From the NCBI RefSeq assembly GCF_039830135.1, contig NZ_CP156081.1, forward strand, positions 2,404,001 through 2,468,000: DNA of 64,000 nt, given 5' to 3'. Each line of letters opens with the position of its first letter. Within the stretch, counting starts at the first letter, position 1. The notes below the pieces were generated by a model. That model was not told the DNA's origin. It did no database searches and saw nothing but the letters and a program-made list of their open reading frames with translations. Position numbers and translations under genes: made by a program. Below are positions 1 through 64,000 of this stretch, in pieces. The stretch comes from Defluviimonas sp. SAOS-178_SWC. GTDB lineage: Bacteria; Pseudomonadota; Alphaproteobacteria; Rhodobacterales; Rhodobacteraceae.

Positions 1-271
1 TGACCGGAACCAGAACGGCGCCCAGTTTCGCCGCTGCATAGTAGGCATACATGATCTCCGGCCGGTTTTGTGAGCAGACGGCCACCACCCCACCACGACC
101 GATCCCGGCACGCGAAAAATGCGCGGCGGCCCGGTCCACCATAATCAGAAAGGTCGTGTAGCTGATCTGTTCGCCGTCGAAAACGATGGCAGTCTTCGCG
201 GGGTGCTTGGCAACGACCTCAGCAAGGGCCTGATAAACAGGGGCAGTTTGGATTGCTTCGCTGACGGCCAT
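1..271 (-). CDS. AMP-dependent acyl-CoA synthetase/ligase, N-terminal part
   Basis: This reading frame runs off the left edge, so only about 90 N-terminal residues are visible. Reading from the ATG at 271 gives MAVSEAIQTAP, then a segment with FDGEQISYTTF, then VAVCSQNRPE and YYAAAKLGAVLVPV. That is the usual beginning of the ANL superfamily (acyl-CoA or aryl-CoA ligases): a 'Y..L' helix followed by the 'G...AN.RP.....GAV.VP' block. The catalytic adenylation motifs lie outside the window, so the substrate cannot be given. It lies downstream of the deacetylase and SDR genes on the same strand with a short gap, so it is probably the end of that operon and may activate a carboxylate made by the pathway (inference). 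Confidence 0.8.
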   Translation of the reverse strand, partial: MAVSEAIQTAPVYQALAEVVAKHPAKTAIVFDGEQISYTTFLIMVDRAAAHFSRAGIGRGGVVAVCSQNRPEIMYAYYAAAKLGAVLVPV

Positions 272-330
272 CGCTTTCTGATCCCCTTTTGCTGAACAGC
301 CTGCACCGGCCGATTGCTACGCGTGCCTGA

Positions 331-1161
331 CTAACGCGGCAGTTGCTTGTCTTGCCTTGAAGCTTCCTCGGCAACCGTGCTGAACGACACACCGGGCCGC
401 GACTTCATGTGGTCGATCAGACGCCCAAGCATTGCCAGTCGCGGCCCACGCCCGATGACCTGTGGATGCAGAGTGAGGGTGAAGACCCCACCCCCAAGCG
501 AATGACAAAAGTCGAACTCGTCCCGCCAAATGCCGAAGACCTCGTCGGGTGCGCGCAGGCCAGAATAGAGGGGGCGATTGAGAAACGTGAAATAGGGGAA
601 GTCGTCGAGTTCCCAGGCAACCGGGATTTCGACTACTTTCGACGGCAGGCCGGGGTCGAAGCCCTCTTCGTCCACAACGTGCCCCTTTCGGGCACGGTAG
701 GGCATGAAATCGGTCGCCATCATCGAGCTGTCGTAGAGCAGCCCGCGCTCTTCTAGAAGCGCCACGCTGTCCGACGACAGATCGAAGGCAGGCGAGCGGT
801 AGCCGAGCGGCCTGAACCCTTGACCGACCGCACCACTCAGCCGGTTGATGGCCCGGTCGAGAAGATCCGCCTCCTCGTCCCGCGTCAGCCCTACGGGAGC
901 TTCGTGGCAGTATCCGTGAAGCGCGATTTCATGGCCGGCGTCCCCGATCGCCTTCACCGCATCCGGGAACGATACGGCGGTGTGCGAGGGCACAAAAAAC
1001 GTCGCGGGAATGTCATGCTGCCTGAGCAGGCTCAGCATTCGCGGCAGACCTACCTCCGCACCGAACACGCCGCGCGACATCGGTGTCGCCGTGGTCTGGT
1101 TGAACGAACTGAACCAGAGTGAGACGGCGTCGAAATCGAACGTCAGGCAGACCGTCGTCAT
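331..1161 (-). CDS. Polysaccharide deacetylase (NodB-homology) family protein
   Basis: A 276-aa protein starting MTTVCLTFDFDA. The TFDFDA stretch is motif 1 of the NodB fold (catalytic base plus metal Asp), HGYCHE is the metal-binding His motif, and RSPAFD resembles motif 3. TLHPQVIGR near the C-terminus carries the late His. These enzymes are metal-dependent amidohydrolases. Versions of this size with an HGYCHE-like motif are often closer to cyclic-imide or allantoin-type hydrolases than to true sugar deacetylases, and the catabolic setting fits C-N bond hydrolysis of a small substrate. I chose the ATG at 1161 because AAGGGAG lies 8 nt upstream; a GTG at 1170 overlaps that ribosome-binding site. 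It sits 16 bp after the SDR gene and is probably co-transcribed with it. Substrate unknown. Confidence 0.8.
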   Translation of the reverse strand: MTTVCLTFDFDAVSLWFSSFNQTTATPMSRGVFGAEVGLPRMLSLLRQHDIPATFFVPSHTAVSFPDAVKAIGDAGHEIALHGYCHEAPVGLTRDEEADLLDRAINRLSGAVGQGFRPLGYRSPAFDLSSDSVALLEERGLLYDSSMMATDFMPYRARKGHVVDEEGFDPGLPSKVVEIPVAWELDDFPYFTFLNRPLYSGLRAPDEVFGIWRDEFDFCHSLGGGVFTLTLHPQVIGRGPRLAMLGRLIDHMKSRPGVSFSTVAEEASRQDKQLPR

Positions 1162-1177
1162 GCGCGACACTCCCTTT

Positions 1178-1966
1178 TCACCGGGCGGTCCACCCTCCGT
1201 CGACCGCGTAAGCCTGCCCCGTTACATAGGAGGCATCATCGCTCAGGAGGAAGCGGATGACCTTCGCAATCTCGCCCGGATCGGCCTTGCGCGCCATCGG
1301 GACGTTTCGTGGCAACCAATCGGGATCGGCCCCGACCCCGCCCATTTTGGGGGCGTCCTTGCCCAGAAGCTCCAGCGAATTCTTGCGGATCTCGGTCGCG
1401 ATGACGCCCGGGCATACCGAGTTGATGGAGATGCCCTCGGGCGCATAGACACAGGCAAGTTGCTTGGTCAGCCCGATGACTGCGTGCTTGGACGCCGTGT
1501 AGGCCGGGCCATCCGCCGCCCCGACAAGACCACCAACCGAAGACACGTTGACGATCCGGCCGGACTTCCGTGCCGTCATATGTCGTAGCGCAGCGCGGCA
1601 GCCGAAGAAGGTTCCGCGCAAGTTCACGTCAAGGACGTGGTTCCACAGCGCATCGGTGGTATCGAGGCAGGACGCGAAGCCATCGAAGACGGCGGCGTTG
1701 TTGATCAGCCCGTCGATCTGGCCGTATCGCGCGACCGCATCGTCCACGAACGCATCGACCTGCGCACTATCGCGCACATCGACCTTGTGGAACTCGGCCT
1801 TACCACCGGCTGACTCGACCGCGGAAACCGTCGCCGCGCCCTGATCCCCCAGCATCCCGCCGATGACAATCGTAGCCCCCAGCGCCGCAAGATGCTCGAC
1901 CGACGCTCGACCGATTCCGGTCTCGCCTCCGGTGATCAGAATGATCTTTCCGTCGAATTCAGACAT
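1178..1966 (-). CDS. SDR family NAD(P)-dependent oxidoreductase
   Basis: A 262-aa classical short-chain dehydrogenase/reductase. The N-terminal nucleotide-binding motif is ITGGETGIG, followed by the NNAA motif and the catalytic Ser (NVSSVGG) and Tyr/Lys pair in YTASK. The C-terminus SYVTGQAYAVDGGW is typical of the family. It should interconvert an alcohol and a ketone in the cytosol with NAD(P)H. The start is supported by GGAGAGGA upstream. It is the first gene of a leftward operon with the deacetylase and acyl-CoA ligase, divergent from the nitronate-monooxygenase-like gene. Two copies of the locus-wide palindrome lie just upstream, so regulation by the TetR protein at 10,635-11,240 is likely (inference). 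Substrate not predictable. Confidence 0.92.
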   Translation of the reverse strand: MSEFDGKIILITGGETGIGRASVEHLAALGATIVIGGMLGDQGAATVSAVESAGGKAEFHKVDVRDSAQVDAFVDDAVARYGQIDGLINNAAVFDGFASCLDTTDALWNHVLDVNLRGTFFGCRAALRHMTARKSGRIVNVSSVGGLVGAADGPAYTASKHAVIGLTKQLACVYAPEGISINSVCPGVIATEIRKNSLELLGKDAPKMGGVGADPDWLPRNVPMARKADPGEIAKVIRFLLSDDASYVTGQAYAVDGGWTAR

Positions 1967-1992
1967 GTGAGACGTCCTCTCCTAGCGCATAC

Positions 1993-2026
1993 ATACCATA
2001 AGGTGTTTTTTAATACTCGCAAGTAT
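1993..2026. promoter_or_regulatory. Tandem palindromic operator sites upstream of the SDR operon
   Basis: ATACTCGCAAGTAT at 2013-2026 is a strong copy of the 14-bp palindrome found in the locus promoters. A weaker copy, ATACCATAAGGTGT, lies at 1993-2006, exactly 20 bp away. They sit directly upstream of the leftward SDR gene. Binding by the TetR regulator is inferred. Confidence 0.6.
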
Positions 2027-2092
2027 ATTCAGCAGTCAGCCGCGTTCCGTTACATTCATTTCAGCTTGACCTTCACCTGAAGTCGATAGATC

Positions 2093-2106
2093 ATACTCAT
2101 AAGTAC
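2093..2106. promoter_or_regulatory. Palindromic operator upstream of the nitronate-monooxygenase-like gene
   Basis: ATACTCATAAGTAC matches the recurring half-sites (A)TACT and AGTA. It lies 60-74 bp ahead of the GTG start of the rightward gene, a place consistent with promoter overlap. Confidence 0.55.
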
Positions 2107-2166
2107 ATAAATATTCTAACCCGTATGCAGCGCGCTGAAACCGGGAAAGCCGAGAGGATCAGGATT

Positions 2167-3276
2167 GTGAAGACCGCGCTGACCGAGATGTTCGACATAG
2201 ACGCCCCTATCTTCGCCTTCAGCCACTGCCGCGATGTCGTGGCGGCCGTCTCGAAAGCGGGAGGATTCGGCGTCCTCGGCGCGGCCTGGATGACGCCGGA
2301 GCACCTGGAACAGGAACTCGCCTGGATCGACGATCATGTGGACTCCAAGCCCTATGGCGTCGATATGGTCTTCGCCGCAAAAGCACAGACAGTGACCTTC
2401 TCCTCCAGCCCGCGAGAAGTCCTGCCGCAGACGCATATCGACTTCATCAATGGGCTGATGACCGATGACGGCATCCCGGAGCTACCGGACACCGAGGTCG
2501 CGGACTGGTACAGTAACTACGCTTCCAACCTCAGCTTTTCGAACGAGGTGAGCGAACGGCTTCTCGATGTCGCCATGCAGCACCCGATCAAGCTGGTGGT
2601 CAGCGCGCTTGGGCTCGCCCCGCAGCACGTCATTCAGCGTGTCCAGGGCGCCGGCATCAAGTTCGGCGCGATGATCGGATCGGCGAAGCATGCCCGAAAA
2701 CAGGTCGAGGCTGGCGTTGATCTGATCATTGCCCAGGGCGCCGAGGCGGGCGGCCATGTTGGCAACGTCACGACGATGGTGCTCACACCGGAAGTCGTGG
2801 ATGCCGTCGCGCCGGTTCCAGTACTTGCGGCGGGAGGCATCGGTCGCGGCCGCCAGATGGCGGCGGCGCTGGCGCTTGGTGCGGAGGGGGTGTGGACGGG
2901 CTCGATCTGGCTGGGCACTGTCGAAAGTGAGCTCAATCCCGACCTGCGCGACGTGCTGCATGCGGCAAGTTCCGAGGACGCCATCGTGACCTACGGCTAT
3001 ACCGGCAAGCCCTGTCGGGCGCTCCGCAGCAAGTTCACCGAGGCCTGGGCGCGGGCCGATGCGCCCAAGCCGCTCGGCGTTCCGTTCCAGTCGATCCTGT
3101 CGGGCGAACCCTTCCGACGCGCCGAACGTGCGCATCGCAAGGACTGGATGACCTATTCCGCAGGCCAGATCGTCGGTCAGATCACCGAACCGACGACGGT
3201 CAAGCAGGTCGTCTATGACATGATTTCCGAATACGTCGACACGATGGAGCGCACGACCGCCCTTCTTGAAGACTGA
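2167..3276 (+). CDS. Nitronate monooxygenase-like FMN-dependent (2-nitropropane dioxygenase family) enzyme
   Basis: A TIM-barrel flavoprotein of about 369 aa. Family features include IDAPIFAFS and AGGFGVLGA near the N-terminus, IAQGAEAGGH in the middle, and PVLAAGGIGRGRQMAAALALGA for phosphate/FMN binding, followed by GVWTGS. Members oxidise nitronates or related activated carbons with O2; many homologues in catabolic clusters have other unidentified substrates. I prefer the GTG at 2167 with GAGAGG upstream; the ATG at 2125 would add 14 residues but has no ribosome-binding site and lies very close to the operator. It is divergent from the SDR operon. The leftward FAD oxidoreductase gene converges on its 3' end. 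Confidence 0.85.
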   Translation: MKTALTEMFDIDAPIFAFSHCRDVVAAVSKAGGFGVLGAAWMTPEHLEQELAWIDDHVDSKPYGVDMVFAAKAQTVTFSSSPREVLPQTHIDFINGLMTDDGIPELPDTEVADWYSNYASNLSFSNEVSERLLDVAMQHPIKLVVSALGLAPQHVIQRVQGAGIKFGAMIGSAKHARKQVEAGVDLIIAQGAEAGGHVGNVTTMVLTPEVVDAVAPVPVLAAGGIGRGRQMAAALALGAEGVWTGSIWLGTVESELNPDLRDVLHAASSEDAIVTYGYTGKPCRALRSKFTEAWARADAPKPLGVPFQSILSGEPFRRAERAHRKDWMTYSAGQIVGQITEPTTVKQVVYDMISEYVDTMERTTALLED

Positions 3277-3319
3277 GTTAGGCGCGCGCCCTTCTTCCCG
3301 GACGCGCGGCTACGGCCGA

Positions 3320-4480
3320 TCATGTATTGATATTGCCCGCCTGCCAGTTCCACGCCCGCCGCCAATCTCCCGGCAGGCTGGCGAAACGGTCGAGCGTCAG
3401 ATCGCCGATCGGAAGTTCCGTCCGCCCCTGCAGCGCGAGATCGGCGATGGCCACCCCCATCGCCGGCGCCATACCGAAGCCGTGCCCTGAAGCCGAGGCG
3501 GCGACAAGACCGCGTGGCGTATCGAAGGAATGGATCAGGGTCATCGTGTCCGGGGTAATGTCCACGATCCCCGCCCATGAGCGCAGCATCTGCGCTTTCC
3601 TCAGGACGGGAAAGACCTCGACCAGCCGCTGCGCGATGTTGCGCACGAGCGGAGTGGTCGGTTTCGCCGGCTCGCCTGTCACATCCACGTCGATCCATTC
3701 GAAGGGGCCACCATTGACATGAATGTTGCCGCGCCTGGTCTGACGCACCGCGAGCCCGTGGGCAATGAACGCCTCCTCGAAGAGGGGCGGCAGCGGAGCG
3801 GTGACGAACGCCTCAAGCCGCACTGGCGCGAGCGGAAAGACGATGCCCAAAGGCTCGAGCAGCTTCGTCGTATGGGAGGCCGCGCAAAGGACGACGGTTC
3901 CAGCGTGGATATCGCCCCGCGTCGTCCTGACGCCATGGACCGCGCCCCCCTTTTCCAGGACCGACAGAACCGGCGTATGTTCCCGAATCTCCCCGCCCCG
4001 GTCGAGGAATGCCCAAGCAAAGGCCTGTGTCGTGCGCTGCGGGTTGGCGTGCCCGGCGCGCGGCGTGTAGATGCCGCCGAGGGTCTTGTCGGTCAGCGCC
4101 GGGATAAGGTCGCGGCAGGCTTTCGCGTCGATGAACTCGAACCCGATATCGGTGGCCTGAAAGCTCTGGAAGGTCGCCTTGAGCTCGGCAAGTTCGCCGT
4201 CGTCAATCGCCGCCCAGAGGCGGCCCTTCTGGGTCCACTCGGTCGGATATCCCAATTCCTCGTCCAGCTCGTCCCACAGCTTCTCTGCAACCTGGGCAAG
4301 GGCGCATTCCTCGGGTGTTTCTCCCCGCAGGCTGAGATAGCCAGTCGCGCGCGATGACGCTTCATAGCCGGTCGCGCCCTTGTCGAGAACGAGCACGCGT
4401 GCGCCGGATTTCTGTGCGTGATAGGCGGTCGCGAGGCCGACAATGCCCGCGCCGACGACGATTACGTCAAAGCTTTCCAT
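3320..4480 (-). CDS. FAD-dependent amine/amino-acid oxidoreductase (DAO family)
   Basis: A 386-aa protein with the N-terminal Rossmann motif VVGAGIVGLATAYH and a DKG acidic end to strand 2, typical of the D-amino-acid-oxidase/glycine-oxidase/sarcosine-oxidase fold. The C-terminal ASGHGFGMAPAMG loop contacts FAD. The substrate is probably a secondary amine or N-methyl amino acid (inference from family and context). It follows the two-domain FAD/2Fe-2S protein by 36 bp on the same strand. Such pairs form the beta and alpha subunits of heteromeric enzymes such as octopine/nopaline oxidase, hydrogen cyanide synthase and D-hydroxyproline dehydrogenase, so the two products probably form one membrane-linked or soluble complex. 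Confidence 0.88.
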   Translation of the reverse strand: MESFDVIVVGAGIVGLATAYHAQKSGARVLVLDKGATGYEASSRATGYLSLRGETPEECALAQVAEKLWDELDEELGYPTEWTQKGRLWAAIDDGELAELKATFQSFQATDIGFEFIDAKACRDLIPALTDKTLGGIYTPRAGHANPQRTTQAFAWAFLDRGGEIREHTPVLSVLEKGGAVHGVRTTRGDIHAGTVVLCAASHTTKLLEPLGIVFPLAPVRLEAFVTAPLPPLFEEAFIAHGLAVRQTRRGNIHVNGGPFEWIDVDVTGEPAKPTTPLVRNIAQRLVEVFPVLRKAQMLRSWAGIVDITPDTMTLIHSFDTPRGLVAASASGHGFGMAPAMGVAIADLALQGRTELPIGDLTLDRFASLPGDWRRAWNWQAGNINT

Positions 4481-4516
4481 CTGGCGTCCCGGATTGCAAA
4501 ATAGACCCCCTACACG

Positions 4517-5953
4517 TCACAGGTTTTCCGGCGCGGCCGGCCAGTAAAGCCAATTCTCGCGCATCTCCGGCGTCTCATCTCCCGCAGCGATCAGGTCAAG
4601 GTCGAGCGGCCGGACCGGAAAGCGGTAGCTTCCGGGCTGGATGCTCTCCAATCCGATCCCGAAGCGGGTCGACAGCAAAAGCGCGGCCTCATCGCGGCAC
4701 CTTTTGCCCTGACAGTGACCCATGCCGACCCGTGTCATGCGCTTCATCTGATCCTGATGGATGCGGGGCACTCCGCAGCGGCCCGTAACCGGTGTCTGCG
4801 GGTGCCGAAGCTGCCCATCAAGGTAGCGGGGCGGCTCCAAACCAAGGAAGGCCCCCCGCGTCACGTCCTCGCACTGGCAAAGCATCACGTTGCTGCCCCC
4901 CGTCTGGAAGAGCGTGTCGACCCAGAGCTGCAGATAGTCCGCCCGCGCCACGCTCTCCGCTGGAGCAGCAGGTGCAACCGTGTCTCCGCCGATACTGGCG
5001 AGGATGGCCTGAACCTGTTCTTCGCCACCTGTGAAGCGCGAAAGCCAATAGACGCCGGCCGCGCTGGTCATTCCGCCTGCATCCGTTTCGGGCAACCATG
5101 AGCCAACCGAGGCGTCAAACCTTAGCTGGCACCCCATGGCGGCCGGCAGTTCGATATTGGGCAGGCGGCCAATCGCGATACAGATCGTGTCGCAGTCCAA
5201 ACCTTCAACCGTGCCGGAACCGTTCGTCGGCACAAGCTGCGCCCCATTGACAGCGGTCTTACCCTCTGCGGCGGTGATGATCCGACCGTAGAGCACGGGA
5301 ACGCCGAGACCCGCGATTTCGTCCGCCGCAAGCCGACCGGCCGCAAAATGCTGCGTCGGCTCGACCATGCCGACGATCTCCACCCCGGCGGCGAGCGCAG
5401 ATCGGGTGAACTTTACCGCTTCCGGCGACGTCCCGAGAACGAGCGTCCGCTTGCCTTCGTAGCACTGGTAGATGTCCAGAAGCGCGAGACCCGCCTTCAC
5501 GCCGAACACGCCCGGCAGATCCCAGCCGGCGAATGAGGGCACGAAATCGCGCGCGCCCGTCGCAAGCACAAGAACGTCATGCTCCAGAAGTTTGTTGCTG
5601 TCCTGAGAGACGAGGCCGAGCTTGGGCGTACCGATATGGGCGGAGTTCGGCGCATTCCGGAAAGCACCCCAGGCGATGGTGCCGACCCGGACGTCAACCT
5701 CGGCCTCGAAACACTCGAAGATCTCGGGATTCGACTCCAGCACCACCTGCGCGATGGCGTTTTCATTCAGAACGGCGGCAGGGATGGCGGCGCCGTAGAA
5801 ATACGGCGCATCCAGCGACATCTGCTTCAGGCTTTGCGGGTGCTCATCCACAAGGGTCACGTCATGCCCCGCCTGCCGCGCGGCGAGCGCGAAGGAACAG
5901 CCGAGGTCGCTCGCGCCGACGACAGCTATGCGACGAACTGACGACGAAGTCAC
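4517..5953 (-). CDS. FAD/NAD(P)-binding oxidoreductase subunit with C-terminal BFD-like [2Fe-2S] motif
   Basis: A 478-aa protein of the HcnB/OoxA type. The N-terminal nucleotide-binding motif reads VVGASDLG, a degenerate form of GxGxxG. A second dinucleotide region is visible around ATGARDFVPSFAGWDLPGVFG and TLVLGTSPEAVKF. Near the C-terminus CQCEDVTR and GHCQGKRC supply the four cysteines of a bacterioferritin-ferredoxin-like [2Fe-2S] cluster. I chose the GTG at 5953, which is preceded by AAGGAGGAG at good spacing, over the farther ATG at 6025 with no such signal. It is the first gene of a leftward pair with the DAO-family oxidase and likely passes electrons from it. The degenerate first motif is unusual and could mean weak or lost FAD binding at that site. 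Confidence 0.85.
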   Translation of the reverse strand: MTSSSVRRIAVVGASDLGCSFALAARQAGHDVTLVDEHPQSLKQMSLDAPYFYGAAIPAAVLNENAIAQVVLESNPEIFECFEAEVDVRVGTIAWGAFRNAPNSAHIGTPKLGLVSQDSNKLLEHDVLVLATGARDFVPSFAGWDLPGVFGVKAGLALLDIYQCYEGKRTLVLGTSPEAVKFTRSALAAGVEIVGMVEPTQHFAAGRLAADEIAGLGVPVLYGRIITAAEGKTAVNGAQLVPTNGSGTVEGLDCDTICIAIGRLPNIELPAAMGCQLRFDASVGSWLPETDAGGMTSAAGVYWLSRFTGGEEQVQAILASIGGDTVAPAAPAESVARADYLQLWVDTLFQTGGSNVMLCQCEDVTRGAFLGLEPPRYLDGQLRHPQTPVTGRCGVPRIHQDQMKRMTRVGMGHCQGKRCRDEAALLLSTRFGIGLESIQPGSYRFPVRPLDLDLIAAGDETPEMRENWLYWPAAPENL

Positions 5954-6058
5954 AATCGGCACTCCTCCTTGGCCCGCCTGATCCGAATACGGCGTCACTG
6001 TGGTCCTGCAAACCGGGCTCACCACACGCGGCCGGCAAGACTTGCTGACACCCCAATA

Positions 6059-6093
6059 AGACCCTTAAGTCATAAAAACATACCGTAAAGTAC
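6059..6093. promoter_or_regulatory. Palindromic operator upstream of the FAD-oxidase pair
   Basis: ATACCGTAAAGTAC at 6080-6093 is a good match to the locus palindrome. A weak half-match with AAGT lies at 6059-6072, about 20 bp away, as in the SDR promoter. It is upstream of the leftward operon that starts at 5953. Confidence 0.5.
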
Positions 6094-6192
6094 AAATAGC
6101 GCTCCGGAGAAATCTCGTCAAGGCGAGAATCCAGGGATCGGCCTCGGCGGTGATCCACCGGAAAAGCGGAGGCGCGGAGGATTGTGGACCAT

Positions 6193-7410
6193 TCACTCCT
6201 GTTGAAGTGAGAGAAGATCCTTGATGTCTCTGCCCCCGTCGGCCACGAGTTCCGGTAGCAAGGTGCGTCCGGCATCAATGATGCGCTTTCCGACCATATA
6301 GGCGCGAGGATCGTTCATGGCGTCGAGCGCCAGCAATCGATCGCCCGCGAAATACCAGACAGAGCGCGCGTCGCCCTTCCCTTCACGCACGATGGTCCGG
6401 TCATAGCCGACATTCAATCCGGCGATCTGTAACTTGGTGTCGTACTGGTCGGACCAGAACCAGGGTTTGGCGACATATGGCGCACCAGCCCCCAACATGT
6501 TTCTGGCTGTGCTCTCGGCATGGTCGATCGCGTGGCCGACACTTTCCAGTCTAAGTCTCCCTTGGCCGATCGGGAATGATGCACAGTCGCCCGCGGCCCA
6601 GATTGAATCATCGGAGGTCCGTCCAAATTCATCCGTCCATATCCCGTTCTCGACCCGGAGCCCCGCTTCTTCCGCCAGTCCCGTCGCCGGGACAACACCG
6701 ATACCCACTATGACGAAATCGACAGCAATCTCCCGCCCATCGGCAAGGCGGGCCATCCTGACCGACGGGGATCCCGAAAGATGGTCAAGACCAACGCCTT
6801 CAAGGATCGTCACGCCATGCCGCGCGTGCAGATCTCGAAAATAGGCGGATGTCTCGGGCGCCGCCACGCGTTGCAGGATTCTCGGTGCTGCCTCTATGAG
6901 CGTGACGGCAAGGCCAAGTTTTGCCGCGACCGCTGCGGCCTCAAGACCGATATAGCCGCCGCCAACGATCAGAACACGTCGGCCCGGAACGAACTCGGGG
7001 GCCATCGCGTCGATATCCGCGATGGTGCGCACCGTATGGACGCCTGCAAGCCCCCCCCCAATCGCCTCGGGAAGCGCGCGCGGAACCGCCCCCGTTGCAA
7101 GTGCAAGCTGGCCGTAGGGCAGAGCTTCACCCTCGACCCGGATCGTCTTTGCAGCGCGATCGATTCCCTCCGCCGGCGCCCCGAGACGCAGCTCGATACC
7201 CTGCTCGGCGTAAAAGCCTTCCGGGCGTAACAACAGGCGATCTGGCGCCATCGTGCCGAGCAGGTATGATTTGGACAGCGGTGGTCTTTGATAGGGTGGC
7301 ATTGCCTCATTGCCGATCAGAGTTAGCTTCCCCTCGTATCCCGACGCCCTGAGCTTGATGGCCAGCGAGGCACCCGCCTGCCCGGCCCCGACAATTACAA
7401 CTCCGCCCAT
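6193..7410 (-). CDS. NAD(P)H:ferredoxin/rubredoxin reductase-type flavoprotein (Rieske oxygenase electron donor)
   Basis: A 405-aa FAD/NAD(P)H reductase. It starts VVIVGAGQAGASLA, continues with PPYQRPPLSKSYL (the FAD-contacting PYxRPPLSK signature of the BphA4/rubredoxin-reductase family), has the NAD site VLIVGGGYIGLEAAAVAA, and ends with a WAAGDCASFP flavin motif and a reductase C-terminal domain (KPWFWSDQYD). It takes electrons from NAD(P)H to a small iron-sulfur protein or directly to an oxygenase. The only oxygenase in the locus is the Rieske protein at 15,045-16,130, so they are probably partners (inference). No separate ferredoxin gene is visible. It is divergent from the aldehyde dehydrogenase, sharing a promoter gap that holds two operator-like sites. 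Confidence 0.9.
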   Translation of the reverse strand: MGGVVIVGAGQAGASLAIKLRASGYEGKLTLIGNEAMPPYQRPPLSKSYLLGTMAPDRLLLRPEGFYAEQGIELRLGAPAEGIDRAAKTIRVEGEALPYGQLALATGAVPRALPEAIGGGLAGVHTVRTIADIDAMAPEFVPGRRVLIVGGGYIGLEAAAVAAKLGLAVTLIEAAPRILQRVAAPETSAYFRDLHARHGVTILEGVGLDHLSGSPSVRMARLADGREIAVDFVIVGIGVVPATGLAEEAGLRVENGIWTDEFGRTSDDSIWAAGDCASFPIGQGRLRLESVGHAIDHAESTARNMLGAGAPYVAKPWFWSDQYDTKLQIAGLNVGYDRTIVREGKGDARSVWYFAGDRLLALDAMNDPRAYMVGKRIIDAGRTLLPELVADGGRDIKDLLSLQQE

Positions 7411-7518
7411 CGCTGACCCGCTCTTCCTGACGGCCGGATTTTTCGGCCCGTTGATCTGATCGCGGCCCCAGAGCGCGATCCATGCGTCATCCTCGGCTTG
7501 ACGATATGGAGGAAGAAA

Positions 7519-7552
7519 ATTCTGTCAAGTATGTTTTGGTACTGTTAAGTAC
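7519..7552. promoter_or_regulatory. Tandem palindromic operators between reductase and aldehyde dehydrogenase
   Basis: GTACTGTTAAGTAC at 7539-7552 and ATTCTGTCAAGTAT at 7519-7532 are two copies of the locus palindrome spaced exactly 20 bp apart. They lie in the divergent promoter region and could control both genes. Confidence 0.6.
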
Positions 7553-7600
7553 CTAAGCGAGACCACTTTGTCTTAACGCTTTGCGAGACCGGGAACAGGC

Positions 7601-9103
7601 ATGGAAACAGACACTTGGCATAAACTGGCAAGCGAACTGCCCATATCGGCGCAGTCCTTCGTTAATGGCCAACACGTCTCCGCGCGGTCAGGGGCGGTCA
7701 TGCCAACCCATAACCCCGCGAATGGAAAGCTGCTGGCAGAGGTCCCTGCTTGCGATGCCCCAGATGTCGACCTTGCCGTCGCCGCTGCACGGCGCGCCTT
7801 TGATCGTGGCGTATGGTCCAGCCGCCCGCCCTCCGAACGAAAGCGTGTTCTGCTGCGCCTTGCGGAGCTCATTTCTGAGCACGGTAACGAACTGGCGCTG
7901 CTCGAAACGCTGGATGCGGGGAAACCGATTGCCGATACCCTCTCGGTTGACCTTCCGGCGGCTGCAAGTTCCGTGGCGTGGTATGCAGAAGCAATCGACA
8001 AGATCTACGACGATGTCGCGCCGACCGCTGGAAACGTGGTCGCGACAATCACCCGCGAGCCGATCGGCGTCGTCGCCGCGATCGTTCCCTGGAATTTCCC
8101 GCTGTTGATGGCATGCTGGAAGGTCGCGCCAGCGCTGGCCGCCGGGAACTCGGTCATACTCAAACCGGCGGACCTGTCGCCACTGTCCGCCATACGCCTG
8201 GCAGAGCTTGCGGCAGAAGCGGGCGTGCCCGAAGGGGTGTTCAACGTCGTGACGGGCCATGGTTCCAAGGCCGGGCAGGCCTTGGGCATGCACATGGACG
8301 TCGATGCCGTGAGCTTCACGGGCTCGACAGCCGTCGGCAAGCTGCTGATGTCCTATTCGGCGCAATCGAACATGAAGCGGGTCGCACTCGAATGCGGCGG
8401 AAAAAGCCCCCACATCGTGATGAACGATTGCCGTGATCTCGATGAAGCGGCGCGGGCGGCGGCGTTCGGCATCTTCTTCAACCAGGGCGAAGTATGCTGC
8501 GCTGGGTCGCGGCTTCTGGTGCAAGAGGACATCAAGACCGAGTTCCTCGAACGGGTGATCTCCATCGCCAGCACCCTGAAACCGGGCGACCCCCTCGACC
8601 CCGATACGAATCTTGGCGCTCTCATCTCGGAAGAACACACGAGGAGCGTGCTCCGGCACATCGACAACGGCAAATCCGACGGGGCAAATCTGATCTGCGG
8701 GGGCGCACAGGTGTTGCAGGAGACCGGAGGGCATTTCCTTGAACCCACTATCTTCGATCAGGTGAACATGTCCATGCGACTTGCCAGCGAAGAGATTTTC
8801 GGGCCCGTCCTTGCCACACTCACCTTCCGCGATGTCGACGACGCCGTCCGGATTGCCAACGATACGATCTACGGACTGGGGGCAGGCCTCTGGACCTCGG
8901 ATCTCGACACGGCGCTTTCCGTGTCAAAGCGACTGCGGGCGGGGACGGTCTGGATCAACAACTACGATGAAAGCGACATCACCGTCCCTTTCGGCGGTTA
9001 CAAGCAATCCGGTATCGGCCGCGACAAATCATTGCAGGCGCTGGATTTCTATCGAGAAATCAAAACGACCTGGATCAAGTTCAGACATCACGAGAAAGCT
9101 TGA
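7601..9103 (+). CDS. NAD(P)+-dependent aldehyde dehydrogenase, PuuC-like
   Basis: A full-length 500-aa ALDH superfamily enzyme. The NAD-binding segment IVPWNFPLLMACWK, the FTGST loop, the general-base Glu in ALECGGKSP, the catalytic Cys in NQGEVCCAGSR, and EEIFGPV are all present. The C-terminal PFGGYKQSGIGRDKSL is typical. Several blocks (ELALLETLDAGKPI, WYAEAIDKIYD) read like gamma-glutamyl-gamma-aminobutyraldehyde dehydrogenase (PuuC) and betaine-aldehyde dehydrogenases. It should oxidise an aldehyde made by the upstream oxidases or by Rieske demethylation/cleavage to an acid. It stands alone on the plus strand, divergent from the reductase, under the shared operators. Confidence 0.93.
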   Translation: METDTWHKLASELPISAQSFVNGQHVSARSGAVMPTHNPANGKLLAEVPACDAPDVDLAVAAARRAFDRGVWSSRPPSERKRVLLRLAELISEHGNELALLETLDAGKPIADTLSVDLPAAASSVAWYAEAIDKIYDDVAPTAGNVVATITREPIGVVAAIVPWNFPLLMACWKVAPALAAGNSVILKPADLSPLSAIRLAELAAEAGVPEGVFNVVTGHGSKAGQALGMHMDVDAVSFTGSTAVGKLLMSYSAQSNMKRVALECGGKSPHIVMNDCRDLDEAARAAAFGIFFNQGEVCCAGSRLLVQEDIKTEFLERVISIASTLKPGDPLDPDTNLGALISEEHTRSVLRHIDNGKSDGANLICGGAQVLQETGGHFLEPTIFDQVNMSMRLASEEIFGPVLATLTFRDVDDAVRIANDTIYGLGAGLWTSDLDTALSVSKRLRAGTVWINNYDESDITVPFGGYKQSGIGRDKSLQALDFYREIKTTWIKFRHHEKA

Positions 9104-9137
9104 GACGGAGTCTTTGCCGCGCCTGACGAAAAGAAGA

Positions 9138-9151
9138 ATACTTGTGAGTAT
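9138..9151. promoter_or_regulatory. Palindromic operator upstream of the citryl-CoA-lyase-like gene
   Basis: ATACTTGTGAGTAT is a near-perfect copy of the locus palindrome. It lies about 140 bp before the start at 9290, in the gap after the aldehyde dehydrogenase. Confidence 0.6.
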
Positions 9152-9289
9152 CTATTATTGACCCACAAGAATTTCCCGACTACTACAACAGTGAATACCC
9201 TTGAACAAAAGGCGGGCTGGCGCCGGACTGGATTGCCCAAGCGACCTGGTTCCTATCGCGCCCGTTGATCCTGAAAGGCATCGCAAGGC

Positions 9290-10102
9290 ATGAAAAGCAC
9301 ATCATCGTTCTGGGTGACATCGGTCAGCTCGATCACGGCGGGCGACATTTTCATTCGCGGTTACGCGATGCAGGATCTGGTCGGGCGGGTTCCGTTTACC
9401 GCGATCGCCTACCTGCTCCTGCGTGGGAAATTGCCCTCTCCGGGCGAAGCGCGCATGATGGACGTGATCTGCTCTTCCATCCTCGACTACGGCTTGCAAA
9501 AATCGGGGACGATTGCCGCCCGCGCCGTAGCCTCGGTCAACCCTCGGATGAATGCTGGGCTGGCGGCCGGGGTGCTGGGCGCGGGCGACTTTGCCGTCTC
9601 GCCCGAGCCCACCGGGCGTTTCATCAAGGATGGATACGCCGAGTACAAAGCGAGCGGTGCGCCGCTGGAGCGTTTCGCAGACGACTATGTCGCCAACCTG
9701 CGGGCGGCGAAGCAACGTGTCCCGGGCTTTGGGCACCCTGTGTTCCGCAACGTCGATCCGCGCGCGGAAAAGCTCAAGGCCCTCGCCAAGGAATGCGGCG
9801 TCTGGGGCGAGGTCAACGATTGGTACGGGGCCATTCATGTGGCGTTCCGCAAGGCGGCAAACAAGCCCGATCTGGTCATGAACGACGTCGGGATGCTGGC
9901 CGGGATCATGGCGCAAATGGGGTTCACGCCCGCAGAAATGGAAGGCCTCGCGCTTCTGTCCACGTTCCCCGGACTGATCGCGCATGTCTCGGAAGAATTG
10001 CGGACAGGTGCAATCAACCGGATCGTAGCCGATGAGAACGCGCATTACGCGATTGAAACGAGGGACCTGGAAAAGGATCTCTCCGTCGCCGGTTGGGCGT
10101 GA
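9290..10102 (+). CDS. Citrate synthase-family protein, citryl-CoA-lyase-like
   Basis: A 270-aa protein with the large-domain citrate-synthase motif PGFGHPVFRNVDPRA, in which the His corresponds to one catalytic His of citrate synthase. RGYAMQDLVGRVPF and YLLLRGKLPSP also match the fold. At 270 aa it is much shorter than ordinary citrate synthase (about 430 aa) and matches the class annotated as citryl-CoA lyase, which cleaves or forms a C-C bond at a CoA thioester. In this pathway it could split or condense a CoA intermediate (inference). The ATG at 9290 has AAAGG upstream. Its stop at 10,102 lies 7 bp from the thioesterase start, so the two genes are probably translationally coupled. Confidence 0.75.
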   Translation: MKSTSSFWVTSVSSITAGDIFIRGYAMQDLVGRVPFTAIAYLLLRGKLPSPGEARMMDVICSSILDYGLQKSGTIAARAVASVNPRMNAGLAAGVLGAGDFAVSPEPTGRFIKDGYAEYKASGAPLERFADDYVANLRAAKQRVPGFGHPVFRNVDPRAEKLKALAKECGVWGEVNDWYGAIHVAFRKAANKPDLVMNDVGMLAGIMAQMGFTPAEMEGLALLSTFPGLIAHVSEELRTGAINRIVADENAHYAIETRDLEKDLSVAGWA

Positions 10103-10109
10103 CGTGTCC

Positions 10110-10589
10110 ATGGCTGAGACAGCGGTCACCCTGTGGCGCGGTACGGTTCCCGAAGATTGGATCGATTACAATGGCCACATGACTGAATTCCGGTATCTCC
10201 ACGTTTTTGGAGACACGTCCGACGTGTTCTATTGCGATATCGGTGTCGATCCCGAAAACGCCGATATAGGAGCCTACTACACGCTGGCGACCCAATTGCG
10301 GCATCTCTCCGAATGCCGTGTTGGAACGTCGATCTATACCACGACCGAAGTTCTCGGCTACGATGAGAAACGCGTTCATCTGTTCCACCGTCTGTTCGAT
10401 GATGACGACAAGTTGCTTGCGACAGGGGAGCATCTGGCTATTCACGTCGCATACAAGACGGCTGCTCCCGCCTCGACGGAAATGCAGGGGAAAATTGCCG
10501 CTCTATTCGACGATCAACGCACATGGCCCGTGCCCGAACGGGTGGGAAGTGTGCTGACAAGACCGCTGACGTTTTCGCGCTTGGGCTAG
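10110..10589 (+). CDS. Hot-dog fold acyl-CoA thioesterase (4HBT family)
   Basis: A 159-aa protein with the hot-dog signature WIDYNGHMTEFRYLHVFGD, in which the Asp is in the usual catalytic position of 4HBT thioesterases. This exact block resembles the thioesterase domain fused to, or encoded beside, L-carnitine dehydrogenase and betainyl-CoA thioesterases, so a quaternary-ammonium acyl-CoA is a reasonable substrate guess. It should release a free acid from a CoA ester in the cytosol. An in-frame GTG lies two codons upstream, and the frame stays open further into the preceding gene, but only the part from 10,110 matches the family. It is the second gene after the citryl-CoA-lyase-like gene and converges on the TetR gene. 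Confidence 0.8.
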   Translation: MAETAVTLWRGTVPEDWIDYNGHMTEFRYLHVFGDTSDVFYCDIGVDPENADIGAYYTLATQLRHLSECRVGTSIYTTTEVLGYDEKRVHLFHRLFDDDDKLLATGEHLAIHVAYKTAAPASTEMQGKIAALFDDQRTWPVPERVGSVLTRPLTFSRLG

Positions 10590-10634
10590 ATCCCGCGCGA
10601 TCGCTGGCGTAACGCCGCAGGCATACCTTTTCCG

Positions 10635-11240
10635 TCAGACCTTGCAGCCGTTCAGCAGGATATCGGCGAAATGCTCGGCAATCTGCTCGGCCTTCAGCCC
10701 GCCGTCCTTCTTGTACCAGTCATGCGTCCAGTTGCACATGCCGATGATGCCGCCGATGATGAGTGGTGTCGGGATGTCCTTGAACTGGCCTTCCTCGACC
10801 CCGCGGCGATAGACCTTGCGGAAGTTGTCGTTGAAGACCTTGCTGCGCTTCTCGACGATGGCTTTCTGATCGTCATTCAGATTGCCCTGTTCGCGGAAGT
10901 AGATGGCGGACCACGCGGTCCGTTCCAGCACGTTCAGCGCGTGCTTGCGGATCATCTGCCACAGCATGCTTGCCGCATCGACGTCGCTGGCGAGGATGTC
11001 GTCCATATCGTGGGCCCAGGAATCGTGGATCTGGTTGAAGATCGTCCACAGAACCTCGTTCTTGTCCTTGAAGTAATAATAGACCACCGATTTCGTGTAG
11101 CCGAGTTGCGCTGCTATATCGTCGATCGTGACGGTACGATATCCGCCGGAGGCGAAAAGATCGGCGGCCGCACTCGTGATTTCATCTTGAACGAACGCCT
11201 GCTTCCGAGCCTTGAGTTCGTCTCTAAGTGATTGGTTCAT
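10635..11240 (-). CDS. TetR/AcrR family transcriptional regulator
   Basis: A 201-aa protein with an N-terminal TetR helix-turn-helix: AADLFASGGYRTVTIDDIAAQLG then YTKSVVYYYFKDKNEVL, the classic 'YYYF.dK..L' end of the DNA-binding domain. The C-terminal part is the ligand-binding/dimerisation domain. It lies inside the catabolic locus between the thioesterase and the ABC genes. The repeated 14-bp palindromes in all promoter gaps of the locus are of the size bound by TetR dimers, so it is the obvious candidate for their repressor, perhaps released by an acyl-CoA or other pathway ligand (inference). A weak match, GTACTGGAGAGTCC, lies at 11,327-11,340 about 90 bp upstream of its own start and may allow autoregulation. 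Confidence 0.93.
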   Translation of the reverse strand: MNQSLRDELKARKQAFVQDEITSAAADLFASGGYRTVTIDDIAAQLGYTKSVVYYYFKDKNEVLWTIFNQIHDSWAHDMDDILASDVDAASMLWQMIRKHALNVLERTAWSAIYFREQGNLNDDQKAIVEKRSKVFNDNFRKVYRRGVEEGQFKDIPTPLIIGGIIGMCNWTHDWYKKDGGLKAEQIAEHFADILLNGCKV

Positions 11241-11389
11241 GCTCTGGCCCTACACTATCGCTGTATCTGCAAATGGCTTCGTTTTTGAGATGTCCTAGCC
11301 ATTCGAAAACAACAATATCAGGGTTCGTACTGGAGAGTCCATCAATCATACTGCCTCATAGTGAACTCAGTTCGAACGGGTCACTTCAA

Positions 11390-13045
11390 TCAATTTTCGG
11401 GAATCCCGTAGTAGGCGTCGGATCCCCTCTCCTTCAGCAATTTCGTCAGCCAGTCCGGGTCCATTTCCGGCACCGAGGAGAGGAGGAGTTCGGTGTAGGG
11501 ATCGTGGGGCGGCTCGAACATTTCGAGCTTCGGGCCCTGCTCCACCACCTTGCCGTTCTGCATCACCACCACCTCGTCGGCGATCGAGCGCACGGTGGCG
11601 AGATCATGCGTGATGAACATGTAGGCGAGGTCGAACTCCGACTGGAGCCGGTCGAGAAGCTTCAGGATGCCCTCGGCCACAAGCTGGTCGAGCGCCGATG
11701 TCACCTCGTCGCAGATGATGAACTTCGGCTCGGCCGCAAGCGCCCGCGCGATGCCGATCCTTTGTTTCTGCCCGCCGGACAGCTCGGACGGCAAGCGGTC
11801 GATGAACCTGTCCGGCTCGAGCTCGATGAGGCGCAGAAGGTCGCGGATCCGTTCCGTCAGCGCCTTGCCGTGCAGGCCGAGATACATCTGCGCCGGACGG
11901 CCGATCAGCTCGCGCAGGCGAAGCTTGGGGTTCAGCGCGGTATCGGCCATCTGGTAGATCATCTGCGCCTGCCGGAGCTGGTCGCGGCTGCGCTGCCGGT
12001 AATCGGCCGGCAGGGGCGCCCCGTCGAACAGCACCCTGCCCTGCCGCGGCGGCAGAAGCCCGGTGATCACCCGCGCGGCGGTGGACTTTCCCGAGCCGCT
12101 TTCGCCGACCACCGCGACGGTGCGGCGCTTGTGGATGTCGAAGCTGATGTTCCTGAGGATGTCGGCCGCGCCGTATCCCGCCGTCACGTTCTGCACCGAG
12201 ACGACCGGAATGCCGTCGGTCACCGGCGGCTGGACCGGCCGCGCATAGCTTCTGACCGCCCAGAGCGACTTGGTGTAGTCCTCTTTCGGGGCCGACAGCA
12301 TGGTGCGGGTATCGGCCTCCTCGACCTCGTCGCCGCGCAGGAGAACCTTGATCCTGTCGGCCATCTGCGCCACGACCGCGAGGTCATGGGTGATGTAGAT
12401 CGCCGCGGTATCGAATTGCGCGACGATGTCGCGGATCGCCGACAGAACCTCGATCTGGGTCGTCACGTCGAGCGCCGTCGTCGGCTCGTCGAAGATGATC
12501 AGATCCGGCCGGCAGGCCATCGCCATCGCCGTCATCGCCCGCTGGAGCTGGCCGCCCGAGACCTGGTGGGGATAGCGAAAGCCGATCTCCTCGGGGTTGG
12601 GCAGCCGCATCCGGCGGTAAAGCTCCACCGCGTCCCGCTCCGCCTCGGACCGCCCCATCACGCCGTGCTGGACCGGCGCCTCGCTGTACTGGTCGATGAG
12701 CTTGTGGGCCGGATTGAAGCTCGCCGCCGCCGACTGCGCGACATAGGCGATGCGTTTGCCGCGAAGCGCGCGCCGCTGGTCCCTGGTCGCCGCCCGAAGG
12801 TCGATCCCGTCAAAGTCGATCGTCCCGCCCGAGATCCGGCAGCCGTCACGGGTGAAGCCCATCGCCGCGAGGCCGAGCGTCGACTTGCCCGCCCCGCTTT
12901 CGCCGATGAGGCCGAGCACCTCGCCCTTGCGCAAGGTCAGGTCCACGCCCTTGATGATCGGCGACCAGACCTCCTCGGACCGGCCCTCGATATGGATGTC
13001 CCGCATCGTCAGGAGGACGGGCTTTTCCGCTTGCGTGTCCTTCAT
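11390..13045 (-). CDS. Oligopeptide/dipeptide-type ABC transporter, fused two-domain ATPase
   Basis: A 551-aa protein with two complete ABC domains, like DppD and DppF fused. Domain 1 has Walker A GESGAGKST near residue 45, signature VSGGQLQRA and Walker B LIIFDEPT. Domain 2 has GESGSGKST near residue 325, signature LSGGQKQR and FIICDEVTSALD. It hydrolyses ATP to drive uptake through the two permeases encoded just upstream (gap of 4 bp). The Walker B of domain 2 ends in DEVTSALD, common in this subfamily. It is the last gene of the long leftward operon that starts with the SDR at 16,940. The cargo is unknown; peptide/opine/nickel-class importers use this architecture. Confidence 0.93.
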   Translation of the reverse strand: MKDTQAEKPVLLTMRDIHIEGRSEEVWSPIIKGVDLTLRKGEVLGLIGESGAGKSTLGLAAMGFTRDGCRISGGTIDFDGIDLRAATRDQRRALRGKRIAYVAQSAAASFNPAHKLIDQYSEAPVQHGVMGRSEAERDAVELYRRMRLPNPEEIGFRYPHQVSGGQLQRAMTAMAMACRPDLIIFDEPTTALDVTTQIEVLSAIRDIVAQFDTAAIYITHDLAVVAQMADRIKVLLRGDEVEEADTRTMLSAPKEDYTKSLWAVRSYARPVQPPVTDGIPVVSVQNVTAGYGAADILRNISFDIHKRRTVAVVGESGSGKSTAARVITGLLPPRQGRVLFDGAPLPADYRQRSRDQLRQAQMIYQMADTALNPKLRLRELIGRPAQMYLGLHGKALTERIRDLLRLIELEPDRFIDRLPSELSGGQKQRIGIARALAAEPKFIICDEVTSALDQLVAEGILKLLDRLQSEFDLAYMFITHDLATVRSIADEVVVMQNGKVVEQGPKLEMFEPPHDPYTELLLSSVPEMDPDWLTKLLKERGSDAYYGIPEN

Positions 13046-13049
13046 GGCC

Positions 13050-13973
13050 CTATTCCTTCAATCCGCTGGCGCGGTGAAGCATCCAGTCCACCACGAAGTT
13101 GACCGCCACCGTCAGAAGCGCGATGGCCCCGGCCGGCAGGAGCGGCGTCACGTCACCGAAGGTGATCAGCGCCGCGTTCTCGCGCACCATCGACCCCCAG
13201 TCCGCCGTGGGCGGCTGGATGCCGACGCCGAGGAACGACAGCGCCGAGATCGCGAGGAAGACGAAGCAGAACCTGAGCCCGAACTCGGCGACCAGTGGCG
13301 CCAGCGCGTTCGGCAGGATCTCCCGCGTGATCAGCCGCCAGAGGCCCTCGCCCCTGAGCTTCGCCGCCTCGATATAGTCCATCACCACGATATTCAGCGC
13401 CACCGACCGGGCCAGCCGGAACACCCGGGTGGAATCGATCGTCGCGATGACGAGGATCAGCGTGGTGACGGAGGTACCGAAGATCGTGAGCAGCAGAAGC
13501 GAGAAGATCAGCGACGGGATCGCCATCAGGATGTCGACCACCCGGCTCAGCACCTGGTCGAGCCAGCCGCCGACCGTCGCCGCCAGAAGCCCGAGGATCG
13601 AGCCGATGGTGAAGGCGAGCGCGGTGGTGGCGAAGGCGATGCCCACCGTGTTGCGCGCGCCGTAGACCAGCCGCGTGAACATGTCGCGGCCGAGATTGTC
13701 GGTGCCGAAGAGATGGGTGGAATCCCAAGGCAGGAACTGCGCGCCGACCACCTCCCGCTCGCCATAGGGCGCGATGAGGGGCGCGAGGATCGCCACGACG
13801 AGATAGATGAGGATCACCAGCATGCCGAACCCGGCCGTGACCGGCGCCGTGCGCAAGGCCCGGGCCGTCGGCCCCTTGGTCAGCGCGACGGCGGCGGCGC
13901 GGAAAAGCCAGCCCGCCCCGAGGGCGACGGCAATGGCGACGGCGATCCAGAAGAGGTTGATCAGGATAGTCAT
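13050..13973 (-). CDS. ABC transporter permease, DppC/OppC-like
   Basis: A 307-aa inner-membrane permease. It has a long N-terminal hydrophobic segment, then the GTDNLGRDMFTRLVYGARNT block that is diagnostic of the DppC/OppC family, several further membrane spans, and the EAAKLRGEGLWRLITREILPNALAPL cytoplasmic loop (EAA motif) that docks to the ATPase. The ATG at 13,973 has AAGGGG upstream. A longer open frame continues beyond this start, but that part has no permease character and overlaps the neighbouring permease gene in another frame. It forms the channel with the DppB-like protein. Confidence 0.93.
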   Translation of the reverse strand: MTILINLFWIAVAIAVALGAGWLFRAAAVALTKGPTARALRTAPVTAGFGMLVILIYLVVAILAPLIAPYGEREVVGAQFLPWDSTHLFGTDNLGRDMFTRLVYGARNTVGIAFATTALAFTIGSILGLLAATVGGWLDQVLSRVVDILMAIPSLIFSLLLLTIFGTSVTTLILVIATIDSTRVFRLARSVALNIVVMDYIEAAKLRGEGLWRLITREILPNALAPLVAEFGLRFCFVFLAISALSFLGVGIQPPTADWGSMVRENAALITFGDVTPLLPAGAIALLTVAVNFVVDWMLHRASGLKE

Positions 13974-13984
13974 GTCACCCCTTC

Positions 13985-14938
13985 CTATTTGCGGTGGATG
14001 AGACGCGGGTTCGACAGGGTCGACAGCACGTCCGCGGTGAGGTTGAGAAGCACATAGGCCGCCGCGAAGATCAGCGCGACCGCCTGCACGACCGGGAAAT
14101 CGCGCTTGGCCACGCTGTCCACCATCAGCTGGCCGAGGCCGGGATAGACGAAGACCACCTCGACCACGACGACGCCGGTGATGAGATAGGCGAGGTTCAG
14201 CGCCACGACGGTGATGATCGGCGCCAGCGCGTTCGGCAGCGCGTGTTTCAGGATCACCCGCATCGGCTTCATCCCCTTCAGCCGCGCCATCTCGATATAG
14301 GGCGAGGCGAGAAGGTTGATGATCGCCGCCCGCGTCATCCGCATCATGTGCGCCGTGACCACGAGCGTCAGCGTCAGCGCCGGCAGGAAGGTGCGGTAGA
14401 GCGCCTCGGCGAAGGTCGTGGTCGCATCCATCCGCGCCATCGACGGGAAGAGGCCCGACTGCGCGAGGACGAAGATGAGGATATAGGCGACGAAGAATTC
14501 CGGGAAGGAAATCGACGTCAGCGCCAGCGCGTTCACCGCCCGGTCGAAGATCGAGTTGCGGTAGAGCGCGGCGAGAACACCGAGCGCCAGCGACAGCGGC
14601 ACCGCGATCGCGGCCGCGTAAAGCGCAAGGAAAAGCGTGTTGCCGAGCCGCGTGGCGATCAGGTCGGCGATGGGACGCTTGTTGGCAAGCGACGTGCCGA
14701 AATCGCCCTGGAGCGCGCCGAGAAGCCAGTTGATGTAGCGCGTATGCGCCGGCAGATCGAGCCCCAGCTCCCGGCGGAACGCGGCGACCGTCTCCGGCGT
14801 CGCCGACTGCCCGAGGATGTTCTTGGCAAGATCCCCGGGCAACAGCTCCGTCGCCCCAAAAATGATCACCGAAATCACGAACAGCGTCAGCAGGCCGAGA
14901 GCCAGACGCTTCGCAATCATGGACCAGACGATGGACAT
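13985..14938 (-). CDS. ABC transporter permease, DppB/OppB-like
   Basis: A 317-aa inner-membrane permease with about six hydrophobic spans. The N-terminus (MSIVWSMIAKRLALGLLTLF) and the GLDLPAHTRYINWL...GDFGTSLANKRP block are the family hallmark of DppB/OppB. The ARLKGMKPMRVILKHALPNAL segment is the EAA-like ATPase contact loop. It pairs with the DppC-like permease 11 bp downstream. No periplasmic binding-protein gene is present in the operon or elsewhere in the locus, which is unusual because this transporter class needs one. Confidence 0.93.
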   Translation of the reverse strand: MSIVWSMIAKRLALGLLTLFVISVIIFGATELLPGDLAKNILGQSATPETVAAFRRELGLDLPAHTRYINWLLGALQGDFGTSLANKRPIADLIATRLGNTLFLALYAAAIAVPLSLALGVLAALYRNSIFDRAVNALALTSISFPEFFVAYILIFVLAQSGLFPSMARMDATTTFAEALYRTFLPALTLTLVVTAHMMRMTRAAIINLLASPYIEMARLKGMKPMRVILKHALPNALAPIITVVALNLAYLITGVVVVEVVFVYPGLGQLMVDSVAKRDFPVVQAVALIFAAAYVLLNLTADVLSTLSNPRLIHRK

Positions 14939-14974
14939 TCAACGATTTCCAAAATTCTCAAGCTCAGTGCAGCG

Positions 14975-14996
14975 CGGCGCCCCATGAAGGGCGCCG
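14975..14996. other. Stem-loop between Rieske oxygenase and permease genes
   Basis: CGGCGCCC at 14,975-14,982 pairs perfectly with GGGCGCCG at 14,989-14,996 around a 6-nt loop. No T-run follows on either strand, so it is more likely an mRNA-processing or stability hairpin, or a partial attenuator inside the operon, than a full terminator. Confidence 0.4.
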
Positions 14997-15044
14997 TCGA
15001 CCGTCTCGTTCGGGGAGCAGCGCCTTGGCAGTCACCCCAGTGCG

Positions 15045-16130
15045 TTAGGCTGGCACCTGCTCCGCCTCAGCCAGTGCCGGAGCGATCGCATCTCGATGCA
15101 GCGCCTGGAAATGCGCGATCGCATGTTCGCTCGAGGGCGTGATTTCTTCGGAGATCATGAGCGGTCCAGTGTCGTAAGCCTTGCTATTCAGCCCCACCTG
15201 CACCGCCTCGACGATCTCGGCGTCTTCGTTGGCCGTCGTCTCGACATACTGCTTGCACAGGCTGTTGACCTCGGCCTTCGCCTCCTCTGACAGGTTCGGG
15301 TCAATGAACCAGGAGTAGCTGTAGGTCGTGCTTACCGGCCCGTCGGCGGAAATGTGGCGAAGCGACACTGAGCGGTGCATCGGGAAAAGCTCGATCGCGA
15401 CGTTCGGCCACAGATACCAGCAATGCAGGTCGCCATGCGTTTCGCGGTCGCGGATCCGCGCGAGGAAATGCTTGACCACGTTTCCGCTGATATCGGCCCT
15501 GTACGTCTCGGCCGCGTAAAGCTGGGTCGTCAGGAACTTGTGCACGACGGCGCAGTGATAGCATTCGTTGAAGTTCTCGAGCGAGACCTCCCAGTTGCAG
15601 CGGTGTTCGAACCTGTCCTCGAAGGCCAGCTCCATTTCCGGCAGGTTCGGACAGGCCTTGAGAACGGCCTCCTCGACGCCGGGATAGGTCTCGTTCAGCG
15701 ATTTCGCGTCCTTGTCGAGATTGACGAAGATGAACCCGGCCAGCGTTTCCAGCCGCACTTCGGTCAGGGCGATGTCGCTCTTGCAGAACCCACCGACGTT
15801 CTCGCTGTTGGGCGCCGCCTGCAACTTGCCGTTCAGACGATATGACCACGCGTGGTAGGGGCAGACAAAGAGCCGCTTGTTGCCGCAACCGGATGCGACC
15901 GGATGGGCGCGGTGGCGGCAGACGTTGTAGAAACCGTGAAGCGTGCCCTCCTCGTCGCGGGTGATGAGAATATTCTCGTCCGCAATCCTGACGGTCAGGA
16001 AATCGCCCGGCTTCGCCAGGCTGCTGATATGGCCGACATCCTGCCAGGTCTTGTGGAAGATCTGCCCCTTCTCGACGTCGAAATAGGCGGCGTCGGTATA
16101 GAAGCGTGACGGCATCGTGAACTGGTTCAT
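15045..16130 (-). CDS. Rieske non-heme iron oxygenase, quaternary-ammonium demethylase/monooxygenase type
   Basis: A 361-aa oxygenase alpha subunit. The Rieske [2Fe-2S] ligands are C71 and H73 (in CRHRAH) and C90 and H93 (in CPYHAW). The mononuclear iron site is in NFNECYHCAVVH: H192 and H197, with E189 in the place of the bridging acid. The sequence style (FYTDAAYFDVEKGQIFHKTW) resembles the GbcA, Stc2 (stachydrine demethylase) and CntA group that act on betaines and carnitine, and the third residue being Glu rather than Asp is also seen in that group. It should use O2 and electrons from a reductase such as the one at 6193-7410 to demethylate or cleave a quaternary amine. The ATG at 16,130 has GGAGAAAG upstream. 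It follows the SDR and precedes the ABC genes. Confidence 0.9.
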   Translation of the reverse strand: MNQFTMPSRFYTDAAYFDVEKGQIFHKTWQDVGHISSLAKPGDFLTVRIADENILITRDEEGTLHGFYNVCRHRAHPVASGCGNKRLFVCPYHAWSYRLNGKLQAAPNSENVGGFCKSDIALTEVRLETLAGFIFVNLDKDAKSLNETYPGVEEAVLKACPNLPEMELAFEDRFEHRCNWEVSLENFNECYHCAVVHKFLTTQLYAAETYRADISGNVVKHFLARIRDRETHGDLHCWYLWPNVAIELFPMHRSVSLRHISADGPVSTTYSYSWFIDPNLSEEAKAEVNSLCKQYVETTANEDAEIVEAVQVGLNSKAYDTGPLMISEEITPSSEHAIAHFQALHRDAIAPALAEAEQVPA

Positions 16131-16172
16131 GGTCTTTCTCCGGTTTGCTCCTGTAACCGCCAAAATCCGGCG

Positions 16173-16940
16173 TCAGGAGTCCATGTTGACGGTGTAGCCA
16201 TCGACGGCGATGACCTGGCCCGATACGAAGCGGGCCTGAGGCGAGGCGAGGAAGACCGCCATTTCGGCGACGTCCTGCGGCTGGATAAAGCTGCGCATCG
16301 CGACGCAGGCGGTGTAGGATTGGCGAACCTCGCCGTCAGCGATCCCCCGCGCCTCCGCCTCGCGGCGGATGACACCGTCCATGCGCGGCCCATCGACCGA
16401 ACCCGGGCAGATCGCGTTCGCCCTCGCTCCGAACGGCCCAAGCTCCATAGCGAGGGTTTTCATCAGGCCAAGGACCGCCCATTTGGCCGAGACGTAAGGT
16501 GCCCGCCTGGGAAGGGCGCCAAGCCCGGCCGTCGACGATGTGATCAGGATGCTGCCACCCTTCTGCGCCCGCATGTAAGGAACAGCATACTTGCTGGCGA
16601 GAAAGGCGCCCTCGAGGTTGACCGAGACGCAACGGCGCCAGTCTTCTAGCGAAATATCCTGCACCCCGGCAGTGGGGCCGGAAATGCCTGCATTGGCGCA
16701 GACCGTATCAAGGCCGCCCCACCTGTCGCCGACATCCTGAAACAGGTTCCGCATCGCACCCTCGTCCGAGGCGTCCACGACGCTGGCGCGCCAGGTGTCG
16801 GGACAGGATGCGATCGCCGCGGCATCGACATCGGTCACCCAGACCCGCGCACCGGCGCGGTCGAAGGCTTCAGCCATGGACCGGCCAATGCCGGCTGCCC
16901 CGGCGGTTATGAGGACGCGTTGGTCGGAGAGATCGGTCAT
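16173..16940 (-). CDS. SDR family NAD(P)-dependent oxidoreductase
   Basis: A 255-aa classical SDR. It has ITAGAAGIG (a TGxxxGIG variant), NAGISGP in place of the NNAG motif, catalytic Ser in ITSSTAG and the Tyr/Lys pair in YVSAKWAVLG, ending with VSGQVIAVDGYTVN. It is the first gene of the operon SDR-Rieske-permease-permease-ATPase, 42 bp before the Rieske gene. It probably oxidises a hydroxyl intermediate of the same pathway (inference). Confidence 0.92.
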   Translation of the reverse strand: MTDLSDQRVLITAGAAGIGRSMAEAFDRAGARVWVTDVDAAAIASCPDTWRASVVDASDEGAMRNLFQDVGDRWGGLDTVCANAGISGPTAGVQDISLEDWRRCVSVNLEGAFLASKYAVPYMRAQKGGSILITSSTAGLGALPRRAPYVSAKWAVLGLMKTLAMELGPFGARANAICPGSVDGPRMDGVIRREAEARGIADGEVRQSYTACVAMRSFIQPQDVAEMAVFLASPQARFVSGQVIAVDGYTVNMDS

Positions 16941-16987
16941 GGCGGCACATCGAATCCAAGGCTTACAAACCCACTAGGCCAATAAAA

Positions 16988-17001
16988 ATACTTGCAAGTC
17001 A
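16988..17001. promoter_or_regulatory. Palindromic operator upstream of the SDR-Rieske-ABC operon
   Basis: ATACTTGCAAGTCA contains the perfect central palindrome ACTTGCAAGT, the best-preserved core of the locus motif. It lies 48-61 bp upstream of the SDR start. The flanking DNA is AT-rich, consistent with a promoter. Confidence 0.6.
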
Positions 17002-17099
17002 AATTTTTTATAAAATGCTATCCCCAACATCCAGTCGGCCGGATGAGTTCCGCCGCGGCGAGCCCTCGCAACGGTGCTGTCATTTGTGGACGGCTCCCG

Positions 17100-18593
17100 T
17101 CACCCGCGATACCGTCCCTCTGGCCTTGGCCGGTTACTTCTGATCGCTCGTCGCTCGGCGATGATCGGATGGTCAACTGAGAGCTTTGCGTAGAACCGGC
17201 CGCTGGTCGCCCAGTTCATCATCTGCGAGAAGCTGTCGACCTGGTCCTTGAAGGCGCCACGTGGGAAGGCGAGGAGTTCCTGCCGGAACGACGGCAACCA
17301 CGGCGCCTCTAGCGGTAGCAGGACGAGCCCCTCCGAGACCGGCGCGCAGGCGGCACGGAAGCGCCGCTCCTTGTCAGTCTCTGGCGTGCTCGCCTGGAAA
17401 CGGCCGCGGTGAACCAGGCGGCAGTCCTGCAGGAGCGGCACGCCCGAGGAGGCCTTCTCGATCAGAACGAGATCAGCCGCCCAGTCTTCGGCCATTGCGA
17501 GGCACTTGCGCTTGAGTTCGGGATACTCGAGCCGGGCACGGAAGACGTCGAGAAGCCACCACTTCCGCTCTCGGAAGCCCCAGGTCGTGCAGACCGAGAA
17601 GGCTGCATTCGGATCGGCCGAACTCGCCGTATCCCAACTCTGGACCAGCATCTCGAAGGCCGACCGAGATGGCGCCTTCTCGTAGCTGCCGAACCACTCC
17701 CACCGCAATGGCGAGCCATCCGCCGCCGTCGGGTTCTGCTGGTACTGGCAGTTGAAGACAACCGACCCCATTTCGCGGCGCATGCGCGCGAGCGTCTCGA
17801 GGTCCATCTTGGCGGGGAAGAGGGCCTCGCCCGTTTTCCGGTGATGCACCCGTCCGCGCCCGATCGGGACGGCCTCGTCGGTCTCGGCGATCGCGCGCAG
17901 GTTCAGGTGATGGTAGGTTCCGCTCTCGAGCAGGAAGCCCGCCGGGTCCCGCTCGTGCAGGCGCTGCGCGATCATCACCACGCGGCCCTTGGCCGGGTCG
18001 TCGAGACGCGACAGGAGCGAGGACTGGATGTAGTCGCGGGCATTCTGCAACTCGGTCTCTGATGTGGCATCGGAGGCCTTCAGCAGGTCGTCGATGATGA
18101 TGTAGTCCGCGCCATGGCCTGTCACCGCGCCACCAAGGGAGACAGCCTTGCGGCTGCCTCCCCTGGTCGTGCGGATCTCGTCGTTCGTATTGCCGCGTTG
18201 CGCGAGGCGCGTTCCCGGGAAGACGCGCCGGTACCAGTCGGCCTCCATGATGCGGCGGCAATCCTCGGAGTGCTTGCGGCCAAGATCGAGACCATAGCTG
18301 GCCGCGATCACCTTCGCCGCAGGGTTATGCCCGAGCAGGAAGGCCACGAAGGCGACCGAGACGGTGATCGACTTCAGGTGCCGCGGCGGCACGTTGATCA
18401 CGAGCCGCAGGTTCTCGCCGCGTCGCAGCCGGTCGAGCTCATGGCACATCGCTTCGATATGCCAGTTCGCAACGAAGCCTTCGGTCCGTCCCGCGTGCAA
18501 GGTGCCAAAGGCGCGCCAGAGGAAGGGGAGGAAGTCCTGGCGGCAGATGGCATCGACCACCTGCCGCTCGAGCGCTGGATCGAGCCGCGTCAT
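17100..18593 (-). CDS. Phage terminase large subunit (TerL)
   Basis: A 497-aa terminase. The ATPase domain has the atypical Walker A NVPPRHLKS near residue 70 and Walker B DYIIIDDLL near residue 165, which are typical of the 'PPRHLKS' terminase group. The C-terminal nuclease half contains VQSWDTASS, with the metal-binding Asp, and the acidic VLIEKASSG segment. TerL packages phage or gene-transfer-agent DNA into capsids. No portal, capsid or tail genes accompany it. Similar isolated TerL genes occur beside DUF5681, ParB-methyltransferase and recombinase genes in Rhodobacterales islands; just such a set lies at 47,776-50,560 on the same strand. GGGAGG precedes the start. Confidence 0.9.
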   Translation of the reverse strand: MTRLDPALERQVVDAICRQDFLPFLWRAFGTLHAGRTEGFVANWHIEAMCHELDRLRRGENLRLVINVPPRHLKSITVSVAFVAFLLGHNPAAKVIAASYGLDLGRKHSEDCRRIMEADWYRRVFPGTRLAQRGNTNDEIRTTRGGSRKAVSLGGAVTGHGADYIIIDDLLKASDATSETELQNARDYIQSSLLSRLDDPAKGRVVMIAQRLHERDPAGFLLESGTYHHLNLRAIAETDEAVPIGRGRVHHRKTGEALFPAKMDLETLARMRREMGSVVFNCQYQQNPTAADGSPLRWEWFGSYEKAPSRSAFEMLVQSWDTASSADPNAAFSVCTTWGFRERKWWLLDVFRARLEYPELKRKCLAMAEDWAADLVLIEKASSGVPLLQDCRLVHRGRFQASTPETDKERRFRAACAPVSEGLVLLPLEAPWLPSFRQELLAFPRGAFKDQVDSFSQMMNWATSGRFYAKLSVDHPIIAERRAIRSNRPRPEGRYRG

Positions 18594-18659
18594 GGGGCGC
18601 CCTCCCGCTGATCGCCATTGCTGTTTTTACCAGATCATCGCCCTGCCCCCGTCGGCCGA

Positions 18660-19076
18660 ATGATCCGGCTTGCCGATCTCGAGACGCTGGACCGGGCCGC
18701 GCTTCTTGCGGCCTGGAGCCAGCTCTTCGGCAGCCCGGCGCCGAAGAAGATCAGCCGACCCCTGCTTCTCCGCTTTCTCGCCTTCGAACTGCAGGCGCGG
18801 GAGCGGGGCGGATTGCCGAAGTCGGTGCTGGCGGACCTCGCCCGCGCGGCGCGCGCGGGCAAGCCCGCGCATTCCACCGCCCCGCGGCTCAAGCCGGGCG
18901 GCCGGCTCCTGCGCGAGTGGAACGGCATCACCAATGTCGTGGAGGTTACCTCGGAGGGTTACCTATGGCGCGGGACGACGCATCGGTCGCTCTCGGCCAT
19001 CGCCCGGGCAATCACCGGGGCGCATTGGTCGGGCCCGCGGTTCTTCGGCCTCGGGCAGAAGGCAGGCCAGTCATGA
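18660..19076 (+). CDS. DUF2924 domain-containing protein (recombinase-associated)
   Basis: A 138-aa protein with the DUF2924 features: LETLDRAALLAAWSQLFGSPAPK, RFLAFELQA, RLKPGGRLLREWNG, and the C-terminal SLSAIARAITGAHWSGPRFFGL. It is related to the protein at 59,193-59,687. DUF2924 genes almost always precede a large serine recombinase. Here its stop overlaps the recombinase start (ATGA). The ATG at 18,660 begins the conserved region; the earlier ATG at 18,618 adds 14 unrelated residues. Its molecular role is not known; a DNA-binding or recombination-directionality role is only a guess. Confidence 0.85.
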   Translation: MIRLADLETLDRAALLAAWSQLFGSPAPKKISRPLLLRFLAFELQARERGGLPKSVLADLARAARAGKPAHSTAPRLKPGGRLLREWNGITNVVEVTSEGYLWRGTTHRSLSAIARAITGAHWSGPRFFGLGQKAGQS

Positions 19077-19600
19077 CGCGTCCGGTGGTCCGTTGCGCGA
19101 TCTACACCCGGAAATCCTCCGACGAGGGGCTCGAGCAGGAGTTCAACTCGCTCGATGCCCAGCACGAGGCCTGTGCGGCCTATGTCGCGAGTCAGAAGGC
19201 CGAGGGCTGGAAGGTCATCTCCAGCGGCCTCCGAGCGGCTGCGATCGAAGCTGCATCACTTCTCGACAGGGCGGGAGAGCGGCGGCGGTTCCTTCAGCCG
19301 GGGGCAAATCCACAAGATCCTGACCAACCCGGTCTATCGCGGCCTCACCCGGCACCGGGACAAGACCTACCCGGGAACGCATCCGGCGATCGTGGACGAG
19401 ACGACGTGGAACTCCGTGCAGGTGGCGCTGCAGGCCGCAAGCGGCCGGCGGCGGGGGGTGACTGCGGGTGCATCGCAAGGACAAGGGACGGTAGCCCGTG
19501 CTGGCGTGAACCCTGCCGCGTCACTTCTTGGCAAGGTCCGCGACGAGACGGGCGACCCGCTGACACCGACGCATACGCAGCGCAACGGCCGGCGGCATAC
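19073..19600 (+). pseudogene. Serine recombinase, internally deleted and truncated
   Basis: The N-terminal 47 residues (VRCAIYTRKSSDEGLEQEFN, then SLDAQHEAC) match the intact recombinase at 59,689-61,341, including the catalytic Ser in YTRKSSD. At about 19,215 the sequence jumps to another frame and to a part equivalent to roughly residue 210 of the intact copy (STGRESGGGSFSRGQIHKIL, NPVYRGLTRHRDKTYPGTHP). The loss of about 490 bp removes most of the catalytic domain and shifts the frame. The homology ends at about 19,595, where the inverted IS66 fragment begins. The gene is therefore not functional. Confidence 0.85.
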
Positions 19601-19716
19601 CGCGCCCGGCGGCACCCGTCCTCCGACATCTCGATCTCCTCTCGCTTCAACACCGTGAAGCCAAGAAAATCGGAAATCTGCCAACAACGACAAGTGTGTG
19701 GCGAATGGACGCTTAC
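19596..19716 (-). repeat. Inverted copy of the IS66 left end (121 bp)
   Basis: This segment is the exact reverse complement of 20,254-20,374, the left end of the complete IS66 element, including its terminal GTAAGCGTCC and the first codons of its tnpA. Nothing else of a second element is present. It joins the broken recombinase on its left side. It may be a relic of a second insertion that was deleted or inverted. Confidence 0.9.
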
Positions 19717-20245
19717 AATCGTTCCCTGTTCGGGCGGAAAAATTCCCTGTTCCGTTGCGTAGGGAATTTTTGCGCAAGCCATTGGAATACCTCCATGAAT
19801 CTTGGGCGCGATCAGAAAAAATGAGCTGGAGTCGTGGAAATTCCCTGTAAATCGGCCCGGAACAGGGAAAAACAGGCAAACCCCACCGCCTCCAGGGGGC
19901 GACTGAGACGGCGGCTGGGAATGCGCCCGGATCGGCGGCAAGGGCGCGTCTCACGCGAAATCCCTGCGCGCAAACCCACGGGAATTGCGGGGAAAACCGT
20001 GCTCTACAGAAATATTTATCGATAACAAGGGGTTGCTGGCGGAGGAGCCAGTCTGGAGCTATCCCGTCTCTGCAAAATTCCCTGCAAACAGGGAAAATAA
20101 CAGGGTATTTCCGATGTTTTTGCCAATCTAACGCCGATCTCGGCGAAAATCCCCGCGAGTATTCAATGAGTTATTGGGAGTTTCCCTGCTGAAAAGAACA
20201 GGGAACTTTTTCGAGCTGAACACGGTAATTTTCAGATCGAGCAGG
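19717..20245. repeat. 529-bp noncoding region rich in TTCCCTG/CAGGGAA repeats
   Basis: No convincing gene. Copies of TTCCCTGTT or its complement occur near 19,722, 19,743, 19,840, 19,860, 20,076, 20,086, 20,183, 20,198 and 20,241, in both orientations. TTCCCTGCAAACAGGGAA at 20,076-20,093 is a perfect hairpin with a 4-nt loop. The region is trapped between the two inverted IS66 ends and follows the broken recombinase, so it may be the recombinase recognition or attachment region (inference). Confidence 0.5.
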
Positions 20246-20253
20246 GAACCTGG
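20246..20253. repeat. IS66 target-site duplication, left copy
   Basis: GAACCTGG lies directly before the left inverted repeat and is repeated exactly after the right end at 22,842-22,849. Confidence 0.95.
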
Positions 20254-20340
20254 GTAAGCGTCCATTCGCCACACACTTGTCGTTGTTGGCAGATTTCCGA
20301 TTTTCTTGGCTTCACGGTGTTGAAGCGAGAGGAGATCGAG

Positions 20341-20847
20341 ATGTCGGAGGACGGGTGCCGCCGGGCGCGGTATGGCGAAGCGTTCTGGCGGGCGCATCAC
20401 GAGGCCTGGAAGCGCGGTGACCTGAATCAGCGGGAATATTGCGAGGTGCAGTGCCTGTCGCTGAAGGCGTTCGGGAACTGGCGGGCGAAGTTCATGGCCG
20501 AACCTGAGGTGCCGGTGCGCAAGTTGCTCTGGCGGCGCGGCGGCGCAAGTCACACCCTAGGTCACAACCAGAGTCACACTCTTGGTCACACCGCAGGTCA
20601 CATGACTTATCCCAGTTCGGAGGTGCCCGAGGTGCCGGCCGTGCCGCCTCTGCGTGACGGTCACCGCCGGCGTTTCAGCGATGTGCAGCGCGCTCGCATC
20701 CTGGCCGAAGCGGCCCGACCCGGTGCCAGCGTCTCCGAAGTGGCGCGCCGCTACGGCATCGCCCGGCGCGTGCTTTGCCGCTGGCGGCAGGAAGAGGCGG
20801 TGCGGTTCGTGGATGTCGAGATCGCCGATGGGGAGATGGCGCCATGA
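20341..20847 (+). CDS. tnpA: IS66 accessory protein TnpA
   Basis: A 168-aa protein. The N-terminal part (FWRAHHEAWKRGDLNQREYC) is the usual IS66 Orf1 helix region, and the C-terminal RFSDVQRARILAEA...SVSEVARRYGIARRVLCRWR is a helix-turn-helix. Between them is a low-complexity stretch of SH/GH repeats encoded by GTCACA at an exact 12-bp period. The ATG at 20,341 has GAGGAG upstream. Its stop overlaps the tnpB start (ATGA). It is needed for IS66 transposition but its exact role is not known. Confidence 0.92.
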   Translation: MSEDGCRRARYGEAFWRAHHEAWKRGDLNQREYCEVQCLSLKAFGNWRAKFMAEPEVPVRKLLWRRGGASHTLGHNQSHTLGHTAGHMTYPSSEVPEVPAVPPLRDGHRRRFSDVQRARILAEAARPGASVSEVARRYGIARRVLCRWRQEEAVRFVDVEIADGEMAP

Positions 20848-21197
20848 CCTTGCTGCCTGCCGGCGTCAAAGTGCACCTGGCGTTTGGCTACACCGATATG
20901 CGGAAGGGGATGGACGGTCTGGCCGTGCTCGTTCAGGAAGTGCTGCATCAGGATCCGTTCACCGGGCATCTCTTCGTGTTCCGGGGGCGCAATGCCAGTC
21001 TCATCAAGATCGTGTTCTGGGACGGCACCGGCCTGTGTCTGTTCACCAAGAGGCTGGAGCATGGTGTCTTCGTCTGGCCGGCCAATATCGAGCCGGGACG
21101 GACGCTTTCTCTGACATCAGAGCAGCTCTCGCATCTTCTGGAAGGGATCGACTGGCGGGCGCCGGACCAGCGCTGGCGACCGGCGGCGGCGGGCTGA
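20844..21197 (+). CDS. tnpB: IS66 accessory protein TnpB
   Basis: A 117-aa protein with the highly conserved IS66 Orf2 pattern: GVKVHLAFGYTDMRKGMDGL, GHLFVFRGRNASLIKIVFWDG, GLCLFTKRLEHG. It overlaps tnpA by 4 bp, which implies translational coupling. It is an accessory protein for transposition; the mechanism is unclear. Confidence 0.95.
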   Translation: MTLLPAGVKVHLAFGYTDMRKGMDGLAVLVQEVLHQDPFTGHLFVFRGRNASLIKIVFWDGTGLCLFTKRLEHGVFVWPANIEPGRTLSLTSEQLSHLLEGIDWRAPDQRWRPAAAG

Positions 21198-21254
21198 AAG
21201 ACCTGCGGCGCATTGACTCAGGGCGGTGATAGCGGCGCGGGATGAGCCTGCGGC

Positions 21255-22811
21255 ATGGTACAATCGACCATGTCCATCGACCTTGCCAGCCTGCCGGACG
21301 ACGTGGAAGCGCTGCACGCGCTGATCGGCGATCTGGTGCGCGAGCGGGACAGCGCGCGGGCCGAGGCGGAGGCCGAGATCGCGCGGCTGAGAGGCATTCT
21401 GAAGACGCTGCAGCGGATGCAGTTCGGCCGCCGATCGGAGCGCCTCGATCCCGATCAGCTGCAACTCGGGCTCGAGGACGTGGCCGCCGATCTGGTGGAG
21501 CTGGAAGAGGCCGCGGATCGCAATGAACGCCGTCCGGGCACAGCTGCACGTGGCAAGGATCAACGTCTCAGCCTGTCGGACCATCTGCCGCGTGAAGACC
21601 GTGTCGCCGATGTGGATGCGGAGGTCTGTCCCTGCTGCGGCGGGGCCCTGCACCTGATCGGCGAGACGGTCAGCGAAATGCTGGACCATGTGCCGGCGCA
21701 GTTGCGGGTCGTGCGGATCCGCCGGCCCAAATACGGTTGCCGGACCTGCGGGACGATCCATCAGGCCCCGGCGCCGGAGCGGCCGATCGCGAAGGGACTG
21801 GCAACACCGGCACTCCTGTCACATGTCCTGATCGGCAAATACTGTGATCACCTGCCGCTCTACCGGCAGAGCCAGATCTTCGCCCGCCAGGGGGTCACGC
21901 TGAACCGCTCGACGCTGGCGAACTGGGTGGCGGGCGCCGCCTGGTGGCTTGCCCCGATCCGGGATCGGATCGCCGATCACGTGATGGCGGCGGAACGGGT
22001 CTTTGCCGATGATACCGTGCTGCCGGTACTCGACCCCGGGCGCGGCCGCACCCGCACCGGGCGGCTCTGGGTCTATGCAAGGGACGACCGCCCCTGGGGC
22101 GGGAACGATCCGCCAGCGGTTCTCTATCGTTACAGTCCGGATCGGCGGGCCGAGCGGCCGGCGGCGCATCTGGAGCACTTCAGCGGCATTCTCCAAGTCG
22201 ACGGCTATCCCGGCTTCGAACCGCTGGCCGCACGGCGCGACATCGTGCTGGCTGCCTGCTGGGCGCATGCGCGGCGGAAGTTCTGGGAGGTGCATCAGGC
22301 CACCGGATCGCCCATTGCGCAGGAGGTCCTGCGCCGGATCGCGGCGCTCTATGCGATCGAGGCGGAGATCAGGGGCGGATCCGCCGCGGGCCGGCAGGCC
22401 GTGCGTGACCACCGTGCGCGCCCGATCGTTGATGATCTGAAGCCCTGGCTGGAACTGCAGCTGCCACGCCTGCCACAGCGCAGTGGTCTTGCAGAGGCCA
22501 TCCGCTATGCGCTCGCCCGCTGGCCGTCGCTCTGCCGCTTCCTCGACGATGGTCGGATCGACCTTGACACCAATACGGTCGAGCGTGCCATCCGCCCCGT
22601 CACGCTCGGCCGCAAGAATGCTCTCTTTGCCGGCTCCGACGGCGGTGCCGACAGATGGGCCACAATCACCACGCTGATCACCACCGCCAAACTCAACAAT
22701 GTCGAACCGCAGGCCTGGATCACCGATGTCCTGCAGCGCATGACCGACGGCCATCCGATCAGCCGTGTCGATGATCTCTTGCCCTGGAACTGGCAGCCCA
22801 GTTCGAACTGA
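21255..22811 (+). CDS. tnpC: IS66 transposase TnpC (DDE)
   Basis: A transposase of up to 518 aa. An N-terminal coiled-coil/leucine-rich segment is followed by a Cys pair region (CPCCGGAL, CRTCGTIH) that forms the IS66 zinc finger. The DDE catalytic residues are plausibly in VFADDTVLPV, LQVDGYPGFEPL and DTNTVERAIRP. The final RWATITTLITTAKLNNV is family-typical. The ATG at 21,270 is an alternative start five codons in; neither has a strong ribosome-binding site. The frame is intact, so the element may still be active. Confidence 0.93.
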   Translation: MVQSTMSIDLASLPDDVEALHALIGDLVRERDSARAEAEAEIARLRGILKTLQRMQFGRRSERLDPDQLQLGLEDVAADLVELEEAADRNERRPGTAARGKDQRLSLSDHLPREDRVADVDAEVCPCCGGALHLIGETVSEMLDHVPAQLRVVRIRRPKYGCRTCGTIHQAPAPERPIAKGLATPALLSHVLIGKYCDHLPLYRQSQIFARQGVTLNRSTLANWVAGAAWWLAPIRDRIADHVMAAERVFADDTVLPVLDPGRGRTRTGRLWVYARDDRPWGGNDPPAVLYRYSPDRRAERPAAHLEHFSGILQVDGYPGFEPLAARRDIVLAACWAHARRKFWEVHQATGSPIAQEVLRRIAALYAIEAEIRGGSAAGRQAVRDHRARPIVDDLKPWLELQLPRLPQRSGLAEAIRYALARWPSLCRFLDDGRIDLDTNTVERAIRPVTLGRKNALFAGSDGGADRWATITTLITTAKLNNVEPQAWITDVLQRMTDGHPISRVDDLLPWNWQPSSN

Positions 22812-22841
22812 CGCCGCGAAGTGTCAGAAATGGACGCTTAC

Positions 22842-22849
22842 GAACCTGG
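22842..22849. repeat. IS66 target-site duplication, right copy
   Basis: GAACCTGG, identical to the left copy at 20,246-20,253. Confidence 0.95.
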
Positions 22850-23034
22850 TCACGGCCAATGTCTCAATGGCAGGTTCCAGCCGATGCAGACTCCCGGTGT
22901 CATTTGAGCGGCCTCGGACGCGACAGAATCTGGTATCGTGAAGGGGACTCATAGAATGACGAACGACCTTACCCGGGCCTCTGCGGCACCGGCGTTGGAT
23001 GTTTTTGTTCTGGCGCAGATGGAGGCCGAGCCCG

Positions 23035-24600
23035 GTGGTGAATCCCGAGTTCCCAGACAAAGCACGCGATGGCCCGTCCCTTGTTCGGGCGGCCGAGTAC
23101 GTGCGTATGTCTACCGATCACCAGCGCTACTCGACCGAAAACCAGACGGCGGCAATCCAAGCCTACGCCGCACGGCGCGGCATGGAGATCGTCCGCACTT
23201 ACGCCGATGAAGGAAAGAGCGGGCTGCGGATCGAAGGCCGGGACGCCCTGAAACGGTTGATCGAGACCGTAACTTCGGGAAACGCAGATTTCGACGTCAT
23301 CCTTGTCTACGACATCAGCCGTTGGGGCCGCTTCCAGGACGCCGACGAGAGTGCCTACTACGAATATATCTGCCGGCGCGCCGGGATCGACGTGCACTAT
23401 TGCGCCGAACAATTCGAAAACGACGGCAGCCCTATGGCCACGATGTTCAAGGGCTTCAAGCGTGCCATGGCCGGCGAATACAGCAGAGAGCTCTCCAGCA
23501 AGGTTTTCACCGGGCAATGCCGCCTGATTGAAAAAGGCTTTCGTCAGGGTGGTCCCGCCGGGTTCGGTTTACGCCGCCTACTCATCGATCAGCACGGGGT
23601 TCCCAAGGCAACGCTCACCCAAGGTGAGCATAAGAGCCTTCAGACCGATCGCGTCGTGCTCGTGCCGGGACCCGAGGAAGAAGTTGCCGTCGTCCGTGAG
23701 GTCTACCGTTCCTTTGTTTCAGGAGGTCAAAACGAAGCACAGATCGCCGATGGGCTAAATGACCGAGGCATCCTGACGGACCTCGGTCGGCCCTGGACAC
23801 GGGGATCCGTCCATCAGCTGCTGATCAACGAGAAGTACATCGGCACAAATGTCTGGAACCGGGTGTCGTTCAAGCTCAAGAAGAAGCGCGTCCGCAACGA
23901 CCCCGAGACATGGATTCGAGCGCCCAACAGCTTTCCGGCAATCGTCGATCCGACGCTCTACGAAGCCGCCAACAAGATCATCGCGGCACGCTCTGCCCGC
24001 ATGTCCGACGAGGAGATGCTCGCCGCGCTGCAAGCGTTGCTGGAACATCAGGGGGCTTTGTCGGGCCTTATCATCGACGAGGCCGACGAAACTCCATCGA
24101 GCAGCGCCTACAGCCATCGGTTCGGCAGCCTTCTCAGGGCCTATCGTCTCGTCGGTTTCCGGCCGCGGCGCGACTATCGCTACATCGAGATCAACCGCGA
24201 ACTCCGCCGGCTCCATCCCGAAGTCATCGATGAAGTTCTAAGTGGGATCTCCGCTGCAGGCGGTGCCGCCACGCGAGATGCGACGACCGATCTCGTGACC
24301 GTCAATGGCGAGTTTTCCCTGTCGTTGCTTATTGTCCGCTGCACCCGCACCCAGGCCGGCTCGCTGCGCTGGCGTGTGCGGTTCGATACAGGGCTCGTAC
24401 CGGACATCTCCGTTGTCATCCGGATGGACGAACTCAACCGGAAACCTTTCGACTACTTCCTCTTTCCTCTCCTCGACATTGGCACCGGCAGACTTCGTCT
24501 TGCCGAGGACAATGGCCTCGCCCTCGACGGTTATCGTTTTGACAGCCTCGATCCGCTCTACGCGCTCGCAGAGCGCAAACCTCTCAGGGAGGTAGCATGA
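23035..24600 (+). CDS. Large serine recombinase (resolvase/invertase + recombinase domains)
   Basis: A protein of about 521 aa. The resolvase domain begins RAAEYVRMSTDHQRYSTENQ, with the catalytic Ser in RMSTDHQ, and has VILVYDISRWGRFQDADES and YSRELSSKVFTG. The recombinase DNA-binding domain follows with QGGPAGFGLRRLL and INEKYIGTNVWNR. It belongs to a different branch from the two DUF2924-linked recombinases. The GTG at 23,035 has GGAGG 9 nt upstream and is my choice; an ATG at 22,957 opens a different short frame. The stop overlaps the ParB-like gene start (ATGA), so three genes form one operon. It may integrate or invert DNA with help from the two ParB-like proteins (inference). Confidence 0.88.
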   Translation: MVNPEFPDKARDGPSLVRAAEYVRMSTDHQRYSTENQTAAIQAYAARRGMEIVRTYADEGKSGLRIEGRDALKRLIETVTSGNADFDVILVYDISRWGRFQDADESAYYEYICRRAGIDVHYCAEQFENDGSPMATMFKGFKRAMAGEYSRELSSKVFTGQCRLIEKGFRQGGPAGFGLRRLLIDQHGVPKATLTQGEHKSLQTDRVVLVPGPEEEVAVVREVYRSFVSGGQNEAQIADGLNDRGILTDLGRPWTRGSVHQLLINEKYIGTNVWNRVSFKLKKKRVRNDPETWIRAPNSFPAIVDPTLYEAANKIIAARSARMSDEEMLAALQALLEHQGALSGLIIDEADETPSSSAYSHRFGSLLRAYRLVGFRPRRDYRYIEINRELRRLHPEVIDEVLSGISAAGGAATRDATTDLVTVNGEFSLSLLIVRCTRTQAGSLRWRVRFDTGLVPDISVVIRMDELNRKPFDYFLFPLLDIGTGRLRLAEDNGLALDGYRFDSLDPLYALAERKPLREVA

Positions 24601-25493
24601 CCGATCAGCCCCGTCCCCAGCATCTTCGAATGATCCCGATCGATCGGATCGAGGTTCTAAATCCTCGAGCCCGCAACAAGCGGCTGCACAGGGAAATCGT
24701 GGACAACATCGATGCCGTCGGGCTCAAGCGACCGGTGACCGTTCGCAGACACCCTGACGACCCCGAGCGCTACGACCTGGTTTGCGGCGAGGGCCGGCTG
24801 GAAGCCTTTCGACTGCTTGGGCAGGAGAAGATTCCGGCCGTCGTCATTGAGGCGGAGGAAGCGGACTGCATGGTGATGAGCCTGGTGGAGAACATCGCAA
24901 GGCGCCAGCATCGTCCGATCGATCTGATGCTCGAGATCGGCAACCTTCACCAGCGTGGCTACACCGATGTCGACATCGCCGAAAAGATCGGCTGCACACA
25001 GAGCTGGGTGAACATGATCGTCACCCTCCTCGAGCGCGGCGAGGAACGGCTTGTGGCGGCGGTCGAAACCGGCCTCATCCCTGTCAGCCTCGCCGTCGAC
25101 ATCGCCCGAGCGAAAGGCGACGACGTGCAGACTCTCCTGATGGACGCCTATGAGGCTGGTCAGATCAAAGGCAAGAAGCTCGGCAAGATCCGCCGTCTGC
25201 TGGACCAGCGGCTCTCGCAGAAGAAGACTGTGCCGGATAGTGGCTTGGGTCGGCGAGGTGGGAGCCGCAAGCTCACCCAGGCCGATCTGATGAGACTCTA
25301 CCAGCGAGAGGCCGATAAGCAGCGCATCCTGGTCCGGAAGTCCGACGTTACCCAGGCCCGGCTGATCTTCATCGTCGAAGCCCTACGGGATCTGCTTTCT
25401 CAGGGGGAGTTTCCAGAGCTTCTCCGCGATGAAGGCCTCATCGACATGCCCAGAGCTCTCGCCGACCGTCTGATGCCGGAGCCAGTCCGATGA
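24597..25493 (+). CDS. ParB/RepB/Spo0J-family protein
   Basis: A 298-aa protein with the ParB N-terminal nuclease-like domain: LNPRARNKRLHREIVDNIDAVG, YDLVCGEGRLEAFRLLG (the GERR-like box) and VMSLVENIARRQH, then a helix-turn-helix around DIAEKIGCTQSWVNMIV. In ParB proteins this domain binds CTP and parS-like sites. No ParA is encoded nearby, so an ordinary partition role is unlikely. It is the middle gene of the recombinase-ParB-RepB triad, overlapping both neighbours by 4 bp. Confidence 0.85.
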   Translation: MTDQPRPQHLRMIPIDRIEVLNPRARNKRLHREIVDNIDAVGLKRPVTVRRHPDDPERYDLVCGEGRLEAFRLLGQEKIPAVVIEAEEADCMVMSLVENIARRQHRPIDLMLEIGNLHQRGYTDVDIAEKIGCTQSWVNMIVTLLERGEERLVAAVETGLIPVSLAVDIARAKGDDVQTLLMDAYEAGQIKGKKLGKIRRLLDQRLSQKKTVPDSGLGRRGGSRKLTQADLMRLYQREADKQRILVRKSDVTQARLIFIVEALRDLLSQGEFPELLRDEGLIDMPRALADRLMPEPVR

Positions 25494-26413
25494 GCGCTGA
25501 TCGCCGCGGCACGCATGCCGTCAAACTTGCCTTCGAACCTGACACCATCGACCTCGCAATCGAACAGCTTGTTCCGCTGAAGGTGCTGCGCCCGGGCGCC
25601 AAGGAGAGCAAGAAATACGCGCAGATCCGAGGCTCGATTAAGGCGATCGGACTGGTCGAGGCGCCAGTCGTGGCGCGCAACCTTGATGACGCAGCGAAGT
25701 TTTTCCTGCTCGACGGCCACATGCGGATCGAGGCCCTGAAAGACCTCGGCATCCAGCGTGTCGAGTGCCTCGTCTCTACCGATGACGAAACCTACACCTA
25801 CAACAAACGGATCAACCGGCTGGCAGCGGTGCAGGAGCACAGCATGATCAAGCGCGCGATTGCACGTGGTGTGCCAGAAGCAGCAATCGCCGAGGCGCTC
25901 GGACTCAATATTGAAACGATCTTTCGGAGAACGCGGCTCCTGAACGGGATTTGTCCCGAAGCCGTAGAGGTGCTGAAAGACACGTCCGCACCCATGGCGG
26001 TATTCGACATTCTGCGACGCATGGGCCCGATCCGGCAGGTGGAAGCGGCCGAGCTCATGGCGGGCCAGAACAACTACTCTGTTCAGTTCGCCAAGGCGCT
26101 TCTGGCGGCGACGCCGGACGCGGCCCTTGCTGTTCCGCGCCGAAAGCCGCCGAAGAGAGATGGTCAGGTTTCGACCGAACAGATGGCGAAGATGGAGCGC
26201 GAACTGGCGAGCCTGCAGACCCAAGTGAAATCCTTCGAAGAGACCTATGGCGTCGACACGCTGCACCTGACGGTAGCTCGCGGCTATATCCGGAAACTGC
26301 TCGCCAATCCGAAAGTGGTGTCTTGGTTGGGGCAGCACCGCGGCGAATATCTCGGCGAGTTCCGTTCGCTCACGGACTCCGATGGCGAGGGCACCGATCG
26401 AACGATTGGCTGA
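25490..26413 (+). CDS. ParB-like protein with plasmid-partitioning RepB-type C-terminal domain
   Basis: A 307-aa protein. Its N-terminal domain has PLKVLRPGAKESKKYAQIRGSIKAIG and FLLDGHMRIEALKDLG, a ParB-like core with DGHMR in place of GERR. A helix-turn-helix follows around AAIAEALGLNIETIFRRTRLL, and the C-terminal MAKMERELASLQTQVKSFEETYG is a coiled coil typical of RepB C-terminal domains. It overlaps the upstream ParB-like gene (ATGA). The recombinase/ParB/RepB order with no ParA suggests a DNA-targeting or recombination complex rather than segregation (inference). Confidence 0.83.
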   Translation: MSADRRGTHAVKLAFEPDTIDLAIEQLVPLKVLRPGAKESKKYAQIRGSIKAIGLVEAPVVARNLDDAAKFFLLDGHMRIEALKDLGIQRVECLVSTDDETYTYNKRINRLAAVQEHSMIKRAIARGVPEAAIAEALGLNIETIFRRTRLLNGICPEAVEVLKDTSAPMAVFDILRRMGPIRQVEAAELMAGQNNYSVQFAKALLAATPDAALAVPRRKPPKRDGQVSTEQMAKMERELASLQTQVKSFEETYGVDTLHLTVARGYIRKLLANPKVVSWLGQHRGEYLGEFRSLTDSDGEGTDRTIG

Positions 26414-26727
26414 AGACGATGGGGACCCGGACCCGACAAGCGCGGGGACCACAGGAGACGCCGCACTGTGGGGCGGATCGAGTGTGGCGATGGGGAGGAC
26501 GGCGAACCCGTCGGGGCCCATCGAGCCGACCCAGACGGTCGGCGACGTGCTGGCATGCCTGCCGGCGCGTGGATGATAGACTGGGGAGGCCGCGAAGCGC
26601 GGCGTGGCCTCCCGCATTTTCCGCGGCGATAGGCGCAATGCTTGCGGGCCGCCGAAATCCAGCCAATTCAATTTGCGAGATCATCTACTCGGGTCAGCAC
26701 GCGCACACCGACTGATTTTTTTCGCGG
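26414..26727. other. Intergenic gap between the RepB-like and McrC genes
   Basis: The two flanking genes converge here. Several open frames cross it, but none has a recognisable domain or ribosome-binding site. I see no clear terminator hairpin with a T-run. Confidence 0.5.
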
Positions 26728-28047
26728 TTAGGCAAGCAAGGCCTTCATTGCGTCAGCCTCGTCGACCAAGATCAGGCTTCGCAGTCGACCAAGCATGTCC
26801 TTACCGTTCGCCACATCAATGCTTGCCGTTTCGAGAATAGTGTCGTGGCCAGTGATACGGTTCCGAGCGAGAACGAGCTCTCGGCTACCCAGGCCCGAAT
26901 GATGAGGATAAAGGAGGGTTAGACGTGGCGCGCCATAGAGCTGCGCATAGGCCATCATCTGATAGACGTCGCCCTGTGAAACCCCTTGCTTCGGATCATC
27001 GATCCGGGAGGATATCCGCTTCCACTTGGTGTCGATCACATGGACCACGGCACCCCCACGTCGGATCAGAATATCTGGTTTAGTCTGGAAAAGACCGCGC
27101 TCCGTCATTTCAGCCGACAAGCAGAAGAGACGCCCGCCCTGCAGAGAGACAGTCATGTCCGTCCCAGCCAACGCGCGCGCAATCAGGCGTCCAACATACT
27201 CCTCGAACAATGTGTTCATCTCGAAGAGCAGTGCGGTGCCGCGGCCAGCACCGCCTGTTGTTGTCTGATACCGGCCCTCCAAGAAAAGCCGCGCCATACT
27301 CAGCAGCTCCTGCCAGCGGCGATTGGTTCTGTCGATTACCACGTCATCCCATCGCAACGCTGCGGGCTCGATGTCCGCGATGTCTGCGTAGACGAAAGCC
27401 AGTTCGCGAAGGCGCTGCTGATTTGCCGTACTCCGTGAGGTACGAGACAAAGACCTAACTGCAGCCTTCATGATCCGATTTAGCGCCATGTCCTCCGAAA
27501 GGAGATCAAATCGGCATGCGAGACGAGACGCATTCACAGCATTGCGTGTAAATTGCCGAACGACGTCCAACGTGCCCCGCAGCGCGGGTAGATCGTCCTC
27601 GTGCTCGATGTAGCGACGTGGTATTCCTTTCCGGACGGCTTCGGTGAGCTTGTCGCAAAAGATACGGATCAAGATTTCGAGCAGGGTCTCCCGTTGCCAG
27701 GCCAAGTCTGTTACGGACCCGAGATCCAGTTTCAGATTCAGGGCAACGGCAAGCATGTGAATTAGCCGTTTCCGGATTGCCGCATTCTGGTTTTCGACTG
27801 ACTCGTCGGGCGCGACTTCGATCTTGGGCAGGATCTCCAGGCTGCAGTCCCCGGCCGCCAAGATACCGACGACCCCCCGCGCCCGCAGGGCATGCCGGCC
27901 ATGCTCTAGCACGCCGTTGCCACCTCTCCCCGAAAACGGCGACTGTTGTGCCAAGGCCGCCAGCCGATCCGCCAAATGTCCAGGAATCTGCCCGTCACCG
28001 TCACCATATGTGAGCTTGTCCCATTCACGGACGGTATAGGGTCTCAT
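26728..28047 (-). CDS. mcrC: McrC family endonuclease subunit
   Basis: A 439-aa protein. The N-terminal part is the McrC core that docks on the McrB hexamer, and the C-terminal part carries the PD-(D/E)xK nuclease: KPDILIRR, then VHVIDTKWKR, where the first Asp and the Asp-x-Lys form the active site. McrC cuts DNA when McrB translocates after binding a modified site. Its start overlaps the mcrB stop (TGATG), so the two are coupled. It is the last gene of a leftward three-gene operon. Confidence 0.9.
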   Translation of the reverse strand: MRPYTVREWDKLTYGDGDGQIPGHLADRLAALAQQSPFSGRGGNGVLEHGRHALRARGVVGILAAGDCSLEILPKIEVAPDESVENQNAAIRKRLIHMLAVALNLKLDLGSVTDLAWQRETLLEILIRIFCDKLTEAVRKGIPRRYIEHEDDLPALRGTLDVVRQFTRNAVNASRLACRFDLLSEDMALNRIMKAAVRSLSRTSRSTANQQRLRELAFVYADIADIEPAALRWDDVVIDRTNRRWQELLSMARLFLEGRYQTTTGGAGRGTALLFEMNTLFEEYVGRLIARALAGTDMTVSLQGGRLFCLSAEMTERGLFQTKPDILIRRGGAVVHVIDTKWKRISSRIDDPKQGVSQGDVYQMMAYAQLYGAPRLTLLYPHHSGLGSRELVLARNRITGHDTILETASIDVANGKDMLGRLRSLILVDEADAMKALLA

Positions 28048-31000
28048 CAGGCTTCGAACTCCGAGAAGTCAAAATCAGCCTTCACGCTCCAGCGCAGTTT
28101 GTCGCCGTTCAGATCGTCCTCAGACATACCTTTCGGCGGCGGTAGACTGATGGCTTCAAGGAAGTGTTTCCTGGTCGTCGTCGGCCCGTCGCCCAATACC
28201 GCGGCCACCTTGGACCAATCCTCATAGAAGTACTCTGCCAAAAGCGGAATGACCTTGTGGCGCATCACGTCCTCGACGTCTGACCGTCTACGGCATCCCG
28301 TGAAGTATGCATGCCCGATCTGATGCTCTCGGTCGAACAGATACTCGATACGTTCATTGATCGTCGACAGCAACTTGCACAGATTGATGCCATCCAGATT
28401 ATTCGCGTTGAGGCCTTTTTGCGCAAGCGCTTCCGAAAGCGCAGTCGTGCTAGGCATCAACTCCTGAAATGTGAAGCGGCGACGCAATGCAGTGTCGAGC
28501 AGAGCAATCGAGCGGTCCGCCGTGTTCATCGTTCCAATGATGTGCAGATTGGAAGGCACACCGAACGGCTTTTTCGAGTATGGGAGCTGAACGCGCACCT
28601 CGTTCTGCGCCCCTAGGCGCTTGTCTTGTTCCAGCAGGGTGATCAGCTCGCCGAAAACCTTGGAAATGTTGGCGCGGTTGATCTCGTCGATGATTAGAAC
28701 GTATTGGTTGGAGGGTTTCTCAGGACCTTTACTAGCCCGATTTTCAGCACTCACGTTATCAATTGGCATCCCACCATCCGGTCTAGACGTTGCACTTGCC
28801 TGTGCCTTGGGAACAAGCCAGCCCTGCGCCGGATGACTTGCCCAGTTGGGCATATTGTGGCTTTCCCATCCCCCTGTCGGTTCAATGGCAGCCATCTTCC
28901 CCGCCTTCACCAGAGCGTCACGGTACTGGTTCAGCGCGAACCCACGCGGATATCTCTTAACCAACTGCTTCGCGACGTCTTGTGCCAGATGCCTGAACGT
29001 ACCGGCGCGAACCGGTGGCAATTTTCCGATTGTGAAGAGTTCGCCTTCTGGTTCCTCGTCCAAATTCAACTTATTCAGATCAACCAACGGCTCTAGATAG
29101 CCGCCATCATCTGAAAGAGCCTGCTCATCGGAAGAGCCTGAGCCGTCGAGGAAGGGAAGCTCTGCGCCCTCGTGCCCCGCAGGCGTCGTTGACTGCGCCT
29201 TTTTTCCGAAGGCAATTGCTTCCAATGTATCCCAGTCGATTTTGTCGGGCGCCAACTGATACATTGGCTGAAACGCACTAAAAGTCTGAGGGTAGAACGA
29301 CGACCTATCTGCCCCTCTCTCGTCGCCCCAAATCCAATCAACTTTTCGGGTATGCTGTCGATCACCTGCATGCGGATGAAATTCATAGTCACCAGAGATG
29401 CGTCCCAACGCGACAATACGATTCTTCCCCACAGTGAGCAGAACATAACTTCCGACGTCGACTGCGCCTCTGAAATACCAAGTACCGCTTATGTCTGCCG
29501 ATCGGCCGTCAGTTCCTGGATTGCTTTCCAACCAGAGTTGCTTGATCGCTTGGAAGTCCTCGAATTCTGGCGCTGACCAATCAATGCCCGCGCCAAAACC
29601 CCATGATATTTGATGCTGCTTCATTGCTGACGCGAGCTGATCCCGCCAGTCAGAGCCGATGAGGCTGAGTTTGAAGAGACCTTGGCTCCGGTCGAGATGT
29701 CGAGCGCGATCGTCATCTCCTTGGTCCAGACGTGCGCGTTCACTGATACGTTTGAAAATTCCGTCGTGAGGCTTCAAATCAAAGCCCCCTCCGGATCGGA
29801 TTTCTTCAGGCGTGTTCGTCTCACCTTCTCCGGTACTCGGCCGAAGGCCTTCAACAAACTCTTCGTAAGAAAACGACTGATGGAAGGTCGTAAATTCGAT
29901 CCTACCATCATTCACAAGACGTCGATACTCGGCCATCAGAACGTCTCGGTTGTTCTCAAGTTCTGCGGCAACGTCGTTACCCAAACAGAGCCGCACCGCC
30001 TCCCAAGCCGTCGCATAGGTCTTCCCGGTTCCGGGCGGGCCGTAGAGGATCAGGTTAGTAGCGGAGAACGCTTTGGTAGAGGTTGCTTCTGTCACGGTAT
30101 TTGGCTCCGCTTTTGATCCAAGCTGGTAGGTAAATGTGGTCGAGCTACTGGGATTGGGTTCGGTGGACGTTGGGGCTGGGACCTTGGCCAAGTGCTGGAA
30201 CTTGTCTCCGCCGAGCACCTGACAAATGTTTGGAAACGCGTCTCTGAGCCCCATGGCTTGGGCGAGATCGCCGGCGCGTATTGCCACACTGGATGCCCCG
30301 CGCTCGCGAGCCGGCTCGATAAAATAGTTCAGCGCACAGACTCGAATACGGTCCGCATCACGTAAAAGGTGCTCGGCTTTCTCGGGCGGTGTGGCCGGCT
30401 TGTCGTCTCGATCCACGACAATGAAGCCCGCATTGTGCATTCGTGCGGCCGCGTCGGCTTTCTGTCCCCAACCGCCATTCAGATCGGTCTTGTTCAGGAT
30501 GTAGCCAACAAGTGGCTTGGTTGGGTAGACACGGTTTTGGCGCTCCCGCGTCGAACGCACCCAATAATCGCGAGGTTCTCCGAACGCGTTGAAAATGTCA
30601 CCGTGCTCACCACTGACACGGTAACTGTCGTAGGCGTCCATTGCGGCTTCAACGGTGCCGCGGTTGAACAATTCATCCAAAGTTGCGTCGCCATCATCCT
30701 TGTAGTTGTGCACCACCCACAAAGCGCTCTGAACGTCGATCATGTCACGCGGCGCTAACCCACGTTGTTCGAAGGCTTTCCGAACTGCCCTCATGAACCT
30801 GAGTTCATCCAAGTAGGTATCGGCCATCGATTCATGCGCAGGAAAACGCGTCCCGATGGCCTCTCGCCACAGATCCTGCCTTACTGAATGCCTGATATAG
30901 ACCCCTTCGTCAGGCCAAAGATGCAAGAACAGGAACTCTCCAATCTGACGAGCCGCGTCGTCAGAACCCTTTGGCACTGCGTCTCGCCAAGCCGACGCGA

Positions 31001-31757
31001 ACGCTGCCAAAGCTGCGGGATGGCCATCTGTCGGCCCGAGCGCAGCTTGGGCAAGCGCGCCGAGGGCTGGATCCAATTGCGAGCGATCAGCATCGCTTCC
31101 TCGCGTCAATGGAAGATATGTGCGCCAATCGAGAAGGTTGCTGTCGGATGCGGCGGCCAAGATCGCCTGGGCAACCGCTTGATCGTCTGCGGCGCCCTCT
31201 AACGCTGCGCGTAAATTTGCCACGGTCTTCAGTTTATAGTCGCGTTCGCGATCGTCAAAATCCGGGTCGGGAGTGTCGAAACGATCAAGGTTTGGGAAAA
31301 ACCTTCGCAAACTTGCAATCCAGCGCTCAACCGCTGCTGGATCGAGCACCAACTCCGCGCCGGATTTCACTAAGAGTTCTAGCAATCGCTTCAGATCCCC
31401 AGCGTCGTCAATGCGTAGCACAACGCAGTCAGCCTCACCAAAGGCCCATTCACGACTTAATGCTGAATGCCGCCCGCCATCTTTCATGCCCTTTTGGTAT
31501 GGCCGCAACTCGCAGGAAAAGCCGGCTTGCTCCAGGTAAGATTGCCATTTCTGGGACAGAAAGACATTCCGCGCCGGACTCTGAATTTCCCACAAGAGGC
31601 GCTCCGACGGACCGAACTCGAAGGATACCATCTTCTTGGTAACGCCTTGTCCAGGGCGCAAATTCGATCCGCGTATTACTTCGAAAAGCGCGCGGCGAAG
31701 AGGTAGGGACTGCTCTCCTTCATTCTCTGCAATTCGCGCTTCGAATTCACTCCACAT
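28047..31757 (-). CDS. mcrB: McrB-like AAA+ GTPase, large form with EVE-like insert
   Basis: A 1,236-aa protein, far longer than E. coli McrB (459 aa). Residues 1-200 and 200-520 look like extra target-recognition regions. The AAA+ motor starts with Walker A LILYGPPGTGKTYAT near residue 575, then FTTFHQSFSYEEFVEGLRP, and later Walker B LIIDEINRANISKVFGEL near residue 1,020 with sensor/arginine-finger blocks (IGTMNTADRSIALLDTALRRRF). Between them, about residues 715-815, WYFRGAVDVGSYVLLTVGKN and RIVALGRISGDYEF look like a PUA-superfamily EVE domain, which reads modified bases. It forms a GTP-driven hexamer that recognises modified DNA and activates McrC. Its start directly follows the stop of the helicase-nuclease gene with no gap. 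Confidence 0.88.
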   Translation of the reverse strand: MWSEFEARIAENEGEQSLPLRRALFEVIRGSNLRPGQGVTKKMVSFEFGPSERLLWEIQSPARNVFLSQKWQSYLEQAGFSCELRPYQKGMKDGGRHSALSREWAFGEADCVVLRIDDAGDLKRLLELLVKSGAELVLDPAAVERWIASLRRFFPNLDRFDTPDPDFDDRERDYKLKTVANLRAALEGAADDQAVAQAILAAASDSNLLDWRTYLPLTRGSDADRSQLDPALGALAQAALGPTDGHPAALAAFASAWRDAVPKGSDDAARQIGEFLFLHLWPDEGVYIRHSVRQDLWREAIGTRFPAHESMADTYLDELRFMRAVRKAFEQRGLAPRDMIDVQSALWVVHNYKDDGDATLDELFNRGTVEAAMDAYDSYRVSGEHGDIFNAFGEPRDYWVRSTRERQNRVYPTKPLVGYILNKTDLNGGWGQKADAAARMHNAGFIVVDRDDKPATPPEKAEHLLRDADRIRVCALNYFIEPARERGASSVAIRAGDLAQAMGLRDAFPNICQVLGGDKFQHLAKVPAPTSTEPNPSSSTTFTYQLGSKAEPNTVTEATSTKAFSATNLILYGPPGTGKTYATAWEAVRLCLGNDVAAELENNRDVLMAEYRRLVNDGRIEFTTFHQSFSYEEFVEGLRPSTGEGETNTPEEIRSGGGFDLKPHDGIFKRISERARLDQGDDDRARHLDRSQGLFKLSLIGSDWRDQLASAMKQHQISWGFGAGIDWSAPEFEDFQAIKQLWLESNPGTDGRSADISGTWYFRGAVDVGSYVLLTVGKNRIVALGRISGDYEFHPHAGDRQHTRKVDWIWGDERGADRSSFYPQTFSAFQPMYQLAPDKIDWDTLEAIAFGKKAQSTTPAGHEGAELPFLDGSGSSDEQALSDDGGYLEPLVDLNKLNLDEEPEGELFTIGKLPPVRAGTFRHLAQDVAKQLVKRYPRGFALNQYRDALVKAGKMAAIEPTGGWESHNMPNWASHPAQGWLVPKAQASATSRPDGGMPIDNVSAENRASKGPEKPSNQYVLIIDEINRANISKVFGELITLLEQDKRLGAQNEVRVQLPYSKKPFGVPSNLHIIGTMNTADRSIALLDTALRRRFTFQELMPSTTALSEALAQKGLNANNLDGINLCKLLSTINERIEYLFDREHQIGHAYFTGCRRRSDVEDVMRHKVIPLLAEYFYEDWSKVAAVLGDGPTTTRKHFLEAISLPPPKGMSEDDLNGDKLRWSVKADFDFSEFEA

Positions 31758-34700
31758 TCATTCTTCTCCAAGCTTTCGTAGCGCGCACAATGTGTTGACC
31801 AGCCGCATCTGCTCCACGCTCTCGCATTTAGCTTCGCGCAGACGCGGAGCCCCGAAAACCAGGGCCAAACCTTTTGCCCGCGAGACGGCCACGTTGATGC
31901 GGTTGAGCGAGAACAGGAAGTCCATCCCGCGCGAAGTTTCCTCAGCAGAGGATGCCGTCATCGAAACGAGGCAGACCGGTGCTTCCTGGCCCTGGAATTT
32001 GTCCACCGTGCCCACCCGGATCGCTTCGGGCAAGGCCTCGCGTAGCGCGTTAACCTGAGCGTTGTAGGGCGCGACGACGATGATATCAGATTGACGAATG
32101 GGGCGCGTTACGCCGTCCTTCTCCGTCCAAGCGCCCGTAAGCAGTTCCTCGACGGCAGCTTGGATCGCCTCGACTTCTTCCAATGCGACCTGCGCGTTCC
32201 CTTCATGTGCCACCGTTACCCAAAAGGCGCCGGCTTCCGAAAAATTCGTGCCGGTCACCGCCTGGCGGGCAGTATCGGGGTGACTTTCGAGACGACCCTC
32301 ATAGACCTGATCCGAAATGAAGCGATTGACCTCCGGATGCATGCGCCGTGTCACGCCCAGGAAAATGCCGCGATCCGGCGGAATGGTGGCGTGATCACCC
32401 AACATCCATTCCAGACAGGACAGGTTCGCAGGCGCCGGATGCGCGCCTTGGATCACCTGCGGCAACTGGCGCGGGTCGCCCACCAGCACGATGTTACGCG
32501 CGGCACGGCCCATGGCCGCCATGTTGGCCAGCCCCACCTGGCCTGCCTCGTCCACAAACAGCCAGTCGAAGGTTTGAGTGTTCTCTTCGCGGGAAAAGAA
32601 GAATGCCGTGCCGCCCACCACCTGACCACCTGACGCTGCTTCCGCGTTGTCATTGGTGCGGCGGATCGGGCAGTCCTGAGGATAACCATCCTCTTCGCCC
32701 GACACCTTGTGGATGAGGTCCAGGTCAATCGGAAGATCCGCGTCTTCCAGCGCCTTCAGACACCCCATCAAAACGTTGCGAATGGCTTCATGGGAATTGG
32801 AGGCCACGCCCACCCGTTTTCCCGCTCGGACAAGCGACAGAATTGCACGCGCTGTGACATGAGTCTTGCCGGTCCCAGGCGGTCCCTGAATGGGCATCAC
32901 CGTTTCATCCATTCGCCCGACTGCCGCGATGGTGCCTGCGACCACGTCACCCTGAGGCAGAATGGGGCCCGCGCCCGTCAGCCTCGGGGCCGACCGCGAG
33001 AGAAGATCATCGACGGCGCGGTAGCTCCGAGGACCACACTGGTCATCAATCACGTCGCGCAGGGCGGACGCGATCACGTCGGCATTGATCGGTTTGTCGG
33101 GATGAAGTGTCAGGCGGTCCGTCAAGAGATCAGCCCGTGCCGCACCAATCTTCAGTGTAATCGTTCGCCCCGTCCGATCGAACGCCTCGATACTCACCGA
33201 TGTGAAGCCCTCGGGCGTCGGAATGCTGGCCTTCTTGCCGCCGCGCAATTTGCTTTCCTGCGCCGGAAAGCGGTAGCTGCGCTGCACTGAGCGCTTGATC
33301 GGCTCGGCGGGCCCAGTCGCGACGAGTCCTCCCAAGGCATCGAGATCATCGATCAGATCCTCATCATCCTTGCCCAGACTATCAAAAATCGCCCACCAGG
33401 CCGGTTTGGCCTCGCGCTTGTGAAACATCCCGAGGTCAAACAGCATCGACTGCCTCTCCTCTGAGAGGTCTGACTCCGCAAGCTGTGATCGTAAGGCCTG
33501 GGCCTCGATATCCTCATCACTTTCCTTCGCATCCGCAGATTCAATGAGCTGCGGCCAAGGGCCTTCGGGGCGGATTTCAACCAACCAGTCGCGGAGGCGT
33601 TCTGTCGAAACACAGTCGATGCGATTGTAGTCCTCGATCTCGTCGAGGATCTGCTGCTCGCCGGTTTCTCGCCAATGTTCATACGCCACAACCGAACCGC
33701 CGGCCGTCTTGACCTCACCCTTGCGTTCAAGCCCATAGAAGGCTTCCAGCGACTTGATCGAATAGTTGGGCTCGGAGCAGATCAGGCTACCGCGCACAAC
33801 AGCATAGAGATCCACGAAGCGGCGCTCCCGAAGCAGCCGATCCAGGAACGCCTCGCCGATCCCGTATTTCGCGGTCAGGCGGCGCAGGGCCGTGATTTCG
33901 TAGGGAGCGTAGTGATAGATCCGCGCCTGCGGGAAACTTGCGAGCCGGTCCCGGAAGAAGTCGAGCAGTTCCGACAGGGCCTGCGCCTCCGCCTTGTGGT
34001 CATGCGCCCAGAAGGCTCGAAAGCCTCCATCGAACCAGACGCCATGCAGATATTCGAGCCCGCCTTCGTAATGGGGGTCCCCCTCGATGTCGTAAAAGAG
34101 GTCACCAGGCTGCGGCGCCGGCAGCAGATCAAATCCCTTCCCGAATTGGGGTGGACGCAGCTCATAGTGGGGTGCCCCCACCTTCCGGGCATTTTGGAGC
34201 CGAGCCTGCGTGCGCAGTTTTTCCAGGGTCTCATTCGCCATGCCGCGAATTGAACCGGCATGCGTCGCCAGCCCCGCCATCGTGGAGATCCCGGCGGCTT
34301 CCAGCTTCTTGACCTGCCCCTTGGCGATGTTCGCCACGTTGAAAAGACTGTCCTCGGCATCCCAGACACTGCCGCAGTGATCTGCCCACCGACAGAGAGC
34401 GCAATCGGAACAAGGTATAGGCCGCGTCGTCGCGGGTTCAGCCACAAAGGCCTCAAGTCTAGCGCGAGCGGCGCGCGCGTAATGGGCATAGTCCGCCAGC
34501 CGCAGGGTCGCCCTCTGGCCTGTCCCCAGTTCGACATGGGCAAATTCGGGTGCCACGCCTTGGATCTCGGCCAGAAGGTCGGAGTAGAGCACCAGTTGCA
34601 GCACGTGCTTCGGGTGAGGCTGGCGCTTGAGCTTGGTATCGGCTACCTCATAGCTGAACGGACCCAGAGCCGAAGGGCGCTCGACCCTTTCCAGGAAGTC

Positions 34701-35033
34701 TGACCATCCGCCCCAGTTGCCCGCGAGAAACGCGCCCTGGAACACCACCTCGGCCCCTATGGCAAGTGCGGCGCGGGTTTCTTCTGCGTTGGCAGCCAGA
34801 TCACCCCGATCGATCTCGATCACATGCCGCCCGGATGCCTTCAGCTTCGCCAAATGCGCCGCCTCATGCGCATCCCCCTGCTTCTGCAGCAGGGCAGCAT
34901 CTTCGGTGTCTTGACCGGGCTCAGGCCCCTCGCCGCGCATCCGCAACAGATCAAGCTGGGTTGCGTGAGCGCAGCCCATGAAGCGCATCAGATCCGTCGC
35001 AGAGAAAAGGATATTGCCGCCAAATGCCCGCAT
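31758..35033 (-). CDS. RecB-like (TM0106 family) nuclease / RNase H-like / SF1 helicase fusion
   Basis: A 1,091-aa protein. Residues 1-260 look like a Cas4/RecB-type nuclease: a cysteine in FMGCAHATQ pairs with CSDCALCRWADHC near residue 205 to hold an iron-sulfur cluster, and EVADTKLKRQ supplies the acidic-Lys core. Residues 300-480 look like an RNase H-like exonuclease (DLFYDIEGDP, YHYAPYEITAL, DYNRIDCVST). The C-terminal half is an Upf1-like SF1 helicase: Walker A IQGPPGTGKTHVTA near residue 715, DEAGQVGLAN, GDPRQLPQV, VDKFQGQEAPV and NVAVSRAKGL. It is the first gene of an operon that runs directly into mcrB and mcrC, so it probably processes the DNA ends that McrBC makes (inference). Confidence 0.88.
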   Translation of the reverse strand: MRAFGGNILFSATDLMRFMGCAHATQLDLLRMRGEGPEPGQDTEDAALLQKQGDAHEAAHLAKLKASGRHVIEIDRGDLAANAEETRAALAIGAEVVFQGAFLAGNWGGWSDFLERVERPSALGPFSYEVADTKLKRQPHPKHVLQLVLYSDLLAEIQGVAPEFAHVELGTGQRATLRLADYAHYARAARARLEAFVAEPATTRPIPCSDCALCRWADHCGSVWDAEDSLFNVANIAKGQVKKLEAAGISTMAGLATHAGSIRGMANETLEKLRTQARLQNARKVGAPHYELRPPQFGKGFDLLPAPQPGDLFYDIEGDPHYEGGLEYLHGVWFDGGFRAFWAHDHKAEAQALSELLDFFRDRLASFPQARIYHYAPYEITALRRLTAKYGIGEAFLDRLLRERRFVDLYAVVRGSLICSEPNYSIKSLEAFYGLERKGEVKTAGGSVVAYEHWRETGEQQILDEIEDYNRIDCVSTERLRDWLVEIRPEGPWPQLIESADAKESDEDIEAQALRSQLAESDLSEERQSMLFDLGMFHKREAKPAWWAIFDSLGKDDEDLIDDLDALGGLVATGPAEPIKRSVQRSYRFPAQESKLRGGKKASIPTPEGFTSVSIEAFDRTGRTITLKIGAARADLLTDRLTLHPDKPINADVIASALRDVIDDQCGPRSYRAVDDLLSRSAPRLTGAGPILPQGDVVAGTIAAVGRMDETVMPIQGPPGTGKTHVTARAILSLVRAGKRVGVASNSHEAIRNVLMGCLKALEDADLPIDLDLIHKVSGEEDGYPQDCPIRRTNDNAEAASGGQVVGGTAFFFSREENTQTFDWLFVDEAGQVGLANMAAMGRAARNIVLVGDPRQLPQVIQGAHPAPANLSCLEWMLGDHATIPPDRGIFLGVTRRMHPEVNRFISDQVYEGRLESHPDTARQAVTGTNFSEAGAFWVTVAHEGNAQVALEEVEAIQAAVEELLTGAWTEKDGVTRPIRQSDIIVVAPYNAQVNALREALPEAIRVGTVDKFQGQEAPVCLVSMTASSAEETSRGMDFLFSLNRINVAVSRAKGLALVFGAPRLREAKCESVEQMRLVNTLCALRKLGEE

Positions 35034-35057
35034 GGGTTCCTACAATTAATAAAGAGC

Positions 35058-35088
35058 GCAACTCAAAGCGAAATCGTCTCAGAGTTGC
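35058..35088. promoter_or_regulatory. Inverted repeat upstream of the helicase-nuclease/McrBC operon
   Basis: GCAACTC at 35,058-35,064 and GAGTTGC at 35,082-35,088 form a 7-bp inverted repeat with centres 24 bp apart, 25-55 bp upstream of the start at 35,033. It could be an operator for one of the nearby regulators such as the WYL protein. There is no direct proof. Confidence 0.35.
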
Positions 35089-35209
35089 ACCTTGTTCAAT
35101 AACCCAGATGGGTGTCAACAACTGTCACGCACAACATTGCGCGGCAACGGAATACGACGAAGCATTACCCTGATTTCTTCGTGATGCTAGGTGCTTAGAG
35201 ATCACGCCT

Positions 35210-35473
35210 CTAGCTTGCACGCACGATCCGCAGGCTTTTCGGCGCGATCAACGAAGGGGCCTTGCCTTTCGCCCCCATCCGAAGTGAGAACCCGCGCTCG
35301 ATCAGCGCCACCGCTTCGTCGAGCGTCTTCACATAGGTCGCATGCTCGGCATGGTGCTTGTGCTTGCCATGCGCCGGGTCGGCAAGTTGATAGCCCTTGC
35401 TGGTGACGACCGGTTCCTCCACGCCGCCGCTCCGGGAGGAGATCCGTTCAATCCTGATGACACGTCCGCTCAT
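35210..35473 (-). CDS. Small hypothetical protein
   Basis: An 87-aa basic protein (MSGRVIRIERISSRSG..., with a His-rich GKHKHHAEHATY stretch in the middle and a C-terminal APKSLRIVRAS). No domain is recognised. Coding style is like that of the neighbours. It is divergent from the WYL regulator at 35,623 and shares a 150-bp promoter gap with it. Function unknown; an accessory role in the adjacent system is possible. Confidence 0.6.
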   Translation of the reverse strand: MSGRVIRIERISSRSGGVEEPVVTSKGYQLADPAHGKHKHHAEHATYVKTLDEAVALIERGFSLRMGAKGKAPSLIAPKSLRIVRAS

Positions 35474-35622
35474 GTTGCAGTTCCTTCTGCCAAGTTGGTG
35501 CGCCCCGCCGAACCCAAGGAACTCGTGCTGAAATCACCTGCTAAGGGAATCACTCGACAGGGCGCAGGAACCTTCCTAGCCTGCGAGGGTGTCAAACTCT
35601 GACAGGCTCGCTCGGTGCGCTT

Positions 35623-36603
35623 ATGTCTTTCGCGAAAGCCCAGGATCTGATCCGCCTCGCTCAAATGGCAGCGGCGCGGCGGTATGGCATAAGCCTTGAA
35701 GACATTTGCGCCGAGTTCGACGTTTCGCACCGAACAGCACAGCGGATGACCGACGCTCTGGAAGAGACGTTCAGCAACGTCACTGCGGAAGACGGTGAGG
35801 ATAGAAAACGTCGCTGGCGCCTCTCCGATCCGCACCTCGATCGGCTTCAGCTGCGCCAAGAGACCGGGATCGAGGCGCTGGAGATCGCGGCGCGCGGCGC
35901 CGAGGCCGATGGACGTCTCCGACACGCGCAAGCTCTCACCGATCTTCGTGACGGGCTGCTCGCCAGGCTGTCCTCACGCAGCGCAGCCCGGGTCGAAGCC
36001 GATGCCGAAGCGGTTCTGACGGCAATGGGCCAGGTGACACGACCCGGTCCACGCGTCAGCGTTTCCCCTGACATTCTCGACGCGATCATCGAGGCGTTGC
36101 GCGGCCCCTTCCGCCTGCGCGTTCTTTACAATGCAGACACGACGTCGCGCATCCTCGAACCTCATGGCGTCCTGCTCGGTCATCGCACCTATCTTGCTGC
36201 CCGTGATCCAGCCAAGGCCGATGAGGTTCGGAACTTCCGGATCGATCTCATTCGCGAGGCAACAACGCTCGACGAGAGCTTTGCGCTGAAGGAAGGGTTC
36301 ACCATTGCGGACTATGCCGCGCAGTCCTTCGGCGTCTGGCAAGACCCGGAGCAATATGGAGAGGTCGTTTGGCGTTTTGCGCCGGAGGCGGCGGACCGGG
36401 CGGCGGGGTTCAGGTTTCACCCGGATCAGATCCTCGAGCCGCAAAGTGACGGCAGTCTGATCGTGCGCTTCCATGCGGCCGGATGGCTCGAAATGACCTG
36501 GCATCTTTATCAATGGGGCGACAAGGTCGAGGTGATCGCCCCCGAGGGGTTACGCGCCTTAGTGGAGGACTATCGCCGGTCCGATTTCGGGGCGATGCCA
36601 TGA
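35623..36603 (+). CDS. WYL-domain transcriptional regulator
   Basis: A 326-aa protein. The N-terminal helix-turn-helix is YGISLEDICAEFDVSHRTAQRMTDAL. The WYL domain follows around RVLYNADTTSRILEPHGVLLGHRTYLAARDPAK with RNFRIDLIREA, and the C-terminus (WLEMTWHLYQWGDKVEVIAPEGLRALVEDY) is the WCX extension. WYL proteins regulate many defense systems by sensing nucleic acids or nucleotides. It begins a rightward set with the HEPN gene (25 bp downstream) and the exonuclease-RecQ-UvrD gene, which it probably controls. Confidence 0.9.
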   Translation: MSFAKAQDLIRLAQMAAARRYGISLEDICAEFDVSHRTAQRMTDALEETFSNVTAEDGEDRKRRWRLSDPHLDRLQLRQETGIEALEIAARGAEADGRLRHAQALTDLRDGLLARLSSRSAARVEADAEAVLTAMGQVTRPGPRVSVSPDILDAIIEALRGPFRLRVLYNADTTSRILEPHGVLLGHRTYLAARDPAKADEVRNFRIDLIREATTLDESFALKEGFTIADYAAQSFGVWQDPEQYGEVVWRFAPEAADRAAGFRFHPDQILEPQSDGSLIVRFHAAGWLEMTWHLYQWGDKVEVIAPEGLRALVEDYRRSDFGAMP

Positions 36604-36628
36604 AAGCGATTTTCAAAGGAGATATTTG

Positions 36629-37294
36629 ATGGACGGCAGTTTGAAATTCAGCGCGCTCAAGGAAAAACAGCGCGCCATTCGGGCCGGCTTCCCTGAAACG
36701 ATGGGCTTGCGCGTCCACCGCGCCATCAGCTGGGTCGGCAGGTCCGAGGCCTGTGATGGGGACGACGACGCACGCTTCCTGTTTCTCTGGATTGCCTTCA
36801 ATGCGGCCTATGCCGACGAGCGCGAGTTTCAGTCGATCGCACCGGGTGAACGCGCGGCCTTTCTGGATTTTTTTGGCAAGCTTGTCGCGCTGGACAAGGA
36901 GAAGAAGGTCTACAAGGCTTTGTGGCAAAGGTTCACCGGCCCCGTCCGTCTGCTCATGGACAACCGGTTCGTGTTCAATCCGTTTTGGCAGCACCACAAT
37001 GGGATCGACGGGTATGACGACTGGGAGGCGCGTTTCAACGCCTCCGTCCGATCCTTCACCCAGGCATTCCAGGCCGGGGATACCGCACGCGTCCTCAGCT
37101 TTGTTTTTGACCGCCTATACGTATTGCGCAACCAACTCATCCATGGCGGTGCGACCTGGAACAGCGGTGTGAACAGAGCGCAAGTTCGCGATGGCGCCAC
37201 CATTCTGGCGTTTCTGCTCCCCGTCTTTGTAGACCTGATGATGGACAACCCTGAACAGGATTGGGGGAAGCCGTTTTATCCCGTTGTCGATTAG
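36629..37294 (+). CDS. HEPN-like protein (Rx4H motif, putative ribonuclease)
   Basis: A 221-aa mostly helical protein. Near residue 166 it has RNQLIHGG, which fits the Rx4H active-site motif (Arg, polar residue, then His four residues on) of HEPN ribonucleases such as ApeA- and RnlA-type toxins. Aromatic-rich segments (FLFLWIAFNAAY, NRFVFNPFWQHHNG) occur earlier. HEPN enzymes cleave RNA and often act as abortive-infection effectors. The ATG at 36,629 has AAGGAG 7 nt upstream. It sits 25 bp after the WYL gene and 197 bp before the giant helicase gene. The family assignment rests on one motif and the helical style, so it is tentative. Confidence 0.7.
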   Translation: MDGSLKFSALKEKQRAIRAGFPETMGLRVHRAISWVGRSEACDGDDDARFLFLWIAFNAAYADEREFQSIAPGERAAFLDFFGKLVALDKEKKVYKALWQRFTGPVRLLMDNRFVFNPFWQHHNGIDGYDDWEARFNASVRSFTQAFQAGDTARVLSFVFDRLYVLRNQLIHGGATWNSGVNRAQVRDGATILAFLLPVFVDLMMDNPEQDWGKPFYPVVD

Positions 37295-37491
37295 GATTTT
37301 GAGGTCGCCAACATTGTTGCGCCAGGCGCCCCAATTTCCACTTCTCGCCCCAACTGTGACAAAAAGCTTTCCAATCATCACAGCCGTATCTGTTTCAAGG
37401 TCCCTCGAAGGCACACGAACCTTGTGTTTCAAGCCGGGAGAAGATCGACGACATCTCAGACTGAAAGACCATCTCGGACCGATCGCTCGCA

Positions 37492-40400
37492 ATGTATGAA
37501 CCTTCAGACAAGCTTCTCGAGCAGTGCGTGTCGGTCGACATCGAGGTGGATCCCAAGACCGCTCGGATCTTTGCCTTTGCGGCGGTTCAGCGTGGCGAAA
37601 CGCCTCCGATCCTCTCCCGCAAAGGCGATTTGGAAGGTGCACTTGATCGGCTGGAAAGGTCGCTGGCCAACAGCGATCATCTGATCGGTCACAACATCCT
37701 GCGCCATGATCTGCCCCACCTCGCTGCGGCGCGGCCGCGCTTGGCGAAGCTCTTCGGCGCGCCGATCGACACATTGTGGCTCAACCCGCTCGCCTTTCCG
37801 CGCAACCCTTACCACCACCTCGTCAAGCACTACCATGATGGCCGTCTGCAGGCGGGACATGTGAATAATCCAGAACTCGACGCACGGTTGGTGTTTCAGG
37901 TCCTTGAAAACCAGATCGACGCATTCCGCGATCTCCATAGGGCTGAACCCGATGCGCTGACCGCCTATCATTTTCTGGCCACGCGGCAGGAAGCCTCGGC
38001 CGGGTTTGATGCCGTGTTCAACCTTACCCGTTCCGCCCCGGCTCCCTCGGCGCGAGCGGCAGAAGATGCGATCCGGCGTCTCCTGTCAGGCCGTGCATGT
38101 AGCCGGCGTATCGAGCAGACGCTGGGGCGATTGGCAAGTCCGCAGCTCGGCTGGCCGATGGCCTATGCCCTCTCGTGGATTTCGGTAGCCGGCGGAGAGT
38201 CCGTGATGCCGCCGTGGGTGCGCATGCAGTTCCGCGAGGCCGCGCTCATCGTGCGCCATTTGCGTGATACGGCCTGCGACAGCCCCGACTGTGCATGGTG
38301 CCGCGAAAAGAATGATCCCAAACGCGCGCTCTCGCGCTGGTTCGGTTTCGAGGCCTTCCGGCCTCAGCCAATGGACGACATGGGCCGACCCTTGCAGGAA
38401 CGGATCGTCGATGAGGCGATGCACGGACAGAGCATCCTCGGCATTCTGCCTACCGGCACCGGGAAATCGGTCTGCTATCAGATCCCGGCACTTTCCAAGT
38501 TCGACAAGACCGGGGCGCTGACAGTCGTTATCTCGCCTCTGGTGGCGCTGATGTCCGATCAGGTGCAGGGAATGGCACGCGCCGGGATTTCCTCTGCCGT
38601 CACAGTGAACGGCATGCTTTCGCTACCCGAACGGCAAGATGCGCTCGACAAAGTACGCATGGGCGAAGCTGCAATGCTGCTGATCTCGCCCGAGCAGCTG
38701 CGCAGTGTGTCGGTCCGCTCGGTCCTGGCGCAGCGCGAGGTCGGTCTTTGGGTGCTGGATGAAGCCCACTGTATTTCGAAATGGGGCCACGACTTTCGGC
38801 CCGACTACCGCTATGTCGGACGCTTCATCAAAGAATTCTCGGGGGACGAGCCCTCGGCGCCTATCTTGTGCTTGACCGCCACTGCCAAGCCAGAAGTCGT
38901 TCGCGATATCCGGGAGCATTTCCTATCCCGACTTGAAGCCGACCTGTTACTCCTGGACGGCGGCGCGGTCCGTACCAACCTGACCTTCGAAGTGCGGCCG
39001 ACCCAGCGCGGGACCAAGCTTGCCGATATCCTCGACGTGATCGAAGCGAAGCTGCCGCGCGAAGGAGCCTCTGGTGCTGTAGTCTACTGCGCGACGCGCA
39101 GCACAACAGAACGGGTCGCGGAGTTCCTCAAACAACAGGGTCTCGCGGCCGAGCATTTCCATGCGGGACTGAAGCCGGACGAAAAGCGGGACATTCAGGA
39201 ACGGTTCCGAATCGGAGAGCTCCGGGTGATCGCCGCCACCAATGCCTTTGGCATGGGGATCGACAAGCCCGATATCCGGCTGGTTGTTCATGGGGATATT
39301 CCCGGATCTCTTGAGAACTACCTGCAGGAAGCCGGTCGCGCCGGACGCGATCGGGAGCACGCCAATTGCGTCCTGCTCTTCGCCGGCGATGATGTTGAGC
39401 GCCAGTTCTCGCTCTCCGCCCGGTCACGACTCGCACGGCACGAGATTGGCGCGATCTTGAAGGCCCTGCGCAGACTCGACGGTAGGACCTCGAAGCATGG
39501 GGAAGTTGTCGCAACCTCGGGCGAAATCGTGCGCGCCGAGAAGGATCTGGAGTTCGAGCGCGACAGCGCAACCGACGATACCCGGGTCAAGACAGCCGTG
39601 TCATGGCTCGAAGAAGCAAAGCTGCTGACCCGCGAAGAAAACCGGGTTCAGGTCTTCCCCTCCTCCCTGCGTGTCCAGCGGCTGGAGGAAGCTGAGACTA
39701 TTCTCGCGGCAGCCGACATCACCGGCACGCGTCGGCAGCAGCTTCTGGACATCGTGCGCCACCTGATGAACGCACCGCCGGACCAGGGTATCTCGACGGA
39801 CGAATTGACCGGCGTCAGCGGCTTGACGGGCGGCGGCCTAAACAAGGCGCTGTCCGATCTCGAAGCCCTCGGCATCGCCCAAAATGATGTAGTTGTAACT
39901 GTCTTCATTCATGTCGGCGTTGAAGGGCAGTCATCGCAGCGCCTCGGTCAAGCTTCCCGGCTTGAGGAGGATCTGATCGCACTGATGCGCGAGGCGGCCC
40001 CCGACATCGAAGGGGATGAGGCGTCACCATTGCATCTCGCCGAGACCTGTCAGGCGCTGCGCGATCGTGACCATGGATCCGCACGCCCGGATATCGTCGA
40101 GAAGCTCCTGCGCGGAATTGCAGGGGACGGGCGTGATCAGGATGGCGGGCGCGGCAACATTCGGCTGCGCAAAGCCTCGCGCAACACCCTCATGGTGGCC
40201 TTGCAACGCTCGTGGCCGGTGCTGGAACAGACTGCGGCAATCCGCCGGCAAGCCGCGGAACTTCTGCTCGCCCACTTGGTCGGCAAGCTGACCAAAGGAA
40301 CGCGCGGCAAAGACCTCCAGGTCGAAACCACGATGGGCGATCTGCTCGCATCGCTCAGCGGCGACGCCTTCCTTCGTGGCGCCGTGCAGGACATGAACAA

Positions 40401-42588
40401 GCTCATGGAGCGAGCCCTTCTGTGGCTGCACGAACAAGAGGTGGTGACGCTCGGCAAGGGGCTGACCGTATTCCGGCCGGCGATGACCGTGCATCTGCGT
40501 TCAGGCGGCGGTGGTTTTACCCAGAAGGACTTCACACCGCTCGATGAGCACTACGGCGAGCAAACGATCCAGACCCATGTGATGGCGGCCTATGCCGAAG
40601 CGGGTCTCGATGCGATGGATCGGGCGCTGCGGCTCTCTGAAGACTACTTCGTGCTGGATCGCGATGCATTCCTGCGACGCTGGATGCCAGGGCGCGGTGC
40701 CGAAATCCGACGCCAGACGACCGGGACATCCTGGAAGGCAATCGTCGAGGCGCTCGACAATCCGGTGCAGCAGAAGATCGTCGCGGACGATCGGGAACAG
40801 ACCAACGTGCTGGTGCTCGCCGGCCCCGGATCGGGCAAGACACGGGTTCTTGTCCACCGGATTGCCTATCTGGTCCGGGTTCGGCGTGAAGATCCGCGCG
40901 GGATTCTGGTCCTTGCCTACAACCGGCATGCCGCCGCCGAAATCCGCGCGCGGCTTCGGCACCTGATCGGCGACGATGCCAGTCGCGTCACCGTGTCCAC
41001 CTGCCACGCCTTGGCGATGCGTCTCGTCGGCGCCAGCCTTGTCGGCGCTTCGGGAGATGCTCATGATTTCGACGGCATCGTGTTGGAGGCTGTGCGCCAA
41101 CTGAATGGCGAAGGTCTGACCAGGTCAGAAGCCGAAGCGCAGCGCGACGCGTTGATCCAGGGCTATCGTTGGATCCTGGTCGATGAGTATCAGGACATCG
41201 GACCCGAGGAATACGCTTTGATCGCGGCAGTTGCGGGTCGATCCCTAGACGACCCTGACCTGCGCCTGAGCCTCTTTGCCGTGGGCGACGATGATCAGAA
41301 CATCTATGCGTTCGCCGGCGCCTCGATCCGTTTCATCCGCCAGTTCGAGACGGATTACAAAGCCAAGCCGGAATTCCTCACCGCCAACTACCGCTCGACG
41401 CGACATATCATCGATGCCGCCAACAGCGTGATTGCCCCTGCGACAGAGCGGATGAAGACAGGGCACGACATCAGCATAGACCAGAAGCGCGAGAAGGATC
41501 CGCCGGGCGGCGCGATGGCAGAGCATGACCCGGTCGCAGCCGGACGCGTGGAGCTTCTGCACTGTCCGCCCGGAGACTTCGCCCAAGCCGTCGCAGCGGT
41601 GGATCAGCTTATCCGTCTCTCGCGCCTTGACCCCAATTGGAGTTGGTCGCGTGCGGCCGTCATTTCGCGCGACTGGCGTCGGCTGGGAGCCGTACGGGCC
41701 TATTCCGAGGCGCAAGGCATTCCGGTCGAGATGGCCAACGAAAGTCTCCCGAACATCTGGCGTCTTCGGGAAATGCAGAGCTTCGTGGCCGAGTTGCGAC
41801 GAGACCCTGCGCGGCTTCTCGGCATCGCGGAGCTTCTCGAGCTCCTGAACGAACAGACGCGGAACCGATGGACCGATCTGATCGCCGAAGGCATTGCGGC
41901 GCTCGCGCGCGAGATCGCGGACAAGGCGATGCCGGTTCCGGACCTTGTCGAGTGGTTTGCCGAATGGTCGAGAGATACGCGCGGCGAGCAACGAGGCTTG
42001 TTGCTGCTAACGGCCCATCGGGCCAAAGGGTTGGAGTTCGACTACGTCGTGATCCTGGATGGGGGCTGGGAGCAGCCTTCGCGTGGAGAGGATGCCGATG
42101 CGCCCCGTCGTCTCTTCTATGTCGCCATGACGCGCGCGCGGCGCAGTCTGGCGGTCATGGCCTCGGGTGCACATCCATTCCTCAAGCCCCAACAGGATGC
42201 CGTGCTGGAACGACCTGTCGTGCCTGATCCGGCTGGGCTCGCCGGGCGCCCACCCCATTACGTGACACCGGATCTGAAACTGGTGGACCTCTCGTGGGCG
42301 GGACGGCTCAATGACGGTCATCCCGCGCTCGCAGCCATTAACGCGGCCCAGGTCGGGGATCCCGTGACGCTGGTCGCAGACGGGACGGCTTGGATCATTC
42401 GCAATACTAAGGGGCAGAAGCTCGGCCGCATGGCGCGCGCCTACACAGCCCCTGAGGGGTTGGAGTTTCTGCGCGGCGAGATCGGCGCGATCGTCCGCTG
42501 GCGCAAGAGCGACAACAAGGAAGAATTCCGCAGCACTATCCGGCGAGACGAATGGGAAGCGATCCTGCCGGAACTGGTCTTCGGCTGA
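37492..42588 (+). CDS. DEDD exonuclease - RecQ helicase - UvrD helicase triple fusion
   Basis: A 1,698-aa protein with three catalytic parts. Residues 1-180 look like a DnaQ-type 3'-5' exonuclease: SVDIEVD (D16, E18), GHNILRHDLPHL and NPELDARLVFQVL supply the acidic residues. Residues about 300-650 are a RecQ-type SF2 helicase: Walker A LPTGTGKSVCYQ near 320, VLDEAHCISKWGHDFRPDY near 421, and QEAGRAGRDREHANCVLLF. Residues about 1,100-1,560 are a UvrD/Rep-type SF1 helicase: VLAGPGSGKTRVLVHR near 1,110, LVDEYQDIGPEEY, VGDDDQNIYAFAGA, TAHRAKGLEFDYV and YVAMTRARRSL. The combination of two helicases and a nuclease suggests DNA-end processing or phage-DNA degradation. It follows the WYL and HEPN genes. 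Confidence 0.88.
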   Translation: MYEPSDKLLEQCVSVDIEVDPKTARIFAFAAVQRGETPPILSRKGDLEGALDRLERSLANSDHLIGHNILRHDLPHLAAARPRLAKLFGAPIDTLWLNPLAFPRNPYHHLVKHYHDGRLQAGHVNNPELDARLVFQVLENQIDAFRDLHRAEPDALTAYHFLATRQEASAGFDAVFNLTRSAPAPSARAAEDAIRRLLSGRACSRRIEQTLGRLASPQLGWPMAYALSWISVAGGESVMPPWVRMQFREAALIVRHLRDTACDSPDCAWCREKNDPKRALSRWFGFEAFRPQPMDDMGRPLQERIVDEAMHGQSILGILPTGTGKSVCYQIPALSKFDKTGALTVVISPLVALMSDQVQGMARAGISSAVTVNGMLSLPERQDALDKVRMGEAAMLLISPEQLRSVSVRSVLAQREVGLWVLDEAHCISKWGHDFRPDYRYVGRFIKEFSGDEPSAPILCLTATAKPEVVRDIREHFLSRLEADLLLLDGGAVRTNLTFEVRPTQRGTKLADILDVIEAKLPREGASGAVVYCATRSTTERVAEFLKQQGLAAEHFHAGLKPDEKRDIQERFRIGELRVIAATNAFGMGIDKPDIRLVVHGDIPGSLENYLQEAGRAGRDREHANCVLLFAGDDVERQFSLSARSRLARHEIGAILKALRRLDGRTSKHGEVVATSGEIVRAEKDLEFERDSATDDTRVKTAVSWLEEAKLLTREENRVQVFPSSLRVQRLEEAETILAAADITGTRRQQLLDIVRHLMNAPPDQGISTDELTGVSGLTGGGLNKALSDLEALGIAQNDVVVTVFIHVGVEGQSSQRLGQASRLEEDLIALMREAAPDIEGDEASPLHLAETCQALRDRDHGSARPDIVEKLLRGIAGDGRDQDGGRGNIRLRKASRNTLMVALQRSWPVLEQTAAIRRQAAELLLAHLVGKLTKGTRGKDLQVETTMGDLLASLSGDAFLRGAVQDMNKLMERALLWLHEQEVVTLGKGLTVFRPAMTVHLRSGGGGFTQKDFTPLDEHYGEQTIQTHVMAAYAEAGLDAMDRALRLSEDYFVLDRDAFLRRWMPGRGAEIRRQTTGTSWKAIVEALDNPVQQKIVADDREQTNVLVLAGPGSGKTRVLVHRIAYLVRVRREDPRGILVLAYNRHAAAEIRARLRHLIGDDASRVTVSTCHALAMRLVGASLVGASGDAHDFDGIVLEAVRQLNGEGLTRSEAEAQRDALIQGYRWILVDEYQDIGPEEYALIAAVAGRSLDDPDLRLSLFAVGDDDQNIYAFAGASIRFIRQFETDYKAKPEFLTANYRSTRHIIDAANSVIAPATERMKTGHDISIDQKREKDPPGGAMAEHDPVAAGRVELLHCPPGDFAQAVAAVDQLIRLSRLDPNWSWSRAAVISRDWRRLGAVRAYSEAQGIPVEMANESLPNIWRLREMQSFVAELRRDPARLLGIAELLELLNEQTRNRWTDLIAEGIAALAREIADKAMPVPDLVEWFAEWSRDTRGEQRGLLLLTAHRAKGLEFDYVVILDGGWEQPSRGEDADAPRRLFYVAMTRARRSLAVMASGAHPFLKPQQDAVLERPVVPDPAGLAGRPPHYVTPDLKLVDLSWAGRLNDGHPALAAINAAQVGDPVTLVADGTAWIIRNTKGQKLGRMARAYTAPEGLEFLRGEIGAIVRWRKSDNKEEFRSTIRRDEWEAILPELVFG

Positions 42589-42635
42589 ACGACGTGTGCC
42601 AGGCCGATCTTATCTCTTCCAATCCGGGCGCTACG

Positions 42636-45600
42636 CTAACCCGCGATACTGTGGATCTGCACGCTGTCGCCGCAGACCTCACGCGCAATATCGACCACAT
42701 GCTGATGGTGCGTGAGGTAGATCGCCTGTCCGCGCCGGCCAACCCGCTCCATCACTCGGCAGGCTGAACGCGTGCGTTCCTCGTCGAAGGTCTCGAAGAT
42801 ATCATCGCAGAAGAAAGGCAGCGCCGCGCCCTGATCCGCCAACTGCTCGTAGGCCGCAGCGCGCAGGGCGAGATAGAGCTGGAACCGCGTGCCTTTGGAC
42901 ATGTCCTGCGCCTGTTTCGCCATGCCACTCGCATCCAGCGCCAACAAGGTTTCTGCAGCTCCGTCGATCTGGGTCTGAAGTTTCGAATAGGCACCATTCG
43001 TGAGCTCCGAAAACGCCGTTTCCGTGGCTTGCATCATCGCGCTGCGGTGGGCATCGCGGTACCGACGGATCGCCGCTTCAGCGAGGCGGTGACCCAAACT
43101 CAGTTCAAGATGCCGGAGTGCCAGGTCCTGCATTTCGAGTTCGAGCGTTGTCTTTCTCTCGACCAGGAGCGCAACATCCGCATCCCCGCCGATGGCGCGC
43201 AGCGCTTGTGCGGCGGAGGTCCGCGCCTCGATCGCACCCTTATAGAGCCCTTCAATGCCATCGAGATCAGCGCTGATTTCGTCGAGCTCGGCCAGCAAAC
43301 CGGTTTGGGTCGCCCCCGACAAAACGGCTCGCGCGTCCTCCAGGCTCTCCAGGTCAAGGAGCGACAACAGACTGCGCTCAAGGTCCGAACGTCTGGCCCT
43401 GTCAGAGATGACCCCGGTAGCAGTGCTGACGGCCTGCCGCAGAGCGCCCAGAGAACTGGTATCTATGCCTTCGGGAAACACCCGTGCCAGTTCAGAGACG
43501 GCACGATCTATGTCGTCCAGGACCTTTTGAGCCTTGGCCAATGAGACTTCACGCGCCTTAATCCGCTCGTTCATATCGCGCGCCTTTTCTTCGGCGTCCA
43601 TCGCCTGCTCCGAGATGGCCTTTAGAGCATCGTAGTCGGACAGTGGCGATCCAGTCGGAGTGGTACCCACCCGCTCGACCAGTTTCTGCACTTTCTCGGC
43701 AAACTGGGTCTGGTCGTCTTCCATGGCCGAAACCTGACGCTCCAATGATACGCGTTCCTTGTTGTGTTCACGCAGGTCCTGGAGCGGTTGCAGCGAGGCC
43801 TCAATCAAACCTGCGTCCAAACCCTTCGGCAAGGCCGCTGCCACCCGGTCCAGCCAATCACGGCGCGCGCTCGATGCGTCCGCTTCAATGACCGCAAGCT
43901 TTTCGGTGCGCTTGGTCCGATCTCGGGTCAGGTCATCAACACGCGCCTTGGCGCCGCGCAGGTTTTCCTGATGGGTGCGCTGCGCGGCGAGATTGGTTTT
44001 CGCGACGGCGACCAATTCGTCAAACTCCGGCGCGTCGCGGCGGATGTGTTCCGAGAGCACTTTGATCAGCCGGTCCGCCTTTTTGAACGTCTCCTGATGC
44101 TCGTCTTGAATCCGGCGCAATTCGGCATCTGCGCGGGACGCCAATTCAAGCTTGCGCAACCAGCTCACGAAAGTGTCCGGGGCAAGTATGGTTTCGAGAC
44201 CAGCCTCGGTCGCCGCCCCCGCCAAACGCTCCAATACTGCGTTGCGCGCTCTTTCCAGTTCGGAGACCCGTTGTTCCACCGAGCCCGCCTTTGCTTTCGC
44301 CGCCGCGAGATCCCGTTCTTCCTGGCGCAGTGTTCCAAGATCAGCAGCCTGCGAAAGTCGGAGATCCATTGCGGTGTCGACACGCGCCATAGCGACCTCG
44401 ACGGCGTCAGCGCTCTCGCTGGTCAAGCTGGCTCTGTGAGCCTTCCAGAGGTCATCGCGACCCGCGCGGATGCTGCGGGTCTCGTCATCGTCTACAAGCC
44501 CATCCATGGCCTTGATCTGTGCGATCCGAGCGTCGCGTTCCGCGATTTCGACCCGAACGTTTTCCAGCTCCTGGACCGTAGTCTGATGCCGCTGCGTCGT
44601 TTCCTGCACATCGCAGAGCAGAGTTTCGGCCCCTTCCAGGGTCAGAGGAAGGGTCGGCAGAGCGTCAAAGCTTTGTCCCTTGATGGCGAGCGCATCCAGC
44701 GCGGTGCGTCGGCTGCGGCCCGCGGTCTTTAGAGCTTCGGAAGCAGCCGCATGGCGCGCGGAAAGCGTGTCGACGTCAAAGCGCTCGAGGACTTCCGCAA
44801 AGTCGACAGAAGCAGATTCCTCTGAACCAAGACGGCGCAGCTGCTCCTTGGCAGCGTCGATCCTTTCGTCGATCGCAGCCACCTCTTCCTGCTCCCGCGT
44901 AACCGCGGCATCTGCATCCCGCATCTTCTCCCGGGCCCGCTCGAGCTCTGATAAGGCGGCCGAGGACAGCACCAGACCCACAGGGTCGATACCGGCGGGT
45001 GCACCAAGATCCCGGGTTGCCAGGCCCATATCTGCGCGAACCTGTTCGAGTGTCTTGCGGCGCCGCTCCAGGTCCAGGTCGGCCGTCGCGTAACGGCTCC
45101 TCAGGGCGTCCAGATCCTCCAACTCCTGCGTCAGCGCCAGATGTTCGGGATGGTGTTCGATCGCAGCTAGGTCCGAACGCGATCCTTCGAGCTCATCGCC
45201 GAGTTTGGTGATGTCGCTCTGAGCCGTGGTCTGTTGGGTGAGCATGCGCACCAGATCTTCAGGGTCGATGTCCAATTGCGCCGGCCAGGTGCTGAAATCC
45301 GCCAGCTTGCCATCGAGCACACCGATCTCGCCCAGCACGGGCAAGGCCTTGACCCTGGCGTCCAGCCGAGCTTTCGCGGCAAAAAGCTCCTTGCGACGTT
45401 TGGAAACCTGGGCTTCCTCCAGCAGGGCATCGTCAGCCGCCTTCTTGAGCCCGCGATACTGCGACGCGGAAACATCGATTTCCCGGATCTGCTTCTCGAT
45501 CTCGGCATGTTCTTTTTTCAAGGCCGCGAGCCGCGTCGAGCTCGCCCGCTTGCGATAGAGCCCGTCAGCCTCTTCCCGGACTTTGTCGAGCACATCGGAA

Positions 45601-46085
45601 AGTTCGCTGATCCCAGCCGCCGCAGAAAACAACAGGCGTCCGATATCGCCCTTGGCCCGGGTGATCTCTTCGCCCCCCTTTTCGATGGTCAAATCGTCCA
45701 GACACAGGAGGTTGCGGTAGTCCTCCTCGGAAAGGCCACTGAGATGGGCTTGCAACGCGCTGTTGGGCAATTCCTGGCCATGGGCATCCCGCAGCGACGG
45801 ATCGCGGGTCGGAAGCCGCGCAAAGGCTGTTTCAGTGCCGTCGATATCCAAAAGGCCGGAAACCCGAAGGTTCTTGCGTTGGTGTAGAAAATCGTAGGGC
45901 TCCCTGTGCGGGAACCCGTAGAGAAGCCGGAGATAGCCTTCCATCGTCGTGGTCTTGCCGGCTTCATTTGGCCCGTAGATCACGTGGAAGTCGGGAGTGC
46001 CGACATCTCGGCGGGGCCCGAAATCAAACTGTTTGCCGGTAAACCCGCCGAAGAGATCCAGATTGAGCTGGCGCAAGCGTATCAT
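42636..46085 (-). CDS. YhaN/SbcC-like AAA ATPase with long coiled coil
   Basis: A 1,149-aa SMC-like ATPase. The N-terminus has MIRLRQLNLDLFGGFTG and Walker A IYGPNEAGKTTTMEG near residue 40. About 800 residues of charged coiled coil follow (EELEDLDALRSRY-type heptads). Near the C-terminus are the signature DMSKGTRFQLYLALR and Walker B PFFCDDIFETFDEERT. This is the YhaN subgroup of the SbcC/Rad50 family. With the SbcD-like nuclease encoded just upstream (ATGA overlap) it should form a Mre11/Rad50-like complex that opens blocked or hairpin DNA ends. It converges on the exonuclease-RecQ-UvrD gene with a 47-bp gap. Confidence 0.9.
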   Translation of the reverse strand: MIRLRQLNLDLFGGFTGKQFDFGPRRDVGTPDFHVIYGPNEAGKTTTMEGYLRLLYGFPHREPYDFLHQRKNLRVSGLLDIDGTETAFARLPTRDPSLRDAHGQELPNSALQAHLSGLSEEDYRNLLCLDDLTIEKGGEEITRAKGDIGRLLFSAAAGISELSDVLDKVREEADGLYRKRASSTRLAALKKEHAEIEKQIREIDVSASQYRGLKKAADDALLEEAQVSKRRKELFAAKARLDARVKALPVLGEIGVLDGKLADFSTWPAQLDIDPEDLVRMLTQQTTAQSDITKLGDELEGSRSDLAAIEHHPEHLALTQELEDLDALRSRYATADLDLERRRKTLEQVRADMGLATRDLGAPAGIDPVGLVLSSAALSELERAREKMRDADAAVTREQEEVAAIDERIDAAKEQLRRLGSEESASVDFAEVLERFDVDTLSARHAAASEALKTAGRSRRTALDALAIKGQSFDALPTLPLTLEGAETLLCDVQETTQRHQTTVQELENVRVEIAERDARIAQIKAMDGLVDDDETRSIRAGRDDLWKAHRASLTSESADAVEVAMARVDTAMDLRLSQAADLGTLRQEERDLAAAKAKAGSVEQRVSELERARNAVLERLAGAATEAGLETILAPDTFVSWLRKLELASRADAELRRIQDEHQETFKKADRLIKVLSEHIRRDAPEFDELVAVAKTNLAAQRTHQENLRGAKARVDDLTRDRTKRTEKLAVIEADASSARRDWLDRVAAALPKGLDAGLIEASLQPLQDLREHNKERVSLERQVSAMEDDQTQFAEKVQKLVERVGTTPTGSPLSDYDALKAISEQAMDAEEKARDMNERIKAREVSLAKAQKVLDDIDRAVSELARVFPEGIDTSSLGALRQAVSTATGVISDRARRSDLERSLLSLLDLESLEDARAVLSGATQTGLLAELDEISADLDGIEGLYKGAIEARTSAAQALRAIGGDADVALLVERKTTLELEMQDLALRHLELSLGHRLAEAAIRRYRDAHRSAMMQATETAFSELTNGAYSKLQTQIDGAAETLLALDASGMAKQAQDMSKGTRFQLYLALRAAAYEQLADQGAALPFFCDDIFETFDEERTRSACRVMERVGRRGQAIYLTHHQHVVDIAREVCGDSVQIHSIAG

Positions 46086-47320
46086 TCCGAAGCTCCCTTC
46101 ATCAGGGCAAAGAGGTGCTCCGACCCGGCCCCGGCCAACTCCTTCGTGAGGGCGGAAAGCGCCGCGGCATCGGACATGAGCTCCGCGCGCCGAGCTGGAG
46201 GAAGTTGCGACAGAACCTCATCGACTTCGGCCTGCGCCTGCGCCGCAAACCCTTCTTCTGCCGCGATCTGCGCCATCAGCCGCCCCAACTCTTGGGTGGC
46301 GCTGGTATCAGCCGCCGCATCGGGTGCCTCGAGCGCAAAGATTAGCTTCTCGATCCACAGTCGACCGGTCTCTTCGGCGATCTGCGAGACGGTTTCAGCC
46401 CAGATGTCTCGGTCGCGCAAAACTTGCCAATGCCGCGTGGTGCGCCCCGAAAGTTTAAGGCGCAAAATGGCAGCGTCATCGGCGCGCATGTCTTGGATGG
46501 GCCCATGCAGGCCACTTCGGATTCTTTGGCGGATCTCGTCATCGGCCTCGGCGCCAGAAACATCGATGCTGTGACCGAGGAACGAAATCACCGAGGTGGG
46601 CACCTCTTCGATGCCGATCGCCCCGTTCTCAATCGTTAGAAGCGTGGCCGACGTGGGACCCGCCTCGCCAATGTCGCGCCCCTGGGGGATCCCGGGCATG
46701 ACGACCCAAGGCACCTCACTGTGCACTTGCCGTTTGTGCACATGGCCGAGCGCCCAGTAGTCAAAGCCCAAGGCGGCAAGTTCACTGACAGAACAGGGCG
46801 CATAGTTGTCGTGACCGGCGGCTCCGGCCAGGGACGTGTGCAGCATCGCAATGTTGATGGCGCCGGAAACCGGGCCGCCGAACTTGCCGAGCAGACTGTC
46901 GGGGGCGTGTTTACCGTTGAAGCTGACGCCGTGGATCCAGATGTCGGTACCTTCCAACTGCACCTTGCCACCCCGTCCATCGAACACGTGAACGTTGTCG
47001 GGGAGTGCAACTTCGCCGGTGATCGGGTTTTCGGCGTCGTGATTGCCTTTGATGTAGAACACCGGGATCCCGGCGGCCCGCAGCCTTTCAAGCTGCCCCA
47101 CCAGAAAGGCCGCTGTCTTGGCGCTGCGCTGTGCGCCGTCGTACAGGTCGCCAGCGATTAAAAGCGCCCGGACGCCCTCAGCGAGCGCGGTATCGATGAT
47201 CCGAACAAAGGCGGACCGCGTGGCCGATTGGATGTTCGCGCGCAAAGCCTCGTCGCGAAGCGCCAGGGACGTGAGCGGCGAGTCAAGGTGAACATCGGCG
47301 GTGTGCAAAATCTTGATCAA
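46082..47320 (-). CDS. SbcD/Mre11-like DNA repair exonuclease (metallophosphoesterase)
   Basis: A 412-aa protein with the five phosphoesterase motifs: ILHTADVHLDSP, LIAGDLYDG, IKGNHDAENP, MLHTSLAG...GHDNYA and YWALGHVHKRQ. These bind two metal ions and hydrolyse DNA phosphodiester bonds. The C-terminal half is helical and should clamp the coiled-coil partner. I chose a TTG start at 47,320, which gives the family-typical LIKILHTADVH start with GGGAG 7 nt upstream; the longer frame to 47,401 adds 27 unrelated residues. It overlaps the YhaN-like gene by 4 bp. Confidence 0.88.
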   Translation of the reverse strand: MIKILHTADVHLDSPLTSLALRDEALRANIQSATRSAFVRIIDTALAEGVRALLIAGDLYDGAQRSAKTAAFLVGQLERLRAAGIPVFYIKGNHDAENPITGEVALPDNVHVFDGRGGKVQLEGTDIWIHGVSFNGKHAPDSLLGKFGGPVSGAINIAMLHTSLAGAAGHDNYAPCSVSELAALGFDYWALGHVHKRQVHSEVPWVVMPGIPQGRDIGEAGPTSATLLTIENGAIGIEEVPTSVISFLGHSIDVSGAEADDEIRQRIRSGLHGPIQDMRADDAAILRLKLSGRTTRHWQVLRDRDIWAETVSQIAEETGRLWIEKLIFALEAPDAAADTSATQELGRLMAQIAAEEGFAAQAQAEVDEVLSQLPPARRAELMSDAAALSALTKELAGAGSEHLFALMKGASE

Positions 47321-47775
47321 ACAAACTCTCCCATAAACCAGCCCAAACGACTGCCCTCGGTCTCGGCTCGGTGTCCACCTTCCGCAATTAATTCGGGCCA
47401 CGCAGCACGAATCGATCGCCAGCCATCAAACTCAGTCTACGCGCAATGGGTGTCAATTTATGACATGGCTGGTGTGGCGCCGGCGATAGTGAAACCGGGC
47501 TCTGGGATTGCCAAAACGGATCCGGAATCTCGTTGCGTCGCCCACGCGTCCAGTTCGGCCGTTTAGGCCCATCACGAAGGGGAGAGACACCCCGTACAGC
47601 AGGCGGACCGAGGTTGGCCCTCTTGTCAGCGTGCAGCACCCCATTGGTCCTGTGGCGCGCCCGTACGGCAGGTGCAGGGCAACAGCCGTACGGGCGCTGA
47701 AATTGAGACGCCACGGGCAGGCCGCGGCCTCTCTTGATCTAAGCCGCTTTCAGGCTGCCAAGACGCCGCATCGCC
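47321..47775. other. Noncoding gap between the SbcD-like and DUF5681 genes, with a strong hairpin
   Basis: I see no convincing gene here. GCGCCCGTACGGC at 47,657-47,669 pairs perfectly with GCCGTACGGGCGC at 47,685-47,697 around a 15-nt loop. It lies about 80 bp past the 3' end of the leftward DUF5681 gene and may end that transcript, although no T-run follows. The left part holds the promoter of the SbcD-like operon. Confidence 0.5.
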
Positions 47776-48174
47776 TCAGTCGTCCTCCAGCGGCCGATTG
47801 CGCAGGGCCTCCGTCGGCAGGCCGAGCCGTTCGAGCCGGGCGATCAGGTCTTCCCGCTTCCGGCGCTTGTCATCGATCTTTGCTTCGACGGCCGGCTGGA
47901 CCTCAAGCATGATGGTGATGGCCCTCAGGAGCGCCGGCACGTCCCCCTTCAGCCCTTTGCGGCAGAGCGCCAGATAGGCCGCCTCCAGCCCGGCGAGGGA
48001 CACGGGGCGCCCGTCGGGGGTCCGGGCCGTTACCGGCTCTGACAGGATCGCTGCGGCATCCCTGAGATGGTCCACGCGGGTCTTGGGCCGACCCTTCGGA
48101 TTGCCCGACTGCCCCTTCCGCCACCGACTGGTTTCGGGCGGCTTGCCGTAGCCGATATCGTAGTCGTCAGGCAT
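47776..48174 (-). CDS. DUF5681 domain-containing protein
   Basis: A 132-aa protein with the DUF5681 hallmark near the N-terminus: WRKGQSGNPKGRPKTR, followed by a helical tail rich in Arg, Lys and Glu. DUF5681 proteins are common next to phage-terminase and methyltransferase genes and their role is unknown; a small-terminase-like DNA-binding role is possible. Its start overlaps the stop of the second DUF5681 gene by 8 bp, so it ends the leftward methyltransferase operon. Confidence 0.85.
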   Translation of the reverse strand: MPDDYDIGYGKPPETSRWRKGQSGNPKGRPKTRVDHLRDAAAILSEPVTARTPDGRPVSLAGLEAAYLALCRKGLKGDVPALLRAITIMLEVQPAVEAKIDDKRRKREDLIARLERLGLPTEALRNRPLEDD

Positions 48175-48550
48175 CGTCGCCTCCGTCTTTCTTCATCGCC
48201 GCGGCGATGCGGCGGAGCGCTTCCACCACCTTCCGCTTTTCCTCTTCAGGGTCGAACCGGTCGACGTCTGCGGCGCCCGCCTCGGCCAGAATCCGGCGCT
48301 GCAGCTCCAGCGCGCGGCGGTCACCGGCCAGAGCCAGTTCCCGCAGACGGCGGATCAGAGCCTCGCGGATCGGAATCTGATCGTCACTGCCCTGGAGCTT
48401 GACCTTGCGGCTCAGCACCCGGTTCATGTGGCTCCAGAGATCATCCTGCTTGCGCGGCCGGCCGCGGGGGTTTCCGGATTTACCCTTCTTGAAGCGGTGC
48501 TGTGCCGGCGGGTTGGCATACCCCGCCGGCTGATTGCCTTGATCGCTCAT
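48167..48550 (-). CDS. DUF5681 domain-containing protein
   Basis: A 127-aa protein with FKKGKSGNPRGRPRKQ near residue 20, the same motif as in its downstream neighbour, so the two are paralogues. The C-terminal RKVVEALRRIAAAMKKDGGDD is charged and helical. Its start overlaps the methyltransferase stop (ATGA). In related islands this pair often sits directly beside terminase genes. Confidence 0.85.
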   Translation of the reverse strand: MSDQGNQPAGYANPPAQHRFKKGKSGNPRGRPRKQDDLWSHMNRVLSRKVKLQGSDDQIPIREALIRRLRELALAGDRRALELQRRILAEAGAADVDRFDPEEEKRKVVEALRRIAAAMKKDGGDDA

Positions 48551-49908
48551 TCTGCAGCCTCCGGTGCGGGCGCCCTGGCCTCCGTGGAGCGCGTCTCGGC
48601 CGCGGCCTCGAAGGTTTCGCCGGTGGCCTCCAGCACCGGCTCGACGCCCGTAAGCGCTGCGTAGCGGCGGCAGATCACGTCACAGTAGATCGGGTCGAGC
48701 TCCACCACCCGCGCGACACGGCCGGTGCGCTCGGCCGCGATCAGCGTGGTGCCCGAGCCTCCGAAGCCGTCGAGCACGATCTCGCCGCGGCGGGTGACGT
48801 CCTTGATCGCATCGGCCACCAGCGCCACCGGCTTTACCGTCGGATGCAGCGCCAGATCCTTCTGGTTGCCGCCGAAGCTGTTCACACCGGGATAGTCCCA
48901 GACATTGGTGCGGTAGCGCCCATGTTCGCCGAGCCCGAAGGTGTTGGTGTGCGGCGCGGTGCCGACCTTCCAGACATAGATCAGCTCGTGCCGGGAGCGG
49001 TAGAAGGTCCCCATGCCGCCATTGGTCTTGGCCCAGATGACGAGGTTCTTCAGCTCGCTGTAAACCTTGGCACCGGCGGCCTGCAGCTCGGCCATGTGGC
49101 GCCAGTCCATGCAGGTGTAGTGGATCGCGCCATCAAGACTGACCGCGGCCATGGCGCCGAGAGAGGCCTCGAGGAAGGCGGTGAAGGTGTCCGCATCCAT
49201 CTCGCCCGAGGCCATCGCGAATTCGCGGTGCTTTACGGTACCGGAGCCGCAGACATGGCCGTCGATCTTCACGTTGTAGGGTGGATCGGTGAACACCGCC
49301 CGAGCGCGATCGGCACCCATGAGCGCGGCATAGGTCGCCGGGTCGCGCGCGTCGCCGCAGATAAGCCTGTGCTTGCCCAGGACCCAGACGTCGCCCGGCT
49401 GGGTCACCGCCGGCCCGGGCTCGGGTTCGAGCATCTCATCAGCCGGGTCCGTGGAATCTTCGTCGGCGCTATCGTCGAGCAGCAGATCGAGCTCGGCGGT
49501 CTCGAAGCCTGTGATCTCCAGGTCGAAGTCGAGATCCAGTGCGGCCAGCGCCTGGAATTCGATCTTCAGGATTTCGCGATCCCAGCCCGCGAGCTCGGCC
49601 AGGCGGTTGTCGGCGATGACATAGGCGCGCCGCTCGGCCGGCGTGAGATGGCCCAGCACGATCGTCGGCACCTCGGCGATGCCAAGCTGCTTTGCCGCCG
49701 CCACGCGGCCGTGGCCGGCGACGATGCCGCCCTTTTCGTCGATCAGCACCGGGTTGGTGAAGCCGAACTTGCGGATCGATGCCGCGATCTGCGCGATCTG
49801 CTTGTCGCTATGGGTGCGGGCATTGCCTGCGTAGGGAATGAGATCGCCGGTCTTGCGATAGGTGATCTTGAGCCGGGTGCTTTCCGGCAGGGTCTTGATG
49901 TCAGCCAT
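48547..49908 (-). CDS. ParB-N domain fused to DNA methyltransferase (beta class)
   Basis: A 453-aa protein. Residues 10-110 are a ParB-like domain (GNARTHSDKQIAQIAASIRKFG, GIVAGHGRVAAAKQLG, ADNRLAEL). The rest is a DNA-N6-adenine or N4-cytosine methyltransferase: TDPPYNVK carries the catalytic DPPY motif and DGFGGSGTTLIAAE the S-adenosylmethionine-binding motif; that order marks the beta (CcrM-like) class. It modifies DNA, probably to protect phage or island DNA or to mark a replication/packaging site. No partner restriction enzyme lies beside it. It heads an operon with two DUF5681 genes. Confidence 0.9.
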   Translation of the reverse strand: MADIKTLPESTRLKITYRKTGDLIPYAGNARTHSDKQIAQIAASIRKFGFTNPVLIDEKGGIVAGHGRVAAAKQLGIAEVPTIVLGHLTPAERRAYVIADNRLAELAGWDREILKIEFQALAALDLDFDLEITGFETAELDLLLDDSADEDSTDPADEMLEPEPGPAVTQPGDVWVLGKHRLICGDARDPATYAALMGADRARAVFTDPPYNVKIDGHVCGSGTVKHREFAMASGEMDADTFTAFLEASLGAMAAVSLDGAIHYTCMDWRHMAELQAAGAKVYSELKNLVIWAKTNGGMGTFYRSRHELIYVWKVGTAPHTNTFGLGEHGRYRTNVWDYPGVNSFGGNQKDLALHPTVKPVALVADAIKDVTRRGEIVLDGFGGSGTTLIAAERTGRVARVVELDPIYCDVICRRYAALTGVEPVLEATGETFEAAAETRSTEARAPAPEAAE

Positions 49909-50089
49909 TCTGGGGCCTTTCGGTTTCGCGCTGCCGGCTCGCCGTGACAGGGGCCAGCGCCCATAAGGGCGAGCCGGTCAGCGTTGTTTCAGGGAGAGGC
50001 CGGACCGTCAGGTCCTTGCGAAGGGCCGGTCTCCCGGCACAAGATCGGCAGGCCCCCCACCGATCACTTCGCGTCCTTTGCTCAATCCG

Positions 50090-50560
50090 CTACTGCCGCG
50101 CGCGGATCGGCTGCTCCTTGCCATTGGCATGGAAGAAGCGGCCATTGATCTTGGCCATCGTCGCGAGGCGGATCTTTTTCACGTGCTGCAAGTCAATTTG
50201 CAGCATGTCACGGCTCCAGCCCGCGAGGTCGCCGAACTCGGTCAGCGTCTTGACGTAGTGCTTGCGCTCTTTCTCGGTGAGCCAGGCGAGCGGCAGCGTC
50301 GGGATCGTCTCGATGCCCAGGCGCAGCGCGGCTTCGACGCGCCCCTGGCCCGCGATGATGTTGCCGATGCCGTTCGTGATGACAGGCAGGGCCGCGCCGA
50401 CCTCGCGGATCGTACGCGCGAAGCATTCGATGTGGTCTTCGCTGTGCTGACGCGCGCTCGGCGCGTGGTAATCCAGCTCACCCGGATGGCACCAGATGAT
50501 CTTGTCGAGGGTCACGGCCCTCAGGGTGGGAACTTCGGTTCCCGTGGTGGCTGCGTGCAT
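50090..50560 (-). CDS. ParB-like nuclease-domain protein (short)
   Basis: A 156-aa protein related to the ParB domain of the methyltransferase fusion: LDYHAPSARQHSEDHIECFARTIREVG, NIIAGQGRVEAALRLGIE, LTEKERKHYV and DLAGWSRDMLQIDLQH. It lacks a helix-turn-helix and the ParB C-terminus. I chose the ATG at 50,560, preceded by AAGGAGG 6 nt upstream, over the farther in-frame start at 50,668. It lies 181 bp upstream of the methyltransferase on the same strand and probably acts with it. Confidence 0.82.
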   Translation of the reverse strand: MHAATTGTEVPTLRAVTLDKIIWCHPGELDYHAPSARQHSEDHIECFARTIREVGAALPVITNGIGNIIAGQGRVEAALRLGIETIPTLPLAWLTEKERKHYVKTLTEFGDLAGWSRDMLQIDLQHVKKIRLATMAKINGRFFHANGKEQPIRARQ

Positions 50561-50917
50561 GGATACCTCCTTACGCAACAGGTGCCCCCGGACAATTCCG
50601 GGCGCTTCGAAACTTTTTTCGACGCCTGGGCGCCGCGTTTCACCGTTGATGCGTAAGCGAGACCCCATGTGGGGCGCTTACGGATGGGACGGTTTCCCGC
50701 CCCGAGACCGGGATATTCCCGCTCTCTGTCTCCGTTGCTGTTGAGCCGGCAGCTTTCTGCGGCTCGTACCCTACATTGGGGCGCTTGCCCAAGAGCGCAA
50801 GGGTTTTCTGCCGCGATGTATAAATGGCTTATATAGAATCTGTATTCCGGGTCGGTTTTCGGGGTCTACGAGGCCCCAAAGCATGGTCTTCGCACCAACG
50901 CCTGACCAGACGAATCT
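50561..50917. promoter_or_regulatory. Noncoding promoter region with inverted repeats
   Basis: CGTAAGCG at 50,652-50,659 pairs with CGCTTACG at 50,675-50,682, with an inner CCCC/GGGG stem (a bulged hairpin). TTACGCAACAGGTG near 50,571 resembles the reverse complement of the same segment. Further right, near 50,820-50,850, is an AT-rich tract. It likely holds the promoter of the ParB-like/methyltransferase genes and may be bound by the XRE regulator. Confidence 0.4.
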
Positions 50918-51142
50918 CTAACTCGCGCCGGAGCGCTGTTCGTCGAGCAACGCACCCACCGGTACGCCCAGCGCCACCGCCAACTTGTCGACCACGGTAA
51001 TTGTCGGATTGCGCGCCCCGCGTTCCAGGTCGCTGACATAGGTCCGATGCAGCCCGGCCTGATGCGCAAACTCCTCCTGCGACCAGCCTTTCGACTGGCG
51101 CAGACGGCGCATGTTGAGGCTCAGGCGTTCGCGGATCTCCAT
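50918..51142 (-). CDS. XRE-family transcriptional regulator
   Basis: A 74-aa single-domain protein with a Cro/C1-type helix-turn-helix: LRQSKGWSQEEFAHQAGLHRTYVSDLERGARNPTITVVDKLA. Such proteins repress phage, plasmid or restriction-modification genes. It is divergent from the unknown gene starting near 51,198 and upstream of the ParB-like/methyltransferase genes, which it may control. Confidence 0.9.
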   Translation of the reverse strand: MEIRERLSLNMRRLRQSKGWSQEEFAHQAGLHRTYVSDLERGARNPTITVVDKLAVALGVPVGALLDEQRSGAS

Positions 51143-51197
51143 TCCGCTAAAGGACGGGTCATGTCGCCGATCCGTCTACAGACGAACAGTGACATTC

Positions 51198-52034
51198 ATG
51201 CTTGACCTCAGCCACCGCGCAAGCGTTGGTCATGTCACTGATCGACGACAATGCGAGGTTGTGACGCTGATGGAAGCGGAAGGCGCAAACGAGACGACGG
51301 CGAAGAATTCGCGGGGATGTGGCGATCCCGTCGTCATGCTTGCCGACCATATCGAAGCCATCGGGCTGGAGCCGGTTGGCGTCTCCGAAGAACACCGATA
51401 TGCTTCCTTGCCGCTCTGCGTGATCGACGCGGTGTTTTCGATCGGCGTGAAATACGCGTCCACGCAAGCCACCGTGGCGCGGTTCTGCGACATGTCTGGC
51501 TGGCCGCGGTTTGCATCGTTGCGCGAGGATCGTGGCGCCGGGACCCACAGCCTCTCAGATCTGTTGGCACTCTATGACGGGTTGAGCGCGGAGACCGCAG
51601 CCCAAGTGCTCTTCGGGAACCGCCAGCGTACATCGACGACTTCAGGGATATTGAAAGCCGAGGCGGTCAGGCTTTTTGCCGAAGCTCTGCGTCAGTGCGA
51701 GATCGACACCTTCGTGGATATCACGGCGGACCGCCTGGAGCTGGCCGAGGCCACTATCCTCGGCCTCCCGGGCCAGGGTAGCGGGATCGCTTTTGACTAT
51801 TTCAGGATGCTGGCCGGTGACGATGACCTCATCAAGCCCGACCGGATGATCCAGCGCTTCGTCGCCTGCGCGCTGGGGGCCGAAAAAGAACCTGAGCCGC
51901 GGCAGGCAGCGGTGTTGGTTCGGCTTGCAGCCCGTGAACTGACCGGGCGCGGGTACCGCTGGACGCCGCTCTGCCTCGATCATGCGATCTGGCAGTATCA
52001 GCGGGCCCTGCGCGCAAGCGTCGGAACGGCCTGA
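51198..52034 (+). CDS. Conserved hypothetical protein, helix-hairpin-helix-like
   Basis: A protein of up to 278 aa. LCVIDAVFSIGVKYASTQATVARFC and LGLPGQGSGIAFDYFRMLAG read like helix-hairpin-helix elements of the HhH-GPD DNA-glycosylase superfamily, but the catalytic Lys/Asp pair is not clear to me. The start is uncertain: ATG 51,198, GTG 51,261 and ATG 51,270 are all possible. It is divergent from the XRE regulator and followed by a small gene. Function not known; DNA binding is the best guess. Confidence 0.65.
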   Translation: MLDLSHRASVGHVTDRRQCEVVTLMEAEGANETTAKNSRGCGDPVVMLADHIEAIGLEPVGVSEEHRYASLPLCVIDAVFSIGVKYASTQATVARFCDMSGWPRFASLREDRGAGTHSLSDLLALYDGLSAETAAQVLFGNRQRTSTTSGILKAEAVRLFAEALRQCEIDTFVDITADRLELAEATILGLPGQGSGIAFDYFRMLAGDDDLIKPDRMIQRFVACALGAEKEPEPRQAAVLVRLAARELTGRGYRWTPLCLDHAIWQYQRALRASVGTA

Positions 52035-52116
52035 GTTTCTCTGCCGGACGGCAGAAACAACTGGACTTTGGCTCCGCCGGAAGCGGTCCTTGCCCGACAG
52101 GGATTGGAGCCGGAAC

Positions 52117-52311
52117 GTGCAGGACACCGAAATGCAGGAGCTCTTCGCGCGACTAACCGCACAGTTCGAGGACTGCGCGGCGCTGGCGGCCGAGGGGCAG
52201 CGGGCTGGGCTCAGCTGGGAGGAAGCGAGGAAGCTGTTCCACGAGATCAGGGCGACAAAAAGGGCTGCCAAGCAGTCTCTTTCCCGCGTTGAACGGTATC
52301 TGGATGGCTAG
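52117..52311 (+). CDS. Small hypothetical protein
   Basis: A 64-aa helical protein (GTG start at 52,117 with GGAG 7 nt upstream; next ATG at 52,132). It contains EMQELFARLTAQFEDCAALA and SWEEARKLFHEIRATKRAAK. No known domain. It lies 82 bp after the hypothetical HhH-like gene on the same strand. Confidence 0.55.
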   Translation: MQDTEMQELFARLTAQFEDCAALAAEGQRAGLSWEEARKLFHEIRATKRAAKQSLSRVERYLDG

Positions 52312-52498
52312 CGCCAATCAAAGGGCGATGATTTGTAACGGAGCGGCCCTGAAGAGACATTCACGACAACGCCCGATGCCGCGCTGCAGCTTCATCAATC
52401 CAGACATTGATCACGGGGCGAAGGTTCGCAGCTGAAGCTCAGCGCGCATGGCCTCAAGATCTGCGCAGTCCGGTTGACAATCAGGGGACCAGAAACCA

Positions 52499-54496
52499 TC
52501 ACTCAACCCAGTCGATTCCGTTAAGCGTGATGCGAGCGACGCGCCAGCCATTTTCCCGCAGGCGGCCGATCTCGGCGTCGTCGAAGGCATCCGCCCGCAT
52601 GGCAAGGCAAAGTAATCTGGCCGCTCTCGTCATTGCCACGTAGTGCAGCCTCAAACGCTGCTTTATTCGATCAGATCGACCGTTCCCACCTTGGTTTTGT
52701 CCTAGCAGCCACGGCTTTAGCTCTTTTAGATGGTGAGCGTAGTAGAAAGTTTCCAAGACAAGTGTGGCAGTATGCGTCTCCCCCTTGACCGAGTGGATGG
52801 ATCCAACACGCACTTTAATAGCTGGCTCTTGCGTCGCATCCTTAAGGACGTTGTTCTGTTTTGCTTTCGCAGGATCGCCGCCGCCGATCTCGCTCCAAGC
52901 AAGAAATTCATTCGCAGCCGCAGGGGTCGCATCTGCCGCGCTCAGCACACGCCCCAATTCCTCGAAAAGCTGCTTGTACTCGGCGTCCCACCTAACCTGC
53001 ACTGGAACTAGCCGTGAGACCGCGAATATTCGGACCAAAGACAAATATGTCTCCAGCGCGCCCTTGTTGCCCTCCAGAAGTTCCATAACGTAGCGGTGGT
53101 TTCGCTTTCTTGTTCCGATGGCGGTCTCAGGCGACATCAGCCGCGCCAGCCTAAGAAGTCCTTGGGCGAGCTTTTCAACCAGATCGCTTGTTTCGCCAGA
53201 CAACTCGGCCAGGCGGCGTCCTGCCGCCAAATACTGGAGCAGAGTTTTCGGCCTTGGCTCTGCGCCCGATATCTCTGGATCATACTCGGGCCAGTAGTGC
53301 CTTATCGAATATGGTAGATTGTCGTCCTTGTGGGTCCGGTGAACTGCTCCCACGGCGGTGAAGTCGCCGCTGCTTAGCTCCGCCGCTCCAAACTCCTGCC
53401 GAAGATAGGCGACATATTCGTCGATGACGCGCCCGGCGCTATCGTCATCGACCAGAAAGATCGCGTGACGGCCCACAAGTTCTGGCTCTCCGCTGCGTCC
53501 AACACCTCCCTGCCCAACCAAGCCATGAGGCGAGACGCCGAGGGGATTGGCGAGAGCCGCCACGCTATTTCCGAAGCGATAACTGTTCGGAAGCGTCCAC
53601 TTGATATCCTCGACGGGGAAGCTATCGGTCGCCGCTCCGTCCTGGCCTTCATAGGCATAGATCGCCTGGTTCTGGTCACCAATTCTCTGGCGCGTTACGG
53701 GACGATCGCCCGCCATAAAGATGCGCTGGAGCAACCGGGATTGAGACTCGCTGTTGTCCTGCACTTCATCGATCAGAAGTAGCGGGAAACGCTGCCTCAG
53801 ATGCCGCACAACCTCGGGATGCCGGTCAAGTAAGTCGGAAGCCCAAACAAACATTTCGTCATGGCAGTACAGCCCTGCCCCATAGGAGTCCCGGCAGACG
53901 CCTTGCATGTTTTGATAGGTTTGCGATGACTTGCCAAGCACTCCGCCCTTGCCCCAAGGGATATCGCCAAGATCGAAGTCAGAGTTCTGGTAGCGCAGTC
54001 GATGAATGCTCTGCCGCCTTTGTTCGAGTGCTCGCCTGGTGACAAATGGAAGCCTCTTCCATCGCCAATTTAGGCAAATGTCGTCGTCTACGGCCTCAAT
54101 CGTAATGCCTTTTGATCTCAGCCAAGGCAGGGCGAGGTATTCGTTCACGAATCCATGGATCGTGCCCACATAGTGCGGGTAGGAAAGCAGCCGTTGGCCT
54201 TCGGAGGTCGCTCCGAGCTTCCTTTCAATCTCGCGCCGCGCAGCATTGGTGTGGGAAAGGACGCAGATGCCGCGCTCTGCTGCGTTCCAATGTCGGGCGA
54301 GAATTGCCAGCTTTGCGACGAGCAGAGTGGTCTTCCCGCTTCCAGGGCACGCTTCCACATCCAAGGTCGCGTTCTCGCGCAACACACCGAGTCGCGGGTC
54401 CGCTCCGTCCGCACCAGAAAACGCCGATTCAGGCAGCCCGAGGACTTTGCAAGCCCACTGAACGTCCTGGTCGCTGACTTCTGGTAGCTCGATCAC
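52499..54496 (-). CDS. gajB: UvrD/Rep-like helicase, GajB-type (Gabija)
   Basis: A 665-aa SF1A helicase. Motifs include CPGSGKTTLLVAKLA near residue 55, LLIDEVQDNSESQ, RIGDQNQAIYAYEGQD, SIHSVKGETHTATLVL and LHYVAMTRAARLL. In Gabija this subunit senses nucleotide loss and DNA ends and partners the GajA nuclease. It is longer than the classic GajB (about 494 aa). Its start overlaps the gajA-like stop (ATGA), so the two are expressed together. Other OLD-UvrD pairs exist, so the name is by family and context. Confidence 0.85.
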   Translation of the reverse strand: MIELPEVSDQDVQWACKVLGLPESAFSGADGADPRLGVLRENATLDVEACPGSGKTTLLVAKLAILARHWNAAERGICVLSHTNAARREIERKLGATSEGQRLLSYPHYVGTIHGFVNEYLALPWLRSKGITIEAVDDDICLNWRWKRLPFVTRRALEQRRQSIHRLRYQNSDFDLGDIPWGKGGVLGKSSQTYQNMQGVCRDSYGAGLYCHDEMFVWASDLLDRHPEVVRHLRQRFPLLLIDEVQDNSESQSRLLQRIFMAGDRPVTRQRIGDQNQAIYAYEGQDGAATDSFPVEDIKWTLPNSYRFGNSVAALANPLGVSPHGLVGQGGVGRSGEPELVGRHAIFLVDDDSAGRVIDEYVAYLRQEFGAAELSSGDFTAVGAVHRTHKDDNLPYSIRHYWPEYDPEISGAEPRPKTLLQYLAAGRRLAELSGETSDLVEKLAQGLLRLARLMSPETAIGTRKRNHRYVMELLEGNKGALETYLSLVRIFAVSRLVPVQVRWDAEYKQLFEELGRVLSAADATPAAANEFLAWSEIGGGDPAKAKQNNVLKDATQEPAIKVRVGSIHSVKGETHTATLVLETFYYAHHLKELKPWLLGQNQGGNGRSDRIKQRLRLHYVAMTRAARLLCLAMRADAFDDAEIGRLRENGWRVARITLNGIDWVE

Positions 54497-56550
54497 GCCG
54501 GGCCACCCGCAACTTCTTCGGCGGGCGCGGCTTCCACTTCACCTTCGCCGATTGGTGCGTCAACTCCACCGCGCCCGGTGGCGTGCCGCACAGCTGCTGT
54601 GACGTAAGACGGAAGAAGCTCCGTGAGGGCTGCGGCATCGTATTTGCCCCTCGCAACCTTCCACTCCAGAATCTCCGAGAGGTACTGGGCGGCGATTGGC
54701 TTTGACGCCTTCGGGGAGTTCGTAAACAGGGAATAGACGTGGGAAGCCAACTCTTCGGCATTTCCGCACGCCTCCTGTTTTCCCTTGAACTCTGCCTTGG
54801 CCGCGCGCGTCACACGGAAGATGTTCTCGGCCTTGTCAGGCTCGTTGATCTTCTCATCTTGCCGCGCAAGCGTTCCGGCAATCCACACTTCTTCAGCCAA
54901 CCCATGGAGAGCGAGATCATACTCCAAGGTCCAATCATTGGATACGAACGTGTCGACAAACTGGCCGCTGGCTTTCGCGCGGATCGCCTCGCGGCGCACA
55001 TCCAACTCACCATCCGCGAAGTCGCTTTTCATGCGCCACCGACGGTCCTTAAGGGCCGGGAATGGTTCTGTCTTCCCGACAACCACAGGGGCGCAATCCG
55101 GCATTACATCCATATCGGTGATGCAGGCGACAGGCACTTTTATCAGGCCGTCGACCTCAGGATCCTTGCGCTGAAATATTCTGGCGAAGCGGCGCAGCCC
55201 GACGCCGCCCACATTGACGATTGAGACGCCATGAGCCGATAAATCCATCTCAATCAGCCGCGCAAGCGTTGGCAGCAGGATATTCTCCGCATCGCCCTCC
55301 ACGATCATGACGCCTCTCGCGAAGAAGAGGTTTGCCTTGGTCACGTCAAGGAACCGCTGCAAGAAGCGGTAATCGTCGGGACTTAGCTCCGTGTGCCCGC
55401 GTGCAAGCGTGAAAGCTTTGCCGCCATGAATGAGAACCAGGCTGTCCAAAGGGATCGCCGAGGCTAGGTTAGGGCTGTGCGTTGTTAGAATAATCTGAAT
55501 TTCGTTCTCGCCATTCGCTCCGGATCCACTGGATTGCTCTGCCAAGAACTGCATCAGGCGAAGCTGCCTTTGCGGGTGCAGATGTGCCTCAGGTTCTTCA
55601 ATGAGCAATAGCGGCAGTCCGACATCCTCCGAGCCAAGCAGCAAAAGCTCGCACGCCATAAAGAGCAGGTTGTTGGATCCAAGGCCCCGGTTAGCAGGAA
55701 GTTCCGGCGCAGTGCCGCTTCTAAGCTCAAGCTCCAGACGTTCGAGAAGCTGACGAAGCCTCGCGTCGCGGTCACCCTGTCTGCCCACGGATATTTGGCC
55801 TTCGAGGTCATCACCTGCAAAGGAAAGCGGCCTAAGATAGGTTTCGTTCAGGGTCTGCCGTGCTTGGCGAATTCCCTCATGCTCAACGATCAATGCACTC
55901 GAATAATCTCCGATCCCAAGCACGCTGAGGTCGGCCACATTCGGCGCGGGGTTGGCAGCGGGATCATAGTCTGCGCCTATGTCGGTGACCTGCTTGGTGC
56001 TCTTGAGAATCTCCGATAGCCTTGAACCGCGTCCCGCAGCCAGGGCGCGCTCGGCATCACGCAGGGGGCGCAAGTATGTGGAGCGCAGCAATTCCCGCGC
56101 CTCGACATCAAGTGCCGGGCCATCACCGTTTTTTCCCGTCCGAACCTCAGAAAAGACCATCCTGCGGCCACTGCGGGCACCGCTTTTGTCCTTGGTAGTC
56201 CAGTGGACGTATAACGCGACATCGGGCTCGCCGCCTTCATCCACATAGGTCAGGAACTCGGCGAACGCGCCTTGCTCTTTCAAGCTTAGGCCATCAAGCC
56301 GACAGCAAATCCGAATTTCCTTGCGTCTCCCGGCACCGCCGGCGGGCCAGTGAAAGTCGCTATCCTGAACGCGGTAGTATTCCTGATCGCGCGTTCCGAA
56401 GATGAACCTCAATGCATCGATGACAGCCGTCTTGCCTGAATCATTTTCCCCTAACAATGCCGTCAGGCCGGGCGAGAGCGGTAGCACAAATTTCTGGTCT
56501 CCCTCACCAAAGCACCGGAAATTTTCAATCTCAATCTTGCTAATATACAT
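54493..56550 (-). CDS. gajA: OLD-family ATP-dependent endonuclease, GajA-type (Gabija)
   Basis: A 685-aa protein. The N-terminal ABC ATPase has MYISKIEIENFRCFGEG, Walker A GENDSGKTAVIDALR near residue 34, Walker B LPLLLIEEPEAHLHPQ and the H-loop LTTHSPNL. The C-terminal TOPRIM nuclease domain has GVMIVEGDAENILLPTLA (catalytic Glu) and CITDMDVMPD (the DxD). GajA nicks DNA when NTP levels fall during phage infection. Known GajA is about 578 aa, so this copy has extra C-terminal sequence. It is followed by the helicase gene and preceded by a winged-helix gene 133 bp upstream. Confidence 0.87.
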   Translation of the reverse strand: MYISKIEIENFRCFGEGDQKFVLPLSPGLTALLGENDSGKTAVIDALRFIFGTRDQEYYRVQDSDFHWPAGGAGRRKEIRICCRLDGLSLKEQGAFAEFLTYVDEGGEPDVALYVHWTTKDKSGARSGRRMVFSEVRTGKNGDGPALDVEARELLRSTYLRPLRDAERALAAGRGSRLSEILKSTKQVTDIGADYDPAANPAPNVADLSVLGIGDYSSALIVEHEGIRQARQTLNETYLRPLSFAGDDLEGQISVGRQGDRDARLRQLLERLELELRSGTAPELPANRGLGSNNLLFMACELLLLGSEDVGLPLLLIEEPEAHLHPQRQLRLMQFLAEQSSGSGANGENEIQIILTTHSPNLASAIPLDSLVLIHGGKAFTLARGHTELSPDDYRFLQRFLDVTKANLFFARGVMIVEGDAENILLPTLARLIEMDLSAHGVSIVNVGGVGLRRFARIFQRKDPEVDGLIKVPVACITDMDVMPDCAPVVVGKTEPFPALKDRRWRMKSDFADGELDVRREAIRAKASGQFVDTFVSNDWTLEYDLALHGLAEEVWIAGTLARQDEKINEPDKAENIFRVTRAAKAEFKGKQEACGNAEELASHVYSLFTNSPKASKPIAAQYLSEILEWKVARGKYDAAALTELLPSYVTAAVRHATGRGGVDAPIGEGEVEAAPAEEVAGGPA

Positions 56551-56682
56551 GGCTGCCCCGCGCTTCTTCCTTCAGGCCTAAAATCCATCTGAAAAACAAT
56601 GAGGGACACCGAGTATCAAGACAACGCCCCCGGGGTAGTTATCCACAAAATCTGGGTCATCCTAACGATCATCCAGCCGGAC

Positions 56683-57372
56683 CTATTCGCCAGGAAACTC
56701 GAACTCGGCAGCTTCATATCTGCGGCCTCTTGTGCCCATATGCACCGATGTCTCCAGCCCGGCAAGCCGGTAGGCGTTTGCCACGCCGTAGTCGTTCGAC
56801 GAACTTGGCACCCGCTCTATGTAGGCGAGCGATAGCGAAGCGAGCAGGCTTGTCGCTGCTTTGATCTCGTGGCGGCGAATACCGGAGTATTCAATGATCT
56901 TGTCAAAACTGATGTTGGCCAGATTGGTATCCCTGCCACGGCGCGCGGCGAAGAGCAGATAAAGCTTGAGGGCGTTCAGCTCCGCCTTGCTGCGCAAGTG
57001 GAAGTGTCTGAATGCCTCCACCACAGGGCCGACATAGAGCGGCTTTGCCGGAAGCTTGCACCAACCGCCGCTCAGGTCGTAGCCGACCAGTTGGAAGGAA
57101 CTGCGGCCATCCTGCCAGCGTTTGACAATGCCGCGCCGCTCAAGAAGGCTTAGACCTTTGGAAAGCTTCGCGCGGCTCATATCCGTAGCCGCACAAAGGT
57201 CGTCATAGGTTATTTTGGTCAGGCCGGTCTCTTGGTCCGCGTGATGTGCGATGACAACCAAAGCCATGAGTGCCGCCGTGTTGTCCGAGGCACCATCCGT
57301 CCACTTGAACTTCTTAAGACCGTGCTCCTCGATCCAAACCGAGGGCAGATTTACCCATTTGCGTATCGCCAT
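56683..57372 (-). CDS. Winged-helix/replication-initiator-like protein
   Basis: A 229-aa protein. ITYDDLCAATDMSRAKLSKGLSLLERRGIVKRW is a winged-helix DNA-binding segment. A second, similar helical region (NISFDKIIEYSGIRRHEIKAATSLLASL) gives a two-winged-helix layout like Rep-type replication initiators. Its ATG overlaps the stop of the small membrane-peptide gene (TGATG), and a GTG lies one codon earlier. It is on the same strand as the Gabija pair and may regulate it or be a required accessory gene. Confidence 0.7.
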   Translation of the reverse strand: MAIRKWVNLPSVWIEEHGLKKFKWTDGASDNTAALMALVVIAHHADQETGLTKITYDDLCAATDMSRAKLSKGLSLLERRGIVKRWQDGRSSFQLVGYDLSGGWCKLPAKPLYVGPVVEAFRHFHLRSKAELNALKLYLLFAARRGRDTNLANISFDKIIEYSGIRRHEIKAATSLLASLSLAYIERVPSSSNDYGVANAYRLAGLETSVHMGTRGRRYEAAEFEFPGE

Positions 57373-57524
57373 CACTTCTCCTTCTTGGCGACCGTGACCA
57401 CCGCATAGATCGCGTATGCCGCCAGTCCAAATGCCGCCAAGATCAAGATCAGAACTAGCACTCCGGGCGGCAGGCCGGAGAGCAGTTCACCAAGGTTCGT
57501 CAATTCTTCCATCGTTTGCTCCAT
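57372..57524 (-). CDS. Small single-span membrane protein (50 aa)
   Basis: A 50-aa frame too short for standard lists. It reads MEQTMEELTNLGELLSGLPP, then PGVLVLILILAAFGLAAYAIY as one transmembrane helix, then a basic tail VAKKEK. A second ATG lies four codons later. It overlaps the winged-helix gene (TGATG) and is the first gene of the probable operon with it and the Gabija-like pair. Its role is unknown; small membrane peptides in defense operons can be effectors or sensors. Confidence 0.6.
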   Translation of the reverse strand: MEQTMEELTNLGELLSGLPPGVLVLILILAAFGLAAYAIYAVVTVAKKEK

Positions 57525-57919
57525 CGTCGTTTCGCGTTTGCTCGATGAAGCAAAAATTCGCAGAGGACACAGAATATCTCTAGAAACAGTGTCAGGGCAA
57601 TTCCAAAGAATTTGCAGTCTTAATCGTTTTATTTCAATATATTAAGTTCACAACAATAGGCTTTGAGCGATCCTAAAACAGTTCACGAACGCGAGCCCAT
57701 GAACCGTATGAGCAGTTTTCGGCAGTATGACCGCTGCTAGTCACCCATCGATATGAGACTTGAAGCATAGCAATTTTTCGGCGCGTTTGCACCCTTGCGG
57801 GCCGGGCTGTCGTGAACCGAGCCCGCCTTCGTCGGTCTCGGACAACCGGTTTCCATCACTTGCGAGAAATCGTCGGCCAGCCCCGATGGGCTGACTTTCC
57901 TTTTCTTTGTTTGGGGGCC
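57525..57919. other. AT-rich promoter region and possible terminator
   Basis: No supported gene. The left part (57,580-57,660) is AT-rich and lies upstream of the small membrane-protein gene, so it probably holds that promoter. On the plus strand CAGCCC (57,878-57,883), loop CGAT, GGGCTG (57,888-57,893) is followed by a pyrimidine/T-rich run, which resembles an intrinsic terminator. Confidence 0.4.
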
Positions 57920-58628
57920 TCACGGCCCCGTCCTCCATCGGGAACAGGCCCTTTGCAAGTACCTCGGGCGGAAGCCAGAAACCGTGGCTCGGCTATCAGC
58001 CATTACTAGCTCGATCCACCGACGCGAATCTTGCCCGACCATTGCAACCGCATGTCTTTCTGTCATCCTTTCGCTCTTCAAATTTGGCCCGAATATTGCG
58101 CCGCCATCCGTCGGGTCGATTTGCGAGGCGTCCCAGTCTTCCTTCGGCATCGAGTTCTGCTTGTTCGCGTCCGCTTCGATCAGGCTGGCATTGACCGCAA
58201 TGCGCTGCCCACTCACCAAGCCTTCCTCGATGCAGCGTGCGACCGTCATCTCGAACAGGTGGCGTAGCAGCTCGCTGTCACGAAACCGGCCATGGCGGTT
58301 CTTCGAAAAGGTGGAGTGATCCGGCACCCGGTCAGCAAGGTCGAGGCGGCAGAACCAGCGATACGTGAGGTTCAGATGGACCTCTTCGCAGAGCCGCCGC
58401 TCAGATCGTATACCAAAGCAATATCCCACCAGTAGCATCCGGATCAGCAGTTCGGGATCGACGGACGGGCGGCCGGTGTGGCTGTAGAAATCCGCCAGAT
58501 GGGCCCGGATGCTGTTCAGATCGACGAACCGATCAATCGACCGCAGCAGATGGTCTTGGGGGGACATGATCCTCGAGCGAGAACTCGTAAAACAGAGCCG
58601 CCTGCGCTTCCTGCCTCGGTCCCATCAT
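57920..58628 (-). pseudogene. IS1182-type transposase, frameshifted and truncated
   Basis: The N-terminus reads MMGPRQEAQAALFYEFSLED in one frame from the ATG at 58,628 (GGGAGGA upstream). A run of six G (58,558-58,563) where five are expected shifts the frame, and the rest continues as PQDHLLRSIDRFVDL and PSVDPELLIRMLLVGYCFG, then RWFCRLDLADRVPDHSTFSKNRHGRF. The product is about 235 residues, roughly half the usual length, and the catalytic C-terminus is missing. It is thus a dead remnant. AT-rich GAGTTTTTCAACAAAAT near 58,689 resembles an element end. Confidence 0.82.
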
Positions 58629-58869
58629 CGCAAATCCTCCCGCTCATCGAGAGAATTGAAACAGCGACTTACCACCCAATCAAGCGCGAGTTTTTCAACA
58701 AAATACGCCCTTTTGCCCACCAACAATTTCCCGCTGGACTTCGTCTGCCCCGCAAGCGGTAGTCAGGTCATGCCGACACGGCGGGTTCGTTTGGCGCCAC
58801 TGCCCGGAACTCCGGGCTCTGCTTGGTAGGAAGGCCGGAACGGATCCGACCCCAACCAGGAGGCCAACC

Positions 58870-59196
58870 ATGGCGAAGAAACCCGCGACCACATCCGACA
58901 CCAACGCAGTCACCAGCGCAACGACCGAGTCGGAAGCTACGATACGCACGGAGAGCAAGAAGGATCGGCTGATCGGGATGCTGAGCCGTGACGGTGGCAC
59001 CACGATTGCTGCGATCAGCTCGGCACTCGGTTGGCAACCGCATACGACGCGCGCGGCGATCACCGGCTTGCGCAAATCGGGCCACGAGGTCGAAACGGCC
59101 AAGCCGGAGGATGGCACCTCTGGGTTGATCTATCGGATCGCCGTCGGCGCTGGCGCCGACGCGAAAGCGAAAAACAGTTCGGAGGTTGACCAATGA
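58870..59196 (+). CDS. DUF3489 domain-containing protein (recombinase-associated)
   Basis: A 108-aa protein. The second half has the DUF3489 helix-turn-helix pattern: KKDRLIGMLSRDGGTTIAAIS, LGWQPHTTRAAITGLRKSGHEVE, LIYRI. AGGAGG lies 6 nt before the start. It overlaps the DUF2924 gene by 4 bp and starts a DUF3489-DUF2924-recombinase cassette common in Alphaproteobacteria. It probably binds DNA and may regulate or guide the recombinase. Confidence 0.87.
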   Translation: MAKKPATTSDTNAVTSATTESEATIRTESKKDRLIGMLSRDGGTTIAAISSALGWQPHTTRAAITGLRKSGHEVETAKPEDGTSGLIYRIAVGAGADAKAKNSSEVDQ

Positions 59197-59687
59197 GCTT
59201 GGCCAACCGACCGGTTTCCCTGAAGGACCTGCCCGAGGCTCTCACCGCTCTTGAAACCGCAGATCGCGCCGCCCTGCTCGACCGTTGGCGCGAGGTGATC
59301 GGGGCACCGCCCCCGAAGAGCCTCTCGATGCCGTTCTTGCGCCGCGCGCTCGCCTTTGAACTGCAATGTCAGGCGCTCGGGGGCCCCAAGGTTCGAACCC
59401 TCGAGGATCTCGACCGCATCGCCGCTGGCAGCGCATCCCGGGCGTCCGTTGGCACCAAGCTGCGCCCTGGCTCCAAACTGATCCGGGAATGGCAGGGCCG
59501 CACCTGGACCGTTGAGGTGACCGACGGTGGCTTCCTGATGGCCGGGGACCGATATGTCTCGCTCTCCGCCATTGCCCGGAAGATCACTGGCGCGCGCTGG
59601 TCAGGACCACGGTTTTTTGGGTTGGCTGAGGAGGTTCGGCGGGACGATACGCCCACCAAGCTGTCTCATCGCAGAAAGGCGGCTTGA
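59193..59687 (+). CDS. DUF2924 domain-containing protein (recombinase-associated)
   Basis: A 164-aa protein with the same blocks as the one at 18,660-19,076: AALLDRWREVIGAPPPKSLS, LAFELQCQALGG, LRPGSKLIREWQGR and SLSAIARKITGARWSGPRFFGL. The two are clear paralogues. It overlaps DUF3489 by 4 bp and its stop is 1 bp from the recombinase start. Confidence 0.87.
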   Translation: MSLANRPVSLKDLPEALTALETADRAALLDRWREVIGAPPPKSLSMPFLRRALAFELQCQALGGPKVRTLEDLDRIAAGSASRASVGTKLRPGSKLIREWQGRTWTVEVTDGGFLMAGDRYVSLSAIARKITGARWSGPRFFGLAEEVRRDDTPTKLSHRRKAA

Positions 59688-59688
59688 G

Positions 59689-61341
59689 ATGGCCCGCCGA
59701 ATCCGATGTGCAATCTACACCCGGAAATCCTCCGAAGAAGGACTTGATCAGGACTTCAACTCGCTCGACGCCCAGCACGAGGCATGCGGTGCCTATGTGA
59801 CGAGCCAGAAGGCGGAGGGTTGGGTACTCATCCCGATCCGCTACGATGACGGAGGGTTGTCCGGGGGGACCCTGCAGCGGCCTGCATTGCAGCGCCTGCT
59901 CGCGGACATCGAGGCAGGTCTCGTCGATCAAATCGTCGTCTACAAGATCGACCGGCTGACCCGGTCGCTGTCCGACTTTGCGAAGATTGTCGATCGGCTC
60001 GATGCCGCCGGCGCCTCCTTCGTCTCGGTCACCCAGTCCTTCAACACCGCCACCAGCATGGGACGGCTGACATTGAACATGTTGCTGAGCTTTGCCCAGT
60101 TCGAACGGGAGGTGACGGCCGAAAGGATCCGCGACAAGATCGCCGCCTCGAAGAAGAAGGGGCTCTGGATGGGCGGCACAGTTCCCTTCGGCTACCAGCC
60201 TGACGGCCGCAGCCTGAAGATCGACGAGACCGAAGCGCCAATCATCCGCCGGATCCATGACCTCTATCACGATCTCGGCTCAGTCCGCGCAACCGCCGAA
60301 CGTGCGGAAAAACTTGGCTATCGAACTCGGTTTCGGTCGTTCGCTACGGGAACCTCGACCGGCGGAACGCCCTTCAGCCGCGGGCACATCTATCAGATCC
60401 TGAGCAACCCGCTTTACGCCGGCCGCATCCGGCACCGGGATAAGATCTATGACGGGCAGCATCCCGCAATCATTGACCCTGCAGCATGGGACGAAATGCA
60501 AGAACGTCTTGCCTCCGCAGCGGCCCGCACACGCGGTCGGTCGAACGCGGCGGAACGCTCGCCCTTGGTCGGCAAGCTCTTCGATGAGACCGGAGATCGG
60601 TTGACCCCGAGCCATTCTCGGAAAAACGGCAAGCGTCTGCGCTACTACATCTCGCGCAGGTTGGTGACCGACCGGCGTGAGAAACACGCCGATGCATGGC
60701 GGTTGCCGGCCCGAGATCTTGAGGCCGGTATTGCCCGTGTCCTCGGCGATCACCTGCGCAAACCCACCGTGGTGACAGATCTGGTCCGGGACATCACGGC
60801 CTCCGAGGTTCCCGATCTGCAGGCGAAGCTTCGACAGGTCGCAAATGATTGTGACCCGGAGGGCAGCGCTGACGCCTGGGCACCGCTGCTGCGCCGCGCC
60901 GATCTTGCGCAGGGTAGCATCCTCTTGCGGCTCGACCGGAAGGTTCTGGCGGAACGGCTTGGCATCGCGCCGGATCGGATTGAAAGCTCGGCCCGACGGG
61001 TTCCCGCATCCTTTCAGATGCAACGTCGAGGTGTCGAAGCACGCATCATTCTCGGAAGCGCGGTTCCGCGGGTCGATCCAGTGCTTGCGAAGAACATCCT
61101 GACTGCACAACGATGGTACGCGGCCATTAAGGACGGCGCCTCCTTCGGCGACCTTGCCGCTCGAGAGAAAACCACGTCGAGCCGCATTCAGCAGATGATC
61201 GGTCTCGCCTTCCTCGCCCCCGATATTCTGGATCAGGTTGCCGCGGGTAACCAGCCCGTTTCCTTCACGTCGGAATTGTTCAAACGAAGGCAGCTACCCC
61301 CAGAATGGAATAAGCAAGAACAGATTGTTCGCGAGCTTTGA
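59689..61341 (+). CDS. Large serine recombinase, intact
   Basis: A 550-aa recombinase. The resolvase domain has RCAIYTRKSSEEGLDQDFNS (catalytic Ser), QIVVYKIDRLTRSLSDFAKI and FEREVTAERIRDKI. The recombinase domain has NPLYAGRIRHRDKIYDGQHPAI, and a distant C-terminal region includes IQQMIGLAFLAPDIL. It is the full-length counterpart of the deleted gene at 19,073. It may catalyse integration or excision of the island. The ATG at 59,689 begins the family sequence; an upstream open frame overlaps the DUF2924 gene in another frame. Confidence 0.92.
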   Translation: MARRIRCAIYTRKSSEEGLDQDFNSLDAQHEACGAYVTSQKAEGWVLIPIRYDDGGLSGGTLQRPALQRLLADIEAGLVDQIVVYKIDRLTRSLSDFAKIVDRLDAAGASFVSVTQSFNTATSMGRLTLNMLLSFAQFEREVTAERIRDKIAASKKKGLWMGGTVPFGYQPDGRSLKIDETEAPIIRRIHDLYHDLGSVRATAERAEKLGYRTRFRSFATGTSTGGTPFSRGHIYQILSNPLYAGRIRHRDKIYDGQHPAIIDPAAWDEMQERLASAAARTRGRSNAAERSPLVGKLFDETGDRLTPSHSRKNGKRLRYYISRRLVTDRREKHADAWRLPARDLEAGIARVLGDHLRKPTVVTDLVRDITASEVPDLQAKLRQVANDCDPEGSADAWAPLLRRADLAQGSILLRLDRKVLAERLGIAPDRIESSARRVPASFQMQRRGVEARIILGSAVPRVDPVLAKNILTAQRWYAAIKDGASFGDLAAREKTTSSRIQQMIGLAFLAPDILDQVAAGNQPVSFTSELFKRRQLPPEWNKQEQIVREL

Positions 61342-61481
61342 CTGCTTCTGACATCAGAAAAGTCTCATATTTCAAAGTATTTGGATTGCGCGCGACCATC
61401 TCCCCCGATAGCCTGGAATAGGACCAGAAAGTGGGTGCACATAGTTTCGGTGCGCGACAGCTATGCCGGGAGAACATAGTG

Positions 61482-62366
61482 GACTCCGATAAGTCGGAAC
61501 TTCGTTGGGGAGTCGAGCAGCGCCTCGAGTTCATAGAGTTCCGCCTGTTCTGGGAGGGGCACGTGAACCGCAGCGATCTGATGAACCAGTTCGGGGTCTC
61601 GGTGAACCAGGCGTCCAACGACCTGAACCGCTACATCGGCTTTTCTCCGGACAACATGGTCTACGACAAGAGCGCACGGACCTATGTCCGAGGCGCTGAA
61701 TTCAAGCCGGTGTTCCTCGAGCCAGACGCGAGCCGCTACCTTACGCAACTTCGGTCTGTCGCAGATCAGATCCTCAGCCGCGAGGATGCCTGGATAGCGG
61801 ATCTCCCGCCCTACGCCTCGACGCCTACTCCAGTGCGCGGAGTCAATCCAGTGACACTTCGGTCAGTCGTTGGGGCTATTCGTCGGTCCGAGGCGATCGA
61901 GGTGAAATACCAGTCTCTGTCTATCCCAGAGCCGCGCATGCGCTGGATTGCTCCGCACGCCATCGCGTTCGACGGGTTTCGATGGCACACCCGGGCGTAT
62001 TGCTTGACCGAAAGGTGTTTCAAGGACTTCCTGCTCTCGCGAATTCTCAAAATCCGAGCGGTGCGCGAGAGCGAAATATCGGCCGGTGATGATTACGACT
62101 GGCATTCCGAAGTCACGCTGGAAGTCGCTCCACACCCCGACCTATCGGAGACGCAGGCGAAAGTCATCGCGCTCGACTACGGGATGCGGGATGGCAAAGC
62201 TAAGATCAATGTCCGTCGCGCGCTCCTTTATTACGCGCTAAGGCGGCTGGGATTAGATACTGACCCGGCGGCCAGGGAACCGCAGGATCAGCAGATAGTG
62301 CTACTGAATCGGGATAAAATTCACGAGAGCAAACAATTGAGCTCCGAGAGACAAGGTTTCCAATGA
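61482..62366 (+). CDS. WYL-domain regulator, CapW/BrxR-like
   Basis: A protein of about 294 aa (start uncertain; GTG at 61,482, an ATG at 61,431 also opens the frame). The N-terminus LRWGVEQRLEFIEFRLFWEGHVNRSDLMNQFGVSVNQASNDLNRY is a winged helix that is characteristic of the CapW/BrxR group. The WYL domain has IEVKYQSLSIPEPRMRWIAPHAIAFDGFRWHTRAYC and a WCX tail. These repressors control CBASS, BREX and other phage-defense operons and are released by a DNA or nucleotide signal. Its stop overlaps the start of the large helicase gene (ATGA), so it likely autoregulates that operon. Confidence 0.87.
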   Translation, partial: DSDKSELRWGVEQRLEFIEFRLFWEGHVNRSDLMNQFGVSVNQASNDLNRYIGFSPDNMVYDKSARTYVRGAEFKPVFLEPDASRYLTQLRSVADQILSREDAWIADLPPYASTPTPVRGVNPVTLRSVVGAIRRSEAIEVKYQSLSIPEPRMRWIAPHAIAFDGFRWHTRAYCLTERCFKDFLLSRILKIRAVRESEISAGDDYDWHSEVTLEVAPHPDLSETQAKVIALDYGMRDGKAKINVRRALLYYALRRLGLDTDPAAREPQDQQIVLLNRDKIHESKQLSSERQGFQ

Positions 62367-64000
62367 AAGCGTTTGAATTCGACCATCAATTGATAAATGC
62401 CTACGAGCACTTCTCGCGTTCATTCAGCGCAATCCGAGCGCCTGATCTGAAATCCGAGATCGACGCCCAGTACGACGCCGGAAAATTCTGGCCGGATGCC
62501 CTCTTGTCACTGAACCCGCGCTTCATGGCCGGGCCGACGGTCGACGAGCTCGTTGCCACGGGTGATCTTGATGAGGGGACGGGCAAGGTCTTTCGGTTTG
62601 GCACGACACCACTACGCTTTCATCGGCACCAAGCCGAGGCAATTGCGAAGGCGAAGCAAAGCAAAAGTTATGTCGTCACTACCGGCACAGGTTCGGGGAA
62701 ATCCCTGTGCTTCTTCGTACCGGTTGTCGATGCAATTATCCGCGCGCGGCGCGCAGGAAAGCCGCGGCGCACAACGGCAATCATCGTCTACCCCATGAAC
62801 GCACTGGCAAATAGCCAGATGAAGGAAATTGACAAGTTCATCGCCGGTTCCGGTTTGCCAGATAATCTCAAGCCGGTGGTCAAGCGCTACACGGGTCAGG
62901 AAAGCCGAGAAGAACGCGAGCGCATCGCTGCCAATCCGCCAGATGTTCTCCTGACCAACTACATGATGGCGGAACTGCTTCTGACGCGTCAGGACGAACT
63001 GGACTCGAAAGTCGTCTCGAACGCGTCCGGTCTCGAGTTCATCATTCTCGACGAACTCCATACCTATCGCGGGCGCCAAGGTGCCGATGTCGCGGTCCTC
63101 GTTCGACGCCTGCGGGACAGGTGCTCGCCGGACAAGGAGCCAATCTGCATCGGGACCTCGGCAACGATGGCCTCCGAGGGATCGGACGAGAGCCGCGCGC
63201 TTGCTGTCGCGAAGGTAGCGTCTCGTCTGTTTGGCTCCGACATTGGCCCGGACGCGGTCATCGACGAGTCTTTGCAGCGCGCGACCGATGACACCCTGAA
63301 GACCGAGCACGTCCTTGGCGCTTTGAAGACGGCCCTGACTCAGCCTTTACCGGACGCACTCGATGACGAAACACTGAGGCGCCATCCGCTCTCGGTGTGG
63401 GCCGAACTCGAACTCGGATTGGACGATGGGCTTGAGCTTCGCAGGAAGAAGCCGATCCCTTTCGAAGAGGCCGTCGAAAAGCTCTCTCTGGCCAGTGCGG
63501 TCGATGCCGAAACCTGCCGAGACTATCTCGAAAAATTCCTGACCCGGGTAAGCCTGCCGGAGCATGAGCGCGGCGGCGCGAAGGACGGAGCCTTTCTCGC
63601 CTTCAAACTCCACCGTTTCATCTCCGGTGCCGGTGAAGTCTTTACGACACTCACAGCCAGGCCGCGTCGGATCCTTCTTGAAGGGCAGCTCGAGGACCCC
63701 GAAGCCCCTGGCAACCGCCTCTACCCCACGCGGTTCTGCCGAAACTGTGGTCAAGAATATCATGTCGTGACGAAGGTCGACGATGATGGGAGTTTGCGCT
63801 TTCTGCCCCGAAGCATCGACGACACTCCGCTCGACACTGACGAAGACGAGGTCGCAGGGTATCTCTGTCCGGTGACGCCCGGCGATACTGACTTTCAGTT
63901 CACTGGCGAGCTTGAGGGTTACCCCGAAAGCTGGCGAGAAGAGAAAAACGGCATTGAACGGCTGAGAGGGTATCGCAAGAAGCGTATGCCGGTATCCTAC
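62363..64000 (+). CDS. Large DEAD/DEAH-box helicase (DUF1998/DruE-like), N-terminal part
   Basis: The gene runs off the right edge; 546 residues are visible. A helicase core starts with RFHRHQAEAIAKAKQSKSY and Walker A TTGTGSGKSLCFF, followed by YPMNALANSQMKEIDKF, LLTNYMMAELLLTR and the DEAH-type box IILDELHTYRGRQGADVA, then GTSATMA. Later FCRNCGQEYHVV is a cysteine pair typical of helicases that carry a DUF1998 domain. That group includes Druantia DruE, DISARM-associated and MrfA-like proteins. The visible part cannot tell which; the coupled CapW/BrxR-like regulator supports a defense role. The ATG at 62,363 overlaps the regulator stop. Confidence 0.82.
   Translation, partial: MKAFEFDHQLINAYEHFSRSFSAIRAPDLKSEIDAQYDAGKFWPDALLSLNPRFMAGPTVDELVATGDLDEGTGKVFRFGTTPLRFHRHQAEAIAKAKQSKSYVVTTGTGSGKSLCFFVPVVDAIIRARRAGKPRRTTAIIVYPMNALANSQMKEIDKFIAGSGLPDNLKPVVKRYTGQESREERERIAANPPDVLLTNYMMAELLLTRQDELDSKVVSNASGLEFIILDELHTYRGRQGADVAVLVRRLRDRCSPDKEPICIGTSATMASEGSDESRALAVAKVASRLFGSDIGPDAVIDESLQRATDDTLKTEHVLGALKTALTQPLPDALDDETLRRHPLSVWAELELGLDDGLELRRKKPIPFEEAVEKLSLASAVDAETCRDYLEKFLTRVSLPEHERGGAKDGAFLAFKLHRFISGAGEVFTTLTARPRRILLEGQLEDPEAPGNRLYPTRFCRNCGQEYHVVTKVDDDGSLRFLPRSIDDTPLDTDEDEVAGYLCPVTPGDTDFQFTGELEGYPESWREEKNGIERLRGYRKKRMPVSY

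What the first reader, a model, noticed from the sequence alone, without database searches (positions are those of the whole stretch)
35210..42588. WYL-HEPN-(exonuclease-RecQ-UvrD) candidate defense system
A regulator, a putative RNase with an Rx4H motif and a 1,698-aa protein that joins a DEDD exonuclease to two helicases of different superfamilies lie in a row inside a defense island. DNA damage or phage DNA processed by the giant protein could unleash the HEPN RNase. I cannot match this set to any named system, so it is the best candidate in the window for something undescribed.
Basis: partly seen in the sequence, partly recalled or inferred. Interest (0 to 1): 0.7.

Follow-up and report, generated by a model that had tools for sequence, protein, structure and literature searches.

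The report
WYL-controlled multi-nuclease defence island
The regulator and the likely RNA-cutting gene are real, but their usual partner is a neighbouring nuclease-helicase rather than the giant helicase, and one short DNA control site seems to tie these nuclease genes into a single, probably antiviral, switchable unit that also travels on plasmids.

Summary
The three genes are real and their motifs are as described, but they are not a conserved three-gene system. The giant DEDD-RecQ-UvrD protein is a widespread stand-alone accessory gene: HEPN lies within 7 kb in 4 of 36 giant loci, three of them one 90-97% lineage. HEPN goes instead with the divergent TM0106 nuclease-helicase (48 of 80 HEPN loci; 14 of 20 full-length HEPN places in 292 genomes; 13 of 21 plasmids) and WYL (54 of 80). 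In two genomes it sits inside a TM0106-HEPN-McrB-McrC run, in another inside SbcD-SbcC-TM0106-HEPN. A 23-bp site (TGTCA-N5-TGACA) lies in the WYL promoter, with copies before TM0106 and SbcD/YhaO-type genes. The pattern GTGTCA-N5-TGACA occurs twice in the 4.34-Mb genome, at the WYL-HEPN and YhaO-YhaN promoters of this island. Best reading: a WYL-regulated defence module (TM0106 + HEPN, with exchangeable McrBC, Tiamat-like or SbcCD-like partners); the giant is cargo. Linkage and site are shown; WYL binding, ssDNA sensing, derepression and RNA-cleaving growth arrest are inferred. My searches of the open-access library found no description.

The parts
35623..36603 (+). WYL-WCX transcription regulator (326 aa), DriD-like over its full length
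   Evidence: Pfam WYL 6.7e-8 and WCX 6.2e-13; PDB 8tp8/9pfq E about 1.5e-42 over residues 3-318
36626..37294 (+). HEPN RNase candidate (222 aa from TTG; most relatives listed are 221 aa, which fits a start at the next codon, ATG 36629), motif RNQLIHGG at residues 168-175
   Evidence: R168, N169 and H173 invariant in 29 aligned sequences; 13 of these 29 match Pfam HEPN_RiboL-PSP, best 4.8e-5 (the window's own copy does not); all-helical model pLDDT 86.7
31758..35033 (-). TM0106-family protein: RecB-like nuclease region, RNase_H_2 domain, DNA2/UPF1-like SF1 helicase (1091 aa)
   Evidence: TIGR03491 264.7 bits against cut-off 97.45; RNase_H_2, AAA_11, AAA_12; linkage to HEPN
28047..31757 (-). McrB-like AAA+ GTPase (1236 aa), motif GTMNTAD, abutting TM0106
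   Evidence: Pfam AAA_5 4.1e-14; sequence; homologues in 18 of 80 HEPN loci
26728..28047 (-). McrC nuclease (439 aa)
   Evidence: Pfam McrBC 3e-73
35210..35473 (-). small protein of unknown function (87 aa) between TM0106 and WYL; accessory, present in a minority of loci
   Evidence: tblastn in L009, L011-L013, L018, L019, L025, L041, L044, L054, L055; a hypothetical gene is annotated at the same place on pOT1-5
35586..35608 (+). control site of the WYL-HEPN promoter (TGTCA-N5-TGACA; follows a -35-like TCGACA, 17 bp and a -10-like TAGCCT)
   Evidence: 10 of 10 half-site bases; the best match reaches 9 of 10 or more in 41 of 42 WYL-TM0106 intergenic regions and in 39 of 42 lies 9-24 bp before the WYL start; 32.5 bits, a training site
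35109..35131 (.). second copy of the site, centre 87 bp upstream of the TM0106 start
   Evidence: 21.0 bits, not a training site
47447..47469 (.). third copy of the site, centre 57 bp upstream of the YhaO-like gene
   Evidence: 25.5 bits, not a training site; with the WYL site, the only exact GTGTCAN5TGACA matches in the 4.34-Mb genome
46082..47401 (-). YhaO/SbcD-like metallophosphoesterase (439 aa)
   Evidence: Metallophos 1.4e-13; below the cut-offs of the SbcD and Mre11 models listed; the YhaO name is recalled
42636..46085 (-). YhaN/SbcC-like AAA_27 ATPase (1149 aa)
   Evidence: AAA_27 8.7e-61; the YhaN name is recalled
37492..42588 (+). giant DEDD exonuclease-RecQ-UvrD protein (1698 aa) with conserved C203, C262, C267, C270; judged to be a separate, stand-alone gene
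   Evidence: neighbourhoods

Best explanation
The WYL and HEPN genes belong to a mobile, WYL-regulated nuclease module whose commonest partner is the TM0106 nuclease-helicase, here divergent from them. Exchangeable DNA-acting modules join it: McrB-McrC here, a Tiamat-like protein or an SbcCD-like pair elsewhere, and a YhaO-YhaN pair in this island. Shown: the linkage, two kinds of same-strand gene runs that contain HEPN, and a shared 23-bp inverted-repeat site at the WYL-HEPN, TM0106 and SbcD/YhaO-type promoters. Inferred: the WYL dimer binds this site, which covers the likely transcription start, and holds the module down. Nucleic acid made during phage attack, most likely ssDNA as for DriD, binds the WYL domain and releases the block. 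McrBC, TM0106 and the Mre11-Rad50-like pair then cut and unwind invading DNA, and the HEPN protein, as a dimer, cuts RNA and stops growth if the DNA attack fails. The giant DEDD-RecQ-UvrD protein is a separate accessory gene that happened to land behind HEPN in one lineage; it may gain expression by read-through.
For: Linkage: TM0106 in 48 and WYL in 54 of 80 HEPN loci (11 of the 32 loci without TM0106 have under 4.5 kb upstream); TM0106 within 10 kb of 14 of 20 full-length HEPN places among 292 genomes of the order; 13 of 21 plasmid records with at least 80% of HEPN have TM0106 within 7.1 kb. Same-strand runs: TM0106-HEPN-McrB-McrC in L169 and L217, genomes of two other genera; SbcD-SbcC-TM0106-HEPN with overlapping ORFs in L074. 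Site: 81 sites of at least 16.5 bits in 104 loci, 77 of them from 30 bp past to 250 bp before the start of a WYL, TM0106, SbcD-like, YhaO or HEPN gene; 2 in the same loci shuffled; 2 in 40 giant-only loci, about 1 and 5 kb from the giant's start. Plasmid loci not used for training (though kin to training loci): sites in 4 of 4 with WYL, one of them also before an SbcD/YhaO-like gene, and in 0 of 2 without WYL. Own genome: GTGTCAN5TGACA occurs twice, both in this island.
Against: 32 of 80 HEPN loci show no TM0106 and 20 show none of TM0106, WYL, McrBC or giant, so HEPN also lives alone or beside other systems such as Zorya, BREX or type III restriction genes. TM0106 also occurs without HEPN (L218-L221). 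40 of 104 loci have no site above threshold, some of them with a WYL gene. The matrix was trained on 39 WYL-promoter sites from these loci, so the WYL counts are partly circular; the TM0106, SbcD-like, YhaO and HEPN counts are not, but most TM0106-only sites are in loci with the small 87-aa gene between two similar promoter blocks, where in the four read (window, L012, L018, L019) the outer copy points towards WYL, so its control of TM0106 is uncertain. One giant (L124, Thiothrix plasmid) has a 14.2-bit near-match just before its start, below threshold. The looser pattern GTGTCAN5TGNCA occurs 2-13 times per genome, also in genomes without HEPN. The HEPN model has no significant match to a solved HEPN. 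No ligand, binding or phage test was possible.
Confidence: 0.6

Rival explanations
1. One reading: WYL, HEPN and the giant exonuclease-RecQ-UvrD protein form one unit in which DNA processing by the giant unleashes the HEPN RNase.
For: The giant follows HEPN by 197 bp on the same strand with no promoter or terminator called between; same order in G384 (= L009), G308 and L011; giant and HEPN lie a few kb apart in other arrangements in G372/L169 and L081, more often than chance placement in a genome would give.
Against: No giant in 76 of 80 HEPN loci; no HEPN in the fetched stretch of 32 of 36 giant loci nor near any of 17 giant-bearing plasmid places (8 of the 17 also checked by sequence); no site of 16.5 bits or more at the giant in 40 giant-only loci; one plasmid, pBEN, carries both genes about 356 kb apart.
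Confidence: 0.07
2. A plain defence island: HEPN, TM0106-McrBC, YhaNO, the giant and Gabija are separate systems that share a neighbourhood, and the WYL protein merely regulates whatever sits next to it, as BrxR-family regulators may do.
For: HEPN neighbours vary widely; HEPN occurs without WYL or TM0106; BrxR-family genes co-localise with many systems (PMC9122601, abstract and passages).
Against: HEPN inside same-strand TM0106/McrBC and SbcCD runs; the same site at separate promoters of these genes; the same gene set on plasmids of Haematobacter, Leisingera, Aminobacter and Sphingobium.
Confidence: 0.25
3. A DNA-repair or stress cassette rather than immunity: an ssDNA-sensing DriD-like regulator switches on helicases and nucleases after damage, and HEPN acts as a checkpoint RNase.
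For: DriD-like WYL protein; Mre11-Rad50-like, RecB-like and helicase partners.
Against: Patchy distribution (19 of 292 genomes of the order), plasmid carriage, exchange with McrBC and Tiamat-like modules, and defence genes as neighbours.
Confidence: 0.1

Closest known systems
CoCoNuT type II/III systems (McrB-McrC with a UPF1-like helicase and a HEPN effector; PMC11090510, passages seen)
   Same: McrB and McrC genes together with a DNA2/UPF1-like SF1 helicase and a HEPN protein in one locus
   Different: McrB here carries NxxD (GTMNTAD), not NxD; the helicase is fused to a TM0106 RecB-like nuclease and an RNase_H_2 domain; HEPN is a free protein of about 221 aa without a detected wHTH; a WYL gene is attached; McrBC is exchangeable
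BrxR-family WYL regulators (PMC9122601, abstract and passages seen)
   Same: wHTH-WYL regulator next to defence genes; BrxR is reported as a repressor, which the site geometry here also suggests
   Different: sequence is closest to DriD-type proteins among solved structures; the site also lies at TM0106 and SbcD/YhaO promoters
DriD of Caulobacter (PMC12340889, passages seen)
   Same: full-length similarity to DriD-type PDB entries, E about 1.5e-42
   Different: DriD activates from ATACGAC-N7-GTCGTAT sites that overlap -35; here TGTCA-N5-TGACA lies downstream of the -10-like element
HEPN families (PMC3710099, passages seen; Pfam PF18735 HEPN_RiboL-PSP)
   Same: RNxxxH motif; HEPN genes near restriction systems
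   Different: no L-PSP fusion; a partnership with TM0106 was not seen in the passages
DinG (DEDD exonuclease-helicase) and RecQ-family helicases, for the giant protein
   Same: N-terminal DEDD exonuclease fold joined to an SF2 helicase
   Different: RecQ-type instead of DinG/XPD-type SF2 motor, a conserved cysteine cluster between, and a second, UvrD-type SF1 motor at the C terminus

Membership tests
CoCoNuT | McrB/CnuB GTPase with NxD in place of NxxD | tested here: not met
   window McrB reads GTMNTAD; same string in 15 of 19 McrB homologues, 4 without a match to the pattern; that this string is the GTPase motif is recalled
CoCoNuT | HEPN effector as CnuE with an elongated wHTH domain | tested here: not met
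   221-222 aa, all-helical model with no strands; no wHTH match
CoCoNuT | UPF1-like SF1 helicase next to McrBC | tested here: inconclusive
   AAA_11/AAA_12 and IGHMBP2-family similarity, the latter 109.6 bits against a cut-off of 348.9
CoCoNuT | extensive coiled coils | not tested
   no coiled-coil predictor used
HEPN superfamily | Rx4-6H motif, usually RNxxxH | tested here: met
HEPN superfamily | profile similarity to a named HEPN family | tested here: met
   13 of 29 aligned members match PF18735, best 4.8e-5; the window copy itself does not
HEPN superfamily | HEPN helical fold | tested here: inconclusive
BrxR/DriD-type WYL regulators | wHTH + WYL + WCX | tested here: met
   WYL and WCX above cut-off, HTH_23 just below; full-length alignment to DriD-type entries
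BrxR/DriD-type WYL regulators | binds an inverted-repeat site at its own promoter | not testable with these tools
   a site is present in 41 of 42 intergenic regions at 9 or more of 10 bases; binding itself needs an experiment
Type IV McrBC | McrB AAA+ GTPase next to McrC | tested here: met
Gabija (for the giant) | GajA beside the UvrD-type GajB | tested here: not met
   in the rows shown the giant matches GajB models in its UvrD part; no GajA beside it; the true pair is at 52499-56550
Dpd (for the giant) | DpdF above its curated cut-off | tested here: not met
   197.8 bits against 550
RecQ family (for the giant) | TIGR00614 above cut-off | tested here: met
   306 bits against 219.8; RecQ equivalog TIGR01389 not reached, 349.7 against 640.2
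Mokosh (for TM0106) | full-length MkoA match with its partner genes | tested here: inconclusive
   MkoA 6e-47 with best stretch residues 896-1078 of 1091, in the helicase part; other stretches not shown; partner genes not searched

The most novel reading that the evidence does not exclude
One nucleic-acid-sensing WYL switch commands a whole team of nucleases through copies of one operator: a TM0106 nuclease-helicase, a HEPN RNase, a Mre11-Rad50-like pair and McrBC or a Tiamat-like protein. It would be a plug-and-play immune regulon, carried by conjugative plasmids, in which the recognition module is swapped while the regulator, nuclease-helicase and RNase stay, unlike systems defined by a fixed operon.
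Probability: 0.35. Interest if true: 0.75.

Novelty: new variant of a known kind. Interest (0 to 1): 0.6.

Why it matters
If true, it shows how several DNA- and RNA-cutting enzymes can be placed under one damage- or infection-sensing switch, with operator copies rather than operon structure marking which genes belong together. It offers a sequence handle (a 23-bp site) for delimiting defence regulons, a large HEPN family with a testable partner, and a likely parallel to CoCoNuT logic (McrBC + SF1 helicase + HEPN). It also takes the giant helicase out of the proposed system and leaves it as an uncharacterised, widespread accessory gene worth its own test.

Tried and rejected
Rejected: WYL-HEPN-giant as a unit. 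Rejected: membership in CoCoNuT (NxxD motif, free HEPN), and in Gabija or Dpd for the giant. HEPN fold search against solved structures gave nothing usable; single-sequence and profile searches of PDB sequences gave none. No HEPN match in 50,697 phage records by tblastn or in E. coli genomes by DNA comparison. In 249 genomes of the phylum 6 had a HEPN match at 1e-20. Literature: none of the papers listed by searches (two listed none) was seen to describe TM0106 with HEPN and WYL or the DEDD-RecQ-UvrD fusion; I saw listings, and passages of five papers (PMC11090510, PMC12458937, PMC3710099, PMC12340889, PMC9122601), no whole text; most subscription papers are not held. PHROGs gave one weak unnamed match for HEPN (0.0044). 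I first took the sites before TM0106 as simple TM0106 operators; reading four of them showed that in loci with the small 87-aa gene the promoter block looks duplicated and the outer copy points towards WYL, so that claim is weakened. Controls: shuffles in scripts keep base composition only, 185 of 2100 shuffled intergenic regions reached 8 of 10 bases (observed 42 of 42); the dinucleotide control is (4 sites with up to one mismatch in the window, 1.18 expected, 1 of 100 shuffles reached 4). The name Tiamat for TmtA and the names YhaN/YhaO are recalled.
Full report
What is there. The window is G000:C2:2404001-2468000 of a 4.34-Mb genome in two contigs. Between 26.7 and 47.4 kb lie three gene groups: McrC (26728-28047), McrB (28047-31757) and a TM0106-family protein (31758-35033), all on the minus strand with touching ends; WYL (35623-36603) and HEPN (36626-37294) on the plus strand, followed after 197 bp by the giant protein (37492-42588); and a YhaN/SbcC-like ATPase (42636-46085) and YhaO/SbcD-like phosphoesterase (46082-47401) on the minus strand. 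A Gabija pair lies at 52499-56550. Other RecQ-like and UvrD-like proteins are encoded elsewhere in the genome.

The proteins. The 222-aa protein matched no Pfam, PADLOC or NCBIfam family on its own, but all 29 aligned sequences (the window's and 28 relatives of 48-89% identity) keep R168, N169 and H173, and 13 of the 29 match Pfam HEPN_RiboL-PSP, best 4.8e-5. NCBI names some relatives 'HEPN domain-containing protein'. The AlphaFold model is all-helical with pLDDT 86.7; structural searches were uninformative. RNase activity is therefore inferred from motif and family. The WYL protein aligns end to end with DriD-type structures (8tp8, 9pfq; E about 1.5e-42); that 7tzv, also matched, is a DriD-ssDNA-target DNA model is stated in PMC12340889 (passage), and that 8tp8 is the same protein I infer from its name and length. 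TM0106 carries a RecB-like region, an RNase_H_2 domain and an SF1 helicase; of 39 near-full copies, 39 match a Walker A pattern, 37 a DxE pattern and 36 a four-cysteine pattern (loose regular expressions).

Partners of HEPN. In 80 loci fetched with the HEPN protein (best 80 of 163 confirmed) TM0106 was present in 48, WYL in 54 (48 within 200 bp upstream), McrB in 18 and the giant in 3, plus a truncated giant in L010. Of the 32 loci without TM0106, 11 have under 4.5 kb upstream; 20 of 80 have none of TM0106, WYL, McrBC or giant. The closer relatives (L009-L067, about 65% identity or more) show TM0106 in 40 of 59, the more distant ones in 8 of 21. A second count found TmtA (Tiamat-like) in 8, SbcD-like in 11, SbcC-like in 13 and ZorA in 7 of the 80. 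In the order sample 14 of 20 full-length HEPN places have TM0106 within 10 kb and 4 have the giant. The two samples overlap. On plasmids, 13 of 21 records with at least 80% of HEPN have TM0106 within 7.1 kb. I chose eight HEPN plasmid regions to read: six hold TM0106 with WYL and HEPN (L224, L225, L226, L228, L230 within about 4 kb of each other; L231 with HEPN about 7 kb from TM0106; in L226 WYL is not annotated and was found by sequence as a partial frame), and two, from Acinetobacter and Thioclava, hold HEPN without them. Four of the six plasmids are typed conjugative.

Operons. In two genomes of two other genera HEPN sits inside a same-strand run TM0106-HEPN-McrB-McrC (L169: about 45 bp between the TM0106 and HEPN matches; L217: overlapping ORFs). 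In L074 SbcD-like, SbcC-like, TM0106 and HEPN ORFs overlap end to end. These placements are hard to explain if HEPN only shares a neighbourhood.

The control site. Upstream of WYL most intergenic regions share a -35-like TCGACA, 17 bp, a -10-like TAGCNT and then TGTCA-N5-TGACA, read by eye. The best match to this inverted repeat reaches at least 9 of 10 bases in 41 of 42 regions and lies 9-24 bp before the WYL start in 39 of 42. A matrix from 21 distinct WYL sites finds two further strong sites in the window, centred 57 bp upstream of yhaO (25.5 bits) and 87 bp upstream of TM0106 (21.0 bits); the next window site scores 12.3 and five shuffled windows reached at most 16.4. In 104 loci there are 81 sites of at least 16.5 bits: 58 at WYL (28 of them shared with a divergent TM0106), 12 at TM0106 alone, 4 at SbcD-like genes (three distinct contigs), 2 at yhaO, 1 at HEPN/TM0106 in a locus where no WYL was found, 4 unassigned; shuffled loci give 2; 40 loci have none; 40 giant-only loci (812 kb) have 2, about 1 and 5 kb from the giant's start. 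One giant has a weaker 14.2-bit match just before its start (L124). In plasmid loci not used for training, but kin to training loci, the site is present in 4 of 4 with WYL, once also about 70 bp upstream of an SbcD/YhaO-like gene, and absent in 2 of 2 without WYL (threshold 14 bits; the two plasmids fetched later were not scanned). The pattern GTGTCAN5TGACA occurs twice in the 4.34-Mb genome, at the WYL and yhaO promoters; the looser GTGTCAN5TGNCA occurs five times, three in this island, and 2-13 times in each of 22 genomes searched, also in those without HEPN, so the loose pattern alone is not specific.

How it most likely works. Shown: gene content, linkage, same-strand runs, site. Inferred: the WYL dimer binds the site; because the site follows the -10-like element, binding should repress, as reported for BrxR (PMC9122601, abstract and passages), whereas DriD activates from sites over -35 (PMC12340889, passages). 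The likely signal is ssDNA by homology to DriD. On release, nuclease-helicase, McrBC and the Mre11-Rad50-like pair attack DNA and HEPN attacks RNA. My estimates: composition about 0.85, repression 0.6, ssDNA as signal 0.35, HEPN-driven growth arrest 0.5.

Comparison. The nearest described logic that I found is that of CoCoNuT types II/III: McrB, McrC, a UPF1-like helicase and a HEPN effector (PMC11090510, passages). The McrB here has NxxD (15 of 19 homologues show GTMNTAD, 4 gave no match) and HEPN lacks the wHTH part, so it is not filed there. It works like such a system but is built from other parts. I therefore call it a new variant of a known kind.

Noticed in passing
52499-56550: Complete Gabija pair (GajB 52499-54496, GajA 54493-56550), strong PADLOC matches.
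   Followed up: yes
35034-35622: The promoter block with the inverted-repeat site looks present twice, on either side of the small 87-aa gene; many shorter intergenic regions elsewhere (104-122 bp) have one copy, as if the gene had been inserted with a duplication.
   Followed up: partly
L218:4238-8304: WYL gene followed by a 1002-aa UvrD/helicase IV-type protein in the place where HEPN usually sits, beside TM0106-McrB-McrC.
   Followed up: partly
L012:474-4709, L017:427-4770 and others: A TmtA-type protein downstream of TM0106 in place of McrBC (8 of 80 loci by similarity; PADLOC match shown for L017); sacsin-domain proteins in L023, L031, L039.
   Followed up: partly
L065-L067, L072-L074, L084: Zorya genes near HEPN in 7 of 80 loci; ZorA confirmed by PADLOC in L072 and L084 and ZorD in L084, the rest by similarity.
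   Followed up: partly
L169, L179, L180, L197: A helicase of about 1080 aa near the giant protein in 4 of 41 giant loci; the L169 copy has PLD, ResIII and DUF3427 domains.
   Followed up: partly
L010:1965-3062: The giant gene ends after about a fifth of its length inside a long contig although WYL and HEPN are present; described only.
   Followed up: no
G384:C2:601102-601431: A second, partial HEPN copy (residues 1-110, 95% identical) in a genome of the same genus.
   Followed up: no
22999-24600 and 59554-61341: Two large genes that look like serine recombinases by eye flank the island, fitting a mobile element.
   Followed up: no
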